Shown here: piece after piece, positions 1 to 64,000 of the stretch
Layout of the letters: each line of letters starts with the position of its first letter
How positions within the stretch are numbered: position 1 is the first letter of the stretch
DNA from: Sulfuriroseicoccus oceanibius
GTDB taxonomy: Bacteria > Verrucomicrobiota > Verrucomicrobiia > Verrucomicrobiales > SLCJ01
NCBI RefSeq assembly: GCF_010681825.2
Contig: NZ_CP066776.1
Coordinates: 1,798,001 to 1,862,000 of the forward strand
Direction of reading: 5' to 3'
DNA length: 64,000 nucleotides
Made by a program: the position numbers and the translations under genes
The notes under the pieces: generated by a model
Told to the model about the DNA's origin: nothing
What the model saw: only the letters and a program-made list of their open reading frames with translations
The model's database searches: none

Positions 1-1320
1 TATTACAATGGAGAGACCCAGCAGTTCTATGTTCGGGTCTCCGGCGATAGGTATCAAGTGCGCTCGGAGAGGGAGCTCAGGCGCTTTATGGAGGCCTCGG
101 GAGTTGTCGGTAAGGAGGCTCAAAATAGCGATCTGGTGGATATCCAGCTGACGCATCGAGTTGAATATGCTCACCCATTGAGCGGGCATGATGCCGGAGT
201 GGTGGACCTAGGGAATACCAAATTGCTGATCACTAATTCGCCGCCTCGGATCGTGCCTCAAGCGGGTGATTGGCCGACCATACATGGCTTTTTGCGCGCT
301 CTCTTCGGTGCGGAGGATCAGGTTCAGGTCTTCAAGCAATGGCTGAAGCTTGGCTATGAGCTCATCCACTGTGGTGGTGGGCAGAAGCAGAGCCAGCTGT
401 TGTGTTTGATTGGTGCCGCCGGCTGTGGGAAGTCCCAGTTGTCCCGACACATTATCGGGCCTGTTCTTGGCCGATCAGGCTCCGGAGTAGAGTTGTATTC
501 CAACACCGATTTCAATGCTTCTGTGTTCGCCCTTGAGCTCCTCGAGTTGGACGACGTTCCAATCGGCCGGGGATTGGGAGGTCGCGATAGGTTCATGGCC
601 CAGACCAAAGAGGCTTTGGTTGCCAACAGTCTTTTTTGCAACCCCAAGGGGGTGAATGGTTACCAGGTTTCCCCAAAGTGGCGGCTGGTCATGATGATGA
701 ATGATGACCCTGAGCTGCTTGAGGAATTCCCGCTCAATGTTTCTGGGTGGGATGACAAGGTGATCATGCATCGCTGCCAGGACGCCAGCCAGCTTCTCGG
801 ATCGTCAACTGATGAGATGGCGAGGTTTGATGAAGCGGTGAGGAGGGAGTTGCCAGCCTTCATTCATCATCTCGTTAACTGGGAGTGTGACCCATGCTAT
901 CGGAGTTCTCCGGGTGAAGGTACTCGCTTTGGGGTCGATTCCTATAAGCATCCCGCATTGGTGCGCGAAGTCTTCGAGAACAGCAAAGAGGCGCAGATGG
1001 AGCAGCTTCTGATCATCGCTCACAGAAACCGAGTGGTGAGAGATGCGCTGAAATCAGACGGGCAGGCAGATCCGACAGCAAGCTACTGGTGGAATCATTC
1101 CGACTTTCGCTCATGCATGGACCACTCTGACCGGGAAAGAGCCGATAGGCTGGTGCCAGATCCTCAACGGTTTGGCACGATGATGGCGAGGCTGAGTCGT
1201 TCATCCGAGTTGCAGGGGCGACTTGAGAGACGTCATGGCAACCGGCGGAACGAGTGGGAGTTTACCCCGAATCTAGTGCAGGGAGTCTTACCTGAGACGG
1301 ACCCATCTACCGGAAGTTAG
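1..1320 (+). CDS. Phage/plasmid P4-D5-type primase-helicase ATPase (5'-partial)
   Basis: The frame is open from base 1, so the true start lies outside the window; the first in-window start-like codon is GTG at 58, but the frame reads through upstream of it. A Walker A motif GAAGCGKSQ is encoded near 412-438 and an acidic Walker B-like stretch LELLELDDVP near 530-560. A run of mixed alpha/beta sequence follows, with WRLVMMMNDDPE matching the sensor region of D5/P4-family superfamily 3 helicases. Such proteins unwind DNA at element replication origins. The primase half would lie upstream. A hairpin follows the stop. With the integrase at 44-45 kb it suggests that the left arm belongs to an integrative element. 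ATPase identity is fairly safe; the exact family is inferred. Confidence 0.7.
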   Translation, partial: YYNGETQQFYVRVSGDRYQVRSERELRRFMEASGVVGKEAQNSDLVDIQLTHRVEYAHPLSGHDAGVVDLGNTKLLITNSPPRIVPQAGDWPTIHGFLRALFGAEDQVQVFKQWLKLGYELIHCGGGQKQSQLLCLIGAAGCGKSQLSRHIIGPVLGRSGSGVELYSNTDFNASVFALELLELDDVPIGRGLGGRDRFMAQTKEALVANSLFCNPKGVNGYQVSPKWRLVMMMNDDPELLEEFPLNVSGWDDKVIMHRCQDASQLLGSSTDEMARFDEAVRRELPAFIHHLVNWECDPCYRSSPGEGTRFGVDSYKHPALVREVFENSKEAQMEQLLIIAHRNRVVRDALKSDGQADPTASYWWNHSDFRSCMDHSDRERADRLVPDPQRFGTMMARLSRSSELQGRLERRHGNRRNEWEFTPNLVQGVLPETDPSTGS

Positions 1321-1600
1321 TGGAGGCGTGGAAGCAGAGTGGAGGCTTGGGAGATTGAGCTTCCACTCTGCAATTCATTTATGTTGAGGCGTTTGTCGTG
1401 AATGGTGGAGGTGTGGATCCTGAATCAAAGAGTTGGGTGAGTTTGCCTGGGTACAAGAGGAACTCTTAAAAGTGTGTATGAATCCCATATCTAGCGTCCA
1501 CGCTTCCACTAATTGCTTTTGCCCCACAACTTTTCAGGGATGCAGCGTGGAAGCTGGCTGAATCGAAAGCCTCCACCGTTGGCAAAAAGTCTCCACTTTA
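1321..1600. repeat. Iteron-like cluster of GTGGA(A/G)GC motifs
   Basis: This gene-free gap between the primase-helicase and the next gene holds many copies of a short motif, GTGGAAGC or GTGGAGGC, on both strands. Direct copies are near 1327-1335, 1339-1347, 1404 and 1545-1553. Inverted copies (GCTTCCAC or GCCTCCAC) are near 1358-1366, 1502-1509 and 1569-1576. Clustered short repeats beside a replicative helicase gene resemble the binding sites of an element origin or an operator array. No binding has been shown; this is read from sequence only. Confidence 0.4.
1334..1371 (+). terminator. Hairpin after primase-helicase gene
   Basis: A 14-bp stem (GCAGAGTGGAGGCT, 1334-1347, with AGCTTCCACTCTGC, 1358-1371) has one G-T pair and a 10-base loop. 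It starts 14 bases after the stop codon. No clear T-run follows, so it may be a protein-binding palindrome of the surrounding repeat cluster, not a terminator. Confidence 0.4.
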
Positions 1601-1615
1601 AGGGCGGGCGATGAC

Positions 1616-2689
1616 TCAGACCATCTTGTTGAGGAACGGAAATTCCCCGAAGTAATCGGCTTTACCCAGGATCCTGCGATCGATCGGGTGTGATTGCATC
1701 AATGAGTCGAATCGCTGAGGGTAGAGCAGTCGGTAGTTCTGCAGCCAGAGAGGTGCAGGCATCCCTTGCTCCTCATAGTCAACGCAGCCTTGTATGTCTG
1801 CCTGTGACGGTCGATTGAACCAATCCAGCAGTTCGCGTGATGAGGGGATCTCCCCGGGATGTGTCCAGATCTTGTTGGCCCACATCAGCTTTTCGAGCGG
1901 GGTTTCCTCGAATTTGGTGGCAAAGTCGCTATTGAGGACGAAGAGCCTGCAAAACGATTCGATTGCCCGATACTGAGCGTCTTTCACCATCCGACTGCAA
2001 GCCGCGCCTCTTAGAGCCTCCTTGAGCGCGAGGAACTCAGGAGCATCGGTTGCTGCGGCACGGGTCTGCGCCAGCAATCGGGGGAGCAGTGAGAGCAAAT
2101 AGACATCTTGGTCGTCCAATAGCGGAGTGGAGGGGGGATTCTCACTGAGCGCATCATCAGTGTGAGTCCGCTGGAATGCGTCGTATGAGTCCCTGGTGTA
2201 GGGCTCCAGATGAAGAGCGGATGGAAATACTCTGATCTGTCCTGACCCTCGGATTCCCCGGGTCTCCTGAATCAAGCGGCAGCAATCCTCTGCGAGTTCG
2301 TCAATCGACCGGTATTCGCCTCCTTGCACATGCAGCGCCAGACCTCGTCCGAGGAACTCGCTCCTGCGGTGGAACAATTTCCAATCCGCTCCAAACGCGT
2401 TGCGGGGGATGAAGTCATGGTCAGGCTTCAAGGGCACCAATTGGTCTACAGGCGTCGTGTTTTTGCCCGGGTAGTAGTGCCCAGGAGCAATCCACGCTCC
2501 AAATTGTTGCTGGATTCTGGTTGAGAGCTGCTTTGAGACCGGCAGCTCGTAGCGTTCTACACGCCCTACTTGGGAAAAGTTGATGCCCTTGAGCTGCTTG
2601 GCAAACTCCCTTAATGAGCCCTCGCGTAGCGGGCCTCCAGCCAGGAGGGATCTAAGAGCCTTTACTGGGTGCTGTCTGAGTTGGGGCAT
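1616..2689 (-). CDS. Protein with N-terminal XRE-like helix-turn-helix, function unknown
   Basis: About 357 residues from the ATG at 2689. The frame stays open much further upstream, but that part overlaps the divergent gene and looks non-coding. Residues about 20-65 (SLREFAKQL, then FSQVGRVERYELPVSKQL) follow the spacing of an XRE/Cro-type helix-turn-helix, including the R-V-E-R turn. The remaining 290 residues are acidic, helical and unrecognised. The gene is divergent from the one starting at 2835, leaving about 145 bp that could hold both promoters. It may regulate the element module, but this is inference. No enzyme motif is visible. Confidence 0.55.
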   Translation of the reverse strand: MPQLRQHPVKALRSLLAGGPLREGSLREFAKQLKGINFSQVGRVERYELPVSKQLSTRIQQQFGAWIAPGHYYPGKNTTPVDQLVPLKPDHDFIPRNAFGADWKLFHRRSEFLGRGLALHVQGGEYRSIDELAEDCCRLIQETRGIRGSGQIRVFPSALHLEPYTRDSYDAFQRTHTDDALSENPPSTPLLDDQDVYLLSLLPRLLAQTRAAATDAPEFLALKEALRGAACSRMVKDAQYRAIESFCRLFVLNSDFATKFEETPLEKLMWANKIWTHPGEIPSSRELLDWFNRPSQADIQGCVDYEEQGMPAPLWLQNYRLLYPQRFDSLMQSHPIDRRILGKADYFGEFPFLNKMV

Positions 2690-2834
2690 GTCGAACTTAA
2701 GCTTGTCGGTGTGAGTTGTGTGACATGAAGGAGGCGAAGTGCACAGAAGAATCTTGCTTGTTTTGGTTCTGGAAGGCAGACTGTGGTGGTTAGTGTTACT
2801 TGCGCCGCTAGTTGCACGGAAATGTATCTCAACC

Positions 2835-4247
2835 ATGAAAGACCAAACTTCGAACCAGCCTCCGGTAGAGGATCTGAATTTCCCCGATTCTTTTGCAACC
2901 AACAAGATCCTTGAGAAAATCTCACAACAATATGGGTGCAAGGCTCTTGGTGGCGGGGATGTTAAGCAAGGGTTGAATATGTTATCCGCCCTCAGTGCCG
3001 CGGCCACCCAGATCTTGCCTCGTGATGTGGAGCCCACGAGGGGGGCTAGCTTGATCGCTGGAGGCTTTAGTATCGTGTCAGGGGATGAGGTCTTCAATGC
3101 CAGAGTCCGATCCGAGTTGATCACCCCACTTAGGGAGTCACAGAACTGGGCCATCTCGAAAGCGGACTTCGTTACCAGGTCCTTGCAGATGGGGCTTGCG
3201 CCAAAGATGGATCTGAATCCTGCTCAAATTCTTTGTCGAGGAGGGACTTCTGATGAGGTCCAAGCTAAATTGGAACAATGGATGTCGCCAAGGGTGCTGG
3301 TAACCGGCAGCTCACCGGGGGGCATGGCAAAGCTTCTTTCCCAAGCTCACAACGGCCGAGCTCTGGTGGTAGCTACGATCGACAGCCGATCTCAAGCTGA
3401 CTCTCTTGGAAGCCTGGTTGGGGACTTGCTAACTGACGGCTATACAACTTCCCTGGTGAGTGGTGATCCTGGCATTTCTGTTACGGGAGAGGTCTTGGCG
3501 ATGACCAACAATGATACCGCCCGTGAAATTGCGTCTCTTGCAGGGCAGGGGAGCTGGGTTCACCGCTGTGTGTGGTTGGATGCGTCTAAAGCTGAATTTG
3601 ATTTGGAGGCCGAGGATCGGAGTGCACGCGGTTATCGCCCGCTTCTGGAACGCCTGTACAAGATGAGGGTCGGCGTTGACGCTTCGAGGATTGGTATGTA
3701 CAGGGTGCCGGCACGGTACGTTGAACAATGGAATCAGTTTGCTGCGGAATGGGCGGGAGGAGATAGTTCGCAGATTGGACTCGCTCACAAAATCTTTCCG
3801 AGTCTTGGTGTCGGTTTGCACCTCGTGTGGACATCCCCGCAAAGAATTCCAGAGGAGATTTGGCTCTGGGCATTTCACTTGGGCAAGTACCTGCTTCTTC
3901 AGTCGCGCGACGTCCGGGTTGGATTGCGCCATGGCGCGGAACTGGCACTTGTTGAGAACGCTGCACTCCGCATCCTGCCTAAGATGGATGATACCCCAAT
4001 GACGGTGCGGGAGATCTCGCGCAGATGTAGTTCAATGCGGGCGGAGCTGTGTAGGACTGCTCTAAAATGTCTGACCGCAGCGGGATACCTCGAGGAGCTC
4101 GAGAATAAATGGCGAATTGATCCCAATTTCAGCGCTGAGGCTGATCTCAAAAGTGTTGAATGTGCAAAAAACGCGGTTTTTCTCCCGACCTTAAAGGGGG
4201 GTAGGTTCAATAGGGAATTCCTTGCCCAACTCGAAATGACACGGTGA
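2835..4247 (+). CDS. DUF3987-like element protein with C-terminal winged helix
   Basis: 470 residues from ATG 2835; an upstream in-frame start at 2739 would add 32 poor-looking residues. The N-terminal 250 residues, with LSALSAAATQILPRD and a TRGASL stretch, resemble in pattern DUF3987 proteins of phages and integrative elements, which are usually P-loop ATPases. However, no intact GxxxxGK[ST] is seen; the expected place reads GSSPGGMAKLLS. The C-terminal 90 residues (TVREISRRC, then TALKCLTAAGYLEEL) look like a winged-helix DNA-binding domain. With the primase-helicase and the iteron-like region this would make a replication or maintenance module. The family call is tentative. Confidence 0.45.
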   Translation: MKDQTSNQPPVEDLNFPDSFATNKILEKISQQYGCKALGGGDVKQGLNMLSALSAAATQILPRDVEPTRGASLIAGGFSIVSGDEVFNARVRSELITPLRESQNWAISKADFVTRSLQMGLAPKMDLNPAQILCRGGTSDEVQAKLEQWMSPRVLVTGSSPGGMAKLLSQAHNGRALVVATIDSRSQADSLGSLVGDLLTDGYTTSLVSGDPGISVTGEVLAMTNNDTAREIASLAGQGSWVHRCVWLDASKAEFDLEAEDRSARGYRPLLERLYKMRVGVDASRIGMYRVPARYVEQWNQFAAEWAGGDSSQIGLAHKIFPSLGVGLHLVWTSPQRIPEEIWLWAFHLGKYLLLQSRDVRVGLRHGAELALVENAALRILPKMDDTPMTVREISRRCSSMRAELCRTALKCLTAAGYLEELENKWRIDPNFSAEADLKSVECAKNAVFLPTLKGGRFNREFLAQLEMTR

Positions 4248-4365
4248 CAAACGTGACTGCGGATGACAGAGGAGTGATGCGTATGTGACTTGATCTGGAC
4301 ATGTCAAAAGCCGGACCTATTCGGACATTGAGGGCGTGCTTCAAGCAATGAGGCATGGGGCGGGT

Positions 4366-4686
4366 GGCTCTGTGGCGGACAAGGTGTCAGCTCGCCTTGA
4401 TTCGGAGTGATTTGCTCTCGCTGCCGATAGCTCGGATGGCAAAGACCATCATTAGAATCAGTGATGGCGACCAAAACATCCACCATGGCCATTGGGAGAT
4501 ACCGGGTGCCCAGTCGGCGAGCAGGTAACGAGTGGCCAGAAGCCAAACCTGTGCGGCGGACAGAAGTGCGGTGAGGTTGCTTGGACGCTTAATGAGGTGC
4601 TCGCCGTCAAGGGGAGGTCGAGCGCTGAGGATGCATAGAAGTGCTGTCAGGCCGATGGTGAGTGGTGCGAGGGCGACCCACCATGA
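4366..4686. repeat. Left copy of 318-bp direct repeat (partner 23889-24209)
   Basis: This stretch aligns without gaps to 23889-24209 at a constant offset of 19,523 bp. I count about 29 mismatches over roughly 318 positions, near 91 percent identity. It covers the 3' two-thirds of the small membrane-protein gene and about 20 bases past its stop. Similarity falls off sharply on both sides. The two copies bracket the defence operon and the small genes up to 23.9 kb. Confidence 0.85.
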
Positions 4687-4812
4687 TATCCCGGAGATGC
4701 CGGCTAGTCTGACGGCGAGAAGTGTCACCTGTAGTACTGCCAATAGAAAAAGTAGGAGTCCCTGTTTTTTGGACGGAGGGCGAGGGCTTACTGGAGGTCG
4801 TTGGTACATCAA
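4387..4812 (-). CDS. Small integral membrane protein (paralogue A)
   Basis: 141 residues with four likely membrane helices: about 18-36 (LLLFLLAVLQVTLLAVRL), 44-64, 82-100 and 107-128. A basic, proline-rich N-terminus and a short basic C-terminus suggest both ends face the cytoplasm. The C-terminal two-thirds is nearly identical to the protein at 23925-24413, while the N-terminal 40 residues have diverged. No family was recognised. The gene lies just downstream of hsdR on the same strand, 153 bp after its end, so it could be read through from the defence operon. It could also simply be the fixed end of a duplicated segment. Confidence 0.6.
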   Translation of the reverse strand: MMYQRPPVSPRPPSKKQGLLLFLLAVLQVTLLAVRLAGISGISWWVALAPLTIGLTALLCILSARPPLDGEHLIKRPSNLTALLSAAQVWLLATRYLLADWAPGISQWPWWMFWSPSLILMMVFAIRAIGSESKSLRIKAS

Positions 4813-4965
4813 ATTGTGGGCCGAGAACGATCAGGCTTTGTCTCTAAAGCGTAGCAGGACTTCGGGAAATTGTGCTGATTTTCCTTGTGGCCTCGCTAGG
4901 TTATTTAAAGGTCAGATTGTGATCCGCTCCTATTCCTGATCTGGCGAGTGATTACCCCCACATCC

Positions 4966-7900
4966 CTACTCCCCGTCCCCATCGCCTCGGAGTTTCTCCC
5001 ACAGGTTGGCGTGGTTGAGTAGGACGCGCAGGATGCCGTGTAAGGTGTCCTTTGAGTTGAGGGCTTTGGTGCTCATTGTGCTATGGGCGTCCAGAGCCTC
5101 GATAATGGCGTCCTGCAGTGCTGGCATGAGGTCCGGGGAGCTGGCGAACTGCTCTTTGCTGTTGCTTTGGGCCTGGGTGCGGAGCTTGTCGGATTCGAGC
5201 AGCTTGCCGAGGATGACGTTGTTGACATAGATCAGCTGGTCATCGTCCGTGGTCTCCGTGCCGAAGAGCTCATTGAGCTGCTCGATGATGGCACTCATTT
5301 GTACCTTCTGCTTCTCCTGGATGGATCCGCTGCCCGATTCGGTGATCGGCTTGAGGTACTCTCCTTTGCCCTCACCAAGAGTGGTGTCGGAGTTCTTCTG
5401 CTTGTTGAGCTTGTGGTGGGTCAGCTTCACCTTGGACAGGTCAATGCCATCGCGCTCGCGGCCGAAGTCCAGCAGGCGTACCAGATGCTTGTAGAAAATG
5501 GCGCGCTTCTCGATGTCGGTGTTGCCGTAGTCGAAGATCTGCGAGAGGAAGGTGTAGAGGCGCAGGAAGGCACCGAGGTCGGCCTTGAAGAGGGTCAGGC
5601 AATCCATCTCTTCCTTGGCTGCTTTGGCTCCAGAATCATCGCCCTTTTCCTTGGCCTGCGTGTAGGCGGCTGTGGCGGCTTTGAATCGCTTGAGCAGGCG
5701 GTCTGCGACAGGCTCAATCGCTTTGAAAAGCATGGCCTGCGTCGCGTCGTAGCGCAGCTCGATGTTGACCACGCGATCGACTTCGTTGTCATCGTAGAAG
5801 CCTGCACCGTCGAGCTTGGCGCGGAGGTTGTAGACCAAGTTTGGATCCGTGGTGGTTTCCAGCTCGGCTGTCTCGTAATAGACCTGGAACGACTTGAGGA
5901 TGTCCTCGGCTTCGTTGGCAAAGTCGACCACATAGGTGGTGTCTTTGCCCGGGTGGCAGCGGTTCAGTCGCGACAAGGTCTGGACGGCCTGGATCCCGGA
6001 AAGGCGTTTGTCCACATACATCGCGCAGAGCAGCGGTTGGTCGAAGCCGGTCTGGAATTTGTTTGCCACCAGAAGGATGTGGAATGCCTCGTCCTTGAAG
6101 GCTTCGCGGATGTCACGTCCGTGCAGACCGGAATTGAGCGTCTCCGAGGTTTCGGTGAACTCATCCGGGCCGGATTCAGGGTCGCTGACTTTGCCGGAGA
6201 AGGCGACAAGGGTGCCATAGCCGTAGCCCTTCTCCTTGATGTATTGGTTGATCGCCAGCGACCAGCGCACCGCCTCCTTGCGGCTGCCCACCACGACCAT
6301 GGCCTTGGCCTTGCCATCGAGCAGCTTGGTGACGTTCTGGCGGTAGTGCTCGACGATGATTTCCACCTTTTGGGAGATGTTGTACGGGTGCAGGCGGACC
6401 CAGCCCATGATGCCCTTCATGGCGGTGGACTTCTCCACCTGGGTGTCATCGTAGTCCTTGCCTTGGTGGGAGAGTTTGAATGCCAGCTTGTAGTTGGTGT
6501 AGTTCTTCAGCACGTCGAGGATGAATCCCTCCTCAATGGCCTGACGCATCGAGTAGACGTGGAATGGCCGCGGCACGTTGTCCTCCGCAGGCTTGCGGCT
6601 CGGATCCGGGCGGGTGCCAAAGATCTCCAGAGTTTTGCCCTTAGGGGTGGCGGTAAAGGCGACAAAGGTCACTCCTTGGTCATCGGCGCGGGCAGTCATT
6701 TGTGCGGCAAGAATGTCCTCCGCGCTGATTTCGCCCCCGTCGTTGATTTCCTCCAGCTCTTCCGGGCTGAGCACCGCCTTGAGCTTGGCTGCGGCCTCAC
6801 CGGTTTGCGAACTATGGGCTTCGTCCGCGATCACTGCGAAGCGCTTGCCTTCCGTAGCAGCCAGCTCACGCACCTTTTCCAAGGCGAACGGGAAGGTCTG
6901 GATCGTACAAACCACGATCTTCTTGTCCCCTGAGAGAGCCTCGGCCAATGCGGCACTCTTGCTCCCGGTCTTGCCGTCAATGCGGGCGACCACGCCGGTC
7001 TTGCGCTGGAAGTTGAATAAAGCGTCCTGCAGCTGGGAATCGATCACATTGCGGTCGGAGACCACGATCACACTGTCGAACACCTTCTCATCCTTGGCAT
7101 CGTGCAGCTCGGAGAAAAAGTGCGCCGTCCATGCGATCGAGTTCGTCTTACCCGATCCTGCCGAGTGCTGGACCAGGTACTTGGTGCCGGGGCCGTCCGC
7201 TACCACCGCCTGTTGCAGTTTGCGGGTGGCATCGAGCTGATGATAACGAGGGAAGATGACCTTGTTGATCTTACCTTTCTTGTCCTTCTCGCTGATGAGG
7301 TAACGACCAAGAATCTCCAGCCATCCCTCGCGTTGCCACACCTGTTCCCAGAGGTAACTGGTGGAGTGTCCGTTCGGGTTGAGCGGATTCCCAGCGCCTC
7401 CGTTGTTCCCCAGGTTGAAGGGGAGGAAGAAGGTGTTACCTCCCACTAACTTGGTGGTCATGTGGACCTCGCGGTTACTCACGGCAAAGTGAACCAAGGC
7501 TCCCGATGGGAACGAGAGCAGAGGCTCCGGGTTCTGCCCCTTGGGTTTGGGGTTCCGGTCGTAGCGGTATTGGTCGATGGCATCGCCCACGCATTGAGTG
7601 AAGTCCGTCTTTAGTTCAGCTGTGGCAATGGGCAGCCCATTGAGGAAGAGCACGAGATCGATCGAGTTCTCGTTGTAGAGCGAGTAATGAACTTGGCGCA
7701 CCACGCGCAAACGGTTCGCCTCATAGCGGCTTTGGATCTCCGGGTTGAGCGCGAAGGCCGGTTTGAACTGAGCGAGGCGCAGCGCCTGTCTGAGCCCGAG
7801 CAGTTCCACTCCATTGCGCAGAACATCCAGCGAACCGCGTTGGTTGAGTTGGTCGCGCACACGGGTGAGCAGCGTGGTTTCCGCCTGGCTGCCGTGGTTC

Positions 7901-8082
7901 TTCACCAGCGCCTCCCATGCCTTCGGCTGCGACTCCTTCACCCACGCCACGAGGTCGGCCGGGAAAAGCGCCCGCTCCCGGTCATAGTGCTGGGCATCGC
8001 CCTTGGCGTAGAGCCAGCCGTGCTTGGAAAGGTGGGCGCAGATCTCGTCTTCGAAGCTGATTTCCTTGTGGATGTCGTGCAT
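4966..8082 (-). CDS. hsdR: Type I restriction enzyme R subunit
   Basis: 1038 residues from ATG 8082 (MHDIHKEISFEDE); a longer frame adds 15 unlikely residues. HsdR is the translocase-nuclease subunit that cuts unmethylated DNA at a distance from the HsdS-recognised site. Nuclease motif: D142 followed by E156-L-K158 in SIDLVLF...TAELK. Walker A HSAGSGKTN is near 305-314, DEAH at 420-423, and TATPKGKTLEIFG follows as a superfamily 2 motif III region. LVANKFQTGFDQP and TLSRLNRCHPGKD are the late helicase motifs. It ends the operon that begins with hsdM at 21719, but is separated from hsdS by four other genes. Length is normal for the family, and no disruption is seen. Confidence 0.95.
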   Translation of the reverse strand: MHDIHKEISFEDEICAHLSKHGWLYAKGDAQHYDRERALFPADLVAWVKESQPKAWEALVKNHGSQAETTLLTRVRDQLNQRGSLDVLRNGVELLGLRQALRLAQFKPAFALNPEIQSRYEANRLRVVRQVHYSLYNENSIDLVLFLNGLPIATAELKTDFTQCVGDAIDQYRYDRNPKPKGQNPEPLLSFPSGALVHFAVSNREVHMTTKLVGGNTFFLPFNLGNNGGAGNPLNPNGHSTSYLWEQVWQREGWLEILGRYLISEKDKKGKINKVIFPRYHQLDATRKLQQAVVADGPGTKYLVQHSAGSGKTNSIAWTAHFFSELHDAKDEKVFDSVIVVSDRNVIDSQLQDALFNFQRKTGVVARIDGKTGSKSAALAEALSGDKKIVVCTIQTFPFALEKVRELAATEGKRFAVIADEAHSSQTGEAAAKLKAVLSPEELEEINDGGEISAEDILAAQMTARADDQGVTFVAFTATPKGKTLEIFGTRPDPSRKPAEDNVPRPFHVYSMRQAIEEGFILDVLKNYTNYKLAFKLSHQGKDYDDTQVEKSTAMKGIMGWVRLHPYNISQKVEIIVEHYRQNVTKLLDGKAKAMVVVGSRKEAVRWSLAINQYIKEKGYGYGTLVAFSGKVSDPESGPDEFTETSETLNSGLHGRDIREAFKDEAFHILLVANKFQTGFDQPLLCAMYVDKRLSGIQAVQTLSRLNRCHPGKDTTYVVDFANEAEDILKSFQVYYETAELETTTDPNLVYNLRAKLDGAGFYDDNEVDRVVNIELRYDATQAMLFKAIEPVADRLLKRFKAATAAYTQAKEKGDDSGAKAAKEEMDCLTLFKADLGAFLRLYTFLSQIFDYGNTDIEKRAIFYKHLVRLLDFGRERDGIDLSKVKLTHHKLNKQKNSDTTLGEGKGEYLKPITESGSGSIQEKQKVQMSAIIEQLNELFGTETTDDDQLIYVNNVILGKLLESDKLRTQAQSNSKEQFASSPDLMPALQDAIIEALDAHSTMSTKALNSKDTLHGILRVLLNHANLWEKLRGDGDGE

Positions 8083-8304
8083 GGGAGAGGGTGGGGAGGT
8101 GCCAAATGAGCGGTTACTTTGTAGCAACCGATGGGGATTGGATTAGTGGGATGGGGGCGGGAAATGTGATCTTGGCGGTCATTTTTTGAATGATGCCGTG
8201 GTTTTCATTCAGGTATCCCGCCGGTGTCGCGGTTCGCGCCTTGCGTCACTCGAAAAAGCTTTCCGCCATTTGTCGGGTTTGGCTGTTCGATTGATAGGAT
8301 CTGT
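8083..8304. other. 222-bp gap within defence operon
   Basis: This is the longest spacer in the operon, between the helicase gene and hsdR. I see no gene and no strong T-tailed hairpin. It is long enough to carry a separate hsdR promoter on the minus strand, but I cannot point to a convincing one. Confidence 0.4.
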
Positions 8305-11300
8305 CTAATTGGAGGAGAGGGCGCGTTCGATGCACTCACGTCCATTTGAGGAAAGCCGTCTGACCCCAAAGAGTCTTGAGATTTCATAAGCCTGGTCATC
8401 GCCTTGGATGTGCTTCGAGGCCAAGAGGATTTCTTCAGGGGCGATATGTTCGATTTTGCGGGTGCTGTCCTCGCAGACAGGGACACGGGGTGAAGATAGA
8501 GAGGCTTTCGATGCCTCGTCTATCCAAATGAAGGAACTTGAATCTCCATCCGAGCTGGTATGGAAGTGCTCGTCCACAATTGAAAAAATTCTCTCCCTGA
8601 TCAGTCGTCCGGATCGTTTGAATCCATGAACCCGGGCGATACGATTGACCAAAAGGTCGTCGGCAATTGGAGCCTCTGTCTTCAAGGTGTGCTCGATGAG
8701 CTCTTTCAGAACTGGTGTGTAGAGTTCATCGTGAAAAAGCTCGGGGTCGAGTTTGCTTTCAAAGGCAGCGAAGTCCGTTACTACGTATTCCACCGGTCTG
8801 GCGATTGTCTGTGATTCTTGGGGAGTGGTGGTTTTCGTAGTGACCGGGCTCTCTTCTGCAGGGATGGTATCCACCGCATTGCAGGCGATTTTCTTCAGTG
8901 GAAGGAGCTCCTCCGGCTGCTCGGTATCAGTAGTATCGAAAGCGTTGGTATCCCTGAACTCCAAGATCTTGGATTCAGTTTTCAGCTTGTCCGCTTCGAG
9001 TAACTCACGGATAGCCGTGTCGAGACGTTCTATCTCGGCTTCCTGGTTGACGAACCAATCGGTTGACCACACACGCAGTAGCTTCCAACCGAGCCCTTCG
9101 AGAACAGAGGCCCTCACTTTATCCCTGTCTCGAGCAGTAGCCGCGCTGTGGTAGGTAGCTCCGTCGCATTCGACGCCCACCAAGAAATCTCCCGGGCGAT
9201 CAGGATGCACGATGCCCAAGTCGATCCGGAAGCGGGAGACTCCGACCTGAGGGACGATTTGCCAACCCTTCTCTTCCAAGCGTCGGGCAACGGCTTCTTC
9301 GAATGGGGAATCATATCCGCCGACTGAGCCTTTTACCGCCTCGGCCAGGGCACGAGGGCCGCGTTCAGCAAACTCCAGGAAGTGTTTCAGGTCCTTGACT
9401 GCGCGTGCACTGGTACGGTTCAGGTCGATCATTGAGGGGTCGAACGAGGTGAAAACCTTCATTTCGCGGCGTGATCGCGTGAGTGCGACGTTGAGTCGGC
9501 GTTCGCCACCGTCCCGGTTTAGTGGACCGAAATTCATCGACATGGTCGGCGATCCTGGCTCGGTCGGACCATAGCCGATACTCAGGAGAATGAAGTCCCT
9601 CTCGTCACCCTGTACGGTTTCCAGGTTCTTCACCACGACTGGCTCGGTGCGGTCCGGGCTGAAGAACGGTTCTATTTCGGGTTGCTTTCGTCTGGCATCA
9701 TCCAAGAGGTCTTCGATCAGTCGCTGCTGGTCGGCATTCAAGGTGATGACACCGAGCGAATAATCTGCGGCAACAAACTCTGGATCGGTCAGTAGGCGAA
9801 CCACTTCAGCCACGATGGCCTTGGCTTCGTCCTGGTTGGTTCGAGCCTTGCCCTTTGCATAGACACCATCGACGCGTCTCCATGTGACAGCACTCTCACG
9901 TGTCTCTGCGGCGGGGAAAGTGATCAAGTTGCCGCCGTAGTATTGGTGGTTGGAAAATGCGATCAGGCTCTCGTGACGGCTTCGGTAGTGCCAGGACAGG
10001 CTATGGCGTGGAATCCCGACAGCCAGACATTCATCGAGGATGCTCTCCATGTCGTCCTCAACACTGCCGTCGAAGTCGCTATCGCCACTGGCGCGTTGGA
10101 AGAAGTTGGTGGGGGGCATTTGTTTTGGATCACCCGCTACGATCACTTGTTTTCCCCGGGCGATCGAACCCACCGCATCCCACGGTGCAATCTGGGAGGC
10201 TTCGTCGAAGATCACCAGATCGAACAACTCTTGGTCGGCAGGCAGGTACTGGGCGATCGAAAGCGGGCTCATGAGCATGCATGGTGCCAGATAGCCGAAA
10301 GCACTACCCATTTCAGATGCCAGCTGGCGGAGAGGTTTGTGGCGGCGCTTTTTCTGCAGTTCATGCTTCAAGATGCCGTAGCCGTCCTTTTTGCCGACTT
10401 CTGTTTTGGACGGGAGGCGTCCAGCGAGCACGGTGCGGGTGTACTCTATGCTAAGGCGAGCGACCTCATCGTCGATCTTGCGGAATTCATCGATGCTGTC
10501 CATGTGCTCGACGGCAACGAAGTCACGCAGGATGGGCTCGCGATCGATTGATTGGGCGGCAAACCATTTGCTATAGGCTGCCAGGAAGGACGGCTCGACC
10601 TCACCTTTCGGCAAGCTGCCGTTCTCCGCCGCAACTATGAGGGGTTGCAGGCCAAGTGAGAGCGCATCTTGACGGACCCTTTGCCAAGTACACCATGACT
10701 TGAGCTTGTGTTCGTTGTCCGTGATGGCGCTACAGCTTTGATCCAATGCATCGAAGGAGGGAATCTCGTCATTGGCTATCCCACACAAGGTGGTGAATTG
10801 GTCAAAAGCGATGCTGTATTCTTCTAATGCTTGAGCCAGTCGGGCTGTCGCTTGGCTGATGCTGCCTTCTGGTGAGAGCATCATATTGGCATCCACGACG
10901 ATCCTGCGCGTAGCAGATGACAAGTCGACGTACTCATCAGGCTCGGTAGCCAGTGAGGAGAGTTTGCCCCGGAGCGCGGTGCTCAATTTCAGGGCTTCTG
11001 CCAATTGCTTGGTATCTGACTTGAGGAGGTTGAACCCTGGTACGTCATTCAGCAGCTTATCCAGCCCACTGACTTTCAGGTGTATCTCCCTCAATCGTCT
11101 GAGGTGTGGGAGATCGGATGGAACATCGGGTACACCACTACAGCCTCCGGCTTGGGCTAGTTGCTTTGCCACCTTCTTCTTCGCGAATAGGGCAAGGATC
11201 AGGAATTTGCCCTGCGCCTCGTTCCATGCGCTCTCGATCTGCTCGATGTTTACTTTGGCTGGCGCATCCGCGGAATAGGGGACAGAGAGGTTCTTTAGTA

Positions 11301-14157
11301 GCCTCTGGTATTCATCCAGCAGAGGAATCAACTCATCAATTGCAGCAGACTTCTTGTTGATGTCCGGGCTGAATGCAAAATTGAGATCCCATTCATAAGT
11401 GAGCAGGACGGTTTTGATGAAGTCCAATAGCTTACTGGTAGCTTCGTGGTCGTTCGCTTCCAACTTGAGGTTGCAGCTCGCCAGTACCTTGTCCCTGGCA
11501 CCGCGCAGATTTTCGGCTTTTTGGGGCAGGCGTTGGGCGTGACTGAGTACAGACTCCTGCCACTGGTTGGACCATTCCTTATGCGTGATGATCGAGAAAT
11601 CCGCAGGGCACGCAGAGAATGATTCCAGGTTGAGGTCAAGTCTTCTGGCAACCTCACGCATCTGATCGAATGTGTCACGGTCGTGAACAGTCCCGGCATG
11701 CCACTTGAGTGCAGGTGTGGCACTGGAATGGTCTCTGGCAACGATACCGATGGCTTGATGGACGCTCATTCCATTGGGATGCCGCTCATGGAGACACTGG
11801 CTGACTTTGTTGAGTCGGTCACGTAAAGTGCGCAGGCGCGTGGTTTCTGCGTCCCATTTGGATTGGCTCAGGTCTCCGCGTACTTCCCATGCTCGGTCAA
11901 GTTGCTGCAGGATCTCCATTTTGGAGGTGTTGTTCGAATGCACCTCAAGACAGAAATCGCCCAGCCCTCTCTCTTCGAGTCGACGGTATACCACTTCCAA
12001 TGCCGCCATCTTTTCCGCGACGAAGAGAACACGACGGCCCTGAGAAATGTTGTGAACGATCATGTTGGCGATCGTTTGTGATTTGCCTGTGCCTGGGGGG
12101 CCGTCCAACACGAAGTGAGAGCCTTGACCCGAAGCAACCACGGCGGCTAACTGGGAGGAATCTGCGGGCAACGGGGCGAACAAGGATGATGGGTCTACTT
12201 TCTCATCCAGTTCATGTTCCTTTGGATATTCACTGTTGCCTTCAAACCCCTCTTGGCCACGCTCGATCAAGTGCTTGACCACAGGATTCTCGAGGAGTTG
12301 CTCCCGGCGATCCACCAGGTCTTTCCACATGAGGTATTTGGCGAATGAGAAGGTGCCTATGGCCGTATCGGTGGTGACCTCAAATCCGGCGATGTCCTTC
12401 ACTGCAACCCGGACATGATTCCAGATACCTTCCACATCGATGCCGCTCGCGTCTTCGGGGAGGTCGCCGTCCAAGCCCGGGATGTGAAGGTCGAAGTCTT
12501 GGCGCAATAGCTCCAGTAAGGTGAGGTTGAAGCGGGGCTCGTCCTCATGGCTGGTCATCACCACTCCGGAGAGTGCACTTCTACGCGTCAGGGTGACTGG
12601 GTAAAGGATGAGTGGGGCGCGATAGGTGCGTGGGTCTTCTGCGCTTTTCTTCCAGTTGAGGAAGCCCAGTGCGAGGAAAAGTGTGTTGGCTCCACCTTCA
12701 GCAAGGTCGGAATTTGCCTTTCGGTAGAGATCGATCAACGACGCCTCAAGCTTCTTCGCGGGCAGTGGGGAAAGTACTTCTCTGGAAGCCAAAGCATCCA
12801 AGGCGTATTGCTTGGTCAGATCTTCGTTGTTTTGCTGGCCGTAGAGTTCGACGTCGCGACCTCCTGCGGACAGGTCAGGCGTGGCTGAGATTTTGATTGA
12901 TTTGCCTGCTGCAAGCATATCCTCCAAGGTGCCGGGGGCTGGGCAGGTCAAAGGGATGTGTTTGCTGTTCGGCGGGAGATGCAGCAATCGGTTTCTTGCT
13001 GTGAGATCAAGTAGCTTGCGCTGCCATTGAGTAATGCGGTCGTCTGGAGTTTCCGCAGTGGTGGTGATTTCAATATCGATCGGCGGCAGGACTGGCGCTT
13101 CTTCCAAAGCATCTGAAATCTCTTGCTTCTCAACGTGCTCCGCTTGCTTGGCAATTGGTGACGCTAACCCAAGCGGCTTGATACGGCGCATGCGGGCGCG
13201 ACGAATATCAATCGCCATGTGGAACTCGTCATCGTTAAGCTTCGCTTCGGCATGTTTGACCGCCTTACTGAAGGGCGGTGTGGGCGACTTGGTTACCAGC
13301 GTGGTCTCAAATACCAGGATCTCCTTCAACTCGACTCGCTTTCGCACAGCCATGGCCTCCTCGATGGTCAGTTGGGTGAACTCCTGAGGTTGCAACCAGA
13401 CACCAACAAAGGCATGCCCTTCCGTGATCACGATGAGGGGATTGAGGCTGGCCTGTTCCAGAGCAGCTGCGAACAGCATGGAACTGTCCAAGCAGGTGGC
13501 CAGACGACCTTCGAGTATGGCTCCCGGGGTGCGGACCTTTTGTCCTGATGTCTCGAAGCTCGCGGGGGGCAGGGAGTAGCTTAGTTGGAGTCCAGCCACA
13601 GCGGACCATATTGCCGAGGTGATTTCCCAAACCCTGCTGCGTGAGCGGTCCTCATAGCCGTTGATGGAGTCGTTCTTGCCTGCCCGGCGCAGGGTGTCGC
13701 TGGCCATCTTCAAGACTTTGTCGATGGCTGGATCGTTCGGCATGCAGAATGCGGGAAGCAACTCGGGCATCGACGCGGTGCCGCCCCAATGGGTCTTTGC
13801 CAGCAACTCCACAGGGTAGGATTCACTCGCTACCTTTTCTCCATCGACATCCTCCTTACATACCTCGATGACAACATCCCCGCTGACGCCTTCGGTCAAG
13901 TCCGCCAGCATCCCGGCATTCAGTTTGACATCTCTTTCAGGTAACCGGATCCTCGAACCGGGCTCGATCCGATCGACGCGCCAGATCTTGGTCTCTAGAA
14001 ATCCAAGGTCGCTCTTGAGCACGATCACCAGATCCTCCATGACCTCTTCCCCCTTGTTTTCAAGGTCGAGTTCCAACAGAAGGGGGACGGAGTTCTGGTG
14101 CGAGGCAAAGCCGACTTTTTTAGCAACGGTGGCTGTGATTTCCAAGGACGTGTTCAT
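8305..14157 (-). CDS. Giant transglutaminase-like/DUF4011/SF1 helicase/Vsr-like/DUF3320 protein
   Basis: 1950 residues. In order: an N-terminal beta-rich region (1-110); a transglutaminase-like region with C222 in ATCLDSSM and H248 in EGHAFVGVW; a DUF4011 signature around 376-394 (TQWQRKLLDLTARNRLLHL); Walker A GPPGTGKSQ at about 686-694; a long helical insert (700-1250); DEASQ at 1318-1322 and GDPKQMPP near 1342-1349; late SF1 motifs TVQGDE and LNVALTRSR; a Vsr/MTES_1575-type nuclease at about 1615-1705 with D1647 and E1663-C-D; and a DUF3320-like C-terminus (1790-1950). Such COG1112 helicases are known in defence islands. Its nucleic-acid target is unknown. It lies between a GIY-YIG nuclease gene and hsdR on one strand. 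All key motifs look intact. Confidence 0.88.
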   Translation of the reverse strand: MNTSLEITATVAKKVGFASHQNSVPLLLELDLENKGEEVMEDLVIVLKSDLGFLETKIWRVDRIEPGSRIRLPERDVKLNAGMLADLTEGVSGDVVIEVCKEDVDGEKVASESYPVELLAKTHWGGTASMPELLPAFCMPNDPAIDKVLKMASDTLRRAGKNDSINGYEDRSRSRVWEITSAIWSAVAGLQLSYSLPPASFETSGQKVRTPGAILEGRLATCLDSSMLFAAALEQASLNPLIVITEGHAFVGVWLQPQEFTQLTIEEAMAVRKRVELKEILVFETTLVTKSPTPPFSKAVKHAEAKLNDDEFHMAIDIRRARMRRIKPLGLASPIAKQAEHVEKQEISDALEEAPVLPPIDIEITTTAETPDDRITQWQRKLLDLTARNRLLHLPPNSKHIPLTCPAPGTLEDMLAAGKSIKISATPDLSAGGRDVELYGQQNNEDLTKQYALDALASREVLSPLPAKKLEASLIDLYRKANSDLAEGGANTLFLALGFLNWKKSAEDPRTYRAPLILYPVTLTRRSALSGVVMTSHEDEPRFNLTLLELLRQDFDLHIPGLDGDLPEDASGIDVEGIWNHVRVAVKDIAGFEVTTDTAIGTFSFAKYLMWKDLVDRREQLLENPVVKHLIERGQEGFEGNSEYPKEHELDEKVDPSSLFAPLPADSSQLAAVVASGQGSHFVLDGPPGTGKSQTIANMIVHNISQGRRVLFVAEKMAALEVVYRRLEERGLGDFCLEVHSNNTSKMEILQQLDRAWEVRGDLSQSKWDAETTRLRTLRDRLNKVSQCLHERHPNGMSVHQAIGIVARDHSSATPALKWHAGTVHDRDTFDQMREVARRLDLNLESFSACPADFSIITHKEWSNQWQESVLSHAQRLPQKAENLRGARDKVLASCNLKLEANDHEATSKLLDFIKTVLLTYEWDLNFAFSPDINKKSAAIDELIPLLDEYQRLLKNLSVPYSADAPAKVNIEQIESAWNEAQGKFLILALFAKKKVAKQLAQAGGCSGVPDVPSDLPHLRRLREIHLKVSGLDKLLNDVPGFNLLKSDTKQLAEALKLSTALRGKLSSLATEPDEYVDLSSATRRIVVDANMMLSPEGSISQATARLAQALEEYSIAFDQFTTLCGIANDEIPSFDALDQSCSAITDNEHKLKSWCTWQRVRQDALSLGLQPLIVAAENGSLPKGEVEPSFLAAYSKWFAAQSIDREPILRDFVAVEHMDSIDEFRKIDDEVARLSIEYTRTVLAGRLPSKTEVGKKDGYGILKHELQKKRRHKPLRQLASEMGSAFGYLAPCMLMSPLSIAQYLPADQELFDLVIFDEASQIAPWDAVGSIARGKQVIVAGDPKQMPPTNFFQRASGDSDFDGSVEDDMESILDECLAVGIPRHSLSWHYRSRHESLIAFSNHQYYGGNLITFPAAETRESAVTWRRVDGVYAKGKARTNQDEAKAIVAEVVRLLTDPEFVAADYSLGVITLNADQQRLIEDLLDDARRKQPEIEPFFSPDRTEPVVVKNLETVQGDERDFILLSIGYGPTEPGSPTMSMNFGPLNRDGGERRLNVALTRSRREMKVFTSFDPSMIDLNRTSARAVKDLKHFLEFAERGPRALAEAVKGSVGGYDSPFEEAVARRLEEKGWQIVPQVGVSRFRIDLGIVHPDRPGDFLVGVECDGATYHSAATARDRDKVRASVLEGLGWKLLRVWSTDWFVNQEAEIERLDTAIRELLEADKLKTESKILEFRDTNAFDTTDTEQPEELLPLKKIACNAVDTIPAEESPVTTKTTTPQESQTIARPVEYVVTDFAAFESKLDPELFHDELYTPVLKELIEHTLKTEAPIADDLLVNRIARVHGFKRSGRLIRERIFSIVDEHFHTSSDGDSSSFIWIDEASKASLSSPRVPVCEDSTRKIEHIAPEEILLASKHIQGDDQAYEISRLFGVRRLSSNGRECIERALSSN

Positions 14158-14260
14158 GATGTTTGGATGCGTTGGGGGCTCTCTTACGCCAGTTGGTGCA
14201 GGATGAACTTTCAGAGGCTAACAGAAAGTATCTGGATGTCGTGCAAGGGGGAGGGTGGGG

Positions 14261-15148
14261 TTATGCGTTGATGAGTTCTTTGGGCTGTTGGGATTGGCGT
14301 TTCACATCGTCCAGCGTTTTTCCATCTTCGGTCTTCCACTCGATCCAGCCGTTGGCCGAGCGGCCCTTCAGTGCGATGGCCGCCGCGCTGGGCGAGGCGA
14401 ACAAATGATCCTTGGTGAAGGTGAGCGAATCGCCATCGACCTCCACCACGTCCGATGCGATGATCTTCTCCCGCCATTTTTCGGTGCTGGTGTCCTTGAT
14501 CGACTTCACGCTGGAGCGGCGTCCTTTGGATCCCTTGAGGACGACAAATCCCTCCGTGTTGTAGATTCCGACGCCTTCGGTTCCCGGGCCTTTGCAGTAG
14601 AATTTCTGTTCGCTTTCCGAGCCACTTTCGGGCGTGACCAAGGGGGTGAACAGCGGATATCCGAGCGTGCCCAACAAGCTGCGAGCTGTGTCGAAGATCT
14701 CCAGGCATTCAGCCTCCAAGGGAGCTGGCGTGTGCGGTTTCGACCCGCCGTTGCCATTCTCGTCCGAGTAACGCTCCGCTTTGCGGATTTCCTGCAGGGA
14801 GAGCCACTCCAAAAACAGGCCGTGGGTCTGGGTCAGACTGTTGGTCCGGGAGATCAGTATCAGTGCCCGCTCCCAGAAATCCTTTTTGCTGTCGTTGTTG
14901 TGCTGCGAGAGGCGTTTTCGCAGTTCGCCGGTTTGCCCGACGTAGACCAGTGGCTGCTCGCCGGACTCGCCTCCCACCAGGAAGTACAACCCGACCTGCC
15001 CGCTCTCCGGCATCTTGAGGAAGTCCTGCAGCAGGCTGCGGGGAACCTCGATCACCTGGACAATGCGGGTGGTGATTTCGGCGATGCGGATGCCTCGTGG
15101 ATCCCCGTCAGGGAGGAAGATTTGGATCGTTTTGGCGTTAGGAGTCAT
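14261..15148 (-). CDS. GIY-YIG nuclease with DUF4357 domain
   Basis: 295 residues. GIY-YIG core at about 50-110: VGLYFLVGG for the first strand, YVGQTGELRKRLSQHN for the second, then a conserved helix ending in FLEWLSLQEI, whose glutamate is the usual metal ligand. The C-terminal 75 residues (LFASPSAAAIALKGRSANGW, IEWK) match DUF4357, which often follows GIY-YIG domains near restriction systems. The gene starts 15 bp after the DUF262/DUF1524 gene and ends 103 bp before the giant helicase, so the three are probably co-transcribed. Likely a sequence- or structure-specific DNA nuclease; substrate unknown. Family assignment is strong, role inferred from the neighbourhood. Confidence 0.88.
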   Translation of the reverse strand: MTPNAKTIQIFLPDGDPRGIRIAEITTRIVQVIEVPRSLLQDFLKMPESGQVGLYFLVGGESGEQPLVYVGQTGELRKRLSQHNNDSKKDFWERALILISRTNSLTQTHGLFLEWLSLQEIRKAERYSDENGNGGSKPHTPAPLEAECLEIFDTARSLLGTLGYPLFTPLVTPESGSESEQKFYCKGPGTEGVGIYNTEGFVVLKGSKGRRSSVKSIKDTSTEKWREKIIASDVVEVDGDSLTFTKDHLFASPSAAAIALKGRSANGWIEWKTEDGKTLDDVKRQSQQPKELINA

Positions 15149-15163
15149 GAGGGAAGGCTGTGC

Positions 15164-17185
15164 TCAGCTGGCTGCTGTATCGGTGTTGAGTAGTGTCGAG
15201 ATCATCTCCTCTTCGTGCTCGAGGATTGCCGCCTTGTCCCAGTTGTCAAACTGCATCATGAGGTGCTGCTTGGGACTATCGATGGAGTTCTGGGCGTAAT
15301 AGTCCTTCTTGGCCGCCGGGCTGAAGTTGCTGAGGCGGGAGTTCTTGCTGTGGCTGATCAAGCAGAGGTTGCCAAAGTAATGTAGGGAAGGATCGTCGCT
15401 CATATCCTTGACTCCCTCCATCGGTGTCTGCGGGTAGTAGTGCTCGACGGAACTGCGGAAAGTGAACTCGTAGTTTGCAATCTGCTTTTGACTGTTGTCG
15501 TTGCGGTATTTCTGCCACAGCAGGTAGTCGAGGTAGTTGAAGACCAAGTTGTTTTTGATCTTGGTGAAGCGCATTTGCGGGCTGATGTCCCCAGCGGAAA
15601 GCGTACCTGGATCCCGCTGAGGTTTTCCTTTGCGGCGATAGATCATCTCGTAATAGGAGGCTCCTTCACCTTTTACCAGATAGCGATCAAATACGAAGGC
15701 GCGAGCCACGCCCTCCATGTGTGTCAGGTACTCGCTCGCGATGACGTCAGATTCGTTGCTGAACAAATAGTTCAGAGCCGCATTGAGCCAGTGCTTGTAG
15801 ACCATGGTTGGCGTCGACACATGAAATGCGGAGAGCAGCATCAACAGGCTGCGATTGAGCTGATCATCGCCTCCGTCGAAGGTGTTTACATAGCTGCTCT
15901 TGCCAAGGGAATTACGGCTATCACCTTTGTTCCATTTGTAGCGCTTCAGGCTCCATGAATCGGATCCCTTGAGGAACTCGCGCTTGATAATGTAGTGGTC
16001 GAACAGGTGCTTACCCTTCAGTAGGTTGAAGATGAATTTCCGGCTCCTCTCAAGCGGAGCCTCCGCCTTGAGGATATGCTCCTCAAAGAGTTGAATCAGT
16101 CTCTTGTCGTCGAGTGGAACGTCATTGTCCGTGTGTGCCTGCGTACCTTCGTTGACGCTGATCCTCAGAATGTGGAGCAGGAAGTTCGGGAAGTTGATCA
16201 CCGAGTTGAAGCGGTCGGGAGTATCGTCCCCATCCTCGGTAGTTGTGCGCTCCTTTACTGGGTTGGCGATGATGTAGGACAAGGCTTTGCTCTCATCAGC
16301 GCTGCTTTCCTCGCTGTGCTGGGCTACGGTTTGACACAACTGCTCGAAGTTCTTCGGCTGCAATTCATCCCATTTCTGGTCCCCGAACAGCTCATTACGC
16401 AGCTTCGGAGAGAACCCTGACTGGGCGTATTTCTCCATGTTCGCGCAGGACTCCCAGACCAGATGCAGGGTCCGCTTCGAGCTCTCTTTGATTGCATCAT
16501 CAGGCTCTTGGTTCAGCACCTCCAGCAGCTTCGCCTTGAGCACTTCATGTTTCTCCAGCTGTTCGCCACGGCTGTTCATGATCTCAAAGTAGTGATTGAG
16601 GTCGGTATCGTCCGGGACTTGAATCCGCATGACCTGCACCTGCTCAAAGAGGAACCGCTCGAAATGTTGGAGCTTCTCCGGGCTGTTCTTGAAGGCGAGA
16701 TCCAGAGCCTCGCCGATCAGCCGGTAGCCGTTGGTGATACCGGTATTGATCTCCTCTGGCTTGAGCGCGTCACTGGGCTCCTTGTGGAAGTGACGGTTGG
16801 TGATCGTATCGAAGGTCTTCTTCGACAGCGGTCGGCTTTCGAAGTGGATCTTGGCGTCGCGGTACCACGCTGTGTTCGCAGATCCGTTGTTCTTCAGGTA
16901 CGAAGTCAGCAAGGAGAGTGTGGTAAGCCGCTGCTGGCCATCGATCGTCTCAAAGACCGTGTGCCGCGCCGAACGATCGGCTTGCCGACGGAAGACCACG
17001 AGCGAGCCGATGTAGTAGGGCCGCTGCTCGGGCATGTAGTCGATGATGTCCTGGATCAGTTGGGTGATCTCACCCTTCTCCCACGCGTAATTGCGCTGGT
17101 ACATGGGAATGAGGTAAGTGTCATCGCTCCCCAGCAGTTGCTTGACGGTAAGTTGAGTGACTTCTTCGGTGTTGCTAAACGGCAT
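15164..17185 (-). CDS. DUF262-DUF1524 (GmrSD-like) nuclease
   Basis: 673 residues. The N-terminus has the DUF262 (GmrS-like) motifs: IPMYQRNYAWEKGEITQL near residue 22-40 and TIDGQQRLTTLSLL near 80. The DGQQR box is the ParB-like NTPase motif. The C-terminus has a DUF1524 (GmrD-like, HNH-type) region with VEHYYPQTP. GmrSD enzymes are type IV, cutting DNA with modified cytosines such as glucosylated hydroxymethylcytosine. That specificity is known for the founding enzyme and only inferred here. The start overlaps the end of the preceding DUF262 gene by 11 bp, indicating translational coupling. Length is typical of single-chain GmrSD enzymes. Confidence 0.9.
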   Translation of the reverse strand: MPFSNTEEVTQLTVKQLLGSDDTYLIPMYQRNYAWEKGEITQLIQDIIDYMPEQRPYYIGSLVVFRRQADRSARHTVFETIDGQQRLTTLSLLTSYLKNNGSANTAWYRDAKIHFESRPLSKKTFDTITNRHFHKEPSDALKPEEINTGITNGYRLIGEALDLAFKNSPEKLQHFERFLFEQVQVMRIQVPDDTDLNHYFEIMNSRGEQLEKHEVLKAKLLEVLNQEPDDAIKESSKRTLHLVWESCANMEKYAQSGFSPKLRNELFGDQKWDELQPKNFEQLCQTVAQHSEESSADESKALSYIIANPVKERTTTEDGDDTPDRFNSVINFPNFLLHILRISVNEGTQAHTDNDVPLDDKRLIQLFEEHILKAEAPLERSRKFIFNLLKGKHLFDHYIIKREFLKGSDSWSLKRYKWNKGDSRNSLGKSSYVNTFDGGDDQLNRSLLMLLSAFHVSTPTMVYKHWLNAALNYLFSNESDVIASEYLTHMEGVARAFVFDRYLVKGEGASYYEMIYRRKGKPQRDPGTLSAGDISPQMRFTKIKNNLVFNYLDYLLWQKYRNDNSQKQIANYEFTFRSSVEHYYPQTPMEGVKDMSDDPSLHYFGNLCLISHSKNSRLSNFSPAAKKDYYAQNSIDSPKQHLMMQFDNWDKAAILEHEEEMISTLLNTDTAAS

Positions 17186-18623
17186 AGTACCTCATTTCTT
17201 CAAAAAGCTCCCTGATCGCCTTGGTGGCTTCAGTCTTGTGGACGTCCTTCTCTTGTAATGTGTCGAGCGGGTAGCTGAGGAACTCACTCGGGTGGGTGGA
17301 TTCCCTGACCAGCTTGAACAGATTACCGTTATCCAGCACGTGGTTGTCCATGCTCGCGAGTTGGACCACCTGCTGCCTCAGGCGCAGCGTGTAGGACCAG
17401 ATGAAAATCTTCTCCACCGCCCGCGAGATCTCCGTCAGTCCGAACTTGTCGACGTAGTAGAGCAGCAAGCAGTCAAAGATGGAGCGTGTGTAGCGGTCGC
17501 CGGTGCGGTTTCTACCAGAGTAGGTGTTCAGAGTATCCAGGATGCGCCGTGGCAGCTCGTCCAGCTTGGTGTGGTCTACGATGGGGGGCAGCTTCTCTCC
17601 GGCATGACGGATATCCTTCACCTTGTTCTGGTAATGGGATACCAGCTCGAAGAAACGGCGGCCGTTGATGATGATCTGGTCGAGGTGGAAAGGGAAGTCG
17701 AGGCGATGGTGATCGATCCGGCGCTCGTACTGGTGGTTGTAGTGATCGACGAAATGGTGGGCCATCCGTAGTTGCTCCACATAGGGATAGTCAGCGATCT
17801 TCTCCATGTTCACCCCCTTGAACAGGCCGGTGTCGTTCTTACCAAAGTAGCGGGCGGAGCTGTCCTTCGCCCAGTTTCTGATCCGGTAGAGGTAGAGGGC
17901 AAACAGATTGGCGAGCTCCTCGGTCTCGGAGTTCTCCCATTGGGCCACGGTGGCAGCCTTCAGTGATTCATCGGCTTCGGTGAACTCCCGCAGGTGGTAG
18001 GCCTTGAGCAGATCGTGCGGTTCCAGGTCTCGACCACGTGCGTTCTGCGAATCGAAAAACTGGAACGCTTCGGAGACATTCTCCAGCGAGAAGGTCACCA
18101 ACTGGCATTTCTCCAGCAGGAACACCATCAGCTCCTCGGTGAAATCCGGGCGGGTGACCAGGCGGCAGATCTCTTGGTAGTTGCGGTAGATGTTGAGGTG
18201 GGAGATCTCGCTGTCGAACTCCGGGTCGATCAAACCTTGTGCATCAAAATCACTCAGGTGCTTCTTCAGCCGGTGGTCTTCAACCTGATCCCGGCGCTCC
18301 TTGAGGAAGGCTTTTACGATCAAGAGCAAGGTGATCGTCCGCTGCTGTCCGTCTACAATGTTTCTGCAGCCCTTTTCCTTGTGGAAGACAATGGTGCCCA
18401 AGCGGTAGGAGGACTTGCCCTGGTGCTTGGTAATGTCCCCAAAGAGCTGGTTCACGTTCCTCACGCCCCACTTGTAGGGACGCTGGTATTCCGGGATGCG
18501 CAGCGACTGGTCGGAGAGGAGCGCTTTGACACTGATGATCGCCTTGTCCAACGGCTCGGCAGTACGAGTGTCTGCGGTGCCGTTGGGTTTCGCGCTTGGA
18601 TGGTCGGCAACAAGCTGGCTCAT
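17175..18623 (-). CDS. Stand-alone DUF262 (GmrS-like) protein
   Basis: 482 residues. N-terminal DUF262 motifs are present: RIPEYQRPYKWGVRNVNQL near 42-60 and NIVDGQQRTITLLL near 95, followed by QNARGRDLEPHDLLKAYHL. The C-terminal half is helical, and I see no DUF1524 or HNH motif, unlike the next gene. It may form a pair with the DUF262-DUF1524 protein, supplying a second NTPase or sensor subunit. The start overlaps the end of hsdS by four bases (18620-18623) and its end overlaps the next start, so hsdS and both DUF262 genes are tightly coupled. The name RloF has been used for DUF262 genes inside type I loci, but I have not verified orthology. Confidence 0.85.
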   Translation of the reverse strand: MSQLVADHPSAKPNGTADTRTAEPLDKAIISVKALLSDQSLRIPEYQRPYKWGVRNVNQLFGDITKHQGKSSYRLGTIVFHKEKGCRNIVDGQQRTITLLLIVKAFLKERRDQVEDHRLKKHLSDFDAQGLIDPEFDSEISHLNIYRNYQEICRLVTRPDFTEELMVFLLEKCQLVTFSLENVSEAFQFFDSQNARGRDLEPHDLLKAYHLREFTEADESLKAATVAQWENSETEELANLFALYLYRIRNWAKDSSARYFGKNDTGLFKGVNMEKIADYPYVEQLRMAHHFVDHYNHQYERRIDHHRLDFPFHLDQIIINGRRFFELVSHYQNKVKDIRHAGEKLPPIVDHTKLDELPRRILDTLNTYSGRNRTGDRYTRSIFDCLLLYYVDKFGLTEISRAVEKIFIWSYTLRLRQQVVQLASMDNHVLDNGNLFKLVRESTHPSEFLSYPLDTLQEKDVHKTEATKAIRELFEEMRYYAV

Positions 18624-19921
18624 GCGGACACCTCCTGACTGACGTCGATTTGGCCGGTGACGGCGGCGGAGATGAGGGCGGTGCGACGCTCCTGCAAGAG
18701 CTCGATCGCCCGCTCGGCCTCAGCGGTGAGGGTGTCGAGTTTGTTGTTCTCATTAGCTAGGTGAGTCGCAATGGCGGCTCGTTCATCGGCTGGTGGGTAC
18801 GGAATCTCGAAGTTGTTTAAGACGCCAATTGTCAGTTGGTTGATCGTTGATGTCATGAAGGCGCCTGCCTGAAATTCAAACAGAGGTGAGTTCAATACAC
18901 ATCCAATGAACGCGCTATCAGGGCTCCGGTAGATGGTCATGAAGGCACCAAAGGTAAGTCCTTGTGATTGTTCGGTAATTGTTGCGTTTTTCCCGATGAG
19001 AGCACGGCTTCCATTTCGGGAACAGATCAAGATGTCACCCGGTCTTGTGATCAATTTCTCAGGGATCTCGCAACAGACATAGACGTTATCATTGAATGAT
19101 ATCTGCCCTTTTTGGACATTGGATGATCGTAATACCAGTGTACCGCAACTCTCATCGACGATGTCCCCTGGACCGTAAGTGAGCCCAATAATGGCCTCAC
19201 CTAGGTGTTTAAGTTTCTTCACCTCCCAATGCTCTGGGATGTCGCCGAGCCATTCGATGCCGGAGGGTTTGAGTGGGGCCTTGGGGGTGAGGCCTTTGGT
19301 GACGGCGTGGGAGATGAGGGCCTGGCGCTTTTCCTTGAGCAGCGCGATGAGGCGGCCTTGTTCTTCGATCAGCGCGTCGATCTTGGCGGTCTCCCGGTCG
19401 AGAAAGGCGGCGATGGCCCGTTGCTCGGTGAGGGGGGGGAAGACCAACGGCATTCGACTGTGCAGTTCAGGCTGTAAGTCCCATTGGTTAACACGGATCC
19501 CTTTAGAATTAGAAAGGTAGCCTGTGATGTAACGAGGAGACCTCATCAAGTAATGTAGGAAGCGGCTCTCTTCTTTGTGGAGGGCGCGTAAGACGAAGTA
19601 TGCAGGGCTGACAATGCCACGATGATCAGATATCGCGACTGATCCCTGCCAAGCCTTCATCTTGTTAATGGCTAGATCACCGGGCTCAACCAGCTGGTAG
19701 CCACTTAGATCTTCAGATGGCTTGTTGAAGTTATCGTTGCGACTAGCCTTTGGAATTACTCCTAGATCCCGGTAAACGGAGAGCAGCTCCTCATCAGGAT
19801 ACCCAGTACGTTTAATTCTACGAAAAGCGGTCCATAGCGGTTTTACCTCCCAATGCTCTGGCACTTCACCGAGCCACTGGACGCCGATGTCTTTGTATTT
19901 GGGGTAGCGTGGGAAGCTCAT
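18620..19921 (-). CDS. hsdS: Type I restriction specificity subunit
   Basis: 433 residues with the two-fold layout of HsdS. The first target-recognition domain opens with GVQWLGEVPEHWEVKPLW and ends in the central helix with LDRETAKIDALIEEQGRL. The second opens with GIEWLGDIPEHWEVKKL near 215 and ends with ENNKLDTLTAEAERAIELL. Each half reads one part of a split DNA site and sets specificity for both HsdM and HsdR. The two recognition domains differ, so the site is predicted to be asymmetric and bipartite. It starts 49 bp after hsdM and overlaps the following DUF262 gene by four bases. No phase-variable repeat was noticed. Confidence 0.94.
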   Translation of the reverse strand: MSFPRYPKYKDIGVQWLGEVPEHWEVKPLWTAFRRIKRTGYPDEELLSVYRDLGVIPKASRNDNFNKPSEDLSGYQLVEPGDLAINKMKAWQGSVAISDHRGIVSPAYFVLRALHKEESRFLHYLMRSPRYITGYLSNSKGIRVNQWDLQPELHSRMPLVFPPLTEQRAIAAFLDRETAKIDALIEEQGRLIALLKEKRQALISHAVTKGLTPKAPLKPSGIEWLGDIPEHWEVKKLKHLGEAIIGLTYGPGDIVDESCGTLVLRSSNVQKGQISFNDNVYVCCEIPEKLITRPGDILICSRNGSRALIGKNATITEQSQGLTFGAFMTIYRSPDSAFIGCVLNSPLFEFQAGAFMTSTINQLTIGVLNNFEIPYPPADERAAIATHLANENNKLDTLTAEAERAIELLQERRTALISAAVTGQIDVSQEVSA

Positions 19922-19970
19922 GGTTGGAAAAGCTGAAATGTTGAAAGCGGAAAACTGAAATCCTGATGCT

Positions 19971-21719
19971 TCACTGGGAGAGACCTTGGATGAGGTTGAG
20001 GATCTTGTCGGTGCAGTCCTTGAGGTCGGCGTCGATGGCTTCTAGCTGGCGCGGCGGGGTGAAGACGTAGAAGTGGCGGTTGAAGGGGATCTCGTAGCCG
20101 ACCTTGGTCTTGCTGTGGTCGATCCAGGCGTCTGCGGCATGGGGCAGGACCTCGCGCTGGAAGTAGGCCTCGACGTCCTCGCTGAGGGGGACGTTCTCGG
20201 TATCGCGCAGGGAGGAGTCTGGCTGGGGCTGGCCTTTGGCTTTGCCGCGTTGGCCGAGGACGATCTCGCCCTTGTCATCCCGCTGGGGGCGCTCGACGGT
20301 GATGGTGTGGTAGCCGAAGTCTTCGTTATTGAAGATGCGGGAGACGGGCTTGCCGTCGCGGCTGGCTTCCTCGAAGTCGCCGAAGAGGCGGGTGATGTCG
20401 TCGATGTGCTCGGGGGAGAGTTGCTTGCGCTTGGAGCCGAGCGATTTGCGCATTTTCTCCCAGAAGGAGGAGGCATCGATGAGCTGGACCTTGCCCTTGC
20501 GGTGGGCGGGCTTGCGGTTGGAAACGATCCAGACGTAGGTGGAGATGCCGGTGTTGTAGAACATGTCTGTGGGGAGGCCGATGATGGCCTCGACGAGGTC
20601 GTTCTCCAGCATGTAGCGGCGGATCTCGCTCTCGCCGGAGCCCGCGCCGCCGGTGAAGAGGGGCGAGCCATTGAGCACGATCCCGAACCGGCTGCCACCG
20701 TCTTTGGCCGGGCGCATCTTGGAGACCAGGTGCATGAGGAAGAGCAAGGAACCATCGGAGACGCGGGGTAAACCGGGGCCGAAGCGGCCGTTGAAGCCCT
20801 GCTCTTTGTGCTCCTTGGTGATGGCGGTTTTGATCTTCTTCCACTCCACGCCGAAGGGCGGGTTGGAGAGCATGTAGTCGAAGTGCTTGGCGGGGAGGCC
20901 GTCCTCGGAAAGGGTGTTGCCGTGGATGATGTTGGTGATGTCCTGGCCTTTGATGAGCATGTCGGCCTTGCAGATGGCGTAGGATTCGCCATTGAGCTCC
21001 TGGCCGAACATCACGAGGCGGGCGTCGGGGTTGATCTCGGTGAGGTGTTCGTCGGCCACGCTGAGCATGCCACCGGTCCCTGCGGTGGGATCGTAGAGGG
21101 AGCGGACGATGCCGGGCTTGGTCAGGGCTTCGTCGTCCTCGATGAAGAGGAGGTTGACCATGAGGCGGATGACCTCACGCGGGGTGAAGTGCTCCCCGGC
21201 GGTCTCGTTGGAGATCTCGGCGAACTTGCGGATGAGCTCCTCGAAGACGGCTCCCATTTCCGCATTGGAGATGGTGTCTGGGTGGAGGTCGATGGTGGCG
21301 AATTTCTCGGTGACTAGGTAGAGCAGCCCGGCTTTGTCGAGGCGGTCGATCTGGGTGTGGAAGTCGAAGCTCTCGAAGATGTCACGCACGGCGGGTGAGA
21401 AGGCCTGCATGTAGGAGCGCAGGTTCTCGCCGATGTGGTCCTGGTCGCCCATGAGCTTTTTCAGGTCGAGCGGCGAGGTGTTGTAGAAGTGCTGCTGGCT
21501 GACTTTGAGCAGGAAGGGTTCGGGGTTTAGCCCGGCGGCCTCGCGCTTGGTCTTCTCCGCCAGTACGGCTTCCTTGGTGGCCTCCAGTACGCAGTCGAGA
21601 CGACGCAGCACGGTGAAGGGTAGGACGACTTTGCCGTATTCGGATTGTTTGTAGTCGCCGCGCAGAAGGTCGGCGACCGACCAGATGAAGGAGGAGAGGT
21701 TGTTGGGTGTGTCGGCCAT
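19971..21719 (-). CDS. hsdM: Type I restriction N6-adenine methyltransferase
   Basis: 582 residues. The HsdM N-terminal helical domain (1-150) is followed by the methyltransferase fold with DPTAGTGGM at about 210-218 (AdoMet binding) and the catalytic NPPF at 286-289. HsdM with HsdS methylates adenine at the recognition site and protects host DNA. It is the first gene of the seven-gene operon. The gene is markedly GC-rich at third positions, which gives long spurious frames on the other strands. Start ATG 21719 gives [20 protein letters not shown], which fits the family N-terminus. Confidence 0.96.
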
Positions 21720-22036
21720 GGTGGGACTGGGAAAGATGTAGCGAATGGTGGCTCCTACCGGGGGAGCGTGGCTCTTAGTTAGTGGGTCAGGAGCGTGGAA
21801 TCAATGCGGATCTGCAATTGTGTACAAACCGCAGGCGGTGCATGACGCAGCGCAATGCCCCACCACCGGTGCATGATGCCCACAGGGATGGGACATTGGC
21901 GGGGGGATGGGGTAATACAGAACGCGCCAGACTTTGTAGGTGGGCTTTGGATGAACTCTAAACCTGCCAGTGGTTCATCCAGGTGCGTGCCACTTGGGCT
22001 CGTCGCAATGCTATCGGTGGCGTATTCTCTGCTGTG
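21720..22036. promoter_or_regulatory. Intergenic region upstream of hsdM with a 13-bp direct repeat
   Basis: 317 bp without a gene, between hsdM and a divergent small gene. It contains CGGTGCATGACGC at 21836-21848 and CGGTGCATGATGC at 21867-21879, identical except for one base and 31 bp apart, close to three helical turns. Such spacing suits an operator for a dimeric repressor of the defence operon. No convincing -35/-10 pair was identified. Confidence 0.3.
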
Positions 22037-22219
22037 ATGACAACGGATGAAATCATCGAATCGTATCTCGGGGGAAGGGTCAGCAGGGAGCGTGCTATTG
22101 AGTTGCTAGTCGCTGAAGGCGTGAGTAGAGCGGTCGCGGAGTACAACCTTGAGTCCCTCGATACGATCGATGTGGTGTTGTGTAAGGACCCGGACGAAGA
22201 CGCCGAGGATCGGCACTGA
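22037..22219 (+). CDS. Small acidic protein, unknown
   Basis: 60 residues from ATG 22037 (MTTDEIIESYLGGRVSRERA); an upstream in-frame start adds 18 residues that look non-coding. The sequence is predicted helical, with ERAIELLVAEGVSRAVAEYNL resembling a short repeat-type helix pair, and an acidic tail (DPDEDAEDRH). No family recognised. It is divergent from hsdM and about 280 bp upstream of a secreted repeat protein. It could be a small regulator or antitoxin-like protein, but nothing in the sequence proves it. Confidence 0.4.
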   Translation: MTTDEIIESYLGGRVSRERAIELLVAEGVSRAVAEYNLESLDTIDVVLCKDPDEDAEDRH

Positions 22220-22502
22220 TGCGGAATAGCGCCTTGCTAGTGATTGGCGTGGGATCAGAGTGATTCGGGGCTTCCAGGTGCCGGAAGGCTTTGATCACCG
22301 CGAAGTTGAGGCTGTGGACCCGAGCGGAATCCCGAGTTGGGCGCAAATGGATCTGTCGTGCTGTGATGCCTGCTGGGAGCGGGTTGTCACCAGAACTCGA
22401 AGGTGGAATGAATGGCGCTGCGAGATGCGTCGTCAGAGACTCTGTGCCCCGTAATGGGTCAATGAAGCGGGTGCGCAAACCAATAAGGAAAGGGAGAGTC
22501 AG

Positions 22503-22913
22503 ATGAAACGATTTGTGAAGATTGGACTGGTCGCAGTAGTAGCCGTTGCACTGGATGTCGGTAGTGGCCTGGCGGGTGGCTATGAGGGTTCCGGGGATGT
22601 CTTTGGGCGTGGGTGGTACGAAGACAGCCAAGGCAATCTGCATGGTACCGGCGACAACTTCGGACGAGGCTATAGGCGCGACTCATGTGGAAACCTCAAC
22701 GGCACCGGGGATGATTTTGGCAAAGGCTGGCGTGTCGATGCGTCAGGGAACCTACAGGGCACTGGTGAGAATTTCGGTCGGGGCTACCGCCGCGACAGCG
22801 AGGGGAATCTTGAGGGTACTGGTAAGAACTTCGGAGGTGGATGGCGCAAGGACAGCCTGGGGAATTATCACGGCACCGGAAGCAATTTTGGCAAGATCTG
22901 GCGGAAGCGATAG
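22503..22913 (+). CDS. Secreted protein of tandem 19-residue glycine/aromatic repeats
   Basis: 136 residues. A signal peptide (about 1-25, KIGLVAVVAVALDVGSGLAG) precedes six tandem units, the last partial, of 19 residues with consensus GTGxNFGxGWRxDSxGNLx. The 57-bp DNA period matches, yet third positions differ between copies, which indicates selection on the protein. AGGAAAGGGAGAG upstream serves as ribosome site. Similar short Gly-Asn-Asp repeats occur in proteins annotated only as hypothetical; they would make a stack of beta-turns. The protein is small, basic and probably exported or surface-bound. No function can be assigned. Its neighbours are a small acidic protein upstream and a NERD protein downstream. 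Confidence 0.75.
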   Translation: MKRFVKIGLVAVVAVALDVGSGLAGGYEGSGDVFGRGWYEDSQGNLHGTGDNFGRGYRRDSCGNLNGTGDDFGKGWRVDASGNLQGTGENFGRGYRRDSEGNLEGTGKNFGGGWRKDSLGNYHGTGSNFGKIWRKR

Positions 22914-22981
22914 GCTTGTGGATCTAGCATGTTGGTGATTTGTTTGATTGATCCAATCGCCGATTGTTGGAGAATCCGCGG

Positions 22982-23854
22982 ATGGACATTTTCGCGTGGG
23001 AACTTCCCCTGGGCCCGATGTGGCTCTTCAACATCTCAGCCCTCGCGTTTTTGTGGTTTATCCTCAAGACGTCGAGAGGGAAAGGATGGTGGGGCGAGTT
23101 CGCTTTGCATTACCTCGGACTGAAGCTGCTCGATAAGTCGATCTATACAACGGTCAGCGATTTCTACCTCCAGCGACCCGATGGACGAGGAACCACCCAA
23201 CTGGATCATGTCGTGGTCTCCAAGTTCGGCATCTTTGTGATCGAGACAAAGAACATGAAGGGCAAGATCTACGGACGGGCAGCCAGTCGTCAGTGGACTC
23301 AGTACATTGGGCGCGGGAACTTCAAGTTTCAGAATCCGATTCACCAGAACAAGCTTCATATCGATGCGCTGGCGAAGGAATTGGAGCTTCCTGCGGACAA
23401 GTTTCACAACCTGGTGTTCTTCTTGGGTGTCTGCACCTTAAAGAATGAAGACAGGCCGAAGACCGTGATGACTCACGGATTACTGCCAGTAATTAAAGGG
23501 TTCACCGATGAGCTGCTTGATGCTGAAACTGTAACGTCTTTAGTCGATCGGCTGCGCGAGATCCAGCGTGTAACCAACAACCGGGCGACCCGCATGGCGC
23601 ATATAGCGGCAATTAAAGGCCGTCAGGAGGCGGGTTCCTCGAATGGGAGGCGTGGCGGTTTTGCTGCGGCTGACGTTTCTCCGATGGAAGTTGGACTGGG
23701 TGAGATCAGTGCCGAAGCAACCGCTGATAAGACCTGCCCGAGGTGTGGTGCACCAATGGTGCTACGGCGGGCTAAGCGAGGCGAAAACCGAGGGAATCAG
23801 TTCTGGGGCTGCTCGTCTTATCCGAAGTGCCGGTTGATTCAACCGTGTGATTGA
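22982..23854 (+). CDS. NERD-domain protein with C-terminal topoisomerase-type zinc ribbon
   Basis: 290 residues from ATG 22982. A membrane helix lies near 9-29 (LGPMWLFNISALAFLWFIL). The NERD nuclease-like domain (about 60-180) carries the PD-(D/E)XK core: D in TTQLDHVVV and E-T-K in FVIETKNMKG. The C-terminus holds a four-cysteine zinc ribbon, CPRCGAPMVLRR and WGCSSYPKC, as in topoisomerase I tails, probably for DNA binding. NERD proteins are thought to act in DNA processing. The membrane anchor suggests action near the inner membrane. It is encoded between the defence operon and the right copy of the direct repeat. Domain calls are firm; the role is unknown. Confidence 0.85.
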   Translation: MDIFAWELPLGPMWLFNISALAFLWFILKTSRGKGWWGEFALHYLGLKLLDKSIYTTVSDFYLQRPDGRGTTQLDHVVVSKFGIFVIETKNMKGKIYGRAASRQWTQYIGRGNFKFQNPIHQNKLHIDALAKELELPADKFHNLVFFLGVCTLKNEDRPKTVMTHGLLPVIKGFTDELLDAETVTSLVDRLREIQRVTNNRATRMAHIAAIKGRQEAGSSNGRRGGFAAADVSPMEVGLGEISAEATADKTCPRCGAPMVLRRAKRGENRGNQFWGCSSYPKCRLIQPCD

Positions 23855-23888
23855 TGGGAGCGCTCCGAGTTGGAGCCATGGGACTGGC

Positions 23889-24209
23889 GGCTCTGTGGCG
23901 GACAAGGTGTCAGCGATCCTTGATTCAGCGTGATTTGCTCTTGCTGCCGATAGCTCGGATGGCAAAGACCATCAACAGAATCAGTGATGGCGACCAAGCC
24001 ATCCACCATGGACATTGGGCGATACCGGGTGTCCAGTTGGTGAGCAGGTAACGAGTGACCAGAAGCCAAACCTGTGCGGAGGAGAGAAGTGCAATGAGGC
24101 TGCTTGGGCGCTTGATGACGTGCTCGCCGTCAAGGGGAGAGCGAGCACTGAGAATGCATAGAAGTGCTGTCAGGCCGATGGTGAGTGGTGCGAGGGCGGC
24201 CCACCAGCT
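23889..24209. repeat. Right copy of 318-bp direct repeat (partner 4366-4686)
   Basis: Gap-free match to 4366-4686 at about 91 percent identity and in the same orientation. It covers the 3' part of membrane-protein paralogue B and the bases after its stop, beginning 35 bp past the end of the NERD gene. Sequence outside the block is unrelated to that around the left copy. Confidence 0.85.
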
Positions 24210-24413
24210 AAGCGTCGATGGGATGGTATGGCGGATGGTGAGCGTCGCGAGCTGTAGTACGATGAGTGTCCACAGAAGGGCGTGGTCCTTGATACGGGAG
24301 ACGAGTGCCTTGCTGGGGTGATGTCGGTGCATCGGGCATGTCTGAGGGGCGAGGCGAGTTGTAGCCTTGTGGCGCATGTTGCAGTCTATGCTGATTTGCC
24401 TGCTTTTGTCCAT
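23925..24413 (-). CDS. Small integral membrane protein (paralogue B)
   Basis: Up to 162 residues; the ATG at 24332 would give 135 residues and align best with paralogue A at 4387-4812, so the first 27 residues are doubtful. Four predicted membrane helices include LLWTLIVLQLATLTI, SWWAALAPLTIGLTALLCIL and MAWSPSLILLMVFAIRAIGS. The last 100 residues are nearly identical to paralogue A; the N-terminus is not. No family recognised. The gene is convergent with the NERD gene, 70 bp apart. The presence of two copies at the ends of a 19.5-kb block is more telling than the protein itself. Confidence 0.6.
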   Translation of the reverse strand: MDKSRQISIDCNMRHKATTRLAPQTCPMHRHHPSKALVSRIKDHALLWTLIVLQLATLTIRHTIPSTLSWWAALAPLTIGLTALLCILSARSPLDGEHVIKRPSSLIALLSSAQVWLLVTRYLLTNWTPGIAQCPWWMAWSPSLILLMVFAIRAIGSKSKSR

Positions 24414-24577
24414 GGCGGGGGGGGCAGTGGTTCCTGTGGCGATGCTTGAACGGTGCCGGTTTTAATGCTCCTTATGTGCCGACTTTTCAGTGGGTTGTGT
24501 GGTTGCTGTGAAAAAAAACAAACAGTAACGCGTTTTTGTTTTGCGTTGAGGTGTGTGCGCGTGTAGGTGCACGCGTC

Positions 24578-27500
24578 ATGTTTTCTAACTCTCATGTATT
24601 TCCTTCTCTCCGGTCGGGGATGATGCTTGTCGCAGGGTCGTTCGCGTTCGCTGCGGTGGCTTCCGCCGGTACCCAGGGCGCTCTGACGCGCGACCAGTGG
24701 TGGTATCTGGGAGGAACGGCTCTGGATGACTTGCTGCTCAGTGAGAGTTATTACATGACGCCTACACGTACCGGGGATCATGCATCGTCCGAGTTGCCGG
24801 TGAACTACGGCTCCACCTATGGTCAGCGTTTGCGCGGGCATGTGACGGCTCCGGTAACTGGTGAGTACACTTTCTGGATCGCTGGTGACGACACGGTGCG
24901 GCTTTCACTTTCGCCGACGACGTCCAAGTTCGATAAACAAACGATTGCCGAGTTGTCGAAGCACAGTGGCTCCCGGCAATGGGACGTTTTCCCGCAGGGG
25001 CAGCAGAGTGAGCCAGTTTCCCTGGTCGCCGGCCAGCGATATTATGTCGAGCTGCTGCACAAGGAGCACTATGGCAACGACAGCGCGGCGTTTGCCTGGA
25101 GTTACTCGGATACTCCGCTGACCAACTGGGCGGGTGATGGCGCTGCTGTGGCGACACAGGGGTCGACAGGGTGGGGCGGTACTGCGGATCGGGCCATCGA
25201 CGGAAACCGGGATGGGAACTTTTGGAACGGTAGCGTGAGCCACACCAACACATCGAACTTGGCGGATGCCTGGTGGCAGGTGGATCTTGGTCAGGAGCGA
25301 CTGATCGACCGTGTGGTGATCTGGAACCGTACCGACAACTATACCAATCAACTTTCCAACTACCGTGTCAGTGTGCTTGATGGCAACGGGGCGGTGGTGG
25401 CATCGCAGGACTTCCATGCCGAGAGTGGTTATACTGGGGCTCGCGAGCACTGGGAGCTGGGCACAGCGGTGACCGGATCTGTCGTGCGTGTCGAGATGCT
25501 CGGCGCGAACCGACGTGGCAACTATCACCTTTCAATGGCTGAGGTTGAGGTCTTCGGGCGTGAGAGCTCCATCGGCACTTATGTCGGGCGCTCGCTGGTT
25601 GATCCATCGCATTTTGAAACCTATGACCCGGATCCGAACGATCTCGATGGCGATGAACTGCGGGATGACTGGGAGATCGCCAATGGCTTTGATCCAGCCG
25701 TTGCGCAGGGCGGTGACTTTTCCGGTGCGGCGGATCCGGACAAGGATACGCTGACCAACTACGAGGAAAGTCTGCAGGGAACGTTGGCATTCGAAGGGAA
25801 CAGTATCCCTGGCTATTTCACTTACGAGCGTTGGGATAATCACTTTGCTTTCGACGTCAGTGGCTTGATCGAGGATGATGTGTTCTATCAGGAACCAGCG
25901 CTGCGATTCCGTTATGATCAGAATCGCTTCTTTGGGATCAAAGATGCCACCGGCTGGCGCATCCGTGGCTATGTGACTGCTCCGGAGAGTGGTGAGTATC
26001 AGTTTTGGTTGAGCACCAACAACGCGTCCCACTTGTGGATTAGCTCGGACGAGACCAAGTATCGCAAGTCGCTATACGCGATGTTGGGTGCGGAGGTTGG
26101 CACCGGGCATGGCATCCATCGCGATTCTTCCGCGTTGTGGGATACTTACGCCAGTCAGATGAGCGGTCCGATTCAGATGGAAGCTGGTCAGCGTTACTTC
26201 ATCGAAGTGTTGTCTTCCCAGCCGTATGACGGTGCCTGCCACATCTCCCTGGCATGGGCACGTCCGGGCCAAGATCGTGAGCCGCTCGATATGCAATTTG
26301 TCTCGTCCTACGCGGTCGAGCCTGCGGATGCCGATGACGACTATCTCCCGGATACGTGGGAACAGCAGTACGGCCTGAGTGTGATTGATAATGGGCTCAC
26401 CGACCGCCTGCGCGAAGGTGAGTGGGGCGACTACGATGCCGATGGTCTCACCAACCGTGAGGAATATCTGGCTGGTACCAATCCAACCAAGGCGGACTCC
26501 GACAACGACGGGATTTCCGATGCTGATGAACTGCGCGCCTACGGCAGCGATCCGTTGGTCAACGATGCAGCGGTTGAGACCCTCGCGGCAACTATCGATC
26601 TCCCGACCTTCACTTCGTCGGACTTCGCATGGTCGGAGGTGAATGGAAGTCTCGTTTCCGACACCTTCCGTGGTGCCATTAGCTGGGACTTCAACGTCAC
26701 CGAGGGTGGTATGCATATTATCAATGCAGCTACCACGCTCGCTGGCTCGTTGCGCGTTCGTGAGGAAATCGACGTGGAAGTCAAAATCGACGGCAAGCAG
26801 GTCCGTCGTCAGCGCCTCGTTTACGGCTCCGACCACAAGGCCTTGCTGCGTGCTATCACACCGCATCTTGATCCCGGCGCCCACACGTTGGAAATCTACA
26901 TCGACAACTACATCGCCCGCCGCACGATCATGATTGACTCGATCGAAGTACGTAAGGCCGGAGGTGTCGATGCCAACAACGACGGCGTCGCCGACTGGCT
27001 CGCCTCCGAGCTGGCGGAAGTCGACTTCGTGCTCCCTCACGGTGCGGCCTCTGCGGTTTCTCCAGTCACTCTGGAAGGCTCCGCTGCTGTTCGTGATGGA
27101 ATGACCGTCAACCAGATCGACGTGACGCCTGGTGCCGACCGCTCGCACTGGGTGTATAACCTTGATCTCGACCCGACCGGTGCGGTCACCCCGTACTCGG
27201 TGGGCTACACCAGCGGGTTGGTGGACACCGGTGAGCTTTACTGGAGCGAGACCAATGTGCTCAACGGAGGATCACTCACCGTCCGCACCGGCGACAGTCT
27301 CTTGCTGACTGCTGCTCTTGCTGATGGCTCGGGCACCGCGACCATCACTGCGGAGAATGCCACTTATGCTCTCACCGGCAATGCCACGCAGATCCACACA
27401 TTCAACAACCCAGGCGAAGTAACGGTCACCGCCACCCATAGCGATGGCAGCACCGGCACACTCACCGTTACCGTCCGTCACGCCAACCTTCCGGACAACA

Positions 27501-28033
27501 CATCCGTCGCGCAAAACGTGGTCAACCACGTCCAGCTCGCCGATGCGGATGTCGATCGCAACCTTGCCTTTTCCGGTGGTGCCGGACTGGTAGTCGGCGA
27601 TGTAGAGTCGGTTGATAGCAACCACTTCCGCCTCAAGCTTACGCCGGAATGGGGCGGAGGGTACGGGATCATGGCCCGCCTCTGGCCGGACGGTCCGCTC
27701 GCTGATATCGGCGACGTGGCTGCCATCGGCGTTTCGGATGCGCTGCAGAATGAGCTGAGTGTCTCCCAGCCTGCTCCGGGAATGCCGGGGTATTCGATTC
27801 TCACCACGCCAATGGTTGTGTCGGATCTACCTGAGGGAGGTTACGTCAAAGTGACGATCTTCCGCTCCGGATTGACCTTCCTTGATGGCTCGACCGTGAT
27901 GACCATCTCAGCCGATCAAATCGACAAAGGGCTCTACCTTCTCAAGTTCCTCGTCCCAGAGGGCATGGAAGGAGGCTATTGCCACTACATCGACATCTAC
28001 GGTGCCGATGGCGAATACCTCGGCCGCCGATAA
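24578..28033 (+). CDS. Large secreted PA14/discoidin/thrombospondin-3 repeat protein
   Basis: 1151 residues from ATG 24578, with a signal peptide ending near AAVASA. Domains in order: PA14-like (about 40-178, with YTFWIAGDDTVRLSLS), F5/8 type C discoidin-like (about 185-326, AWWQVDLGQERLIDRVVIWN), a thrombospondin type 3 calcium stretch (DPDPNDLDGDELRDDWE), a second PA14-like (about 408-575, YQFWLSTNNASHLWISS), a second calcium stretch (DADDDYLPDTWEQ, then ADSDNDGISDADEL), and beta-rich C-terminal domains. PA14 and discoidin domains bind carbohydrate, so cell-surface or polysaccharide binding is likely. No catalytic domain is seen. A HEAT-like protein and an RHS protein follow on the same strand. 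Such architectures are common in Verrucomicrobia and Planctomycetes. Confidence 0.88.
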   Translation: MFSNSHVFPSLRSGMMLVAGSFAFAAVASAGTQGALTRDQWWYLGGTALDDLLLSESYYMTPTRTGDHASSELPVNYGSTYGQRLRGHVTAPVTGEYTFWIAGDDTVRLSLSPTTSKFDKQTIAELSKHSGSRQWDVFPQGQQSEPVSLVAGQRYYVELLHKEHYGNDSAAFAWSYSDTPLTNWAGDGAAVATQGSTGWGGTADRAIDGNRDGNFWNGSVSHTNTSNLADAWWQVDLGQERLIDRVVIWNRTDNYTNQLSNYRVSVLDGNGAVVASQDFHAESGYTGAREHWELGTAVTGSVVRVEMLGANRRGNYHLSMAEVEVFGRESSIGTYVGRSLVDPSHFETYDPDPNDLDGDELRDDWEIANGFDPAVAQGGDFSGAADPDKDTLTNYEESLQGTLAFEGNSIPGYFTYERWDNHFAFDVSGLIEDDVFYQEPALRFRYDQNRFFGIKDATGWRIRGYVTAPESGEYQFWLSTNNASHLWISSDETKYRKSLYAMLGAEVGTGHGIHRDSSALWDTYASQMSGPIQMEAGQRYFIEVLSSQPYDGACHISLAWARPGQDREPLDMQFVSSYAVEPADADDDYLPDTWEQQYGLSVIDNGLTDRLREGEWGDYDADGLTNREEYLAGTNPTKADSDNDGISDADELRAYGSDPLVNDAAVETLAATIDLPTFTSSDFAWSEVNGSLVSDTFRGAISWDFNVTEGGMHIINAATTLAGSLRVREEIDVEVKIDGKQVRRQRLVYGSDHKALLRAITPHLDPGAHTLEIYIDNYIARRTIMIDSIEVRKAGGVDANNDGVADWLASELAEVDFVLPHGAASAVSPVTLEGSAAVRDGMTVNQIDVTPGADRSHWVYNLDLDPTGAVTPYSVGYTSGLVDTGELYWSETNVLNGGSLTVRTGDSLLLTAALADGSGTATITAENATYALTGNATQIHTFNNPGEVTVTATHSDGSTGTLTVTVRHANLPDNTSVAQNVVNHVQLADADVDRNLAFSGGAGLVVGDVESVDSNHFRLKLTPEWGGGYGIMARLWPDGPLADIGDVAAIGVSDALQNELSVSQPAPGMPGYSILTTPMVVSDLPEGGYVKVTIFRSGLTFLDGSTVMTISADQIDKGLYLLKFLVPEGMEGGYCHYIDIYGADGEYLGRR

Positions 28034-28104
28034 TTGGAACGCCGGTCTCCAGCCCGGCCACCAAGTCACCCGCGCGAAGCGCGCAGCTTTCAACTTTCTG
28101 AATT

Positions 28105-29067
28105 TTGAAACCCAATCTTCCAACCATCTTGGCCACGGTCGTCATCGCGACGACCGGTGTGGTTTGGTATCTCAACACCCCGGAGGATCCCGAATCTGAG
28201 GGTGCCCAGCTTCCTGAGGCTCCTCAAGAGCGGCACGCTGCCTCTGCCCCGGCCCCAGCAACAGCGAGCCCACGGCACGAAACTGGCAAGCTGAATGCTC
28301 TTCTGGATCAAACCCTGACCTGGCAGCAGCGTGTCGAGCTTGCGAACCAGCTTTTGGTTCCAGGTCAGCTCGCCGAGCAGGAGATCGATGCGCTCTTCGC
28401 ATGCATGTCTCAGCAGCCAGCGGGCAATCCTGAAAATTGGTTTGTGGTCGTCAATGAGATTATGGAGGTCATGCGCGAGCAGGGGATTGGTTCCGACCGC
28501 TATACCGCCGAACTCGCGTCGGTCATGGTCAACCCGCAAGTCCATCCGGTCGTACGCGACTACGCGGTCCAGCACCTTTCCATGTGGGTGGTGCCACCAA
28601 CCGAATCCAGCCCGGGGGAGGCAGATCCCGCGCAGGTCATCGCGGTTCTCGACACTTTTGGTGCGTTGATCGTAGACCAAAGTCTCAGCCATACGAGCAT
28701 TCCGGGCACCACGGCAATGGCGTTGGCTGATGTCACAACCCGGAACGCTGAGATTGCGAGTCCCGTGTGGCAGCGCATCACGCCTCAGCTCTCAGATCTT
28801 CTCAATGGGGGAGCGCAAGCCACTGTAGTGACCAAGGTTTCCGTGGTGCAGGCGGCAGCTATCGCTGGAGTCCGTGAGCTCGAGCCTCTCACAGCCCAAC
28901 TCGCTGGAGACCCATCCACCCAGCCATCTGTCCGCCTTTCTTCTGTCGCTGCTCTTGGTGTGCACGGAAATCCCGAGCGCAAACAACTTCTCGAAACCAT
29001 CGCTCAATCCGATCCCCGTCTGCGCTTCGCTGCGGCCGCTGCGATCAACAAGCTGCTCGCTAGATAG
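28105..29067 (+). CDS. Membrane-anchored HEAT-like repeat protein
   Basis: 320 residues from a TTG start at 28105, chosen because it directly precedes a hydrophobic N-terminal anchor (LPTILATVVIATTGVVWYL). A proline/alanine-rich linker (about 30-60) follows. The rest is helical and contains HEAT-like units, clearest at the end: QPSVRLSSVAALGVHGNPE and DPRLRFAAAAAINKLL. HEAT repeats bind proteins. It is co-directional with the PA14 protein (71 bp upstream) and the RHS gene (107 bp downstream), so a shared export or surface role is plausible but unproven. No catalytic motif. The non-ATG start is the weakest part of the call. Confidence 0.7.
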   Translation: MKPNLPTILATVVIATTGVVWYLNTPEDPESEGAQLPEAPQERHAASAPAPATASPRHETGKLNALLDQTLTWQQRVELANQLLVPGQLAEQEIDALFACMSQQPAGNPENWFVVVNEIMEVMREQGIGSDRYTAELASVMVNPQVHPVVRDYAVQHLSMWVVPPTESSPGEADPAQVIAVLDTFGALIVDQSLSHTSIPGTTAMALADVTTRNAEIASPVWQRITPQLSDLLNGGAQATVVTKVSVVQAAAIAGVRELEPLTAQLAGDPSTQPSVRLSSVAALGVHGNPERKQLLETIAQSDPRLRFAAAAAINKLLAR

Positions 29068-29173
29068 CGTCAAACTCCGGGGTGACAATCCCGCTTGAGG
29101 ATGTCCTCATCCGCATGATCTGACCTCTCTGGTCCCCCTCTTTTCAAAATTTTTAATTTTCACTGTTCGTCCC

Positions 29174-32100
29174 ATGTCCTTAAAGCTCCTCAAACGATCT
29201 GCCCTCGCTCTCAGTCTTCTAGTTGCTGTTGCGCAACCCTCATTCGCTACCAATCCGCCACTTGATGGAGGCTGTGGCAAGCCTGAGGGAGGCTGCGATA
29301 ATTGCCCCGAGGAAGATGAGGAGGAAGTTTCGGTTCCAGAGACTTCGTTAGCGGTGTGTGGGCCTGAAGGTCATAACTTAAATGATGGCAGCTTCGAGTT
29401 TATGTTGAGCTTGGGGACCACCCGCTGGGCGCCTTATGGAAGCTTGGGTGGGATGTACAAAGCGAATGTGGTCGACCCTGGCTTTTACAAGCCTGGTAAA
29501 TTGGGACACTTGCGCAATCCTCGGTTGCTTACGAAAAGCTTGTTTTCCGGCGCGAGAGGGACCCTTCGTCGTTACCCTGTGTCCATGTCTCTGTCGGTGA
29601 TGGACATTGAGCAAGCCTCGAATCCAGCGTCCCTGCGGCTGCCAGGAAACTCTCAAGTTGAAGTTAATTATACGGACTACTCGCTAGGGAATCTCGGAGG
29701 GCTCGCTCCTGCTGTGATGCCTCCTGCGCCTTCGACCGGTGACCTTTATGCGGAAGTAACCTCTGACACCATGCACGCAACGGTAACATACGCGTCCGGT
29801 GGCTTTGATATTGAGGTGCGCTCCTTGCTCAACACTGCGGTTGAGCCAACCAAGCGCTTTGAGTTCCGCGGTTCGACCAATGCTTCCGGTGAGAAGGTCT
29901 TCACTTTGACCACGATCACCGACCCTCAGGGCGCACCGGTCATCGCCGTGCACTCGTTGACCGAGTCCACCAATGCTTCTGGGAACAAGGTGCTGGTTTC
30001 GACTGACTCGCTTGATGGATTGGTTTGGCGCCGTCAAACGCTCACTTACAGTGAAGTGCCGGGAGAGGATCCTGCGAAGAACTACTTCATCGAGCGCGTG
30101 ATCGAGGAGCAGGCGGATACCGCAAATTCTGGGCAAACCGGAGGATGGCATGTGATCTCCCACACGCTTGAGCAGTATCGTCACTATCCGAAGGTGGTCA
30201 CTCCTTCGAGTACCCATGGCAAGCCTGATGCCGGCGGAACCGCTTCAGCTGTAATGGTGCCAGCTGTCTACGAGGAGCCCTCACTTGCGAACCGTCGTTT
30301 GGTGGCCTGCACCACCGGCTATGGCTCGGAAGCTCCTCGCACCACGACGTACGATTACTGGAGTCCTGTTGCTGGAGTCGGTGAATACAGCGACTCTTTC
30401 GTCCATGCCCGCCTCAAGAGTATCATGCGCCCGGATGGAAGCTGGGTCTATTACGAGTACGCCGGAGGCGAGAACTCGCCGGTTCAAACCTTGACCCGGT
30501 ACAGCTCATACCTCGATTACACAATCGACGAGAAGGAGATGGCCAAAAAGGAAGTTTCGACCATCTCCGACAACGGATACAAGACCGTGACCTATCTCGG
30601 GGGAGTGCAGGTTGCTCTTTCGACCATTACCGAATATGGCACCTCGGACGGCGGCAAAGCGTTCGTTCACTCGGAATGGGACGGCGGTGCCTGGGATGGC
30701 ACCACCTCGGTTGAGATTCCTGAATACTGGAGCGGTCCTGCTGGAGAGGATCCGGTGGGTGGTAGTGGATTCACCAATGACGGACGCGTATGGACCACTA
30801 CCGCTCGCTACTCCGAGGATCACGCTGATCACAACCTCGCCGGTCGTCCAAAGTACACCCAGCACCGTGACGGCACCTACACCGTCTACTCTTACGCGTC
30901 CGCGCCTAATGGTGGCTTCATCGTGACCGAAGATCGTGGCGCTGGAAGCAAAACCGCGATCACCGATGGCTCTCGCACGGTCACCACATATAATGCAGCC
31001 ATGGAGGTGGTTGCAAAGGTGAGCTCGGCGATCAATGCTGGTGCGGTTCTGGAGCTCAACCGCTGGGAAGCCACGGCTACCGACCGCTTCGGCCGCCCGA
31101 CCACGATCGTCTACAATGGCGACACCACCGACACCGAGACCAAGGAGTACGGTTGCTGCGGCTTGGCAAAGCATATTGCCCGCGACGGATCGATCACCGA
31201 GTACTTCCGCAACCCGGCACGTCGGACTTACAAGACGGTCACGCGCCGATCGGCTGGAGGTGCGCCAATCACCACGCTTTCGTTGCGTACCGGTCGTACT
31301 ACCAACACCTCACGCCTAGCCGGAGGCGAAACTCTCTTTGTCTCTTCCTCCACCAAGGCGCTCAACGGTGAGCTTATCAGCACAACGTCTCCGGATGCTG
31401 ATGGCGACGAATCACACGAAGTGACCACCTACGCCATCGCCTATCCTGCTAGTGGTGGCAAAGTGACCACCGTGACCTATCCGGACGATTCCCAATCCAT
31501 CACTACGACGTTTCGTGATGGACGCACCAAGTCGGTATCGGGATCCGCTGTGGCTGATCGTTCGATGAGCTACGGTACCCATACGCTCAATGGAGGAGGT
31601 ATCGTGACCACCACGTCGCTTGGAGGAACCTCGCAAGCCACTACAACTTACTACGATGCGCTTGGACGCGCCATTAAGTCGGCCGAGGCGGACGGTTCGG
31701 AGACCGTGACATCCTACTTCGACCGCAGCGCCCCGTCGGGGAGCCGCTTCAAGCTCAAGTCGGTGACCGACCCTGATGGCCTCACCGTAAGCTACGCTTA
31801 CAATGCCGAAGGCGAGCGTACCACCGTCACCCAACCTACCGCTGGCGGCACTCGCATCACCGTCACCGAATCAGATGTGGTGGATGGCAATACATCGGGT
31901 ATCGGAACCGCCTACCGCACCACCACCACGGTCAATGGCAAGTTGATCACCACGAACTATCGCTCCGCCGATGGCCTGCAGGCGAAATCTGTCACCTTTG
32001 CTGGTACCTCGACATCCATTCGGACCAAGCCGGTCGACGGTGCATGGACAGTCATCTCGGAAAAGCCAGACGGCACCAAGTCTAAGCAGGCCTACACCGA

Positions 32101-34948
32101 CGGACAGCTCGCCTCGGCGGCAACGTACGCCGCTGGCGTTGATGTGTCCGACCCTACTGGCTACACGCTACTCGCTACTCACACCTACGATCACTTCGGT
32201 CGAGCCACCTCGTCCACGGACGCCCGCATCGGAGCCACCGTCATCAACGGCTACACGCCTGCAGGTCAGCCAACGTCGATTACCTCGACCGACGGCACGA
32301 CCACCAGCTTCAGCTACGACAACATGGGGCGTCGCCTCACGGTTGATGCTCCAGACACGCTCGATGCCAGCGGAGCGACCTTGACGAACGTGACCCACAC
32401 CAGCTACTACCCGACCGGGCAGGTGAAGGCAACGTGGGGCGCGCAGACCTATCCTCGTTTCTACGAATATGACGAGCAGGGGCGCATGACCGCCCTGCAC
32501 ACCTATCAGAGCGCACCGACGCTGGATCAAACCACCGCAGCCGCTCCCGCAGGTTCAGCCAAGACCACTTGGAGCTTCTCGCCACAGCGTGGCTGGCTCG
32601 CCAGCAAGACCTACGCCGATGGCAAAGGCACCAGCTATACCTACACTGCTGCCGGACGCTTGGCGACCCGTGCCTGGGCCCGCGAGGTGACCGCAGGGGT
32701 CCCGCTCACCACCACCTACGGCTACACCGCCGGGCAACTCACCTCGGTGAGCTACAATGACGGCGGCGTCACGCCGAATGTGACTTACACCTACGATGCC
32801 TACGGGCGTCAGACCAGCGTGACCAATGGAGTCAGCACCAACACCTATGCGTACGACGACACCGACTTCACCCTCGATACCGAAACCATCGCGCTCGATC
32901 TTGATGCGGATGGAACTGCGGACGTCACTCGGGTTCTTGACCGCAATGTTGACGACTACCTTCGACCACAGAGCATCTCTCTCTTGAATGAGGGGATTCT
33001 TGGGCCAGACGGCAACCCGACCACGGAGCACTCGATCGCTTATGGATACGATGCCGCAGGCCGCCTTGGCTCGGTGTCCTCCGGGGGCGACACGTTCACC
33101 TATGCCTACTTGGCGAACTCCAACTTGTTGGCAACGGTGACCGGACCGGTGCACACCGTCACCAACACCTGGGAGAACAATCGCAACGTGCTCGATGTGA
33201 AATCCAACGCCACAAATGCCGTGACTCCGGCCGTGGTTTCGGCCTATGACTACAGCGTGAATGAAATCGGCCAACGCGAGAGTCTTGCGACGTCGGGATC
33301 TGCTTTTGCTCAGGTCCGCGACCTCACATGGGGCTACGACGCCCTGGGCCAGGTGGTCAAAGAAGACGACGCAAACAGTCCAGCCTTCGACCGTGGGTTT
33401 GCCTATGATGCTATCGGCAACCGCACGGCAAGCGTGGAAGGTCTGACCGATCCGACTGATGCGTCGGCTACGTCCTATTCCGCCAATGCTCTCAACCAGT
33501 ACACTGCGGTGGGTGCTGCCGCTCCAGTTCACGATGCCGACGGCAACCTCACAGACGATGCCGGAATGAACAACGGCACCAGTGGCGACCGCAACTTCGT
33601 GTGGAACGCTGAAAACCGCCTCATTGAAGTGAAGGACGAAAGCGATGGCACCACCATCGCCACCTACGCATATGACGCTCTTGGTCGCAGGGTTCACAAG
33701 TCGGTCTCTGGTGGCGTGAACACAGCCTTCATTTACGACGACTGGAACGTCATCGCTGAATACCAACTGAACACTGAAAACTTCGAACTAGTAACTTCTT
33801 ACGTCTGGGGCAGCGATCTCTCGGGATCGATGCAGGGAGCTGGTGGTGTCGGAGGCCTGCTTTCTGTGCACCAGCACAGCACTGACCCTAATACCCAATC
33901 CCCAGTCACGGATCACTTCTTCCCAACCTATGACGGCAACGGAAACATCAGCGAGTACCTTGATGCCAGCGGCAACGTGTCCGTGCACCTTGAGTATGAT
34001 GCGTTCGGCAAGGTTGTGAAATCGACTGGTACAGTGGATAACTTCCGCTACCGCTTTAGCACGAAGCCGAAAGATGATGAGATTGGCTGGTACTATTACG
34101 GCTATCGTTATTACGATCCAATCACAGGCAGATGGCCTGGGCGCGATCCAATAATGGAGCGAGGAGGGTATAATCTCTATAGTTTTCTCAGAAGTGGGGG
34201 GGGTGATCGCGTTGATTATTTGGGGCTCGCAACAACTGCACATGCTCCGTCTCCTGATGACTATTACAATGATGTTCGGTACCTCAAGGAGACTGCTGCG
34301 GCAGTGGCCAAACAGCGCAAGGATCACTTGGACTCACTTGTGCAAAATGGTACTCCTGCGGGAGATGATGATAAGTGTGTGGTTGTTACTATTTTGATCA
34401 GATTGCCATTACGTGTCTCGGAATGGGTCGATATGACAAGCGATAACCCAACAGGTCCTGCCGGTCGCCCAGTCGACCCAACGGGAGGGCGAGACTATGG
34501 GCACGCAGGGATTGCAGTTGGTGGAGCGTTTTATGATATTCGAGCAGGGTCAAATATATGGTGGTCAGACGCAGAACCTCATTGGGATAACCCTGATCTT
34601 TATTACAACCGAAATACGAAGGGTGAGGTTGGTCTCGGAGACGTCCAGGAGTATCTAGACTTTGTAGGCGGAAGCGATATTGTGACAATCAAGGTTTCTG
34701 TTTGTGAAGAGGAAGCTGCCAAGATCGAGGCGAAAGCGTCTGAACTTCAGGAGGGTGTGTATTCAGTGATCAACAGTCATTGCGCGGCTTTGGTATGTGA
34801 TTCGCTAAATGCCGGAGGGGCAGGTTTAGAAACGGTGCTGCCAGCGGCGTTAGTAGACCAAGCCGCAGCTCTTACGCATACTTGTGGAGAGAATAAGGAT
34901 AAGCCCGCAGAAGTTTCATATTCCATGAATGATGACTCGACGATGTAG
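29174..34948 (+). CDS. RHS/YD-repeat protein with permuted papain-like C-terminal tip
   Basis: 1924 residues. Signal peptide SLKLLKRSALALSLLVAVAQ, an acidic Cys-rich patch, then YD repeats through most of the chain (for example YAYDALGRRVHKSV, YGYDAAGRL). The RHS core ends with GWYYYGYRYYDPITGRWPGR near 1640-1660 and DYLGLA near 1681-1686. The last 240 residues form a separate tip with YGHAGIAVGG (H1777) before NSHCAALVCDSL (C1870). That His-before-Cys order is seen in permuted NlpC/P60/LRAT-like papain folds. RHS shells enclose and deliver such tips as toxins. From about 34140 base use becomes more AT-rich, as expected of an exchanged tip. The next gene overlaps its end by 20 bp. Confidence 0.9.
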   Translation: MSLKLLKRSALALSLLVAVAQPSFATNPPLDGGCGKPEGGCDNCPEEDEEEVSVPETSLAVCGPEGHNLNDGSFEFMLSLGTTRWAPYGSLGGMYKANVVDPGFYKPGKLGHLRNPRLLTKSLFSGARGTLRRYPVSMSLSVMDIEQASNPASLRLPGNSQVEVNYTDYSLGNLGGLAPAVMPPAPSTGDLYAEVTSDTMHATVTYASGGFDIEVRSLLNTAVEPTKRFEFRGSTNASGEKVFTLTTITDPQGAPVIAVHSLTESTNASGNKVLVSTDSLDGLVWRRQTLTYSEVPGEDPAKNYFIERVIEEQADTANSGQTGGWHVISHTLEQYRHYPKVVTPSSTHGKPDAGGTASAVMVPAVYEEPSLANRRLVACTTGYGSEAPRTTTYDYWSPVAGVGEYSDSFVHARLKSIMRPDGSWVYYEYAGGENSPVQTLTRYSSYLDYTIDEKEMAKKEVSTISDNGYKTVTYLGGVQVALSTITEYGTSDGGKAFVHSEWDGGAWDGTTSVEIPEYWSGPAGEDPVGGSGFTNDGRVWTTTARYSEDHADHNLAGRPKYTQHRDGTYTVYSYASAPNGGFIVTEDRGAGSKTAITDGSRTVTTYNAAMEVVAKVSSAINAGAVLELNRWEATATDRFGRPTTIVYNGDTTDTETKEYGCCGLAKHIARDGSITEYFRNPARRTYKTVTRRSAGGAPITTLSLRTGRTTNTSRLAGGETLFVSSSTKALNGELISTTSPDADGDESHEVTTYAIAYPASGGKVTTVTYPDDSQSITTTFRDGRTKSVSGSAVADRSMSYGTHTLNGGGIVTTTSLGGTSQATTTYYDALGRAIKSAEADGSETVTSYFDRSAPSGSRFKLKSVTDPDGLTVSYAYNAEGERTTVTQPTAGGTRITVTESDVVDGNTSGIGTAYRTTTTVNGKLITTNYRSADGLQAKSVTFAGTSTSIRTKPVDGAWTVISEKPDGTKSKQAYTDGQLASAATYAAGVDVSDPTGYTLLATHTYDHFGRATSSTDARIGATVINGYTPAGQPTSITSTDGTTTSFSYDNMGRRLTVDAPDTLDASGATLTNVTHTSYYPTGQVKATWGAQTYPRFYEYDEQGRMTALHTYQSAPTLDQTTAAAPAGSAKTTWSFSPQRGWLASKTYADGKGTSYTYTAAGRLATRAWAREVTAGVPLTTTYGYTAGQLTSVSYNDGGVTPNVTYTYDAYGRQTSVTNGVSTNTYAYDDTDFTLDTETIALDLDADGTADVTRVLDRNVDDYLRPQSISLLNEGILGPDGNPTTEHSIAYGYDAAGRLGSVSSGGDTFTYAYLANSNLLATVTGPVHTVTNTWENNRNVLDVKSNATNAVTPAVVSAYDYSVNEIGQRESLATSGSAFAQVRDLTWGYDALGQVVKEDDANSPAFDRGFAYDAIGNRTASVEGLTDPTDASATSYSANALNQYTAVGAAAPVHDADGNLTDDAGMNNGTSGDRNFVWNAENRLIEVKDESDGTTIATYAYDALGRRVHKSVSGGVNTAFIYDDWNVIAEYQLNTENFELVTSYVWGSDLSGSMQGAGGVGGLLSVHQHSTDPNTQSPVTDHFFPTYDGNGNISEYLDASGNVSVHLEYDAFGKVVKSTGTVDNFRYRFSTKPKDDEIGWYYYGYRYYDPITGRWPGRDPIMERGGYNLYSFLRSGGGDRVDYLGLATTAHAPSPDDYYNDVRYLKETAAAVAKQRKDHLDSLVQNGTPAGDDDKCVVVTILIRLPLRVSEWVDMTSDNPTGPAGRPVDPTGGRDYGHAGIAVGGAFYDIRAGSNIWWSDAEPHWDNPDLYYNRNTKGEVGLGDVQEYLDFVGGSDIVTIKVSVCEEEAAKIEAKASELQEGVYSVINSHCAALVCDSLNAGGAGLETVLPAALVDQAAALTHTCGENKDKPAEVSYSMNDDSTM

Positions 34949-35384
34949 AAGACTAGGGATTGGAGCGCTGATAGTTGGGGTGTTGCTATTAGTTCTTAGT
35001 CCATTTGTGCTGCGAGGCTGCCTGCCAGATGGTGCAAGCGGGAGAGTTGTGCAAGGATTTCACCCCGCTGGGAGCGATTCGTATCGAGAAATTACTAGTA
35101 CGTTTAATTTGTCAATTGAAGAGGCCTTGGTTCTGATGGAGGCGTACGTTGGTAAGAATGAGCTGACGGTTGTTCCTCAGTATCTAGACTGTGTGACCAA
35201 TGACGGATATGTGTTTGGGTTTTCTGAGTACAGTTGGGTTGGTGATACTTTGATTGTAGGTAGGCTATGGCTGGTGGATGGTGAATCAGGTCAAGTTTCA
35301 GAAAGGCACAAAAACGACGAAGTGCAGGCACCGTCCGAAAGCGAGGATGACCCTGAAAAGCGGTCAAATATGCCCAGTAGATAA
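34929..35384 (+). CDS. Candidate immunity protein for the RHS tip
   Basis: 151 residues from ATG 34929, overlapping the RHS gene by 20 bp in another frame. One N-terminal hydrophobic segment (LGIGALIVGVLLLVLSPFVL) is followed by RGC; a lipobox is imperfect because arginine sits at -2. The soluble part (residues 40-125) is mixed alpha/beta with TFNLSIEEALVLMEAYVGKN; the tail is polar. The AT-rich base use matches that of the RHS tip, not of the RHS core. Position and size fit an immunity partner that blocks the tip in the periplasm or membrane. No known immunity family recognised, so the call rests on context. Confidence 0.55.
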   Translation: MMTRRCRRLGIGALIVGVLLLVLSPFVLRGCLPDGASGRVVQGFHPAGSDSYREITSTFNLSIEEALVLMEAYVGKNELTVVPQYLDCVTNDGYVFGFSEYSWVGDTLIVGRLWLVDGESGQVSERHKNDEVQAPSESEDDPEKRSNMPSR

Positions 35385-35396
35385 ACCAAGGGGGCG

Positions 35397-35411
35397 ACGG
35401 CCTGCGGCCGT
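35397..35411 (+). other. Short GC hairpin after the RHS locus
   Basis: ACGGCC-TGC-GGCCGT is a perfect 6-bp stem with a 3-base loop, 12 bases after the stop of the candidate immunity gene. Only a weak T stretch follows, so termination is possible but unproven. It could also be a REP-like palindrome related to the RAYT gene nearby. Confidence 0.3.
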
Positions 35412-35499
35412 TAGCCGCCAGAGGACACCCCCATCCGCAGAATGACTGCAGGTGTCAAGTGAGTTGTTACGTACCAAATTGATATCGGGTGGTATTGCC

Positions 35500-35568
35500 G
35501 TAAGCGGTCAACCAACCACCGTACGGTCATTGTTCCGGATTGGTTGAAAATTGATAGATGTCGTAGCT
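35500..35568. repeat. IS66-type left-end repeat, copy 1
   Basis: A 69-bp stretch beginning GTAAGCGGTCAACCAACCAC and ending GATGTCGTAGCT, repeated with a few changes at 35680-35748. The GTAAGCG start resembles IS66-family terminal repeats. A second shorter repeat, TTACGTACCAAATTGATATC, occurs near 35467 and again near 35570, just outside this copy. No coding sequence follows copy 1, so it is an orphaned element end. Confidence 0.6.
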
Positions 35569-35679
35569 GTTACGTACCAAATTGATATCGGGCGGTTTTC
35601 CCAAATTGATGTCGTTCGATCCGCGTGAGATTTCCACGCTCTGATCGTGTTTTGGTTCCATTCTGATCGTAGGTGTTAC

Positions 35680-35748
35680 GTAAGCGGTCATCCAACCACC
35701 GTACGGTCATTGTTCCGGATTGGATAAGAATTGATAGATGTCGTAGCT
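35680..35748. repeat. IS66-type left-end repeat, copy 2
   Basis: Matches copy 1 at an offset of 180 bp. It abuts the ATG at 35749 of an IS66 TnpA-like relic, the position expected of an IS66 left end carrying the promoter of its first gene. Confidence 0.6.
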
Positions 35749-36060
35749 ATGGAAACTACGACACTAACCATCCCTGAAGCTGAGAAGTTTACCGCAGCGC
35801 AGATTATCAAAACAGACTCCGCAGGCAGGATTCGCGTGAGCCGTGAGCGGCGCGAGGAGTTGCTCGATCTCTTCGAGCAGAGTGCGATGAGCGGAGCTGA
35901 GTTTGCCCGCTTCGTAAGCGTCCGAGCGACCGCCCTTGAAGCTGGCAGAGCTCTGGCAGGGATCTGCCTATTGATCACGCCGACAGACGCTCTTGCAGTG
36001 GCTCGCTCTGAGCCATCGCCCACGCCGACGGCGTCAGCGCTGCGTAGTCACCACCCTTGA
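35749..36060 (+). pseudogene. IS66 TnpA-like relic
   Basis: METTTLTIPEAEKFTAAQII is followed by RIRVSRERREELLDLFEQSA and MSGAEFARFVSVR. The last two are typical of the helix-turn-helix start of IS66 accessory protein TnpA in Verrucomicrobia (R-x-S-x-x-x-R-E-x-L-L-D-x-F-E). After about 65 residues the frame runs into unrelated sequence and ends at 36060, so the C-terminal half is lost. It overlaps an antisense IS66 relic. Not expected to be functional. Confidence 0.55.
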
Positions 36061-36102
36061 TCTTGGGCACCCGCTCGATCAGATCGCGCAGATAACGCTC
36101 GT
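35975..36102 (-). pseudogene. C-terminal relic of an IS66-like transposase (TnpC)
   Basis: On the minus strand the last 40 or so codons read YERYLRDLIERVPKIKGG, then YAALTPSAWAMAQ, and stop at 35975. That is the usual ending of IS66 TnpC transposases (YLRDVLxRLP, then LTPxAW). Upstream of residue -42 the match stops exactly where the RAYT element begins at 36103. The relic faces the TnpA relic, so at least two IS66 copies of opposite orientation once met here. Confidence 0.55.
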
Positions 36103-36160
36103 AAAACCGGGACAGGCATTTTCTGAGATCTGATGGGCGGTTTCGGGCGTTATTGTTTAC
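36103..36160 (+). repeat. Conserved 58-bp leader of the RAYT element
   Basis: Begins AAAACCGGGACAGGCATTTT and runs to the transposase ATG. The same 58 bp, with a couple of changes, precedes the truncated copy at 38329. Sequence left of AAAACCGG differs between the two places, so this marks the left end of the mobile unit. Confidence 0.7.
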
Positions 36161-37228
36161 ATGACGACGGCTCGAAACCTCACCGTCCGACCGGACGAGG
36201 ACACGTTCTACCATTGCATCAGCCGCTGTGTGCGGCGGGCGTATCTGTGTGGCGTCGATGCCACGTCGGGGCAGGATTTCAGCCACCGGCGGCAGTGGGT
36301 GGTCGATCGGTTGGAAGCGGCTGCTGACTCCTTTGCCATCGCGGTCTACGGCTATGCGGTGATGGAAAACCACTTCCACGTCGTGCTGCAAACCAAGGTC
36401 AGCCGGGCGCGGGAGTGGACGGATCGCGACGTGGTCGACCGCTGGCTGCGGCTTTACCCACATACCCGCAATGACGCCGGAGAAGCGGTCGGACCGAGTG
36501 ACGAGGAGGTGGCCGGGATTTTGTCTAACAAGGAAAAGGTGGCGCTGTGGCGGTCTCGGTTGTCGGATCTGGGCTGGGTGATGAAGTACGTGAAGGAGCC
36601 GATTGCCCGCGCGGCTAACAAGGAAGATGGCGTGACTGGTGTGTTCTGGCAGGGGCGTTTCAAGTCACAGCGGCTCGACGACGAGGGAGCGGTGGCGGCT
36701 TGTTTGGTTTATGTGGATTTGAACCCGGTGCGGGCGCGGGTGGCGGAGACTCCGGAGCAAAGTGCGTTCACCAGTGTGGCGGTGCGGGCTCAGGCCGAGG
36801 TGGCCCGCGAGGTGGTGGCGGCCGCGGGCAGGGCGGAGCAGCCGACCGAGGAGCAACGGGCGGAGTTGAACCGTGCGCGCCAGGCGATTGCCGGGGCTGC
36901 GTGGCTGGCACCGATCGGTTCGGTGGCGCTGGATCACGAACACGGGACGTGGGGCGTGAGCCTTGAGGAGTATCTCGCGCTGGTGGATGTGACCGGGCGG
37001 CGGATCCGCAGTGACAAACGGGGGGCGGTCGACCCGGAGATCGCGCCAATCCTGGAGCGGCTGGAGCTGGATGCGGCGAACTGGGTGGCGAGCGTCGAGC
37101 GCTTTGGCGGGACGTGGCATTTGGTTGCCGCGAAGTTGAGTCTGCTGGCCAAAGCGGCTGTGCGAGTGGGGCGCAAATGGTTCTGCGGCCAGCGTCCTGC
37201 GGTGCTGATGTACTCCAGCGACGGTTAG
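36161..37228 (+). CDS. REP-associated tyrosine transposase (RAYT, Y1/HUH type)
   Basis: 355 residues. The Y1 transposase domain occupies about 1-200: FYHCISRCVRRAYLCG at the first strand, the HUH pair in MENHFHVVLQ near residue 68-77, and a catalytic tyrosine candidate in WVMKYVKEPIARAAN near 142. VFWQGRFKSQRL and CLVYVDLNPVRA are family landmarks. RAYTs are single-strand transposases linked to REP palindromes. The C-terminal 150 residues are specific to the Verrucomicrobia/Planctomycetes type, as far as I can tell. Complete and probably functional. It abuts IS66 relics on its left. Confidence 0.88.
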   Translation: MTTARNLTVRPDEDTFYHCISRCVRRAYLCGVDATSGQDFSHRRQWVVDRLEAAADSFAIAVYGYAVMENHFHVVLQTKVSRAREWTDRDVVDRWLRLYPHTRNDAGEAVGPSDEEVAGILSNKEKVALWRSRLSDLGWVMKYVKEPIARAANKEDGVTGVFWQGRFKSQRLDDEGAVAACLVYVDLNPVRARVAETPEQSAFTSVAVRAQAEVAREVVAAAGRAEQPTEEQRAELNRARQAIAGAAWLAPIGSVALDHEHGTWGVSLEEYLALVDVTGRRIRSDKRGAVDPEIAPILERLELDAANWVASVERFGGTWHLVAAKLSLLAKAAVRVGRKWFCGQRPAVLMYSSDG

Positions 37229-37722
37229 AACTCGCTGAGCCGTGAGTGAACCGACGAGCCCGCGTGGTTGCTGAAGCCGTGCGGGATTTGTTGTGCCCTG
37301 GATGTGTGGGGATTCGGGCGAAACCGCGTGGAATCGGCCTATTTGAGGGAGAATCTGCGGGAATTGGCGGAGGCGGAGTGAAATGGCTTGCCGATGAGCT
37401 GTCGGGTGTGCAGAGTGTCGCGGATGGTTAGAAATGATGCATGTCCCAGTTTTATTGTATCAGTCTATGGAAAAAGTCGCCAAGCTCGGGGAGGTCTCTA
37501 TGGGAATTTTCAAGTGTCGTCCTCGGTTGAGATTGATTGCCCATCCGACCGTTGCAGCCTGAATGTCAAACCTGTTCGAGTTGATGTTTGGGCGTCGCTT
37601 GATATCAGCGTTGATTTGTGGCTCGGGTCGCTGCAGTATTCTCACAATTTAGGAGGGTTTGGGGGTGATGTTGAAGTCAACCAGGTGACGACGTTTCCAC
37701 ATCCTTTGAAGGGAGAGTAAGT
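37229..37722 (+). other. 494-bp gap with one doubtful open frame
   Basis: Between the RAYT gene and a membrane-protein gene. An open frame 37388-37720 (110 codons) ends three bases before the next start, but its composition is irregular and no motif is visible, so I do not call it a gene. The region becomes AT-richer from about 37440. It probably holds the RAYT right end and the promoter of the membrane-protein gene. No RNA gene seen. Confidence 0.35.
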
Positions 37723-38175
37723 ATGGAGGTTTGTCGAGAGTTCAGGCCTGACGCGCATGCTCACATGAGGCTGTTTAAGCCGGTGCTGGGTGGGGCGTTT
37801 GTGATTTTGTTTTTCATTATCATGGCGGTGATGGGAGGCTACTTTCACATGGTGTCTCATGTTGTATGCAATCCGATATTTTTGATGCCGGTTGCTGTTG
37901 TTCTTCTTGCTTTCGGTATTCCTCTCTTTTTGAAGCGTTGTATTTACAGGCTTACAGTCACGATTCACATCAATGGGTTGGTAGAAGTGGAAGAGCGTAG
38001 TTTCGGGGGGAGAGAGTACAATTTTGATAGAGCTGCTTCGATCTGTGTTCGGCGTTCGGCGTGGCAAGGACGGGCACCTTGGATTGAAGTTTCTGGGGGT
38101 ATCGTCTTTGGAAAAATGTTGAGCGAGTTGCAACTCGAAAAGGTGGTCGAAATGATTAAACAAGAAGCACAGTAA
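37723..38175 (+). CDS. Two-helix membrane protein with PH-like C-terminal domain, unknown
   Basis: 150 residues. Two membrane helices near 23-45 (GGAFVILFFIIMAVMGGYF) and 54-72 (IFLMPVAVVLLAFGIPLFL) are followed by a beta-rich cytoplasmic domain (YRLTVTIHINGLVEVEERSF, then APWIEVSGGIVF) ending in an amphipathic helix. That layout resembles small bacterial PH-like membrane proteins, but the match is by eye. A GGGAGAG stretch lies before ATG 37723. It lies between two RAYT-derived segments and is more AT-rich than its neighbours, which suggests recent arrival. Confidence 0.6.
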   Translation: MEVCREFRPDAHAHMRLFKPVLGGAFVILFFIIMAVMGGYFHMVSHVVCNPIFLMPVAVVLLAFGIPLFLKRCIYRLTVTIHINGLVEVEERSFGGREYNFDRAASICVRRSAWQGRAPWIEVSGGIVFGKMLSELQLEKVVEMIKQEAQ

Positions 38176-38270
38176 GAAATGTAGCAAACCCATAGCACCT
38201 CGCGTGCCAACGGAATGAAATGACCTCCCTGCCCACAAAAGCGCGTCAGGCGCGAAACCCCAAATCCCCT

Positions 38271-38506
38271 AAAACCGGGACAGGCATTTTCTGGGATCTG
38301 ATGGGCGGTTTCGGGCGTTATCGTTTACATGACGACGGCAAGATCCCTAGTGGTTCGCGATGACGAGGACACCTTCTATCATTGCATCAGCCGCTGCGTG
38401 CGGCGGGCGTATTTGTGCGGCGTGGATGCCACCTCGGGGCAGGATTTCAGCCACCGGCGGCAGTGGGTGGTCGATCGGTTGGAAGCTGCGGCAGATACGT
38501 TTGCGT
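38271..38506 (+). pseudogene. Truncated RAYT transposase copy with its leader
   Basis: Starts with the same AAAACCGGGACAGG leader as the complete copy at 36103 and reaches the same MTTAR start at 38329. About 58 codons match closely (FYHCISRCVRRAYLCGVDAT, then HRRQWVVDRLEAAADTFA). Homology then ends abruptly and the frame runs into the next gene. The HUH motif is lost, so it is inactive. Its end lies about 40 bp upstream of the DUF1573 gene start. Confidence 0.8.
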
Positions 38507-38545
38507 TGGTTGGTTGTTGGGTGTTAGGTGGCTATCGTGAAAGGA

Positions 38546-39223
38546 ATGTGCAGTTGTGTGATTGGCCGGTTGTTTCAGGTGCTCTTGGTGTTGTTGGTGG
38601 CCGGTGATGTTTGGGCAGGAGCGCTGACTTTTGAGTCTGCTGTGGTTGAGATCCCGGTAGAGCCCGACAAGAATGAGGTAAGTGTGCGTTTCTTGTACGA
38701 GAACCAGACGGGTGGGCCGGTAGATGTGGTTGAGTTCCGCACCGGATGCGGGGCGTGTCTCAGTGTAGGGCCGAAGCGGATGGTGGAGTCTGGCGGCAAG
38801 GGGCATGTGGATGCTCTGTTCAAGGTTGGCAGCAAGAGCGGAGCGGTTGAGAAATCGGTGACCGTGGTGATGGCGGATGCTTCTGGTGCGCGCTCCGAGC
38901 AGGTGTTGACCTTGCGTGCGGTGGTTCCAGAGTTGGTGGTGGTTTCGGAGAAGAAGCTGCAGTGGCGGGTCGGGGAGGCGGGCGTCACGCGGTCTGTGGA
39001 AGTGACGATGGATTGGGAGAGCCCGATCCGGGTGATGGCTGCGACATCCACCAGGAAGAACATGGAGGTGCGCGTGGTGGAGGTCGTGGCGGGGCAGCGG
39101 TACCGCATCGATGTGACTCCATTTGAGCTGCAGGGGGCTCAGCTTGGGATGATCCGGATCGAGACGGATTGCCCGATTGAGAAGTACCGCAAGCATGTGA
39201 TTTTTGCTCAGGTCACGCGATGA
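38546..39223 (+). CDS. Secreted DUF1573-like protein
   Basis: 225 residues from ATG 38546; GTG codons at 38528 and 38537 are alternative starts. Signal peptide FQVLLVLLVAGDVWA is followed by two Ig-like beta domains. The first has the paired cysteines of DUF1573-type proteins (FRTGCGACLSVGPK, C-x2-C). DUF1573 proteins are exported and often occur with rhodanese and MauE-type genes; some are thought to handle redox or metal chemistry. It overlaps the rhodanese gene by four bases. The RAYT fragment just upstream may have replaced or supplied its promoter. Confidence 0.75.
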   Translation: MCSCVIGRLFQVLLVLLVAGDVWAGALTFESAVVEIPVEPDKNEVSVRFLYENQTGGPVDVVEFRTGCGACLSVGPKRMVESGGKGHVDALFKVGSKSGAVEKSVTVVMADASGARSEQVLTLRAVVPELVVVSEKKLQWRVGEAGVTRSVEVTMDWESPIRVMAATSTRKNMEVRVVEVVAGQRYRIDVTPFELQGAQLGMIRIETDCPIEKYRKHVIFAQVTR

Positions 39224-39684
39224 AGCGATTGATTGTTCAATTGCTGGCGCTGAGTGTGGCGGTGGCGGTCGTTGCGATGCTGGTGCGGATGGTGCATCCG
39301 GATGCGGCGGAGTTGGGGGAGGCGCTGACCCTGGCCGACCTGGGTGAGGGAGAGATTTTGGCCCGCGATGCCCTGGCAATGGATAAACTGCTGTGGGTGG
39401 ATCTGCGTCCGCACGCGGAGTATGAGCGCTTTCATGTGGACGGGGCGATCAATGTGTCGGTGCTGGAAGGCGATGATTTGTTGGACGCGTTGTTTGAGCA
39501 GGAGATGGAAGGGGTGGATCTCTATGCGGGTGGAGTGGTTTTGTATTGTGCGTCGACGGAGTGTGGAGAGAGCCACAGGGTGCGCTCGGAGTTGGAGGAG
39601 CTGGGGACGGGAATGACGGTGTACGTGCTGGCCGGGGGCTACCCCGAGCTCCGCCGGGAGTTGGTGCGGCAGGGGAAGCTCTAG
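39220..39684 (+). CDS. Membrane-anchored rhodanese-like protein
   Basis: 154 residues. An N-terminal anchor or uncleaved signal (LIVQLLALSVAVAVVAMLV) is followed by a rhodanese fold: VDLRPHAEYERFHVDGAINV and the catalytic-loop cysteine in LYCASTECGESHRV, then VYVLAGGYPEL. Rhodaneses transfer sulfane sulfur through that cysteine; here the domain would be periplasmic. The start ATGA overlaps the stop of the DUF1573 gene, so both are translated together. The end overlaps the convergent MauE gene by four bases, leaving no room for a separate terminator. Confidence 0.85.
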   Translation: MKRLIVQLLALSVAVAVVAMLVRMVHPDAAELGEALTLADLGEGEILARDALAMDKLLWVDLRPHAEYERFHVDGAINVSVLEGDDLLDALFEQEMEGVDLYAGGVVLYCASTECGESHRVRSELEELGTGMTVYVLAGGYPELRRELVRQGKL

Positions 39685-40142
39685 GTGGAGGATGCGTGTG
39701 GCTGGCGAGAGCGCCCGGAGGAGCGTAGCGAGGATCCGAAGAAAATGGCAAGGAGTGCGATGATGCCTATGTTGGAGGCGATCTTGAGTGGGTAGTTGAC
39801 GGTGCCTTCGGAGAGCTTGCCAAAGCAGCCGCAGCTGATGTTGAGCCCGCGTGACCATGCGACTGCAATGGCGAGGGTGAACGCAACCATCATGGCGGCA
39901 AGTAGAGCCGACGACCCGAGAGCCATGATGTTGAGCATGAGTGTGATCCCGAGCAGGGTTTCGGCGACAGGGACCAGGAATGTGATCCATTGTGCGGCCT
40001 GGCCGTCGACGAGTTGGAAATTGATGACGGCGTTATGGAAAGTGGGGAGGTCGATGATCTTGGTGATCCCTGAGTAGCTGAAAAACACACCGGTGAGGAC
40101 CCGGAGGGTGGAGATGCATCGGGTAAGTCGGGTTGTTTGCAT
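39681..40142 (-). CDS. MauE/DoxX-family membrane protein
   Basis: 153 residues with four membrane helices, among them LRVLTGVFFSYSGITKII, FLVPVAETLLGITLMLNI and ALLAAMMVAFTLAIAVAW. Between helices 3 and 4 is SCGCFGK, the cysteine motif of MauE-type proteins. MauE acts in maturation of methylamine dehydrogenase disulfides and related members serve other thiol-redox paths. Convergent with the DUF1573-rhodanese pair, which also has paired cysteines, so the three may form one periplasmic thiol/sulfur handling set; this is inference. The C-terminal 20 residues are basic and cytoplasmic. Confidence 0.8.
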   Translation of the reverse strand: MQTTRLTRCISTLRVLTGVFFSYSGITKIIDLPTFHNAVINFQLVDGQAAQWITFLVPVAETLLGITLMLNIMALGSSALLAAMMVAFTLAIAVAWSRGLNISCGCFGKLSEGTVNYPLKIASNIGIIALLAIFFGSSLRSSGRSRQPHASST

Positions 40143-40231
40143 GGTGAGGTGGCGGGCTTTGGACTGGGTGTGGTTGAAGTGCGCAAGTCGGAGCTGTGAA
40201 GCTGCTCGGAGTGAAAATTTACCCTGATTTC

Positions 40232-40280
40232 TGCCATAATACTATGAAGGGGACGTCGAGCTATCGGTGGCCCCTTTTTT
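40232..40280 (+). promoter_or_regulatory. Extended -10 promoter and leader hairpin before RHH gene
   Basis: TGCCATAAT (40232-40240) is an extended -10 box. AAGGGG (40247-40252) can pair with CCCCTT (40271-40276), and a run of six T follows. Such an early T-tailed hairpin in a leader could act as an attenuator upstream of the start at 40301. The stem is short, so this is a weak call. Confidence 0.3.
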
Positions 40281-40300
40281 GAACCTAACCGACAGAGAAA

Positions 40301-40507
40301 ATGGCTCAATTACGCCACTACTCTCCCCGGATTGATCGGTTTTTGGTGGCCTGTCTCTACCATGAGGCGAAGCGTCGGCGGGTGCCGATGACTCGTTTGG
40401 TGGATGAGTTGCTGGTTGAGGCGCTCAGGGACACCGATGGCTGGAAGTCAGCCCAATCCGATCCTGCTCTGCGGGAGAAAATGCAGACGCGTCACCTTGT
40501 GGGGTGA
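40301..40507 (+). CDS. Small ribbon-helix-helix-like DNA-binding protein
   Basis: 68 residues. SPRIDRFLVACLYHEAKRRR followed by VPMTRLVDELLVEALR has the beta-strand-helix-turn-helix spacing of ribbon-helix-helix proteins. They bind DNA as dimers and usually repress their own promoter. It is the first gene of the 40.3-43.8 kb module and is closed off by a terminator at 40537, so the downstream genes likely have their own promoter or depend on read-through. It could be a repressor, or a plasmid-type copy or partition regulator. Confidence 0.65.
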   Translation: MAQLRHYSPRIDRFLVACLYHEAKRRRVPMTRLVDELLVEALRDTDGWKSAQSDPALREKMQTRHLVG

Positions 40508-40536
40508 GCGTGAACCAGAATCCGGAGGTGCAATCC

Positions 40537-40564
40537 GCCCGGCCCGTGTTGGTCGGGCTTTTTT
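40537..40564 (+). terminator. Rho-independent terminator
   Basis: GCCCGGCC (40537-40544), a six-base loop, GGTCGGGC (40551-40558), then a T-run. It lies 30 bases after the RHH gene stop. Confidence 0.75.
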
Positions 40565-40604
40565 GTGCCCCGGTAGAACCCAAATACATGAAAGGAACCA
40601 GGAT

Positions 40605-41105
40605 ATGGCAGTCAAACTAGTAGCAAACTATGCCAAACGGCTCGGGCTTCCGGGCTACAGCTCGCATCAGTTCACCGTTTCGGTCGAGACCGAGCTGGTG
40701 GACATGGGAGACGTGCAGGGGGAGGCCGCAAGGCTCTACAACCTGCTGCAGGATGCGGTGGATCGTGAGATCCAGCAGGTGGGCTTTGTGCCCGAGGGGG
40801 AATACGGTGCCGCCAATGGCAAGGGCGCACCATCGGCCACCGCAACCGGCAATGGTGGCGACGACCACTGGGTGTGCTCTGACAAACAAAAGGAGCTCAT
40901 CGTCAAACTGGTCAATGAACACCAGCTCGACCGCAACGAGGTGGATCAGCTCGCCCATGAGCGCTTCGGGGTGGGGGTCAAGCAGCTCAACAAGCTGCAG
41001 GCCTCCGGCTTCATCAGTGAGTTGCTGGAAAACAGCAACACTGGCAAGCGCAATGGAGCGCCTCCACGCAAGGCCAAGGTCTTTTACCGGGGAGGTGGGC
41101 GATGA
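40605..41105 (+). CDS. Element-encoded protein paired with nuclease (recombination accessory?)
   Basis: 166 residues from ATG 40605 (MAVKLVANYAKRLGLPGYSS); the longer frame upstream crosses the terminator and is not coding. The N-terminal 65 residues (SHQFTVSVETELVDMGDVQG, then AVDREIQQVGF) are strongly patterned. A Gly/Ala linker follows. The C-terminal 60 residues (KQKELIVKLVNEHQL, FGVGVKQLNKLQASGFISEL) look like a helical hairpin domain often seen next to single-strand annealing or exonuclease genes. The stop overlaps the nuclease start by four bases. Function is not known; a role in DNA recombination is inferred from this pairing. Confidence 0.6.
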   Translation: MAVKLVANYAKRLGLPGYSSHQFTVSVETELVDMGDVQGEAARLYNLLQDAVDREIQQVGFVPEGEYGAANGKGAPSATATGNGGDDHWVCSDKQKELIVKLVNEHQLDRNEVDQLAHERFGVGVKQLNKLQASGFISELLENSNTGKRNGAPPRKAKVFYRGGGR

Positions 41106-41914
41106 TCCAACCAGTTGCTCTCAAAGAGCCTCCAGCCACGGTGGAAGAGAGCGGGGCGCTTGATTACATCTCAGCTTCGCGTTTGAAGATGTTCTCGGAG
41201 TGCCGCTTGAAGTTCTACTTCCGCTATGTGGCTGGGATTGTGAAGCCTCCGGTGCCTGCGTTGTTTGTGGGGACGGCGGTGCATGCGGTGCTGCAGCAGT
41301 GGAACCTGCGCCGATGGCGTGGCGAGCCAGCCGATGTGGACACTCTGCGCGGGTTCTTTGCCGATTACTGGCAGAGCGAAGCGGCGCAAAGGGGTATCGA
41401 CTGGCAGGGCGAGGAGGACAAGTTCCGCGACCAGGCGTGGCGGGTGCTCTGTCATTACCTTGAGCAGACTCCGATTCCACTGGATGAACGACCCGAAGCG
41501 GTCGAAGTGAAGGTGGAACGGGACTTCATTGCAGCCGGTCTGCCGCCGTTGGTTGGAGTGATCGACCTGGTGCGCTCCGGGGGGCGGATTGTGGACTTCA
41601 AGACCGCTGCCCGGGCTCCCGATGCGCAGATGGCCGAACATCTCAACGAAATCCAACTCTGTTGCTATGCGGTGCTCTACCGTGAGGCAACCGGGCACGA
41701 GGAAGGTGGGATGGAGATCCATCATTTGGTGAAGACCAAACAACCCAAGCTGGCGGTCACCACATTGGCTCCGATGAGCAATGATCAGGCACGCCGCCTG
41801 ATGAAGATGATTGTGAGCTATGTGCGCGGTGTGCAGGGCGAGGACTTCGTGCCTTGTCCGGGACAGCACTGCGCCTGGTGTGATTACCGCACCGAGTGCC
41901 GCAACTGGCACTGA
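41102..41914 (+). CDS. Cas4/RecB-like PD-(D/E)XK nuclease with Fe-S cysteines
   Basis: 270 residues. ISASRLKMFSECRLKFYFRY is the entry motif of RecB-family nucleases with the first cysteine. GTAVHAVLQQW carries the conserved histidine. Active-site D and D-x-K appear in VIDLVRSGGRIVDFKTAA, and the helix QLCCYAVLY follows. The C-terminal cysteines in CPGQHCAWCDYRTEC complete a likely four-cysteine Fe-S cluster. Cas4-like enzymes resect DNA ends, and phage-encoded ones work with annealing proteins. No cas genes or CRISPR array are nearby, so a recombination role for the mobile element is more likely. Start ATG overlaps the previous stop. Confidence 0.88.
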   Translation: MIQPVALKEPPATVEESGALDYISASRLKMFSECRLKFYFRYVAGIVKPPVPALFVGTAVHAVLQQWNLRRWRGEPADVDTLRGFFADYWQSEAAQRGIDWQGEEDKFRDQAWRVLCHYLEQTPIPLDERPEAVEVKVERDFIAAGLPPLVGVIDLVRSGGRIVDFKTAARAPDAQMAEHLNEIQLCCYAVLYREATGHEEGGMEIHHLVKTKQPKLAVTTLAPMSNDQARRLMKMIVSYVRGVQGEDFVPCPGQHCAWCDYRTECRNWH

Positions 41915-42029
41915 GAAAACAAACCACGGATTCCCTCGCTGGATCCGCCATGACGGGAGCCCATGCCAGACCAGGCAGCGGCTCCCGTTTTGCGTATCCG
42001 GTGGGGGAGTCGCCAACCCAAGTATTGAT

Positions 42030-42809
42030 ATGATGTTCCAAGCATTAACTACCAAAGCACCCGGGCGTCGTGCCGCACGCCGGGGGATGCTTCTTCATTG
42101 CGGCGCGAAGAATGTGAGCCGGGAGCAGGTGTTTGACACGCCGACTCCGGCTCCGACCTCCACCTGGTATCCATTGGCACACCGGTCGCTGATCGGTGAG
42201 GTGGAGGACCAGCTGGAGGCTGCGGGGTTTGTGATCGAGGCGGAAAGCCATGCGCTGGGTCACGAGGGGATGCGCTATTTCGGTGTGTTCGAAGTGAACG
42301 TACCGGGGCGTCCGGCCCAGGAGCATGGCTGGGTGGTCGGGATCCGCAACAGTCACGACAAGACGTATCCGGCCGGACTGGTGGCTGGGTCCCATGTGTT
42401 GTGCTGCGACAATCTCGCTTTTACCGGCGAGGTGCGCATCAGCCGCAAGCATACCAAGTTCGCGGTGCGGGATCTGCGCCACCTGACGGCACGTGCCGTG
42501 GGCCAGCTGGGCGATCGTTTCCATCATTTGGACGATAGGATCCAGGCCTACCGTGGATGTCGGTTGTCGACGACGGCGGTGCATGACCTGGTGATCAAGG
42601 CGATTGATTGCCGGGCCATCACACCGACGCAGGTGCCGCATGTGCTCCAGGAGTGGCGGCAGCCCTCACATGATGAGTTCCTGCCTCGCAATGCGTGGAG
42701 TTTGTTCAACGCGTTTACCGAGGTGCACAAGGGACTCAACCCTCAAATGATGATCGCCCGTGGTCAGGCCCTGCACGGGCTGTTTGATCGCGTGGCTGGA
42801 TTGAGCTGA
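42030..42809 (+). CDS. DUF932 family phage/plasmid-like protein
   Basis: 259 residues from ATG 42030; the open frame extends further up but overlaps the nuclease gene. Landmarks of DUF932: YPLAHRSLIGEVEDQLEAAG, HGWVVGIRNSHDKTY and GSHVLCCDNLAFTGEV with RKHTK. DUF932 genes are carried by plasmids, phages and integrative elements and are of unknown biochemical function. Its length is close to that of the shorter family members. It lies 115 bp after the nuclease and may belong to the same transcription unit. Confidence 0.85.
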   Translation: MMFQALTTKAPGRRAARRGMLLHCGAKNVSREQVFDTPTPAPTSTWYPLAHRSLIGEVEDQLEAAGFVIEAESHALGHEGMRYFGVFEVNVPGRPAQEHGWVVGIRNSHDKTYPAGLVAGSHVLCCDNLAFTGEVRISRKHTKFAVRDLRHLTARAVGQLGDRFHHLDDRIQAYRGCRLSTTAVHDLVIKAIDCRAITPTQVPHVLQEWRQPSHDEFLPRNAWSLFNAFTEVHKGLNPQMMIARGQALHGLFDRVAGLS

Positions 42810-42906
42810 GGGACCAACCCGCCCGGGAGTGCGAACCAACGAGCCGGATCCGCCCAGTGTGGTGGTCCGGCTCGGTTCGTCTCCGGGCACAACCCATGAA
42901 GACGAT

Positions 42907-43299
42907 ATGAGAGTATTGAACTTGATTGTATGGCTGGCTCTAGGCCTTTCATTACTTGCGTTGCTAAGCAGCTGCGGTGAGCAAGAGGTGCGACGACCAC
43001 CCGTCGTGGAAACTGAGCTGGAAACCGAGATTCCTGTTCCCCCCATTACCGACCAGCGGGTGATTGATGAACTCAAAGAGGTCATCGCCACCGAGCAGGA
43101 GATGAGGCTGCGCGAGCAGGAAATGCGTGCGCAGGAGCAGGAGCTGCGGGTCGAAGCTGAAAACCGGGTGGAAGAGCAAAGTTCTATCCGCCAACACTGG
43201 GAACTCGCGGCCTTTGGACTCGGGGTCGTTGCAGTGATTGGCTTCTTTGCTGGAACATCCATTGGATCTAGAGGGAGGCGTCATGCAGCACGAGAATGA
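42907..43299 (+). CDS. Lipoprotein with coiled coil and C-terminal membrane helix
   Basis: 130 residues from ATG 42907. Signal peptide II with lipobox LLSSC (ALGLSLLALLSSCGEQE) is followed by a proline-rich linker, a heptad-like Glu/Gln/Arg segment (EVIATEQEMRLREQEMRAQE), then a second hydrophobic helix (LAAFGLGVVAVIGFFAGTSI) and a basic tail. A lipidated N-terminus plus a membrane helix suggests a spanin-like or envelope-bridging shape, but this is inference. Its end overlaps the next gene start by 17 bp. No family recognised. Confidence 0.65.
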   Translation: MRVLNLIVWLALGLSLLALLSSCGEQEVRRPPVVETELETEIPVPPITDQRVIDELKEVIATEQEMRLREQEMRAQEQELRVEAENRVEEQSSIRQHWELAAFGLGVVAVIGFFAGTSIGSRGRRHAARE

Positions 43300-43792
43300 T
43301 TCCGATGACGAATGGGGTGTCGATGCGGCTGGATCCCGGTCGTTCACCTTGGATACTGAGCGTGCCATAGCCAAGCTGGAGCGCGAGCGCTATGCGGTGT
43401 GGAATCCCACACCGGTTGGTAAACCTGCGATCGATCGTGATTTGCCTGAGCTGAGTTGGCCGGAACGAACCGTCGAAGTACTGGTGTACTCGGTGTTGAG
43501 CTTCGAGTACTGGCTGAGCCCGGGTGGTCTGCTGCGTGAGTGGATCCGCCTGAACGTGGCAGTAGGCGTGGTGCTGATGGTGTGTGCCGTGATACTGGTG
43601 CCGTCACTTACCGCTGTGCTGAAAGGCGCGGTGGAGTGGACGCTGCTCAGTGCCGAGGTTGCGCAGAACATGACCAACATGATGACGGCAATGCCACCGA
43701 TCATTCTGGCTCTTGGTTCGATGATCCTTCTCTTTAAGGTCATCAAGCGCTACTGGCTCAACCGTCGCTACGAGGTCTACCCATCCCATTGA
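43283..43792 (+). CDS. Membrane protein overlapping the lipoprotein gene
   Basis: 169 residues from ATG 43283, preceded by a GGAGG site seven bases upstream; starts further upstream would overlap the lipoprotein gene more. N-terminal half is acidic and soluble; the C-terminal half has two membrane helices near 92-112 (LNVAVGVVLMVCAVILVPSL) and 136-154 (TAMPPIILALGSMILLF). No family recognised. Overlap with the lipoprotein gene indicates coupled expression and perhaps a complex. A strong terminator lies 17 bp after the stop and closes the module. Confidence 0.65.
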   Translation: MQHENDSDDEWGVDAAGSRSFTLDTERAIAKLERERYAVWNPTPVGKPAIDRDLPELSWPERTVEVLVYSVLSFEYWLSPGGLLREWIRLNVAVGVVLMVCAVILVPSLTAVLKGAVEWTLLSAEVAQNMTNMMTAMPPIILALGSMILLFKVIKRYWLNRRYEVYPSH

Positions 43793-43809
43793 TCCCAAAA
43801 TGAAGAACC

Positions 43810-43851
43810 CCTCCCTCGGCGTGTGCCGGGGGAGGCTGAATCCTTTTTTTT
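43810..43851 (+). terminator. Rho-independent terminator closing the element module
   Basis: CCTCCCTCGGC (43810-43820), loop GTGT, GCCGGGGGAGG (43825-43835), then a T-run at 43844-43851. Ten of eleven pairs match, with one G-T. It separates the module from the convergent integrase gene. Confidence 0.85.
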
Positions 43852-43917
43852 AGCTATCAGTGGGTCTGATGATCCTTGCTCTCATACTAAGGTCACTCAG
43901 CGAGCGATCAGCTATCT

Positions 43918-45087
43918 TCAGCCTGCGTTGCTTTGGTTGCGAATGGCGGTGACTTTTTCGTGTGATGGTGGAGTGATCGCCCAGTAGGTGGCTGCTGCTC
44001 TGGGCTTCACCAGTTCGCTGTAGGTGTTGTAGACCAGTGAGGCGTCGGGGTGACCCAATGCCCGAGCGAGTTTGTCGGCGTTCTCGTGCTTTGCCAGGTG
44101 GTATGAGGCAAAACAGTGACGTCCGGCGTTTGCCGGGATCTTGAAGCTGATCTTTGCTGCAAGATCTTGGAGCTCATTGCGATGGATTGCGGGGGAGGTG
44201 ATTACCGGACCGCTTTCTTGAGCGTGGGGGATCAGCCATGCTTTGAGGTTGTCGCTCATCGGCACAATCCGACGCTTGGCTGATTTTGCTTTTTCGGCGT
44301 GGATCTCGATATGCTGGTCTTCGAGGTCGATGTCTGCCCAGTCGAGTCGTTCGATCTCCGAGCGTCTTACGCCAGCGAAATAACTGATGGCCAGAGCCGG
44401 GATCAGTCGGTCGGTTGCCTTTTCCATCAGTTCGGCAACCTGCTTCGGATTGAGAATCTGGGTGCGGTTGCTCACCACCTTGGGCTTCACTGCGTTGGTG
44501 ACCGGGTTTTCGCTGGTTGCGCCTTCCCTGATCGCGTGGGCGAAGAGCTGATGTAGGATGCGGCGATGGTTGTTGACGGTTTGGGCGGCCAGACCGAGGT
44601 GGGTGAGGTAGTCATCGATTACCTCGCGGGACACGTCGCAAGCGAGCCACTCTCCGTACTTGTCGGTGAATGCCTTGAGTCGGTAGGTGACATTGCTTTG
44701 ATGCACTTCGGATCGACCCTCGGCGGCGATGCGTCGTTTCAAGGACTCGGCGATTTCGGAGCACGTCAGGGAGCGCTTTCTGATGCCTGCTCGTTCGAAG
44801 TAGAGGTCGACAGCGTCCTGGAGTTTCGGGGGAGTTGGAGTTCCCTCCATAGCAGCTGCCTGCTCGCGGAAAGAGTGCACAGCCCTGCGCTCTTCATCGG
44901 TGATAGGATCGTGTTTGGATCCGTGGTCGTCGAGCTCCTCCTGCTTCTGCTTGCGGAAGGCCTCGGCTCCGTCTTCACCGGCTTTTCCTACGAAGCGTCT
45001 GCGGTAGCGTTTGCCCCCTTCGTAGTAGACGACCTCCCACCGGTAACTTCGGTAGCTGATACGCCTCATGATGACTTCGTTGCGCAT
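43918..45087 (-). CDS. Tyrosine recombinase (integrase)
   Basis: 389 residues (ATG 45087; an internal M7 is an alternative). An N-terminal DNA-binding region (about 1-60) is basic with WEVVYYEGGKRYRRRF; a SAM-like core-binding domain spans about 85-190; the catalytic domain spans 205-365. Active-site residues: R241 in FAGVRRSEI, K266 or K268, R323-H324 in NAGRHCFAS, H346 in ALGHPDAS and Y356 in YNTYSEL. The usual H-x-x-R histidine is N320 here, a change tolerated in some recombinases. The gene's 5' end lies about 95 bp from a tRNA-Arg half at 45183, as expected for an integrase beside its attachment site. Confidence 0.93.
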   Translation of the reverse strand: MRNEVIMRRISYRSYRWEVVYYEGGKRYRRRFVGKAGEDGAEAFRKQKQEELDDHGSKHDPITDEERRAVHSFREQAAAMEGTPTPPKLQDAVDLYFERAGIRKRSLTCSEIAESLKRRIAAEGRSEVHQSNVTYRLKAFTDKYGEWLACDVSREVIDDYLTHLGLAAQTVNNHRRILHQLFAHAIREGATSENPVTNAVKPKVVSNRTQILNPKQVAELMEKATDRLIPALAISYFAGVRRSEIERLDWADIDLEDQHIEIHAEKAKSAKRRIVPMSDNLKAWLIPHAQESGPVITSPAIHRNELQDLAAKISFKIPANAGRHCFASYHLAKHENADKLARALGHPDASLVYNTYSELVKPRAAATYWAITPPSHEKVTAIRNQSNAG

Positions 45088-45182
45088 GGAAACGAATTAT
45101 CCCGAAATAAGGCCGTAGACAACCGAAATGTGGTATCAAGGTGGTATCGTGTCCTCTCGCCCTTGTAAATGCGTTGGTTTTT
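45088..45182. promoter_or_regulatory. Integrase upstream region with repeated GTGGTATC
   Basis: Between the integrase start and the tRNA-half, GTGGTATC occurs twice, at 45131-45138 and 45141-45148, ten bases apart. Closely spaced direct repeats beside an attachment core resemble arm-type integrase sites or an operator. Evidence is limited to the repeat and its position. Confidence 0.35.
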
Positions 45183-45228
45183 GCGGTTTCCGGAGCCGTA
45201 GATATAGGTTCGATTCCTATCGGGTGTA
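45183..45228 (+). other. 3' half of a tRNA-Arg(CCG) gene; element attachment site (att)
   Basis: GCGGT-TTCCGGA-GCCGT folds as an anticodon arm with anticodon CCG (45190-45192). It is followed by a four-base variable loop, the T arm ATAGG-TTCGATT-CCTAT, the acceptor strand CGGGTGT and discriminator A at 45228. A T-run at 45238-45245 is the likely tRNA terminator. No D arm or 5' acceptor strand (expected ACACCCG) precedes it, so it is a displaced 3' half. Position next to the integrase indicates that the island lies to the left and the native chromosome to the right. No encoded CCA is present. Confidence 0.7.
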
Positions 45229-45375
45229 CTTGGGCGGTTTTTTTTGTGTCTTTGACGAATGGTGGGGATCGTTACAGATTTGTGGCTACCTGGTTCACAG
45301 TGGATTGGGAGGTTTTGAGATAAGGTGTTGGTTAGGGGCGGTCTGTATTTGACGTTGCCGGGATCCTGCGCGTGC

Positions 45376-45999
45376 TCAACGGGTTGCGTTGGGTTGGTCG
45401 GTCGGTGAAGGTCGTGGGGCCGGGGTACTGAGCATGCGTTCGAGGTTGCGGTTGCGGTAGATGAACGAGAACTTGGCGAGGCCCTGGTTTCGCAAATCGT
45501 CGAAAACTTCGGTAAAAATGCCAATAATTAGAATGCCTGGCGATGGTTCGGCGTGATAGGCTTCTGAAGTTGTCCGAACGGAGTCGTCGTTCGAGCGGTC
45601 AATCCTGTTGGTTTGGAAGCCCCCGTATTTTCTTCCTAACTGGCGTTTGATTGCGAGGAACTGTCCCTTTACCGTCGGCACGGCCAACCCCTCCCCCGAA
45701 TAATGAAGTGTGATCTCAAACAACCGGCCATCCCGATAGCGCGTGGTGATGCCGGCGATCTTGTGTCCCGGCAGGTTGCCGCTGGCAGCACTGACGTGGA
45801 TGATTCTGAGTTTGGGATCGTTGCCGGGCAACGAGATGTCGGCATCGAGTTTTTCGGACTGAGCCCAGTCGAGAATTTTCGACGGACGGTCACCCCATTG
45901 CATACCGAAGGGGAGTTCGAGCGTATCGGCGAGAGCAGGGAGGGTCAGAGCCATCCAGCAGAGAACCAAGCGAATGATATGATGGGAATCCAGAATCAC
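45376..45999 (-). CDS. Secreted protein of unknown function
   Basis: 207 residues from a GTG at 45999, chosen because it directly precedes a signal peptide (HHIIRLVLCWMALTLPALA). An ATG at 46053 would add 18 residues but overlap the divergent pseudopilin gene. The mature part begins TLELPFGMQWGDRPSKILDW and is mixed alpha/beta, with GNLPGHKIAGITTRYRDGRL and LFEITLHYSGEG as patterned strands; the tail is Pro-rich. No family recognised. It is the first gene of the native chromosome right of the attachment site. Confidence 0.6.
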   Translation of the reverse strand: MILDSHHIIRLVLCWMALTLPALADTLELPFGMQWGDRPSKILDWAQSEKLDADISLPGNDPKLRIIHVSAASGNLPGHKIAGITTRYRDGRLFEITLHYSGEGLAVPTVKGQFLAIKRQLGRKYGGFQTNRIDRSNDDSVRTTSEAYHAEPSPGILIIGIFTEVFDDLRNQGLAKFSFIYRNRNLERMLSTPAPRPSPTDQPNATR

Positions 46000-46029
46000 G
46001 GCGCAAAGAAAACGCAAGCCGGGCGTGGA

Positions 46030-46527
46030 ATGCAAGCTAATGCGCTCCGGCATCGGGCAAGGCGGCGGATCAAGCAATCGGGAGCGTTGTTGGTAGAGGC
46101 TTCGATTGCGATGAGCTTGCTGGTCTTCATCGCGCTCTATCTGCTCAAAAGCAGCCTGAATGTGCTTGAGGCAGGAAACTGGACGATCATGCAAAACATG
46201 ACGGATGCCTATCTGACTTACGAAAAGGCATATGCCGAGCAGGTTCCCTACGACGATTTTCTGTCGAACTCCAGTGATTGGCCTCTCTATCCAGACTCGG
46301 CCGAGACGACTGTGGAAGTCGGTAAACTGCCTGGTGGAGCGGTGCTGAATGGAACCGTGGTGCGCACCCGCATTCCGGATAGCAACAATCTAGCTGAAGA
46401 TGGCGGTACAGGTACCTCTGTGACGAACCCTGCCGGCGTTGAAGTCTGGCGGCTGAAGAGTGTTTTGACCTATACCGTGGGTGATGACGCGTACCGTAAA
46501 GTGAGAACCGTAGTGCGCTCCCGATAA
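46030..46527 (+). CDS. Type II pseudopilin-like protein (first of cluster)
   Basis: 165 residues from ATG 46030. A basic leader (about 1-18) ends in SGALLVEASIAMSLLVFIAL: glycine at -1, alanine at +1 and glutamate at +5 match a prepilin peptidase site, and the hydrophobic helix follows directly. The periplasmic part is short and beta-rich (GVEVWRLKSVLTYTV). It would assemble in, or prime, a type II secretion or pilus-like fibre. It is divergent from the secreted-protein gene and 24 bp before the next pseudopilin gene, so it likely starts the operon. Confidence 0.78.
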   Translation: MQANALRHRARRRIKQSGALLVEASIAMSLLVFIALYLLKSSLNVLEAGNWTIMQNMTDAYLTYEKAYAEQVPYDDFLSNSSDWPLYPDSAETTVEVGKLPGGAVLNGTVVRTRIPDSNNLAEDGGTGTSVTNPAGVEVWRLKSVLTYTVGDDAYRKVRTVVRSR

Positions 46528-46551
46528 GCCCCCCCCCGAGATATTCACCCC

Positions 46552-47103
46552 ATGAAGACCCTCCCTTTCCCTCGATCAGCGAAGCGTGTGGTGCGCGGTC
46601 GCCGTGGCATGACTTTGCTTGAGCTTACTGTCGCGATCATGGTGGCAATGTTGATTGCCGCCGGTGCCATGAGCATGTTGAGCAACCAGTTGTTTTTCGG
46701 GCAGTATATTCAACGTCAATCCTTCCTGCTGCATGAGTCCCCGCAGGTGAGTAACATTTTGTCGCGTATGATGTTCAGTGCCGATTCGGTGCGCTTGTTT
46801 TCGAGCAAGAGCAATGTAGCGATCACTGGTGGAGCTGGGGTGACCACGGGTGCGCGGTCGTTGTTGCTGGCTTTCCGTAGTCCGTCCACTGGTTACGATT
46901 ACGGGATGATTGATTTTGATGTGAATGGGAAGACGCTGGATTATTACAATTACGATTCAGTGAGTGGTTGGCCTGCGACCCCATCCTGGACAATTTCATC
47001 GGCTGCTGAGGATGTGGTGTTCTCGGTGAGTAATGGAGTGGTTCTGTGTACGGTGACCGGGCCGAATGGTGAAGAACTGACATTTGCCGGAGGAGGGCAA
47101 TAA
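46552..47103 (+). CDS. Type II pseudopilin-like protein (second of cluster)
   Basis: 183 residues. Prepilin motif RRGMTLLELTVAIMVAMLIA: G at -1, M at +1, E at +5, followed by the standard hydrophobic helix. The mature domain contains FLLHESPQVSNILSRMMF and beta strands (SLLLAFRSPSTGYDYG). Layout resembles GspJ/PilW-type minor pseudopilins. Gene starts 24 bp after the previous one and ends five bp before the next. It could belong to the three- or four-gene cassettes annotated in this phylum as Verru_Chthon cassette proteins; I recall those only by name and did not compare. Confidence 0.8.
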   Translation: MKTLPFPRSAKRVVRGRRGMTLLELTVAIMVAMLIAAGAMSMLSNQLFFGQYIQRQSFLLHESPQVSNILSRMMFSADSVRLFSSKSNVAITGGAGVTTGARSLLLAFRSPSTGYDYGMIDFDVNGKTLDYYNYDSVSGWPATPSWTISSAAEDVVFSVSNGVVLCTVTGPNGEELTFAGGGQ

Positions 47104-47108
47104 TTGAT

Positions 47109-49097
47109 ATGAGCAGAGATCGAACCAAGGGAATGATGGTAGAGCGCGGGGAAGGCAAGGTGCGTGTTCGGCGGTGTGGGTATGTTTCAACCATGGTGGT
47201 GCTCAGCATTTCGCTGATCTGCATTGCCATGTTGTTGGTGGCTTATTCAGCGCGAATCTCGTCGGTAGACCACCAGATGGTGTCGCAGTTGAAGTCCGAT
47301 TACTCCCAGCGTGAGGACGCTCTGCTGCGGGCTTTGGTGGCGATTGTGCCGAACAAGGCGATTCAGGCGATGCAAAGCGGAGCGGCAACCAAGGCGGATG
47401 AGTTGACGTGGAATGCTATTTTTGAGGAGGCTTTGGACGTGGCTGACGCCGAGTCGGCGATGACGGCTGACATGATTGCTGATCTCGGGTTGGCTGCTTC
47501 GTTGCGTAGCGGCAACATTGGCGACTCGAACATTGCAGCGGTGTCGTCCGTGATTTCGCCAGTGGATGGAGGAACCGGCTTGGTGACTCCTGGTACCGGA
47601 ACTCAACCAGCTGGGGATTATCCTCCGTTTTTGGCATATGCGGGAAGTGTCAATGATGCGACCTATCCGTTGATCAGTAACTTGAAGACCTGGGGGCTCA
47701 ATGCGGCTGGGTATGCGACGCTTTCGACCACAACTTATAGTGACTACAACTTGATCCCGTATCCGGATATTCGTTTCGGATATGTGGAGCAGGGGGGGCT
47801 GTTCGTGGCGAAGCGTAACTGGTGGGCGTTTAATGTAACCTATGGCGCAGAGGATGCGGCGGCCACGGGGGTGCCTACTGAGACCCGGACCTACGTGCTT
47901 TCGATTTACGAGGTGCCAACCCAGATTCCATTGACTGCGGATTCGTTCATGGAGCTTGGGCGGTTCGCCGACGGAAGTGCTTGGACAGGGGTGACCGTGG
48001 AGGGTGGTGCCTACGCAGAGACTGTGAAGGCTGACAGTGCGGTAAACTTCGATCGATTGGCATCACGCAAGGGGTTTGATGCTGCTGCTGGTATGACGGT
48101 GGGTGGTGAGTCTGTGACTGATTCGTTCCAGACGGACGGCTCGCTTGATACGCACGTGGCGACTACGGGGTCGTTCTTCCCGGCTTCGGTATCGGCGGAT
48201 GCGGGGCGGGTGGCGTTCATTCCGCTCAATGTAGAGTTCGACTTCTACGAGTTTATCGATAACCCCGTAGACACCAACACCCTTTCGGATACGCCATGGG
48301 CGACTTACACCATGGGCGCCCATCAGGCGAAGATGAAGGTAGTGGTCGACGCGGTGCAAAACGGTGGTAACCAGATGCCTACGCAGATTACATTCACTTA
48401 CGTGGGGGCTGGCGGAGCCGAGCAGACGATCACTTGGTCGCGAACTGCCGGTGAGTTGCGAGAGGCTGGGTCTGTTGATGACTCCTGGACGATTCCGTTT
48501 CTCTATGAAGCGGTGGGGGATAGCACTCCTTGCCTCACCGTAGACCTTGAGCGCTTGCAAGCTTATCTACTCGCCAACGGGGCTGACCCTGCGGTGAATA
48601 ACTCATTGGCCGTAAATCCAGATCACGTCAATAACACGGATATTATTCGCCCTGCGATGCCTGTGCCAACAGGACAGATGGGAATTGCCTTGAGGGGATC
48701 GCAGGATATGACGGGGTGGACATCGGGCTTTTCGTTGGTCACTAACGTGCGTCTGTATATTGCGGAGGATTTCAATATGGTAGAAGCAACGGTGCCCGTA
48801 GGCTCTGGGCTTTCTTCGTCGGAGCCTTATTTTCCACCGATTTCTATCTTTGCGCCATCGGTGCGCTGGGGGGCGGAGATTGATGAGAAGTTGATCGATT
48901 TCTCCGGTAGTTTGGCGAGCACGAAGACAGATGGTGACTCGTTTAACCCGGCCAATCCATTGGATTTGAAAACGGGTCTTGGGAACTCGGTGAGTGTCGG
49001 GGATGTTGAGGTTGATCTCAAGCCGATCAAGTCGCCTGCTGAGTTGCCTCCGATTCACCTCAAGAACTGGTTGGTGACGATTGACCGGGTGCGATAG
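47109..49097 (+). CDS. Large pilus-assembly-like protein of the pseudopilin cluster
   Basis: 662 residues. A basic N-terminus (KVRVRRCGYVSTM) leads into one membrane helix (VVLSISLICIAMLLVAYSA) and a helical stalk (SQLKSDYSQREDALLRALVA). Then a large beta-rich extracellular part follows. That shape recalls PilX-like minor pilins or the large protein of Verru_Chthon-type cassettes, though the peptidase motif is degenerate. It would stand at the tip of the pseudopilin complex. It begins five bp after the second pseudopilin gene, so the three genes form one operon that ends at the terminator at 49116. Confidence 0.7.
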   Translation: MSRDRTKGMMVERGEGKVRVRRCGYVSTMVVLSISLICIAMLLVAYSARISSVDHQMVSQLKSDYSQREDALLRALVAIVPNKAIQAMQSGAATKADELTWNAIFEEALDVADAESAMTADMIADLGLAASLRSGNIGDSNIAAVSSVISPVDGGTGLVTPGTGTQPAGDYPPFLAYAGSVNDATYPLISNLKTWGLNAAGYATLSTTTYSDYNLIPYPDIRFGYVEQGGLFVAKRNWWAFNVTYGAEDAAATGVPTETRTYVLSIYEVPTQIPLTADSFMELGRFADGSAWTGVTVEGGAYAETVKADSAVNFDRLASRKGFDAAAGMTVGGESVTDSFQTDGSLDTHVATTGSFFPASVSADAGRVAFIPLNVEFDFYEFIDNPVDTNTLSDTPWATYTMGAHQAKMKVVVDAVQNGGNQMPTQITFTYVGAGGAEQTITWSRTAGELREAGSVDDSWTIPFLYEAVGDSTPCLTVDLERLQAYLLANGADPAVNNSLAVNPDHVNNTDIIRPAMPVPTGQMGIALRGSQDMTGWTSGFSLVTNVRLYIAEDFNMVEATVPVGSGLSSSEPYFPPISIFAPSVRWGAEIDEKLIDFSGSLASTKTDGDSFNPANPLDLKTGLGNSVSVGDVEVDLKPIKSPAELPPIHLKNWLVTIDRVR

Positions 49098-49115
49098 GCG
49101 CTGGGTCGTGATTTT

Positions 49116-49153
49116 CGGGCGTTCGTCTACTGCGGCGAGCGCCCGTTTTTTTT
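49116..49153. terminator. Terminator between pseudopilin operon and nadD
   Basis: CGGGCGTTCG (49116-49125) pairs with CGAGCGCCCG (49136-49145), with one T-G pair, then eight T. It ends the plus-strand operon; on the other strand nadD ends at 49156, so it may serve both directions. Confidence 0.8.
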
Positions 49154-49155
49154 GT

Positions 49156-49776
49156 CTACGGGTGGTAGAGTGCGTGCTCTTCGATCAGCGCGCGGATCTC
49201 AGGTGAGACCATGGAGTGCCAGCGTGGGTTGCCGCTGCTGATGCTGTGGCGGATGGCGCTAGATGAGGCTGGGTGGTGTGCTTCAAGGAACGTGGCATTC
49301 CAGCCGTCGCGGGGTGCGAGTTGGTCGCCCTCGCGTGGGAAAACGAGGAAGTGTAAGGTTTGGCGGAGTTTGTCCGGTTCGGCCCAGCGTTCGAGTTGGT
49401 TCCACTGGTCGGCACCGAGGATCCAGTAGAGTTGGGTGCCTTCGGGGAGAGTCGGGCGCACGGCATTGAGGGTGCGCCAGGTGAATGACGGGTAGGGGAG
49501 CTTGAGGTCGATGTCGCTGATTTGTGCCCAGGATTCGTGTCCGTGGACCAAGGCGCTGAGCATCCTCAAGCGATCCTCTGCCGGGGCCGGCGGGGTGGCG
49601 GTTTTGTGGGGCGATGTCGCGCAGGGAAGAAAGAGGACACAGTCGAGGTCGGCGGCCTCCATTGCGGCGCGGGCGATCTCAAGGTGGCCGAGGTGGGGAG
49701 GATCGAACGATCCACCAAACAACGCGACCCGTCCGGTAGCCGGACGGGTCGCTGGGTTGGGTGATTTTGAAAACAT
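49156..49776 (-). CDS. nadD: Nicotinate-nucleotide adenylyltransferase
   Basis: 206 residues from ATG 49776. NadD joins ATP and nicotinate mononucleotide to make NaAD in NAD synthesis. GGSFDPPHLGHLEIA is the HIGH-type nucleotidyltransferase motif (F-D-P-x-H-x-G-H); PCATSPHK is the second substrate loop; the late motif SSSAIRHSISSG is the IS-S-T-x-x-R variant common in this family. Length normal. It begins ten bp after dsbD and is probably co-transcribed with it. An upstream in-frame extension overlaps dsbD and was rejected. Confidence 0.94.
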   Translation of the reverse strand: MFSKSPNPATRPATGRVALFGGSFDPPHLGHLEIARAAMEAADLDCVLFLPCATSPHKTATPPAPAEDRLRMLSALVHGHESWAQISDIDLKLPYPSFTWRTLNAVRPTLPEGTQLYWILGADQWNQLERWAEPDKLRQTLHFLVFPREGDQLAPRDGWNATFLEAHHPASSSAIRHSISSGNPRWHSMVSPEIRALIEEHALYHP

Positions 49777-49786
49777 AATGAGCAGG

Positions 49787-51949
49787 CTACTCAGCGTCCG
49801 GCAGTTCGCCGAACACGCCCAGCAGATAATCAGCTCCGAAGGTTTCGTCAAGGATCTGTGGTTCTTCTTTGCCTGGAACGTAGACTACGTTGACTGGGAC
49901 GGCGCCGCGTCCGAGTTCTGCGATTGCTTGTGCGATCTGCGGATCCTGGCGGGTAAAGTCAGCTTTCAGAGCGACGATGCCCTTTTCTTCCATCATCTCG
50001 ACGACTTCGCGGTTATGGACGTAGCGGCTCTTATTGGTTTGGCAGGTGACACACCAGGTTGCGGTGAAGTCGATGAACACCGGCTTGCCTTCCGCCAGTG
50101 CGGCATCCACCGCTTCAGGGGACCACTTCTCGAATTTTACTTCCCAGTCCTTTTTCACGGGCACGCCCATGTAGGTGCCGATTGCTGCGAGAAGAATGCC
50201 GCAAACGATGGCGATGGTTCGAACTCTCTTGCTGCGCCATGGAGCGGACCAGCGGCCGTAGACATAGACGCCAAGTGCGATCACGACGAGGCCGAAGAGC
50301 AGTGAGCGGAGTTGCAGGTTGTCGTCGAAGAGCGAGGCGTAGACCCAGACGAGATAAGCAACGGTGGCGAACATGAGGAAGGCCATCAGTTGCTTGAAGG
50401 TCTCCATCCATGGACCGGGCTTCGGCAGGCGCTCCACGAGCTGTGGGAAGGCGGAGAGCAGCAGGTATGGCATAGAGAGCCCCAGTGCGATTGCTGTGAA
50501 TGCGATGAAGGATTCAAAAACCGGCAACGACAACGCGGCGCCCAGTGCTGGGGCCAGGAATGGCGCGGCGCATGGAGTGGCAACGACGGTGGCGAGGACG
50601 CCTGAGAAGAAGGTGCCGGACATGCCGCTTTTGCGGGTCAGCTTGCCGCCAACGCTGGTGGCTCCGATGCCGATTTCCATCATGCCGGCCAGGCTCAGCG
50701 AGAAGATGAACATCAACACGATCAGACCGAGCACGAAGCCTGGCTCTTGCAATTGAAAGCCCCACTGGACAACTTCGCCCGACACGCTGCGGACAATTTG
50801 CAGGACAGCAACCAAGACCCAGAATGAAACGAGCACGCCGAGGGTGAAGACGACGCCGTGCATGGCAATTTTGCGTCGGTCTTCGCCGGCTTGGTTGACG
50901 AAGCCCATGATCTTGAGTCCGAGAACCGGGAAAACACAAGGCATCAGGTTGAGGATCATGCCGCCGAGGAAGGCGAGGCCGATGATGCCGAATGAGAGTG
51001 ATGCGGCTGGTGCGGAACCAGCACCAGCTGTTACTGCGGGTGCGCCAGGCTCGATGTTCTCGAGGGTCATTGACTTCACCGCGCCGTCGGCAAGCAGGCC
51101 GTTTTCGCTGAAGAGAATCCCGCTGAATGTGCCGGGGAACTCGACACCGTTGAGTTTCTCAGCGTCCTGCGCCGAGGCGTAGCCTGGGATGTTGAGGACG
51201 AACTTGTCGCCGTCCTTGGTGAGCTTTTGGGCTTGTTGGGCGTCGACGTAATTGGTGTCGGGGTAGAAGTAGGCGGACTCCAAGTTGGTGTTGGCGCCGT
51301 CCTCCGGGGTCAGGATGAGTTGGAATCCGGAGCTGGTTTTCGCGCCGGTGACGGTCCATCCGCTGAGCGGTTGGGCGATTTCGTCGCGGGCGGCTTCGAT
51401 GGTTTTGGCGCTTTCCGGGTTGGCGACGGTTTCGCCGACGTTCAGGTCGAGCGAGACGTCGCTGGAGCCTGGAACGCAGCTGCTTGGGTCACACGCCTGC
51501 CACCAGACTTCTGCTGCAATTTTCTGTGGGCCCTGGGCGGCGTCGGCCGGCGGGGTGATGGTGGCGAGCAGGTGGATGGTGTGTTCGTAGGCGTAGCCGT
51601 TGACCCCGCTGGTTTCGATCACCTGGGGTGTAGGCCACTGCAATGGGCCTGCGGTCCAGCCATCCGGGAGGCTCCATTCTACTTCCAAGGGGAGTGAAAT
51701 GTTGCCGGAGTTTTTCCAATAGGTATGCCAGTGGTCGCCGTGGACCAATGGAATGGCAACGGTGAATGCCTCACCAGGCGCGGTCGAGCTGACCTCTGCG
51801 ATCAGATCGGCGGTGACGGGTGGGGCTTGTTCTTCCGTTGGGTTCAGGAAATCGAACTGAGCCGCGGCCTCGGGCGCGGATGCCAATGCAGCTGCCGCCG
51901 CTACAGGGGCGAGCAGGCGCGAGGCAAAATTGATGTGGGTAGCTTTCAT
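49787..51949 (-). CDS. dsbD: Thiol:disulfide interchange protein DsbD
   Basis: 720 residues from ATG 51949 (MKATHINFASRLL), with a signal peptide. DsbD carries electrons from cytoplasmic thioredoxin to periplasmic oxidised proteins. Domains: N-terminal DsbC-like domain (about 30-260) with the C-x5-C in ACDPSSCVPG; membrane core of eight helices (about 300-580) with NLMPCVFPVLG and ATPCAAPFLAPALG, the two redox cysteines; C-terminal thioredoxin domain with TATWCVTCQTNKS (C-V-T-C). Length a little above the E. coli protein. It lies immediately upstream of nadD on the same strand and is divergent from mreB with about 500 bp between. Confidence 0.94.
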   Translation of the reverse strand: MKATHINFASRLLAPVAAAAALASAPEAAAQFDFLNPTEEQAPPVTADLIAEVSSTAPGEAFTVAIPLVHGDHWHTYWKNSGNISLPLEVEWSLPDGWTAGPLQWPTPQVIETSGVNGYAYEHTIHLLATITPPADAAQGPQKIAAEVWWQACDPSSCVPGSSDVSLDLNVGETVANPESAKTIEAARDEIAQPLSGWTVTGAKTSSGFQLILTPEDGANTNLESAYFYPDTNYVDAQQAQKLTKDGDKFVLNIPGYASAQDAEKLNGVEFPGTFSGILFSENGLLADGAVKSMTLENIEPGAPAVTAGAGSAPAASLSFGIIGLAFLGGMILNLMPCVFPVLGLKIMGFVNQAGEDRRKIAMHGVVFTLGVLVSFWVLVAVLQIVRSVSGEVVQWGFQLQEPGFVLGLIVLMFIFSLSLAGMMEIGIGATSVGGKLTRKSGMSGTFFSGVLATVVATPCAAPFLAPALGAALSLPVFESFIAFTAIALGLSMPYLLLSAFPQLVERLPKPGPWMETFKQLMAFLMFATVAYLVWVYASLFDDNLQLRSLLFGLVVIALGVYVYGRWSAPWRSKRVRTIAIVCGILLAAIGTYMGVPVKKDWEVKFEKWSPEAVDAALAEGKPVFIDFTATWCVTCQTNKSRYVHNREVVEMMEEKGIVALKADFTRQDPQIAQAIAELGRGAVPVNVVYVPGKEEPQILDETFGADYLLGVFGELPDAE

Positions 51950-52447
51950 GGTGGGTGTCTGACCGGTTGATCCTCCAAACGATATGGGGCTCGGCCTCAT
52001 TAGTTATTCCATCCTTGATGGGTGAGCTCACAGCGAGCGCTGACCATAAGATTGTGTAAATGAAATGAGATCAGTGAAAAGAACGAAGATTTTGTGCGGT
52101 ATTGGTGGGCGCGTTCGTCGATGGTGTGGATTCCGCGCCGGGGCGGGTGAGGGATGGTGATGGATCCGCGGATTCGTAGCTATCTAGCCGGTGGTGTATC
52201 CGTTGTGGATGGCTTGAATTTTCGAGTGTGTTGCATGGTGACGATCCGGTCTTGACCCGCGCTTGAGTGGCAAGCATATTCGGGGGCGTGCGCGTCCGTT
52301 CATGGGGTGTGAATTTCTTTCTAAGTCGCTGGTAGCCAGATCTTAGTGGTTTTTCATCCTGTGTTTCGAACGGCTAGAATTTTATCCATTCCTCCATGAG
52401 TTTTGATGCTGGAGGAGCTCCCAACCTCTTTATTTTTTTCAATTTCC
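51950..52447. other. 498-bp intergenic region between dsbD and mreB
   Basis: No gene seen on either strand. It must hold the divergent promoters of the dsbD-nadD and mreBCD-mrdA units. A candidate mreB promoter lies at 52252-52280. No hairpin with T-run and no RNA motif was recognised. Confidence 0.5.
52252..52280 (+). promoter_or_regulatory. Candidate sigma-70-type promoter for mreB operon
   Basis: TTGACC at 52252-52257, a 17-bp spacer, then CATATT at 52275-52280. The -35 box is close to consensus and the -10 is four of six. It would leave a 5' leader of about 160 bases before mreB. Confidence 0.3.
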
Positions 52448-53476
52448 ATGTTCCGTAAGCTTTTTAGCGGATTGTTTTCAAATGACATAGGCATCGATTT
52501 GGGCACAGCAAACACACTGGTTTACGTCAAGGACCAGGGCATCGTGTTGCGTGAACCTTCCGTTGTAGCGGTCAATGCCGGCACCCGCGAAGTTCTTGCT
52601 GTAGGTGATGAGGCCAAGCGCATGCTTGGGCGTACACCGGGCAACATTGTGGCGATTCGTCCGCTCAAGGACGGGGTGATTGCTGACTTCGAGACCACCG
52701 AGGCCATGCTCGCCTACTTCATTCGCAAGGTGAACAACAAGCGAGGGCGCGCCAAGCCACGCGTGGTGGTGGCAGTGCCATCCGGTATCACCGAAGTGGA
52801 AAAGCGCGCGGTGAAGGAGTCGGCCCAGCATGCCGGAGCCAAAGAAGTTTATCTGATCGAAGAACCGATGGCCGCATCGATTGGTGTCGGTCTGCCGGTG
52901 CAAGAAGCCTCCGGCAACATGATCGTTGATATTGGTGGCGGTACCACGGAGGTCGCTCTGATCTCGCTCTCGGGTATCGTTTACAGCCAATCGGTTCGTG
53001 TGGCGGGCGATGAGCTCGACGAAGCGATTGTGAGCCACATGAAGCGTGCGTACAACCTGATGATCGGTGAGCGCACCGCAGAGGAAATCAAGATTACCAT
53101 TGGCTCGGCGTACCCGCTGGGCAAAGAGGAGACCATGGCCGTCAAGGGACGCGATTTGGTGGCGGGTCTTCCAAAAACCATCAAGATCACCTCCGAAGAG
53201 ATTCGTGAGGCGATGTCCGAACCGTTGAGCACAATTGTCGAGGCAGTGCGCACCGCATTGGAGCGCTGCCCGCCAGAACTTTCCGCCGACCTGGTGGACA
53301 AAGGGATTGTGCTTGCCGGTGGCGGCGGGATGCTCAAGGGACTGAACAAATTGCTCAGCGAAGAGACCGGCTTGCCGGTTCACGTGGCCGAGGACGCACT
53401 GAGTGCGGTGGCCGAAGGCGCTGGCAAGGTGTTGATGGAGATTGAGTTCCTGCGTCGGGTGACCAGTGGTGAGTAA
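52448..53476 (+). CDS. mreB: Rod shape-determining actin homologue MreB
   Basis: 342 residues from ATG 52448 ([20 protein letters not shown]). MreB polymerises along the inner membrane and guides sidewall peptidoglycan synthesis. Actin-fold motifs: phosphate-1 [15 protein letters not shown], phosphate-2 [18 protein letters not shown], and the adenosine loop [16 protein letters not shown]. The N-terminus carries the amphipathic membrane-binding stretch. Length normal. It opens the shape operon mreB-mreC-mreD-mrdA. A longer in-frame start at 52403 was rejected because the family begins at this methionine. Confidence 0.97.
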
Positions 53477-53599
53477 ATTAGGCGGACGAAGCCCGGTGGG
53501 AGCCGGCGCTTTGTGGGCCGATCAACTCCGCGACAGGACTCCATACTCCACGCCGCCCGGGCTCTGGGTGGGTGCTGCGAGTCATGGACGAGCGAACCC

Positions 53600-54445
53600 A
53601 TGAAAACACGCAACATCATTGCTATCTGTCTCTTCCTCGTCTTGGCGGGCGGGGTGGTGTCGCTGAGCCCTCGGGTGACGCGCCAGATGCAGTATGTCTA
53701 TCACTCGGTGATGTCTCCGTTTGTCAAAGCGGGGTCCGAGAGTGAGCGTGCGATCCAGCAGTTCTTCGAGGATTACCGGACGGTGGAAGAACTGACTGCC
53801 GAGAATGCGCGGCTTAAAGAAGAACTGCGCATCAAATCTTTGTACAGCAGCGACCGCGAGGAGGTTTACAACGAGAACCGCCAACTCTCCAATGCTCTCA
53901 ATTTCAAGCGCCGTGCGTTTTTTGATCTCATCCCATCGGTGGTGATCGAGCGTCAGCGCGCCACCTGGTGGAACACCGTGGTCATCGACAAAGGCTCCAA
54001 GCATGGAGTCCAGGCCGATAGCGCGGTGGTCTCGCCTGACGGTCTCGTTGGCCGTGTGTTGCTGGTTCGTCCGGAGACCAGTGACGTGATCCTGCTTACA
54101 GACGAAAACTGTAAAGTCGCCGGCCGTACCGAGGGATCGTACTCGATCCGTGGTCTCGTTGCGGGTCAGCGCGGAAACTTTTCGGCATCGCCGGATCTAA
54201 CCATGCGCCCATTGGAATTGGGCACCCGTCTTGAGGCGGGCAAAAAGATCTATTCCATTGGGATCGATCTTTTTCCAAAGAACTTCCTGATAGGTGAAGT
54301 CGTTGGCACGGAGGACCGTGACTTCTTCACCGAAGCCAGGATCAAACCTGCTGTTGATTTCGAGAACCTGGAACATGTCTTCATCGTCAAGACAAAGCCT
54401 GAGGACCGAAATGCGGCGCAACGGGAGGCGGACTCCGAAGGCTGA
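53600..54445 (+). CDS. mreC: Rod shape-determining protein MreC
   Basis: 281 residues from ATG 53600. One N-terminal membrane helix (IIAICLFLVLAGGVVSLSP), a coiled coil (about 50-90, VEELTAENARLKEELRIK), then the periplasmic beta domain (VVIDKGSKHGVQADSAVVSP, GLVGRVLLVRPETSDVILLT). MreC bridges MreB/MreD to penicillin-binding protein 2. It lies 123 bp after mreB and two bp before mreD. Slightly shorter than the E. coli protein, without its proline-rich tail. Confidence 0.93.
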   Translation: MKTRNIIAICLFLVLAGGVVSLSPRVTRQMQYVYHSVMSPFVKAGSESERAIQQFFEDYRTVEELTAENARLKEELRIKSLYSSDREEVYNENRQLSNALNFKRRAFFDLIPSVVIERQRATWWNTVVIDKGSKHGVQADSAVVSPDGLVGRVLLVRPETSDVILLTDENCKVAGRTEGSYSIRGLVAGQRGNFSASPDLTMRPLELGTRLEAGKKIYSIGIDLFPKNFLIGEVVGTEDRDFFTEARIKPAVDFENLEHVFIVKTKPEDRNAAQREADSEG

Positions 54446-54447
54446 GC

Positions 54448-55044
54448 ATGTGGTTCATCCCCTTGTTGATTGTCTTTCTCTTTGTGGCGTTTCTCGCTCA
54501 GGAGGCGGCACCAATGGTATTGTCTTCATTGCTGGCGATGCTGCCTGATGGCTTGTGGTCGATGGACATCGTGGCGCGCGCCACGGTGATGGTGGTGCCG
54601 GTTTTCTTTTTCTGTGCGGCGATGTCGGTGTCGTTTCCGGTGATGTTGTTGCTGGCTTTTGCCACGGGGCTGCTGTGGGACTGTGCCTTTGCGTTTCCGG
54701 TGTCGGCTACCGATGACGGGGTGTTTGGCGTGTCGGTATTTCTGTTCGGATTGCTTGGTGCTGTGATGCAGGGGGTGCGGCCGTTTTTCGTCCGTGGGCG
54801 CTGGGACGTGCCGGTGATGGTGGTGGGAGCGGGAGTATTCTTGTTTCTCTTCCTTGAGTTTTTGGTGCTGAGTCTGACCCGCGCCAACGTGGAGTTTCCG
54901 TTCTCGTTGTGGATCAAGATTTCGGTTTCCACGATGATGTCGATGGTGTTGGCCCCAGTTGTCTTTTGGGTCCTGTATCGCTTGGCGGACCTCACGGGCT
55001 ACGAGATGGGCGATGAAGATCAGGCGGAAAGGAGGGCTCGATGA
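54448..55044 (+). CDS. mreD: MreD-like rod-shape membrane protein
   Basis: 198 residues, about six membrane helices, for example LLIVFLFVAFLAQEAAPM, ATVMVVPVFFFCAAMSVSF, LLLAFATGLLWDCAFAF and MVVGAGVFLFLFLEFLVL. Sequence identity to well-known MreD is not obvious by eye; the call rests on membrane pattern and on position exactly between mreC and mrdA. Its stop overlaps the mrdA start by four bases. MreD is needed to keep MreC and the PBP2-RodA complex together. Confidence 0.8.
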   Translation: MWFIPLLIVFLFVAFLAQEAAPMVLSSLLAMLPDGLWSMDIVARATVMVVPVFFFCAAMSVSFPVMLLLAFATGLLWDCAFAFPVSATDDGVFGVSVFLFGLLGAVMQGVRPFFVRGRWDVPVMVVGAGVFLFLFLEFLVLSLTRANVEFPFSLWIKISVSTMMSMVLAPVVFWVLYRLADLTGYEMGDEDQAERRAR

Positions 55045-57293
55045 ACGGTTGGCTCGATAAGATGCGCCTGACTCTGATCGCCTTATTCCTGGTGCTTGGC
55101 TTGACCACGCTGATCACGCGCCTGTGGTCGTTGCAGATCAACCGGCGTGATTACTATTTGTCGAAGATTCCCAAGTCATCGTCGGTGACGGTGCGGGTGC
55201 CGCCTACCCGTGGACGGATTTTCGATCGCAATGGTGTGCTGCTCGTGGACAACGAGATCGGATATTCCGTGACATTGAACCTTGAGGAGGTCGTGCGTGC
55301 CTACAAAGCCAGGAACCAGGGCGATCTTCCTGAAGTTAGCTACGAGGTGACCCGCGGCGGCAATGTCCGCAGCGCCCAGCTCGATGACGTGAATATCGTC
55401 GAAGTGGTGAAGGCGACCGTGATTCCGAAGCTCAAGGAGCTGGGGCTGGCGGCGAACTTCAACGCACGCAAGCTGGAAGTTTTCTACCGCACTCACCGCG
55501 GATTGCTTCCATTCCCATACCGCGACGACCTGACGTTTGAGGAGTACGCTCGGTTTGCCGAACATGCGTCGAGCCTGCCCGGAGTGAACGTGCACGCCGT
55601 GCCAAAGCGCAAGTATGTGTATGGTGCGTTGGCGTCGCACATTCTCGGAACGATGCGCAAGTCCGCTACCGGTGACCTGCCGGAGGATGAGCGTGGGTTG
55701 TTCAACCATTACCTGCCGGATTCGGTTGGCTCGACGGGGATCGAGCAGTCGATGGAGGATTATCTTCGCGGTACCGCGGGCAAGCGTGTGGTGAAGAAGA
55801 ACGAAAAGCTGCGCGTGGTGGGCGAGGTGCGTTATGACCCTCCGGTCGCTGGGGGGGACCTTTATCTTACCCTGGACGCAGAGTTCCAGTATTTGGCCGA
55901 GCAGTTGATGCGCAATGTCGGGCGCGGAGCGGCAGTGGTGATGGATGTGGAAAATGGGGACATCGTGGCGATGGCGTCGGTCCCATCATTTGATCCCAAC
56001 GACTTTATCCCGTCGATCAGCGCCGAGCGCTGGAAGGCATACAATCAGGATCCAACGCATCCGCTTTTCTGTACCGCGCTGGGTACTTATGCCCCGGGAT
56101 CCACTTATAAGTTGGTCATGGGCGTGGCGGCCGCGCTTGAGAACCAATGCGGTGCCTCGCACAACTGCATCGGCGGTGTCCAGTATGGGCGTCATTTCAA
56201 GAAGTGCTGGATTCATAGCAAGGGCGGATCCCACGGAGTGATCGGATTGCGTGAGTCGCTCCAGCGATCGTGCAACTCGTACTATTATCTCATGTCCAAA
56301 GCGATCGGTCAGGATCCGATGGTCACGGCTGCCGAGTTGATGGGCTTGGGCCGTACCAGCGGGATCGAACTGGCGGGCGAGGACCCTGGCATTGTAATGG
56401 GCTCCCGTTACTGGACCGATGTGGTGCGGCGTACGCCGGATGCCCGTATGACCAGCGCCGAGCTGGCGAACATGTCGATCGGTCAGGGGGAAACCAAAGC
56501 ATCGCCTATTCAGATTGCCAACGTGGTGGCGGCCATTGCCAATGGCGGACGGGTGCTCCAGCCGCGATTGGTCAACCGCGTGGTCGCCAAGAAGGATAAC
56601 AGCCTGCTCTATCCGGTGGGAGAACGCGCCAATCCGGATGCTCCAACCGTACTCGCCGATTTGAAGCTCGAAGGGGTGAGCGATGAGGAGCTCGCGATCC
56701 TACGCGGCGGCATGTACGACGTGGTGAACAAATACGGAGGAACCGCACGTGGCGCACGCATCGAGGGCGTCGGGCTTTCGGGTAAGACCGGATCGGCCCA
56801 GACGTCGATCCGCGGACGCCGTGGTACCCACGCCTGGTTCACCGCATTTGCCCCGTACGAACGTCCGAAGTACGCGGTGTGTGTGGTGGTACTCGGTGGT
56901 GAGTCCGGTGGTGCGGTGGCGGCTCCAATCGCCCGTGAGTTGATCGACGGAATTTTCAAGATCGAGCGGGACCGCATCCTGGGCGACGGCAAGCGTCAGG
57001 CGATTACCCAATGGTTGGCTCCGGCCGTCGGTGGGTTTGATGCCATTGCGCGGATCACCTTCGAGGAGGACGGCAGCTCGGTGGTTGAGTTGAATGAACC
57101 TGATGCCGAAGAGCCTGTGATGGTCGAGCGCCCTGCCGCCTTGCCTCAGATCCGCGTGCCGCGAGTGGTCTCCGAGGAGGATGTCACCATCGCCGATACA
57201 CCGGACGAAGAGGGGACCGTGGTGCGACGCGCCAAGCCGGTCGACCCAGAAGTCCTGCGCCGCCTCATGGAGCAACAGGAGAATAGCGACTAA
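55041..57293 (+). CDS. mrdA: Penicillin-binding protein 2 (transpeptidase)
   Basis: 750 residues. One N-terminal membrane helix (LTLIALFLVLGLTTLITRL), a dimerisation/pedestal region (about 40-250, with VPPTRGRIFDRNGVLLVDNE), then the transpeptidase domain. Active-site motifs: S354 in PGSTYKLVMG (S-x-x-K), SCN near 410, and KTG near 582 in LSGKTGSAQT. PBP2 cross-links sidewall peptidoglycan with RodA. The C-terminal 110 residues are acidic and proline-rich and go beyond the usual end. No rodA follows; the next gene is the RNase E/G gene after a 205-bp gap. Confidence 0.95.
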   Translation: MNGWLDKMRLTLIALFLVLGLTTLITRLWSLQINRRDYYLSKIPKSSSVTVRVPPTRGRIFDRNGVLLVDNEIGYSVTLNLEEVVRAYKARNQGDLPEVSYEVTRGGNVRSAQLDDVNIVEVVKATVIPKLKELGLAANFNARKLEVFYRTHRGLLPFPYRDDLTFEEYARFAEHASSLPGVNVHAVPKRKYVYGALASHILGTMRKSATGDLPEDERGLFNHYLPDSVGSTGIEQSMEDYLRGTAGKRVVKKNEKLRVVGEVRYDPPVAGGDLYLTLDAEFQYLAEQLMRNVGRGAAVVMDVENGDIVAMASVPSFDPNDFIPSISAERWKAYNQDPTHPLFCTALGTYAPGSTYKLVMGVAAALENQCGASHNCIGGVQYGRHFKKCWIHSKGGSHGVIGLRESLQRSCNSYYYLMSKAIGQDPMVTAAELMGLGRTSGIELAGEDPGIVMGSRYWTDVVRRTPDARMTSAELANMSIGQGETKASPIQIANVVAAIANGGRVLQPRLVNRVVAKKDNSLLYPVGERANPDAPTVLADLKLEGVSDEELAILRGGMYDVVNKYGGTARGARIEGVGLSGKTGSAQTSIRGRRGTHAWFTAFAPYERPKYAVCVVVLGGESGGAVAAPIARELIDGIFKIERDRILGDGKRQAITQWLAPAVGGFDAIARITFEEDGSSVVELNEPDAEEPVMVERPAALPQIRVPRVVSEEDVTIADTPDEEGTVVRRAKPVDPEVLRRLMEQQENSD

Positions 57294-57498
57294 CCGTAGA
57301 CATCTGCATTTACCTGCGAATCAAATTTTCCCCCATACAAACAAAGATAACTCTATTTTTAACTAAAGATTTCCCCGTGGCGGGAAGCTTGGGCGCTGCC
57401 TGAGCCCGCTGCGGCAAACCAACAGAATTCACTTCCTTTTATCCGCTGACGGTCATTAAATGTGCCGCCGGCGTTAAATCGCCAATTCCAGTTTCATT
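57294..57498. other. Gap between mrdA and rng
   Basis: 205 bp. An AT-rich part near 57340-57365 could hold a promoter for the RNase gene. A weakly paired GC segment near 57375-57420 might end mrdA transcription. No gene is visible. Confidence 0.4.
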
Positions 57499-59067
57499 AT
57501 GTTAAACCGAATCAAGAAACTTTTCCGCAAGACCGAGTTTACCGAGGGTAAGCGTCTTGTCATCAACGTTGAAAAGCTCGAACGCCGACTCGCTGTCATC
57601 GAAGACGGCATGGTCGAGGAATACAGTGTCGAGCGTAACTCCGACGAAAACATCGTAGGCAGTATCTTCAAGGGCCGTGTCAAAAACATCGAGCCTGGAT
57701 TGAAGGCGATGTTTGTCGACATCGGCTTCGAAAAGAATGCCTTCCTTCACTTCTGGGATGCCATTCCTGCGGCTCTGGACGGTGGTCTTGAAGAGATCAG
57801 CCGCAACCAGGGCAAGAAGCAGAAGAAGGTGACCTCGAAGGACATCCCGAATATCTACCCGGTTGGATCCGAGGTGCTGGTGCAGGTGACCAAGGGGCCA
57901 ATTGGAACCAAGGGGCCACGTGTGACTACCAACATCAGTCTCCCAGGTCGCTATCTAGTGTTGATGCCATTGAACGAACAGTTCGGTATCTCGCGCAAGG
58001 TCGAAGATCCGAAGGAGCGCAAGCGTCTGCGCCGCATCATGGAGAAGCTTACCGTGCCAGAGGGCATGGGGGTGATCATGCGTACGGTCTGCCAAGGTAA
58101 GCGCGTCCGCCACTTCGTGCGCGACCTCAACATTTTGCTCGAGCAGTGGGACGAGATCGACAAGACCCGCACCGAGAAGAAGGCGCCGGTCAATTGCTTC
58201 CAAGAGCCTGATCTCGTTGGCCGCGTGGTGCGTGATTTGCTCACCGAAGAGATCGACGAAATCATCTGTGACGACGAGCCGACCACCGAGTTCATGCGTG
58301 AGCAGGTGTCGCAGATTTCGCGTCGCACCCGCAACCGCATCCGCTATTTCCAGAGTGGCCAGCCGTTGTTTGACAAGCTGGGTATCCAGCGTCAGATCGA
58401 CGATGCATTCCACCGTCAGGTCTGGCTGCCATGTGGCGGTTACCTTGTGATCGACGAGACTGAAGCGATGATCACCGTCGACGTCAACACGGGCCGTAAC
58501 CGCGGTGGCAAGAACATCGACAAGACGATTCTCGAAACCAACCTGGAGGCGGCCGTGGAAGTCGCACGTCAGCTCCGCCTGCGTAACATCGGCGGTCTCG
58601 TTGTGATCGACTTCATCGACATGAAGGGCCGACGCGACCAAAACCAGGTCTACAAGGTGATGCGTGAGCGCCTGAAGCGTGACCGCGCCAAGACCCAGGT
58701 GATGCAGATTTCTCCGCTCGGTCTGATGGAAATGACCCGTCAGCGTTTGACCGAGAGTCTCAGCGACAGTTTGTACGATCCGTGCCCATACTGCGCGGGC
58801 AAGGGGCGCCTCAAGTCGCTTGTGACCATGAGTGTGGAACTGCAGCGTAAACTGGGTAGCGTGATCGACCGTCACCGCGACAAGGCGGGCGACATGCTCA
58901 TCGTCATCCACCCGGATGTGATGAACCGCCTGCGTACCGAGGACCAGGAGCTGCTCGCAGACCTTGAGCGCCGCCACACCGGCCGCTTGACCTTCCGCTC
59001 CGACCCGGCACTCCACCGTGAAGTCTTCAAGATCTCCGATGCCAACACCGGTAAGGAGCTCTCCTAA
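57499..59067 (+). CDS. rng: Ribonuclease E/G family protein
   Basis: 522 residues from ATG 57499. RNase E/G cuts single-stranded AU-rich RNA in rRNA maturation and mRNA decay. S1 RNA-binding region (about 35-130; GSIFKGRVKNIEPGLKAMFV, DIGFEKNAFLHF). Catalytic aspartates in MITVDVNTGRN (about 324) and LVVIDFIDMKGRR (about 370). Zinc-link C-P-Y-C in DPCPYCAGKGRLKS near 430. There is no RNase E-type C-terminal scaffold, so it is closer to RNase G, though slightly longer than the E. coli protein. A tRNA gene follows 115 bp downstream. Confidence 0.95.
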   Translation: MLNRIKKLFRKTEFTEGKRLVINVEKLERRLAVIEDGMVEEYSVERNSDENIVGSIFKGRVKNIEPGLKAMFVDIGFEKNAFLHFWDAIPAALDGGLEEISRNQGKKQKKVTSKDIPNIYPVGSEVLVQVTKGPIGTKGPRVTTNISLPGRYLVLMPLNEQFGISRKVEDPKERKRLRRIMEKLTVPEGMGVIMRTVCQGKRVRHFVRDLNILLEQWDEIDKTRTEKKAPVNCFQEPDLVGRVVRDLLTEEIDEIICDDEPTTEFMREQVSQISRRTRNRIRYFQSGQPLFDKLGIQRQIDDAFHRQVWLPCGGYLVIDETEAMITVDVNTGRNRGGKNIDKTILETNLEAAVEVARQLRLRNIGGLVVIDFIDMKGRRDQNQVYKVMRERLKRDRAKTQVMQISPLGLMEMTRQRLTESLSDSLYDPCPYCAGKGRLKSLVTMSVELQRKLGSVIDRHRDKAGDMLIVIHPDVMNRLRTEDQELLADLERRHTGRLTFRSDPALHREVFKISDANTGKELS

Positions 59068-59182
59068 TCGGCTGAATTCTCCGCAGCGCGGTGGCGAATC
59101 ATTTGCATTCGCCGCCGCCTGCTGCTAGGGATCACACCGCGCCGCCCGTCGGGTGCGCGTACCCAGGTGATCCCACCAAAAT

Positions 59183-59258
<76 letters not shown>

Positions 59259-59269
59259 ATTTTCCCAAA

Positions 59270-59304
59270 TCGGGCTGCAGTTCTCTGCAGCCCGATTTTT
59301 TTTT
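59270..59304 (+). terminator. tRNA terminator
   Basis: TCGGGCTGCAG (59270-59280), loop TTCT, CTGCAGCCCGA (59285-59295), then nine T. An 11-bp perfect stem. Confidence 0.93.
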
Positions 59305-59305
59305 C

Positions 59306-59475
59306 TCACGCAGAGAGGTGAAGACGCAGAGGAGGGGGGCTTTTTAGACAGGATTCACATGATTCACGGGATTGAGCGTGGGGGGGGCTGATGAGGAGAC
59401 CACGTTATCGCGGAGAAACAGTGGAGTGACGGTGTTACCAATGTCTGTGTTGTGACGGTGTGCGCGGGGCGATGC
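59306..59475. repeat. Intergenic repeat unit (GACAGGATT-CAT-GATT type), copy 1
   Basis: Contains TCACGCAGAGAGGTGAAGAC, then TTTTTAGACAGGATTCACAT at 59341-59360 with GATTCACGGGATT, then TGAGGAGACCACGTTATCGC. The same ordered modules recur at 62876-63090, and the GACAGGAT core again near 63210 and 63430. Spacing between copies is irregular and flanks differ, so it is a dispersed repeat and not an array. Confidence 0.7.
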
Positions 59476-59479
59476 TGTT

Positions 59480-61264
59480 TCAATTCCTCTGGTCAGCTTC
59501 GTTCGTTTCTCCAACGACGGCGAGTAGCTGGCGGGCGCGGGATGCTCCCATGAAGAGCGTGGATCTGTCGTCGGCACCGAGCATTGCTTTGTACGGGTGC
59601 TGAACGTCTACCAGGATGACGGCACGGGAATCGAGCCCCTTGGCTTTGTGGATGGAGTTGTGACCGACGGCGAACTGATGGTTGATTTCCTCAGTGCGAA
59701 GCGGGTAGCTGCCGATTTTTTCGGTTGGTCCTAGTGCGCTTGATTCCAAATCGGTGCGGGCGTGGAGGATTAGGACATCGCGTGGTTGGCAATAGCCCTC
59801 TTCCTCCCACTTGCGGATGATACTGGCAACTTGCTCGTGCAAATCTTCGGTGGACATGGCTGCCTCGTAGAGCTCGACTTCCGGGCCTTCTGGGAGCGAA
59901 CGGCCATCGCCCATGGCGGCGACCAGGTCCGATGTGCCATCACCGTCCAGTGATTGAAGGAACTCATAGACAGGGCGGGTGTAGCGCAATGATTGATCGA
60001 GCGTGACCAGAGCCGGTTGCGAAAGCAGCCCTTGAATACGCTCTGGGAGGAATCCATTGGCTCGGCGGAATGCAGGGCGTTGGGCACGGTCGAAGAAGAT
60101 CGCCATTGGGGCGAGGGTCTCGTGTTTGAGCATTCGCCAATAGATGCTCCACCAGCCGCATGCAGCTTCTGGGAATTGTTTTGCAACTTCCGGTGGCAGC
60201 TCGGTGTCGTGGTCTTGTCCTTCGTCTACAACGAGGGCGTCGTATTTTGGTAGACCTGCGCAACGCGATGGATTACGCAGGGCTTCCAGCACCAGGGAGG
60301 GGAGGGTGACGTCGTAGAAAGTTGAGGTCTCTTGGCGTGGTGCTCCTTGCTGCGGAGCTAAGGATTCGATCGGTTCGCCCAAGATGAGTGCGGCCACTTC
60401 TTCATAGTTCATGACCGAGATCAACGGCGCTCCGGATTCATCCTTCAGGGACGGGTCACGTTTGACTTCGTTTCGCATCACCTCGGTGATTGCCAGGTTG
60501 TAGACGAGGAACAGGACGCGCATGTCCTTTGCAGCGTAGCGTCTGGCTTGTTCCAATGCATACCAGGACTTTCCGCAGCCGGGGCCACCTTCGACTAGCA
60601 ATTGTTGATTGGCGCGCAGCAGGTCGAGCAGTCGGTAGTCCGCGACGATTTGCTGGCGGAATCGTTCTTCGGTGTGGTCGAGGAACTCGCGCAGCGCCTC
60701 GGGATCGCGGCCATGGCCGTAGAGTTGGAGGAAAGCTGCGCGTACGTCATCATCGACGGTTTTGAGGTGCCCGTCTTTGGCACCACGGGAAAAGAAGCGC
60801 TGCATTGCGGCCATGAATAGCCGTCCGTTTTTCAGCTCGTTGCCGGTCAGAATACGTGATCTGTCGAGTCCGTGCCACCGTTCTTCATCGGGAGCTGCAT
60901 CGCCGTCCGGGTAGCAGAGTGCTTTTGCAATAAACACGTGGCTCAGTGCGGTGCCCTTGATATCGCGGATTACGCTGCCCCATTCACCATCAAGTTGGCT
61001 GATTGGGTTGTCATTGTCTCCTCCTTCCCAAGCTCCGGTCGGAGAGAAGTGGCGTGGGGTGCCTCCTTTGACTTCGAGTACCAGAAGCCCACCGATAGGT
61101 GCTAGAATCAGGAAGTCGCCCTCGCGCTCAGTGCCTTGGTCGTCTTTGTAGAAGAATCCCCAAACAATCAGCCAATCGTCTGACAGGTTTTTTAGATAAC
61201 GCGCGACCGTGATCTCGGACGCATACGCATGTTTTTTGGGGCGGTTGAGGATCCATTTTGCCAT
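59480..61264 (-). CDS. NERD-domain UvrD-like helicase
   Basis: 594 residues from ATG 61264 (MAKWILNRPKKH). N-terminal NERD nuclease-like domain (about 1-115) with D in REGDFLILAP and E-V-K in LLVLEVKGG. Superfamily 1 helicase motifs follow: Walker A VEGGPGCGKSWYALE near 255, DALVVDEGQDHD near 375 as motif II, and late motifs NSIHKAKGLDSRAVILVDV and MGASRARQLLAVVG. Such proteins are thought to couple DNA end processing with unwinding, and occur in defence or repair contexts. The gene lies 102 bp downstream of the DUF2779 nuclease gene on the same strand. All motifs look intact. Confidence 0.88.
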   Translation of the reverse strand: MAKWILNRPKKHAYASEITVARYLKNLSDDWLIVWGFFYKDDQGTEREGDFLILAPIGGLLVLEVKGGTPRHFSPTGAWEGGDNDNPISQLDGEWGSVIRDIKGTALSHVFIAKALCYPDGDAAPDEERWHGLDRSRILTGNELKNGRLFMAAMQRFFSRGAKDGHLKTVDDDVRAAFLQLYGHGRDPEALREFLDHTEERFRQQIVADYRLLDLLRANQQLLVEGGPGCGKSWYALEQARRYAAKDMRVLFLVYNLAITEVMRNEVKRDPSLKDESGAPLISVMNYEEVAALILGEPIESLAPQQGAPRQETSTFYDVTLPSLVLEALRNPSRCAGLPKYDALVVDEGQDHDTELPPEVAKQFPEAACGWWSIYWRMLKHETLAPMAIFFDRAQRPAFRRANGFLPERIQGLLSQPALVTLDQSLRYTRPVYEFLQSLDGDGTSDLVAAMGDGRSLPEGPEVELYEAAMSTEDLHEQVASIIRKWEEEGYCQPRDVLILHARTDLESSALGPTEKIGSYPLRTEEINHQFAVGHNSIHKAKGLDSRAVILVDVQHPYKAMLGADDRSTLFMGASRARQLLAVVGETNEADQRN

Positions 61265-61366
61265 ACTGCCGCCGACGTTAGACAAGACGTGCTCATTGCG
61301 GCAAGTGTGAACCAATCGTGGTGTGATAGTTTGTATAACGACGGCTGCTGATAGGAAAGAGGAAGG

Positions 61367-62857
61367 CTAGCGATCACCGCCGAACTCCTGCCACATGCGG
61401 ACCATGGCGAGGGTGTCGAGTTTGCAGTATTCCTCGAGTTGCTCGCGCAGTTGATCTTTGCGTTGGGCGCTGGTGGTGGCGGCAATCGCCTCGGAAAAGG
61501 CCTCCACTGCCATACCGCCATCCTTCACCCCATCCAGATCGTTGTAATTCAGATCGGGGCAGAGGGCGGGCAGCACGGCTTTGATGCTCCAGCTACCGCA
61601 TTGATCCGGATGGTAGAAGTGCTCACGGGCAATGGGCAGCAAGTCGACCAATCGGTTGGCAATGGCATGGAGCGGGGGGGCGAGTGAAGGAATCGCTGCT
61701 GCACACTCGTTGATGATGCGTCGCTCGAACGCCGCATTGTAAACGTAGACCGGACCGGTGGTGCCGCAGTGGGCGATCAACGCCTCGGCGAACCCAATCC
61801 GTGGATCATTTCCGCTTAAGTTGAGGAAGCCGGTGTGAGTGAGTGTGCTGCTTTGGTTTAATTGGTGAAGGCTGAACTGGAACGGGATTTGCTGGAACGG
61901 TCGCGTGCCTTTCCAAACTGGTACTGCGAGGTTCGCGGTTTCGAAGTCGAGGAAGTAGGCAGGGTAGCCCAATCCCTCCAGAGCGGCGGCGGCTCTCTCC
62001 CGGTCGAAATAGCAAGTGCCTGCCAGTGTGTGCTCTTTGACGCGTTGTTGAGTGCGGTTGAGTTCGTGGTCCGGGACATCTGCCATTTCGCGGATGCCCA
62101 TGGACTCGAGACGCTCGACCTTGGTGCGCTGGATGCGAGGCAGATGGGTGACAGGATGTGTTGCCTTGGGGAGATGGGCGTGACAATGGTCTATAAATGG
62201 GCACTCGAATGGATCGCTGCACTGTGAGCCTGGCTGGATGTTCGGCTCACTGGTGCATGCCGCAACGTCGTGAGCTTGGCGGATCCAACCGGCGACTTCA
62301 TCGTGACGACCCATCGCTTCGGCGGTGAGATCGTTTTCAGTGAAGAGTCCATGGTAGTTGCCATTGCCTTGATAGACGAACTGGTTGTTGATATGCGCCA
62401 GAGCCGCCGAGTCAATGGTCACTCCCGCCTGGGTGGCGATGTAGGTTTGTACAGCCACGTCGTCGCGGTAGTAGTCTTTTAGTTTGGTCGACGACTTTAC
62501 CTCGATCATGCGCCACGCGGTGCCGTTGCCATTGCGGACCGGGATCATGACATCGGCAAAGGCATGACCACCCGCTGATTGCACGCCTGCTTCGAAGAGA
62601 ATTTTCGAGCCGGATTGGAGTAGATGTCGGCTGCGGTTGATGGCGTTAGCGAAGCCTTCCTGTTGGAAGTCGATGATTTCGCTTTCTCCCTGGGTGGCAT
62701 AGAGAGCCTGGGCGACTTCTCCTACCTGGTTGCCAATGGCAAAGACGACCTCGGAGCGCGAGTCATCGCGTAGCTCGGGGCTATGTACTTCCAGCCACAG
62801 ACGTTTCGGGCATTGGCGGAAGGCGATGATTTTTGATTTGGAAAGTGAGCGTGGCAT
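61367..62857 (-). CDS. DUF2779 nuclease: Cas4-like plus DEDD exonuclease-like domains
   Basis: 496 residues from ATG 62857 (MPRSLSKSKIIAFRQCPKR). N-terminal RecB/Cas4-like domain: cysteine in RQCPKRLW, D in HAFADVMIPV, E-V-K in RMIEVKSST, then cysteines in CSDPFECPFIDHC for a likely Fe-S cluster. The C-terminal DUF2779 region has RNase H-fold 3'-5' exonuclease motifs: YFLDFETANLAV (D-x-E), VYVYNAAFERRII and EEYCKLDTLAMVRMW (Y/D). A CxDTL ending is normal for DUF2779. Two nuclease activities would act on DNA ends; the substrate is not known. Upstream repeats separate it from the next genes. Confidence 0.85.
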   Translation of the reverse strand: MPRSLSKSKIIAFRQCPKRLWLEVHSPELRDDSRSEVVFAIGNQVGEVAQALYATQGESEIIDFQQEGFANAINRSRHLLQSGSKILFEAGVQSAGGHAFADVMIPVRNGNGTAWRMIEVKSSTKLKDYYRDDVAVQTYIATQAGVTIDSAALAHINNQFVYQGNGNYHGLFTENDLTAEAMGRHDEVAGWIRQAHDVAACTSEPNIQPGSQCSDPFECPFIDHCHAHLPKATHPVTHLPRIQRTKVERLESMGIREMADVPDHELNRTQQRVKEHTLAGTCYFDRERAAAALEGLGYPAYFLDFETANLAVPVWKGTRPFQQIPFQFSLHQLNQSSTLTHTGFLNLSGNDPRIGFAEALIAHCGTTGPVYVYNAAFERRIINECAAAIPSLAPPLHAIANRLVDLLPIAREHFYHPDQCGSWSIKAVLPALCPDLNYNDLDGVKDGGMAVEAFSEAIAATTSAQRKDQLREQLEEYCKLDTLAMVRMWQEFGGDR

Positions 62858-62875
62858 AGGGGAAGCGGAAAGTTG

Positions 62876-62931
62876 AAAAGGAATCAGCGCGCTGCGCACG
62901 GGTGGTCGGGAGGAACGTCACGCAGAGACGC
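62876..62931. repeat. 56-bp direct repeat, copy 1
   Basis: AAAAGGAATCAGCGCGCTGC, then GGTGGTCGGGAGGAACGTC and ACGCAGAGACGC. The same order occurs at 63286-63341 with few changes. Contains the near-palindrome CAGCGCGCTG. Confidence 0.75.
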
Positions 62932-63285
62932 TGAGGTGTGGATGTTGGTTGGGGATTTTCTGGACAGGATTTACATGATTGACGTGATTGGGTGTGGTGT
63001 TTCACGAGGAGACCGCGCTATCGCGAAGAAGCAGAGGAGAGGAGTGGCGGTGTCGTCAACGTCGGTGCGGTGCCGGTATACGGGGGGCGATGAAGCAACC
63101 TCACTCTTGAGGTTGTGCTGATGATCCAGCGCAGTTGCTGGATGTTGATAGAGTAGGCTCACGCGAAGATCCCAAAGACCTAAAGTTGAGGCATGCTTAT
63201 TGAGTGCTTTTTAGACAGGATGGACATGATTCACAGGATTGTGTGGGGGGAGGAGGGAATTGGGAAAGTTGAGATTGGAAAGGCG
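62932..63285. repeat. Cluster of GACAGGATT-type intergenic repeats
   Basis: TTTCTGGACAGGATTTACAT at 62958-62977 and TTTTAGACAGGATGGACAT near 63209-63227, with the module CACGAGGAGACCGCGCTATC at about 63003. These match the unit at 59341-59475. No convincing gene in this stretch; short open frames here cross the repeats and change with every copy. Confidence 0.65.
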
Positions 63286-63341
63286 AAAAGGAATCAGCGC
63301 GCTGCGCGCGAGTGGTCGGAAGGAACCTCACGCAGAGACGC
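63286..63341. repeat. 56-bp direct repeat, copy 2
   Basis: Matches 62876-62931, followed by CACGCAGAGACGCGGAGACG. A further GACAGGATGAACATGATTCA copy follows at about 63431. The rest, up to the end of the vWA gene at 63607, holds no gene that I can support. Confidence 0.75.
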
Positions 63342-63606
63342 GGAGACGCAGAGGTTTTGAGGAACCGTCACTCCACGCTTGCGTAGATATCATAACAATC
63401 TGAGGAATCTGCGGTTACCCCTATTCTTTAGACAGGATGAACATGATTCACTGGATTTTGTGTGGTGGCTCACGCGCAGGTGTCGCTGAGCGACGAGTTG
63501 GAGAGCAGCTACGCGGCAAGTGGAGGTAGTTGAAGTTAGGGGGGGAGTTGGGCTGCGGGATTGTTGAGATCCTACAGCCCGGATGTCACGGGTGAGTGCC
63601 GCGTTT

Positions 63607-64000
63607 CTAGCGGCGGCCTTCTTCTTCCTCTACGATGTCGCTGAGGGTGGTGCGAAGGTCTTTGCAGACCTTTTTCGAGCGGACGCCTTTTTGGAAAAGT
63701 CGGGTGGCGGTGACACGGCGCGAGACACTTGAGTATGATGACATGACACCGGCTTCTCCATCGGCCACACAAGAGGCGTTTTGGGATTGGACGCCGTAAT
63801 CCGCCGCGGTTTCCATTGCATTCTGTGTGGCGGCCAGAAAGAGAAACTCCCATTGGTACTCATTGGTTTGGTGCTGGATCATTTCGCGGATCTTGCGGGC
63901 CGAGTAGTCCGTTGAGGCGTTTTCATATCCGTCGGTATAGATGGCGATGATGACCTTTCCTGGGCGCTCGGCTTCCGGCATTTTCGCGAGCTTTTTGCCG
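63607..64000 (-). CDS. von Willebrand A-type protein (5' end outside window)
   Basis: The frame is open to the window edge; an internal methionine at 63981 is preceded by in-frame codons for GKKLAK, so the start lies beyond base 64000. The visible part, KVIIAIYTDGYENASTDYSA, is the later strand of a vWA domain (x-T-D-G-x-E-N-x-S), followed by EMIQHQTNEYQWEFLFLAAT. The C-terminal 50 residues are polar with GVRSKKVCKDLRTTL. The MIDAS aspartate would lie outside. vWA proteins bind metal and protein partners; no specific role can be read. Confidence 0.75.
   Translation of the reverse strand, partial: GKKLAKMPEAERPGKVIIAIYTDGYENASTDYSARKIREMIQHQTNEYQWEFLFLAATQNAMETAADYGVQSQNASCVADGEAGVMSSYSSVSRRVTATRLFQKGVRSKKVCKDLRTTLSDIVEEEEGRR

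Follow-up and report, generated by a model that had tools for sequence, protein, structure and literature searches.

A type I restriction-modification operon of Sulfuriroseicoccus oceanibius with three putative defence modules between hsdS and hsdR

From the perspective of its organization, the locus described here is very probably a mosaic, namely a type I restriction-modification operon with a cargo site between hsdS and hsdR that holds three separate defence modules in one transcription direction. These modules would be a pair of DUF262 genes, a GIY-YIG gene and a gene of the ProA family, which probably act in parallel and would have at most their expression in common, and the operon would travel on a tRNA-Arg genomic island. 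The seven genes most likely do not constitute one system. The window, that is, the whole stretch of DNA that was analysed, comprises 64,000 nt of Sulfuriroseicoccus oceanibius (NZ_CP066776.1, 1,798,001-1,862,000), and coordinates are window positions unless marked as genome positions. Its relevant features are the following:

19971..21719, minus strand: hsdM, type I methyltransferase subunit, 582 aa (N6_Mtase and HsdM_N above cut-off)
18620..19921, minus strand: hsdS, type I specificity subunit, 433 aa (Methylase_S; PADLOC Specificity_I, 1.3e-124)
17175..18623, minus strand: TgvA-like gene, DUF262 and DUF7834, 482 aa (DGQQR intact, without DUF1524; TgvB-like gene next in 78/78 relatives)
15164..17185, minus strand: TgvB-like gene, DUF262 and DUF1524 His-Me nuclease, 673 aa (H582, N606, N615 and N620 invariant, 31 homologues)
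14261..15148, minus strand: GIY-YIG/DUF4357 nuclease, PADLOC candidate PDC-S14, 295 aa (Pfam, PADLOC, conserved residues)
14233..14260, minus strand: left copy of a 28-bp direct repeat, directly 3' of the GIY-YIG stop codon
8305..14157, minus strand: ProA-family protein with DUF4011, SF1 helicase, MTES_1575 nuclease and DUF3320, 1950 aa (NF058533, 2185 bits; motifs conserved)
8069..8096, minus strand: right copy of the 28-bp direct repeat, across the hsdR start codon
4966..8127, minus strand: hsdR, probable true start ATG 8082 (1038 aa) (HSDR_N, SWI2_SNF2, T1R_D3; start from orthologues)
43918..45087, minus strand: tyrosine recombinase, right end of the island (PF00589 above cut-off)
45184..45216, plus strand: partial tRNA-Arg(CCG) copy, 33 bp, 91%, likely right attachment site

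All seven ORFs (hsdM, hsdS, two DUF262 genes, the GIY-YIG/DUF4357 gene, the helicase-nuclease gene and hsdR) lie on the minus strand and run without a stop or frameshift. The order, single strand and place of this operon are thus as claimed in the preliminary description, as are the overlaps of 4 bp between hsdS and the first DUF262 gene and of 11 bp between the first and second DUF262 genes. The DUF262+DUF1524 gene is separated from the GIY-YIG gene by 15 bp, and the latter from the helicase gene by 103 bp, while the gap between the helicase gene and hsdR measures 177 bp to TTG 8127 or 222 bp to ATG 8082. Of these two starts, ATG 8082 is probably the correct one, because the orthologues begin there. 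Pfam domain calls on all seven genes are far beyond chance, and a scan for promoters and terminators returned fewer sites than in shuffled sequence.

In the type I enzyme, HsdM presents the N6-adenine methylase and HsdM_N domains (Pfam; the PADLOC match is also strong) and falls under the cut-off of NCBIfam TIGR00497, which is stricter than the Pfam and PADLOC models. Target recognition is present in HsdS (Methylase_S 36.1 bits versus a cut-off of 22), and HsdR contains both the nuclease and the SWI2/SNF2 motor, with all three of its Pfam domains above their cut-offs, a strong PADLOC match and an NCBIfam TIGR00348 score of 183.7 bits, under the cut-off of 284.55. By analogy with the family, HsdM and HsdS would methylate their own sites, and HsdR, recruited by both, would cut unmarked DNA.

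On comparative grounds, the gap between hsdS and hsdR is a cargo site, since the closest sister operons hold nothing or unrelated cargo there. Among the eight sister operons with an hsdR 68-72% identical and a readable hsdS, three have an empty slot, with hsdS and hsdR overlapping by 4 bp, one holds a GIY-YIG gene only, and four carry other cargo (a family-less ORF, an AbiP2-type reverse transcriptase, PDC-S11 plus PDC-M32A, and an HTH/ImmA protein). Across the class, 36 operons of this hsdR family contain 54 cargo ORFs in 46 sequence families, a mechanical count in which a few ORFs may be spurious; the cargo types include GmrSD variants, AAA/OLD-like proteins, Schlafen, Shedu, reverse transcriptases and pPIWI-associated nuclease domains. 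Three ORFs between hsdS and hsdR without a Pfam family (L137:3149-3769, L156:16002-16823 and L151:2975-3637) are candidate defence genes. The same gap has been proposed as a possible hotspot for the recombination of defence systems in the case of the RptR-DarTG2 island of E. coli EPEC (PMC12255303), where defence cargo is likewise embedded between hsdS and hsdR. In that island, a dedicated repressor controls the cargo, a toxin-antitoxin pair, whereas no such regulator was identified in the operon described here.

Judged by domains and motifs, the DUF262 pair is built like TgvAB and is located between hsdS and hsdR as in the published case, although this location is not obligatory. The two TgvAB genes lie within the type I operon of V. 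cholerae VPI-2, between its hsdS and hsdR (Vizzarro et al. 2024, PMC11411939); DUF262 is found in both proteins and DUF1524 in the second only, and both proteins are needed. TgvAB targets phages with hypermodified cytosine and is active without the HsdR nuclease, and its homologues are 17 times more frequent than the five-gene operon (PMC11411939). The operon described here shares with it the order hsdM-hsdS-[DUF262]-[DUF262+DUF1524]-hsdR, the DGQQR motif in both proteins and the His-Me finger in the second, a likeness to the V. cholerae pair VC1767/VC1766 at the level of gene order, domains and motifs. They differ in the GIY-YIG and ProA genes, which are added here between the pair and hsdR. 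The five-gene order also occurs in relatives from Acinetobacter, Shewanella and Pseudoalteromonas, genera that are listed in PMC11411939.

Each protein of the pair has an N-terminal DUF262 domain with an invariant DGQQR motif, whereas DUF1524 (PF07510) is present only in the second, where His582, Asn606, Asn615 and Asn620 are invariant among 31 homologues. DUF7834 occurs in two of 384 genomes of the class. Structure searches with the AlphaFold models of the two proteins (pLDDT 86.8 and 84.4) matched SspE, DndI and BrxU, all of them DUF262-type proteins, and returned no structural partner for the DUF7834 part itself. SspE and DndI are members of phosphorothioate-linked systems, and therefore the modification sensed by the pair need not be glucosyl-hydroxymethylcytosine. 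By extension from TgvAB, the two genes would encode a type IV enzyme of two proteins, expected to cleave DNA that carries bulky base modifications; the second protein, whose key residues are intact, would be the nuclease of the pair.

The linkage between the two DUF262 genes is strict in the sample analysed. Relatives of the first gene were found at 445 places in species genomes, of which the 80 closest were kept, and in all 78 of these that offered sufficient sequence a DUF262+DUF1524 relative lies downstream, no more than a few kb away; the two genes overlap by 4, 8 or 11 bp in most of these 78 loci. Around the pair of these closest relatives, 30 of 70 loci showed an hsdS upstream and 29 of 66 an hsdR downstream, the hsd genes being recognized by their resemblance to a limited set of hsd proteins, which may miss divergent ones; the pair therefore also exists without type I genes. 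The operon's GIY-YIG gene was found at none of the 80 loci. A third DUF262 gene is encoded elsewhere in the S. oceanibius chromosome (genome positions 1443361-1443966, locus L001).

The presence of a type I enzyme together with a GmrSD-type pair bears on the suggestion, made in the preliminary description, that one operon might cover both modified and unmodified phages. The coupling of the two in the operon makes cover of unmodified and modified phage DNA plausible; as an idea, it is not new, since this complementary cover had already been proposed for the V. cholerae operon, in which the pairing is also published (PMC11411939).

The second putative module, the GIY-YIG/DUF4357 protein, would be a single-gene candidate nuclease. 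It is a full-length match to PADLOC PDC-S14 (2.3e-105), contains DUF4357 and conserves the catalytic set Y55, Y69, G71, R79, H83 and E114, invariant in 18 homologues. In PMC12988326, citing Payne et al. 2024, PDC families are presented as candidates found embedded within other defence systems. The gene is found in 29 of 384 genomes of the class, in variable contexts. Its closest relatives are 64-66% identical and include that of locus L087, where GIY-YIG is the sole cargo between hsdS and hsdR of an operon of the same type (hsdM 83% and hsdR 71% identical), and a relative of about 50% identity stands alone between hsdS and hsdR on an Alteromonas plasmid. PDC-S14 in other loci thus also occupies this position, the difference being that here the slot is common to other modules.

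The third putative module is the 1950-aa helicase-nuclease, with the Pfam domains DUF4011/AAA_11/AAA_12/MTES_1575/DUF3320. It matches the NCBIfam model NF058533, 'anti-phage protein ProA', over positions 2-1903 of 1903 with 2185 bits versus a cut-off of 1500, and corresponds as well to PADLOC PDC-S37. The full-length match and the identical domains identify it with this family, so that the statement that the helicase and the GIY-YIG gene have no assigned role needs amending to the extent that named families, ProA and PDC-S14, exist for them; these are family names only. A connection of ProA to the defence-system name 'Prometheus' would be our guess and is not used. The helicase motifs are invariant in 27 homologues and the nuclease residues mostly kept. 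Residues about 200-290, before DUF4011, resemble by eye a transglutaminase/papain-like fold (C222, H248 and E284, found in 11, 13 and 13 of 27 aligned rows, respectively, with 10 or 11 rows lacking the region); there is no Pfam call on this region, and that part alone is matched by many free-standing ORFs of about 400 aa.

ProA matches above the cut-off occur in 15 of 384 genomes of the class, with further ones shorter or weaker. Plasmid relatives are common in Klebsiella and Raoultella (best 53% identity), and in the one plasmid context read, from Raoultella, the gene stands alone. No hsd genes were detected at 28 ProA-like loci (L104-L123 and L128-L135), several of which end at contig ends, and the comparison of the flanks of the ProA gene with the fetched ProA loci gave no matches. 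ProA is thus found elsewhere away from type I genes, whereas here it lies inside a type I operon.

How the ProA gene came to this position is suggested by the direct repeat that brackets it (14233-14260 and 8069-8096), whose copies are identical at 26 of 28 positions. With up to three mismatches to the joint pattern, the repeat occurs at only these two places in the 3.5-Mb genome, versus about 5e-7 expected from base composition. In the left copy, TTG stands in place of the hsdR ATG of the right copy. If the bracketed segment is removed, the GIY-YIG stop codon comes to lie 14 bases before this ATG; the gap is 8 bases in L087. Since the repeat around the ProA gene includes the hsdR start codon, the gene would have been inserted later than the GIY-YIG/hsdR junction was formed. 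Most likely, this usually lone gene entered a pre-existing junction and duplicated it.

The operon likely lies on a mobile, tRNA-Arg integrative island of about 50 kb. The intact tRNA-Arg(CCG) is found at genome positions 1793399-1793470 (L183:13400-13471), and the partial copy, 49.8 kb to its right, adjoins the tyrosine recombinase; islands integrated at a tRNA typically end in this way, with the tRNA on one side and a partial copy of it next to a tyrosine recombinase on the other. The partial copy is itself called as a tRNA by ARAGORN, which is probably an error. The same island contains a gene for an RHS-repeat protein of 1924 aa (29174-34948, plus strand), and a gene on the strand opposite to the operon, close to its upstream end (22964-23854), combines a NERD nuclease-related domain and a topoisomerase-type zinc ribbon and matches PglW weakly.

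The island setting, the ProA insertion with its junction duplication and the larger gaps of 103 bp and 177-222 bp would fit a chance pile-up, in which the cargo genes are passengers without benefit from the operon and some, above all the ProA gene and hsdR, may be unexpressed. This explanation is nevertheless improbable, as the reading frames and catalytic motifs are intact and defence-type cargo occupies the slot much too regularly to be explained by neutral insertion.

An explanation less probable still is that the seven genes form one integrated system with common sensing, in which the mark set by HsdM/HsdS directs the inner nucleases or shields the host against them. Such a system would agree with the single strand, with the close spacing or overlap of the genes between hsdS and GIY-YIG and with the intactness of every gene. 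Against it, the full set did not recur in the 384 genomes of the class searched for three inner genes, at the 80 closest of the 445 relatives of the first DUF262 gene, in seven plasmid regions or in 50 genomes bearing the pair; the modules occur alone, sister operons have empty slots, and TgvAB is active without type I nuclease activity (PMC11411939). In the same samples, no genome besides S. oceanibius has the GIY-YIG gene and a ProA-level helicase side by side. Within the 50 pair-bearing genomes, the GIY-YIG model matches in seven and the ProA model in nine (four above the cut-off), and only one of these matches adjoins the pair, a DUF4011-type helicase under the ProA cut-off in L057. The preliminary description had taken the whole set as one possible system and had named in advance, as the result that would speak against it, inner genes occurring mostly apart. 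This is what was found: with the exception of the DUF262 pair (78/78), the inner genes are apart in nearly every sample, and the slots of sister operons hold other cargo.

Three candidate units were likewise rejected: the seven-gene order as a conserved system, with no second instance in the samples; GIY-YIG and ProA as a recurrent pair, as only L086 (24%) and L177 (29%) have a weakly related helicase ORF beside GIY-YIG; and the DUF262 pair with a DUF4011 helicase as a unit, L057 being the single case. The least probable reading is a system of coordinated layers, in which the inner nucleases would also take the HsdM/HsdS mark as the signal of what to spare, and each layer would confront the phages that have escaped the one before it.

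The mosaic of a type I operon and separate cargo modules is therefore preferred; selection in this single lineage may nonetheless have favoured the exact gene combination. No other sample searched holds this particular filling, while its kind, known modules in a known cargo site, is already known. The locus represents a worked example of type I operons as landing sites, in which one operon lineage carries many fillings, and the repeat orders one insertion, that of ProA, relative to its neighbours. It also supports the hsdS-hsdR gap as a place for finding new defence genes, as several cargo ORFs there have no known family.
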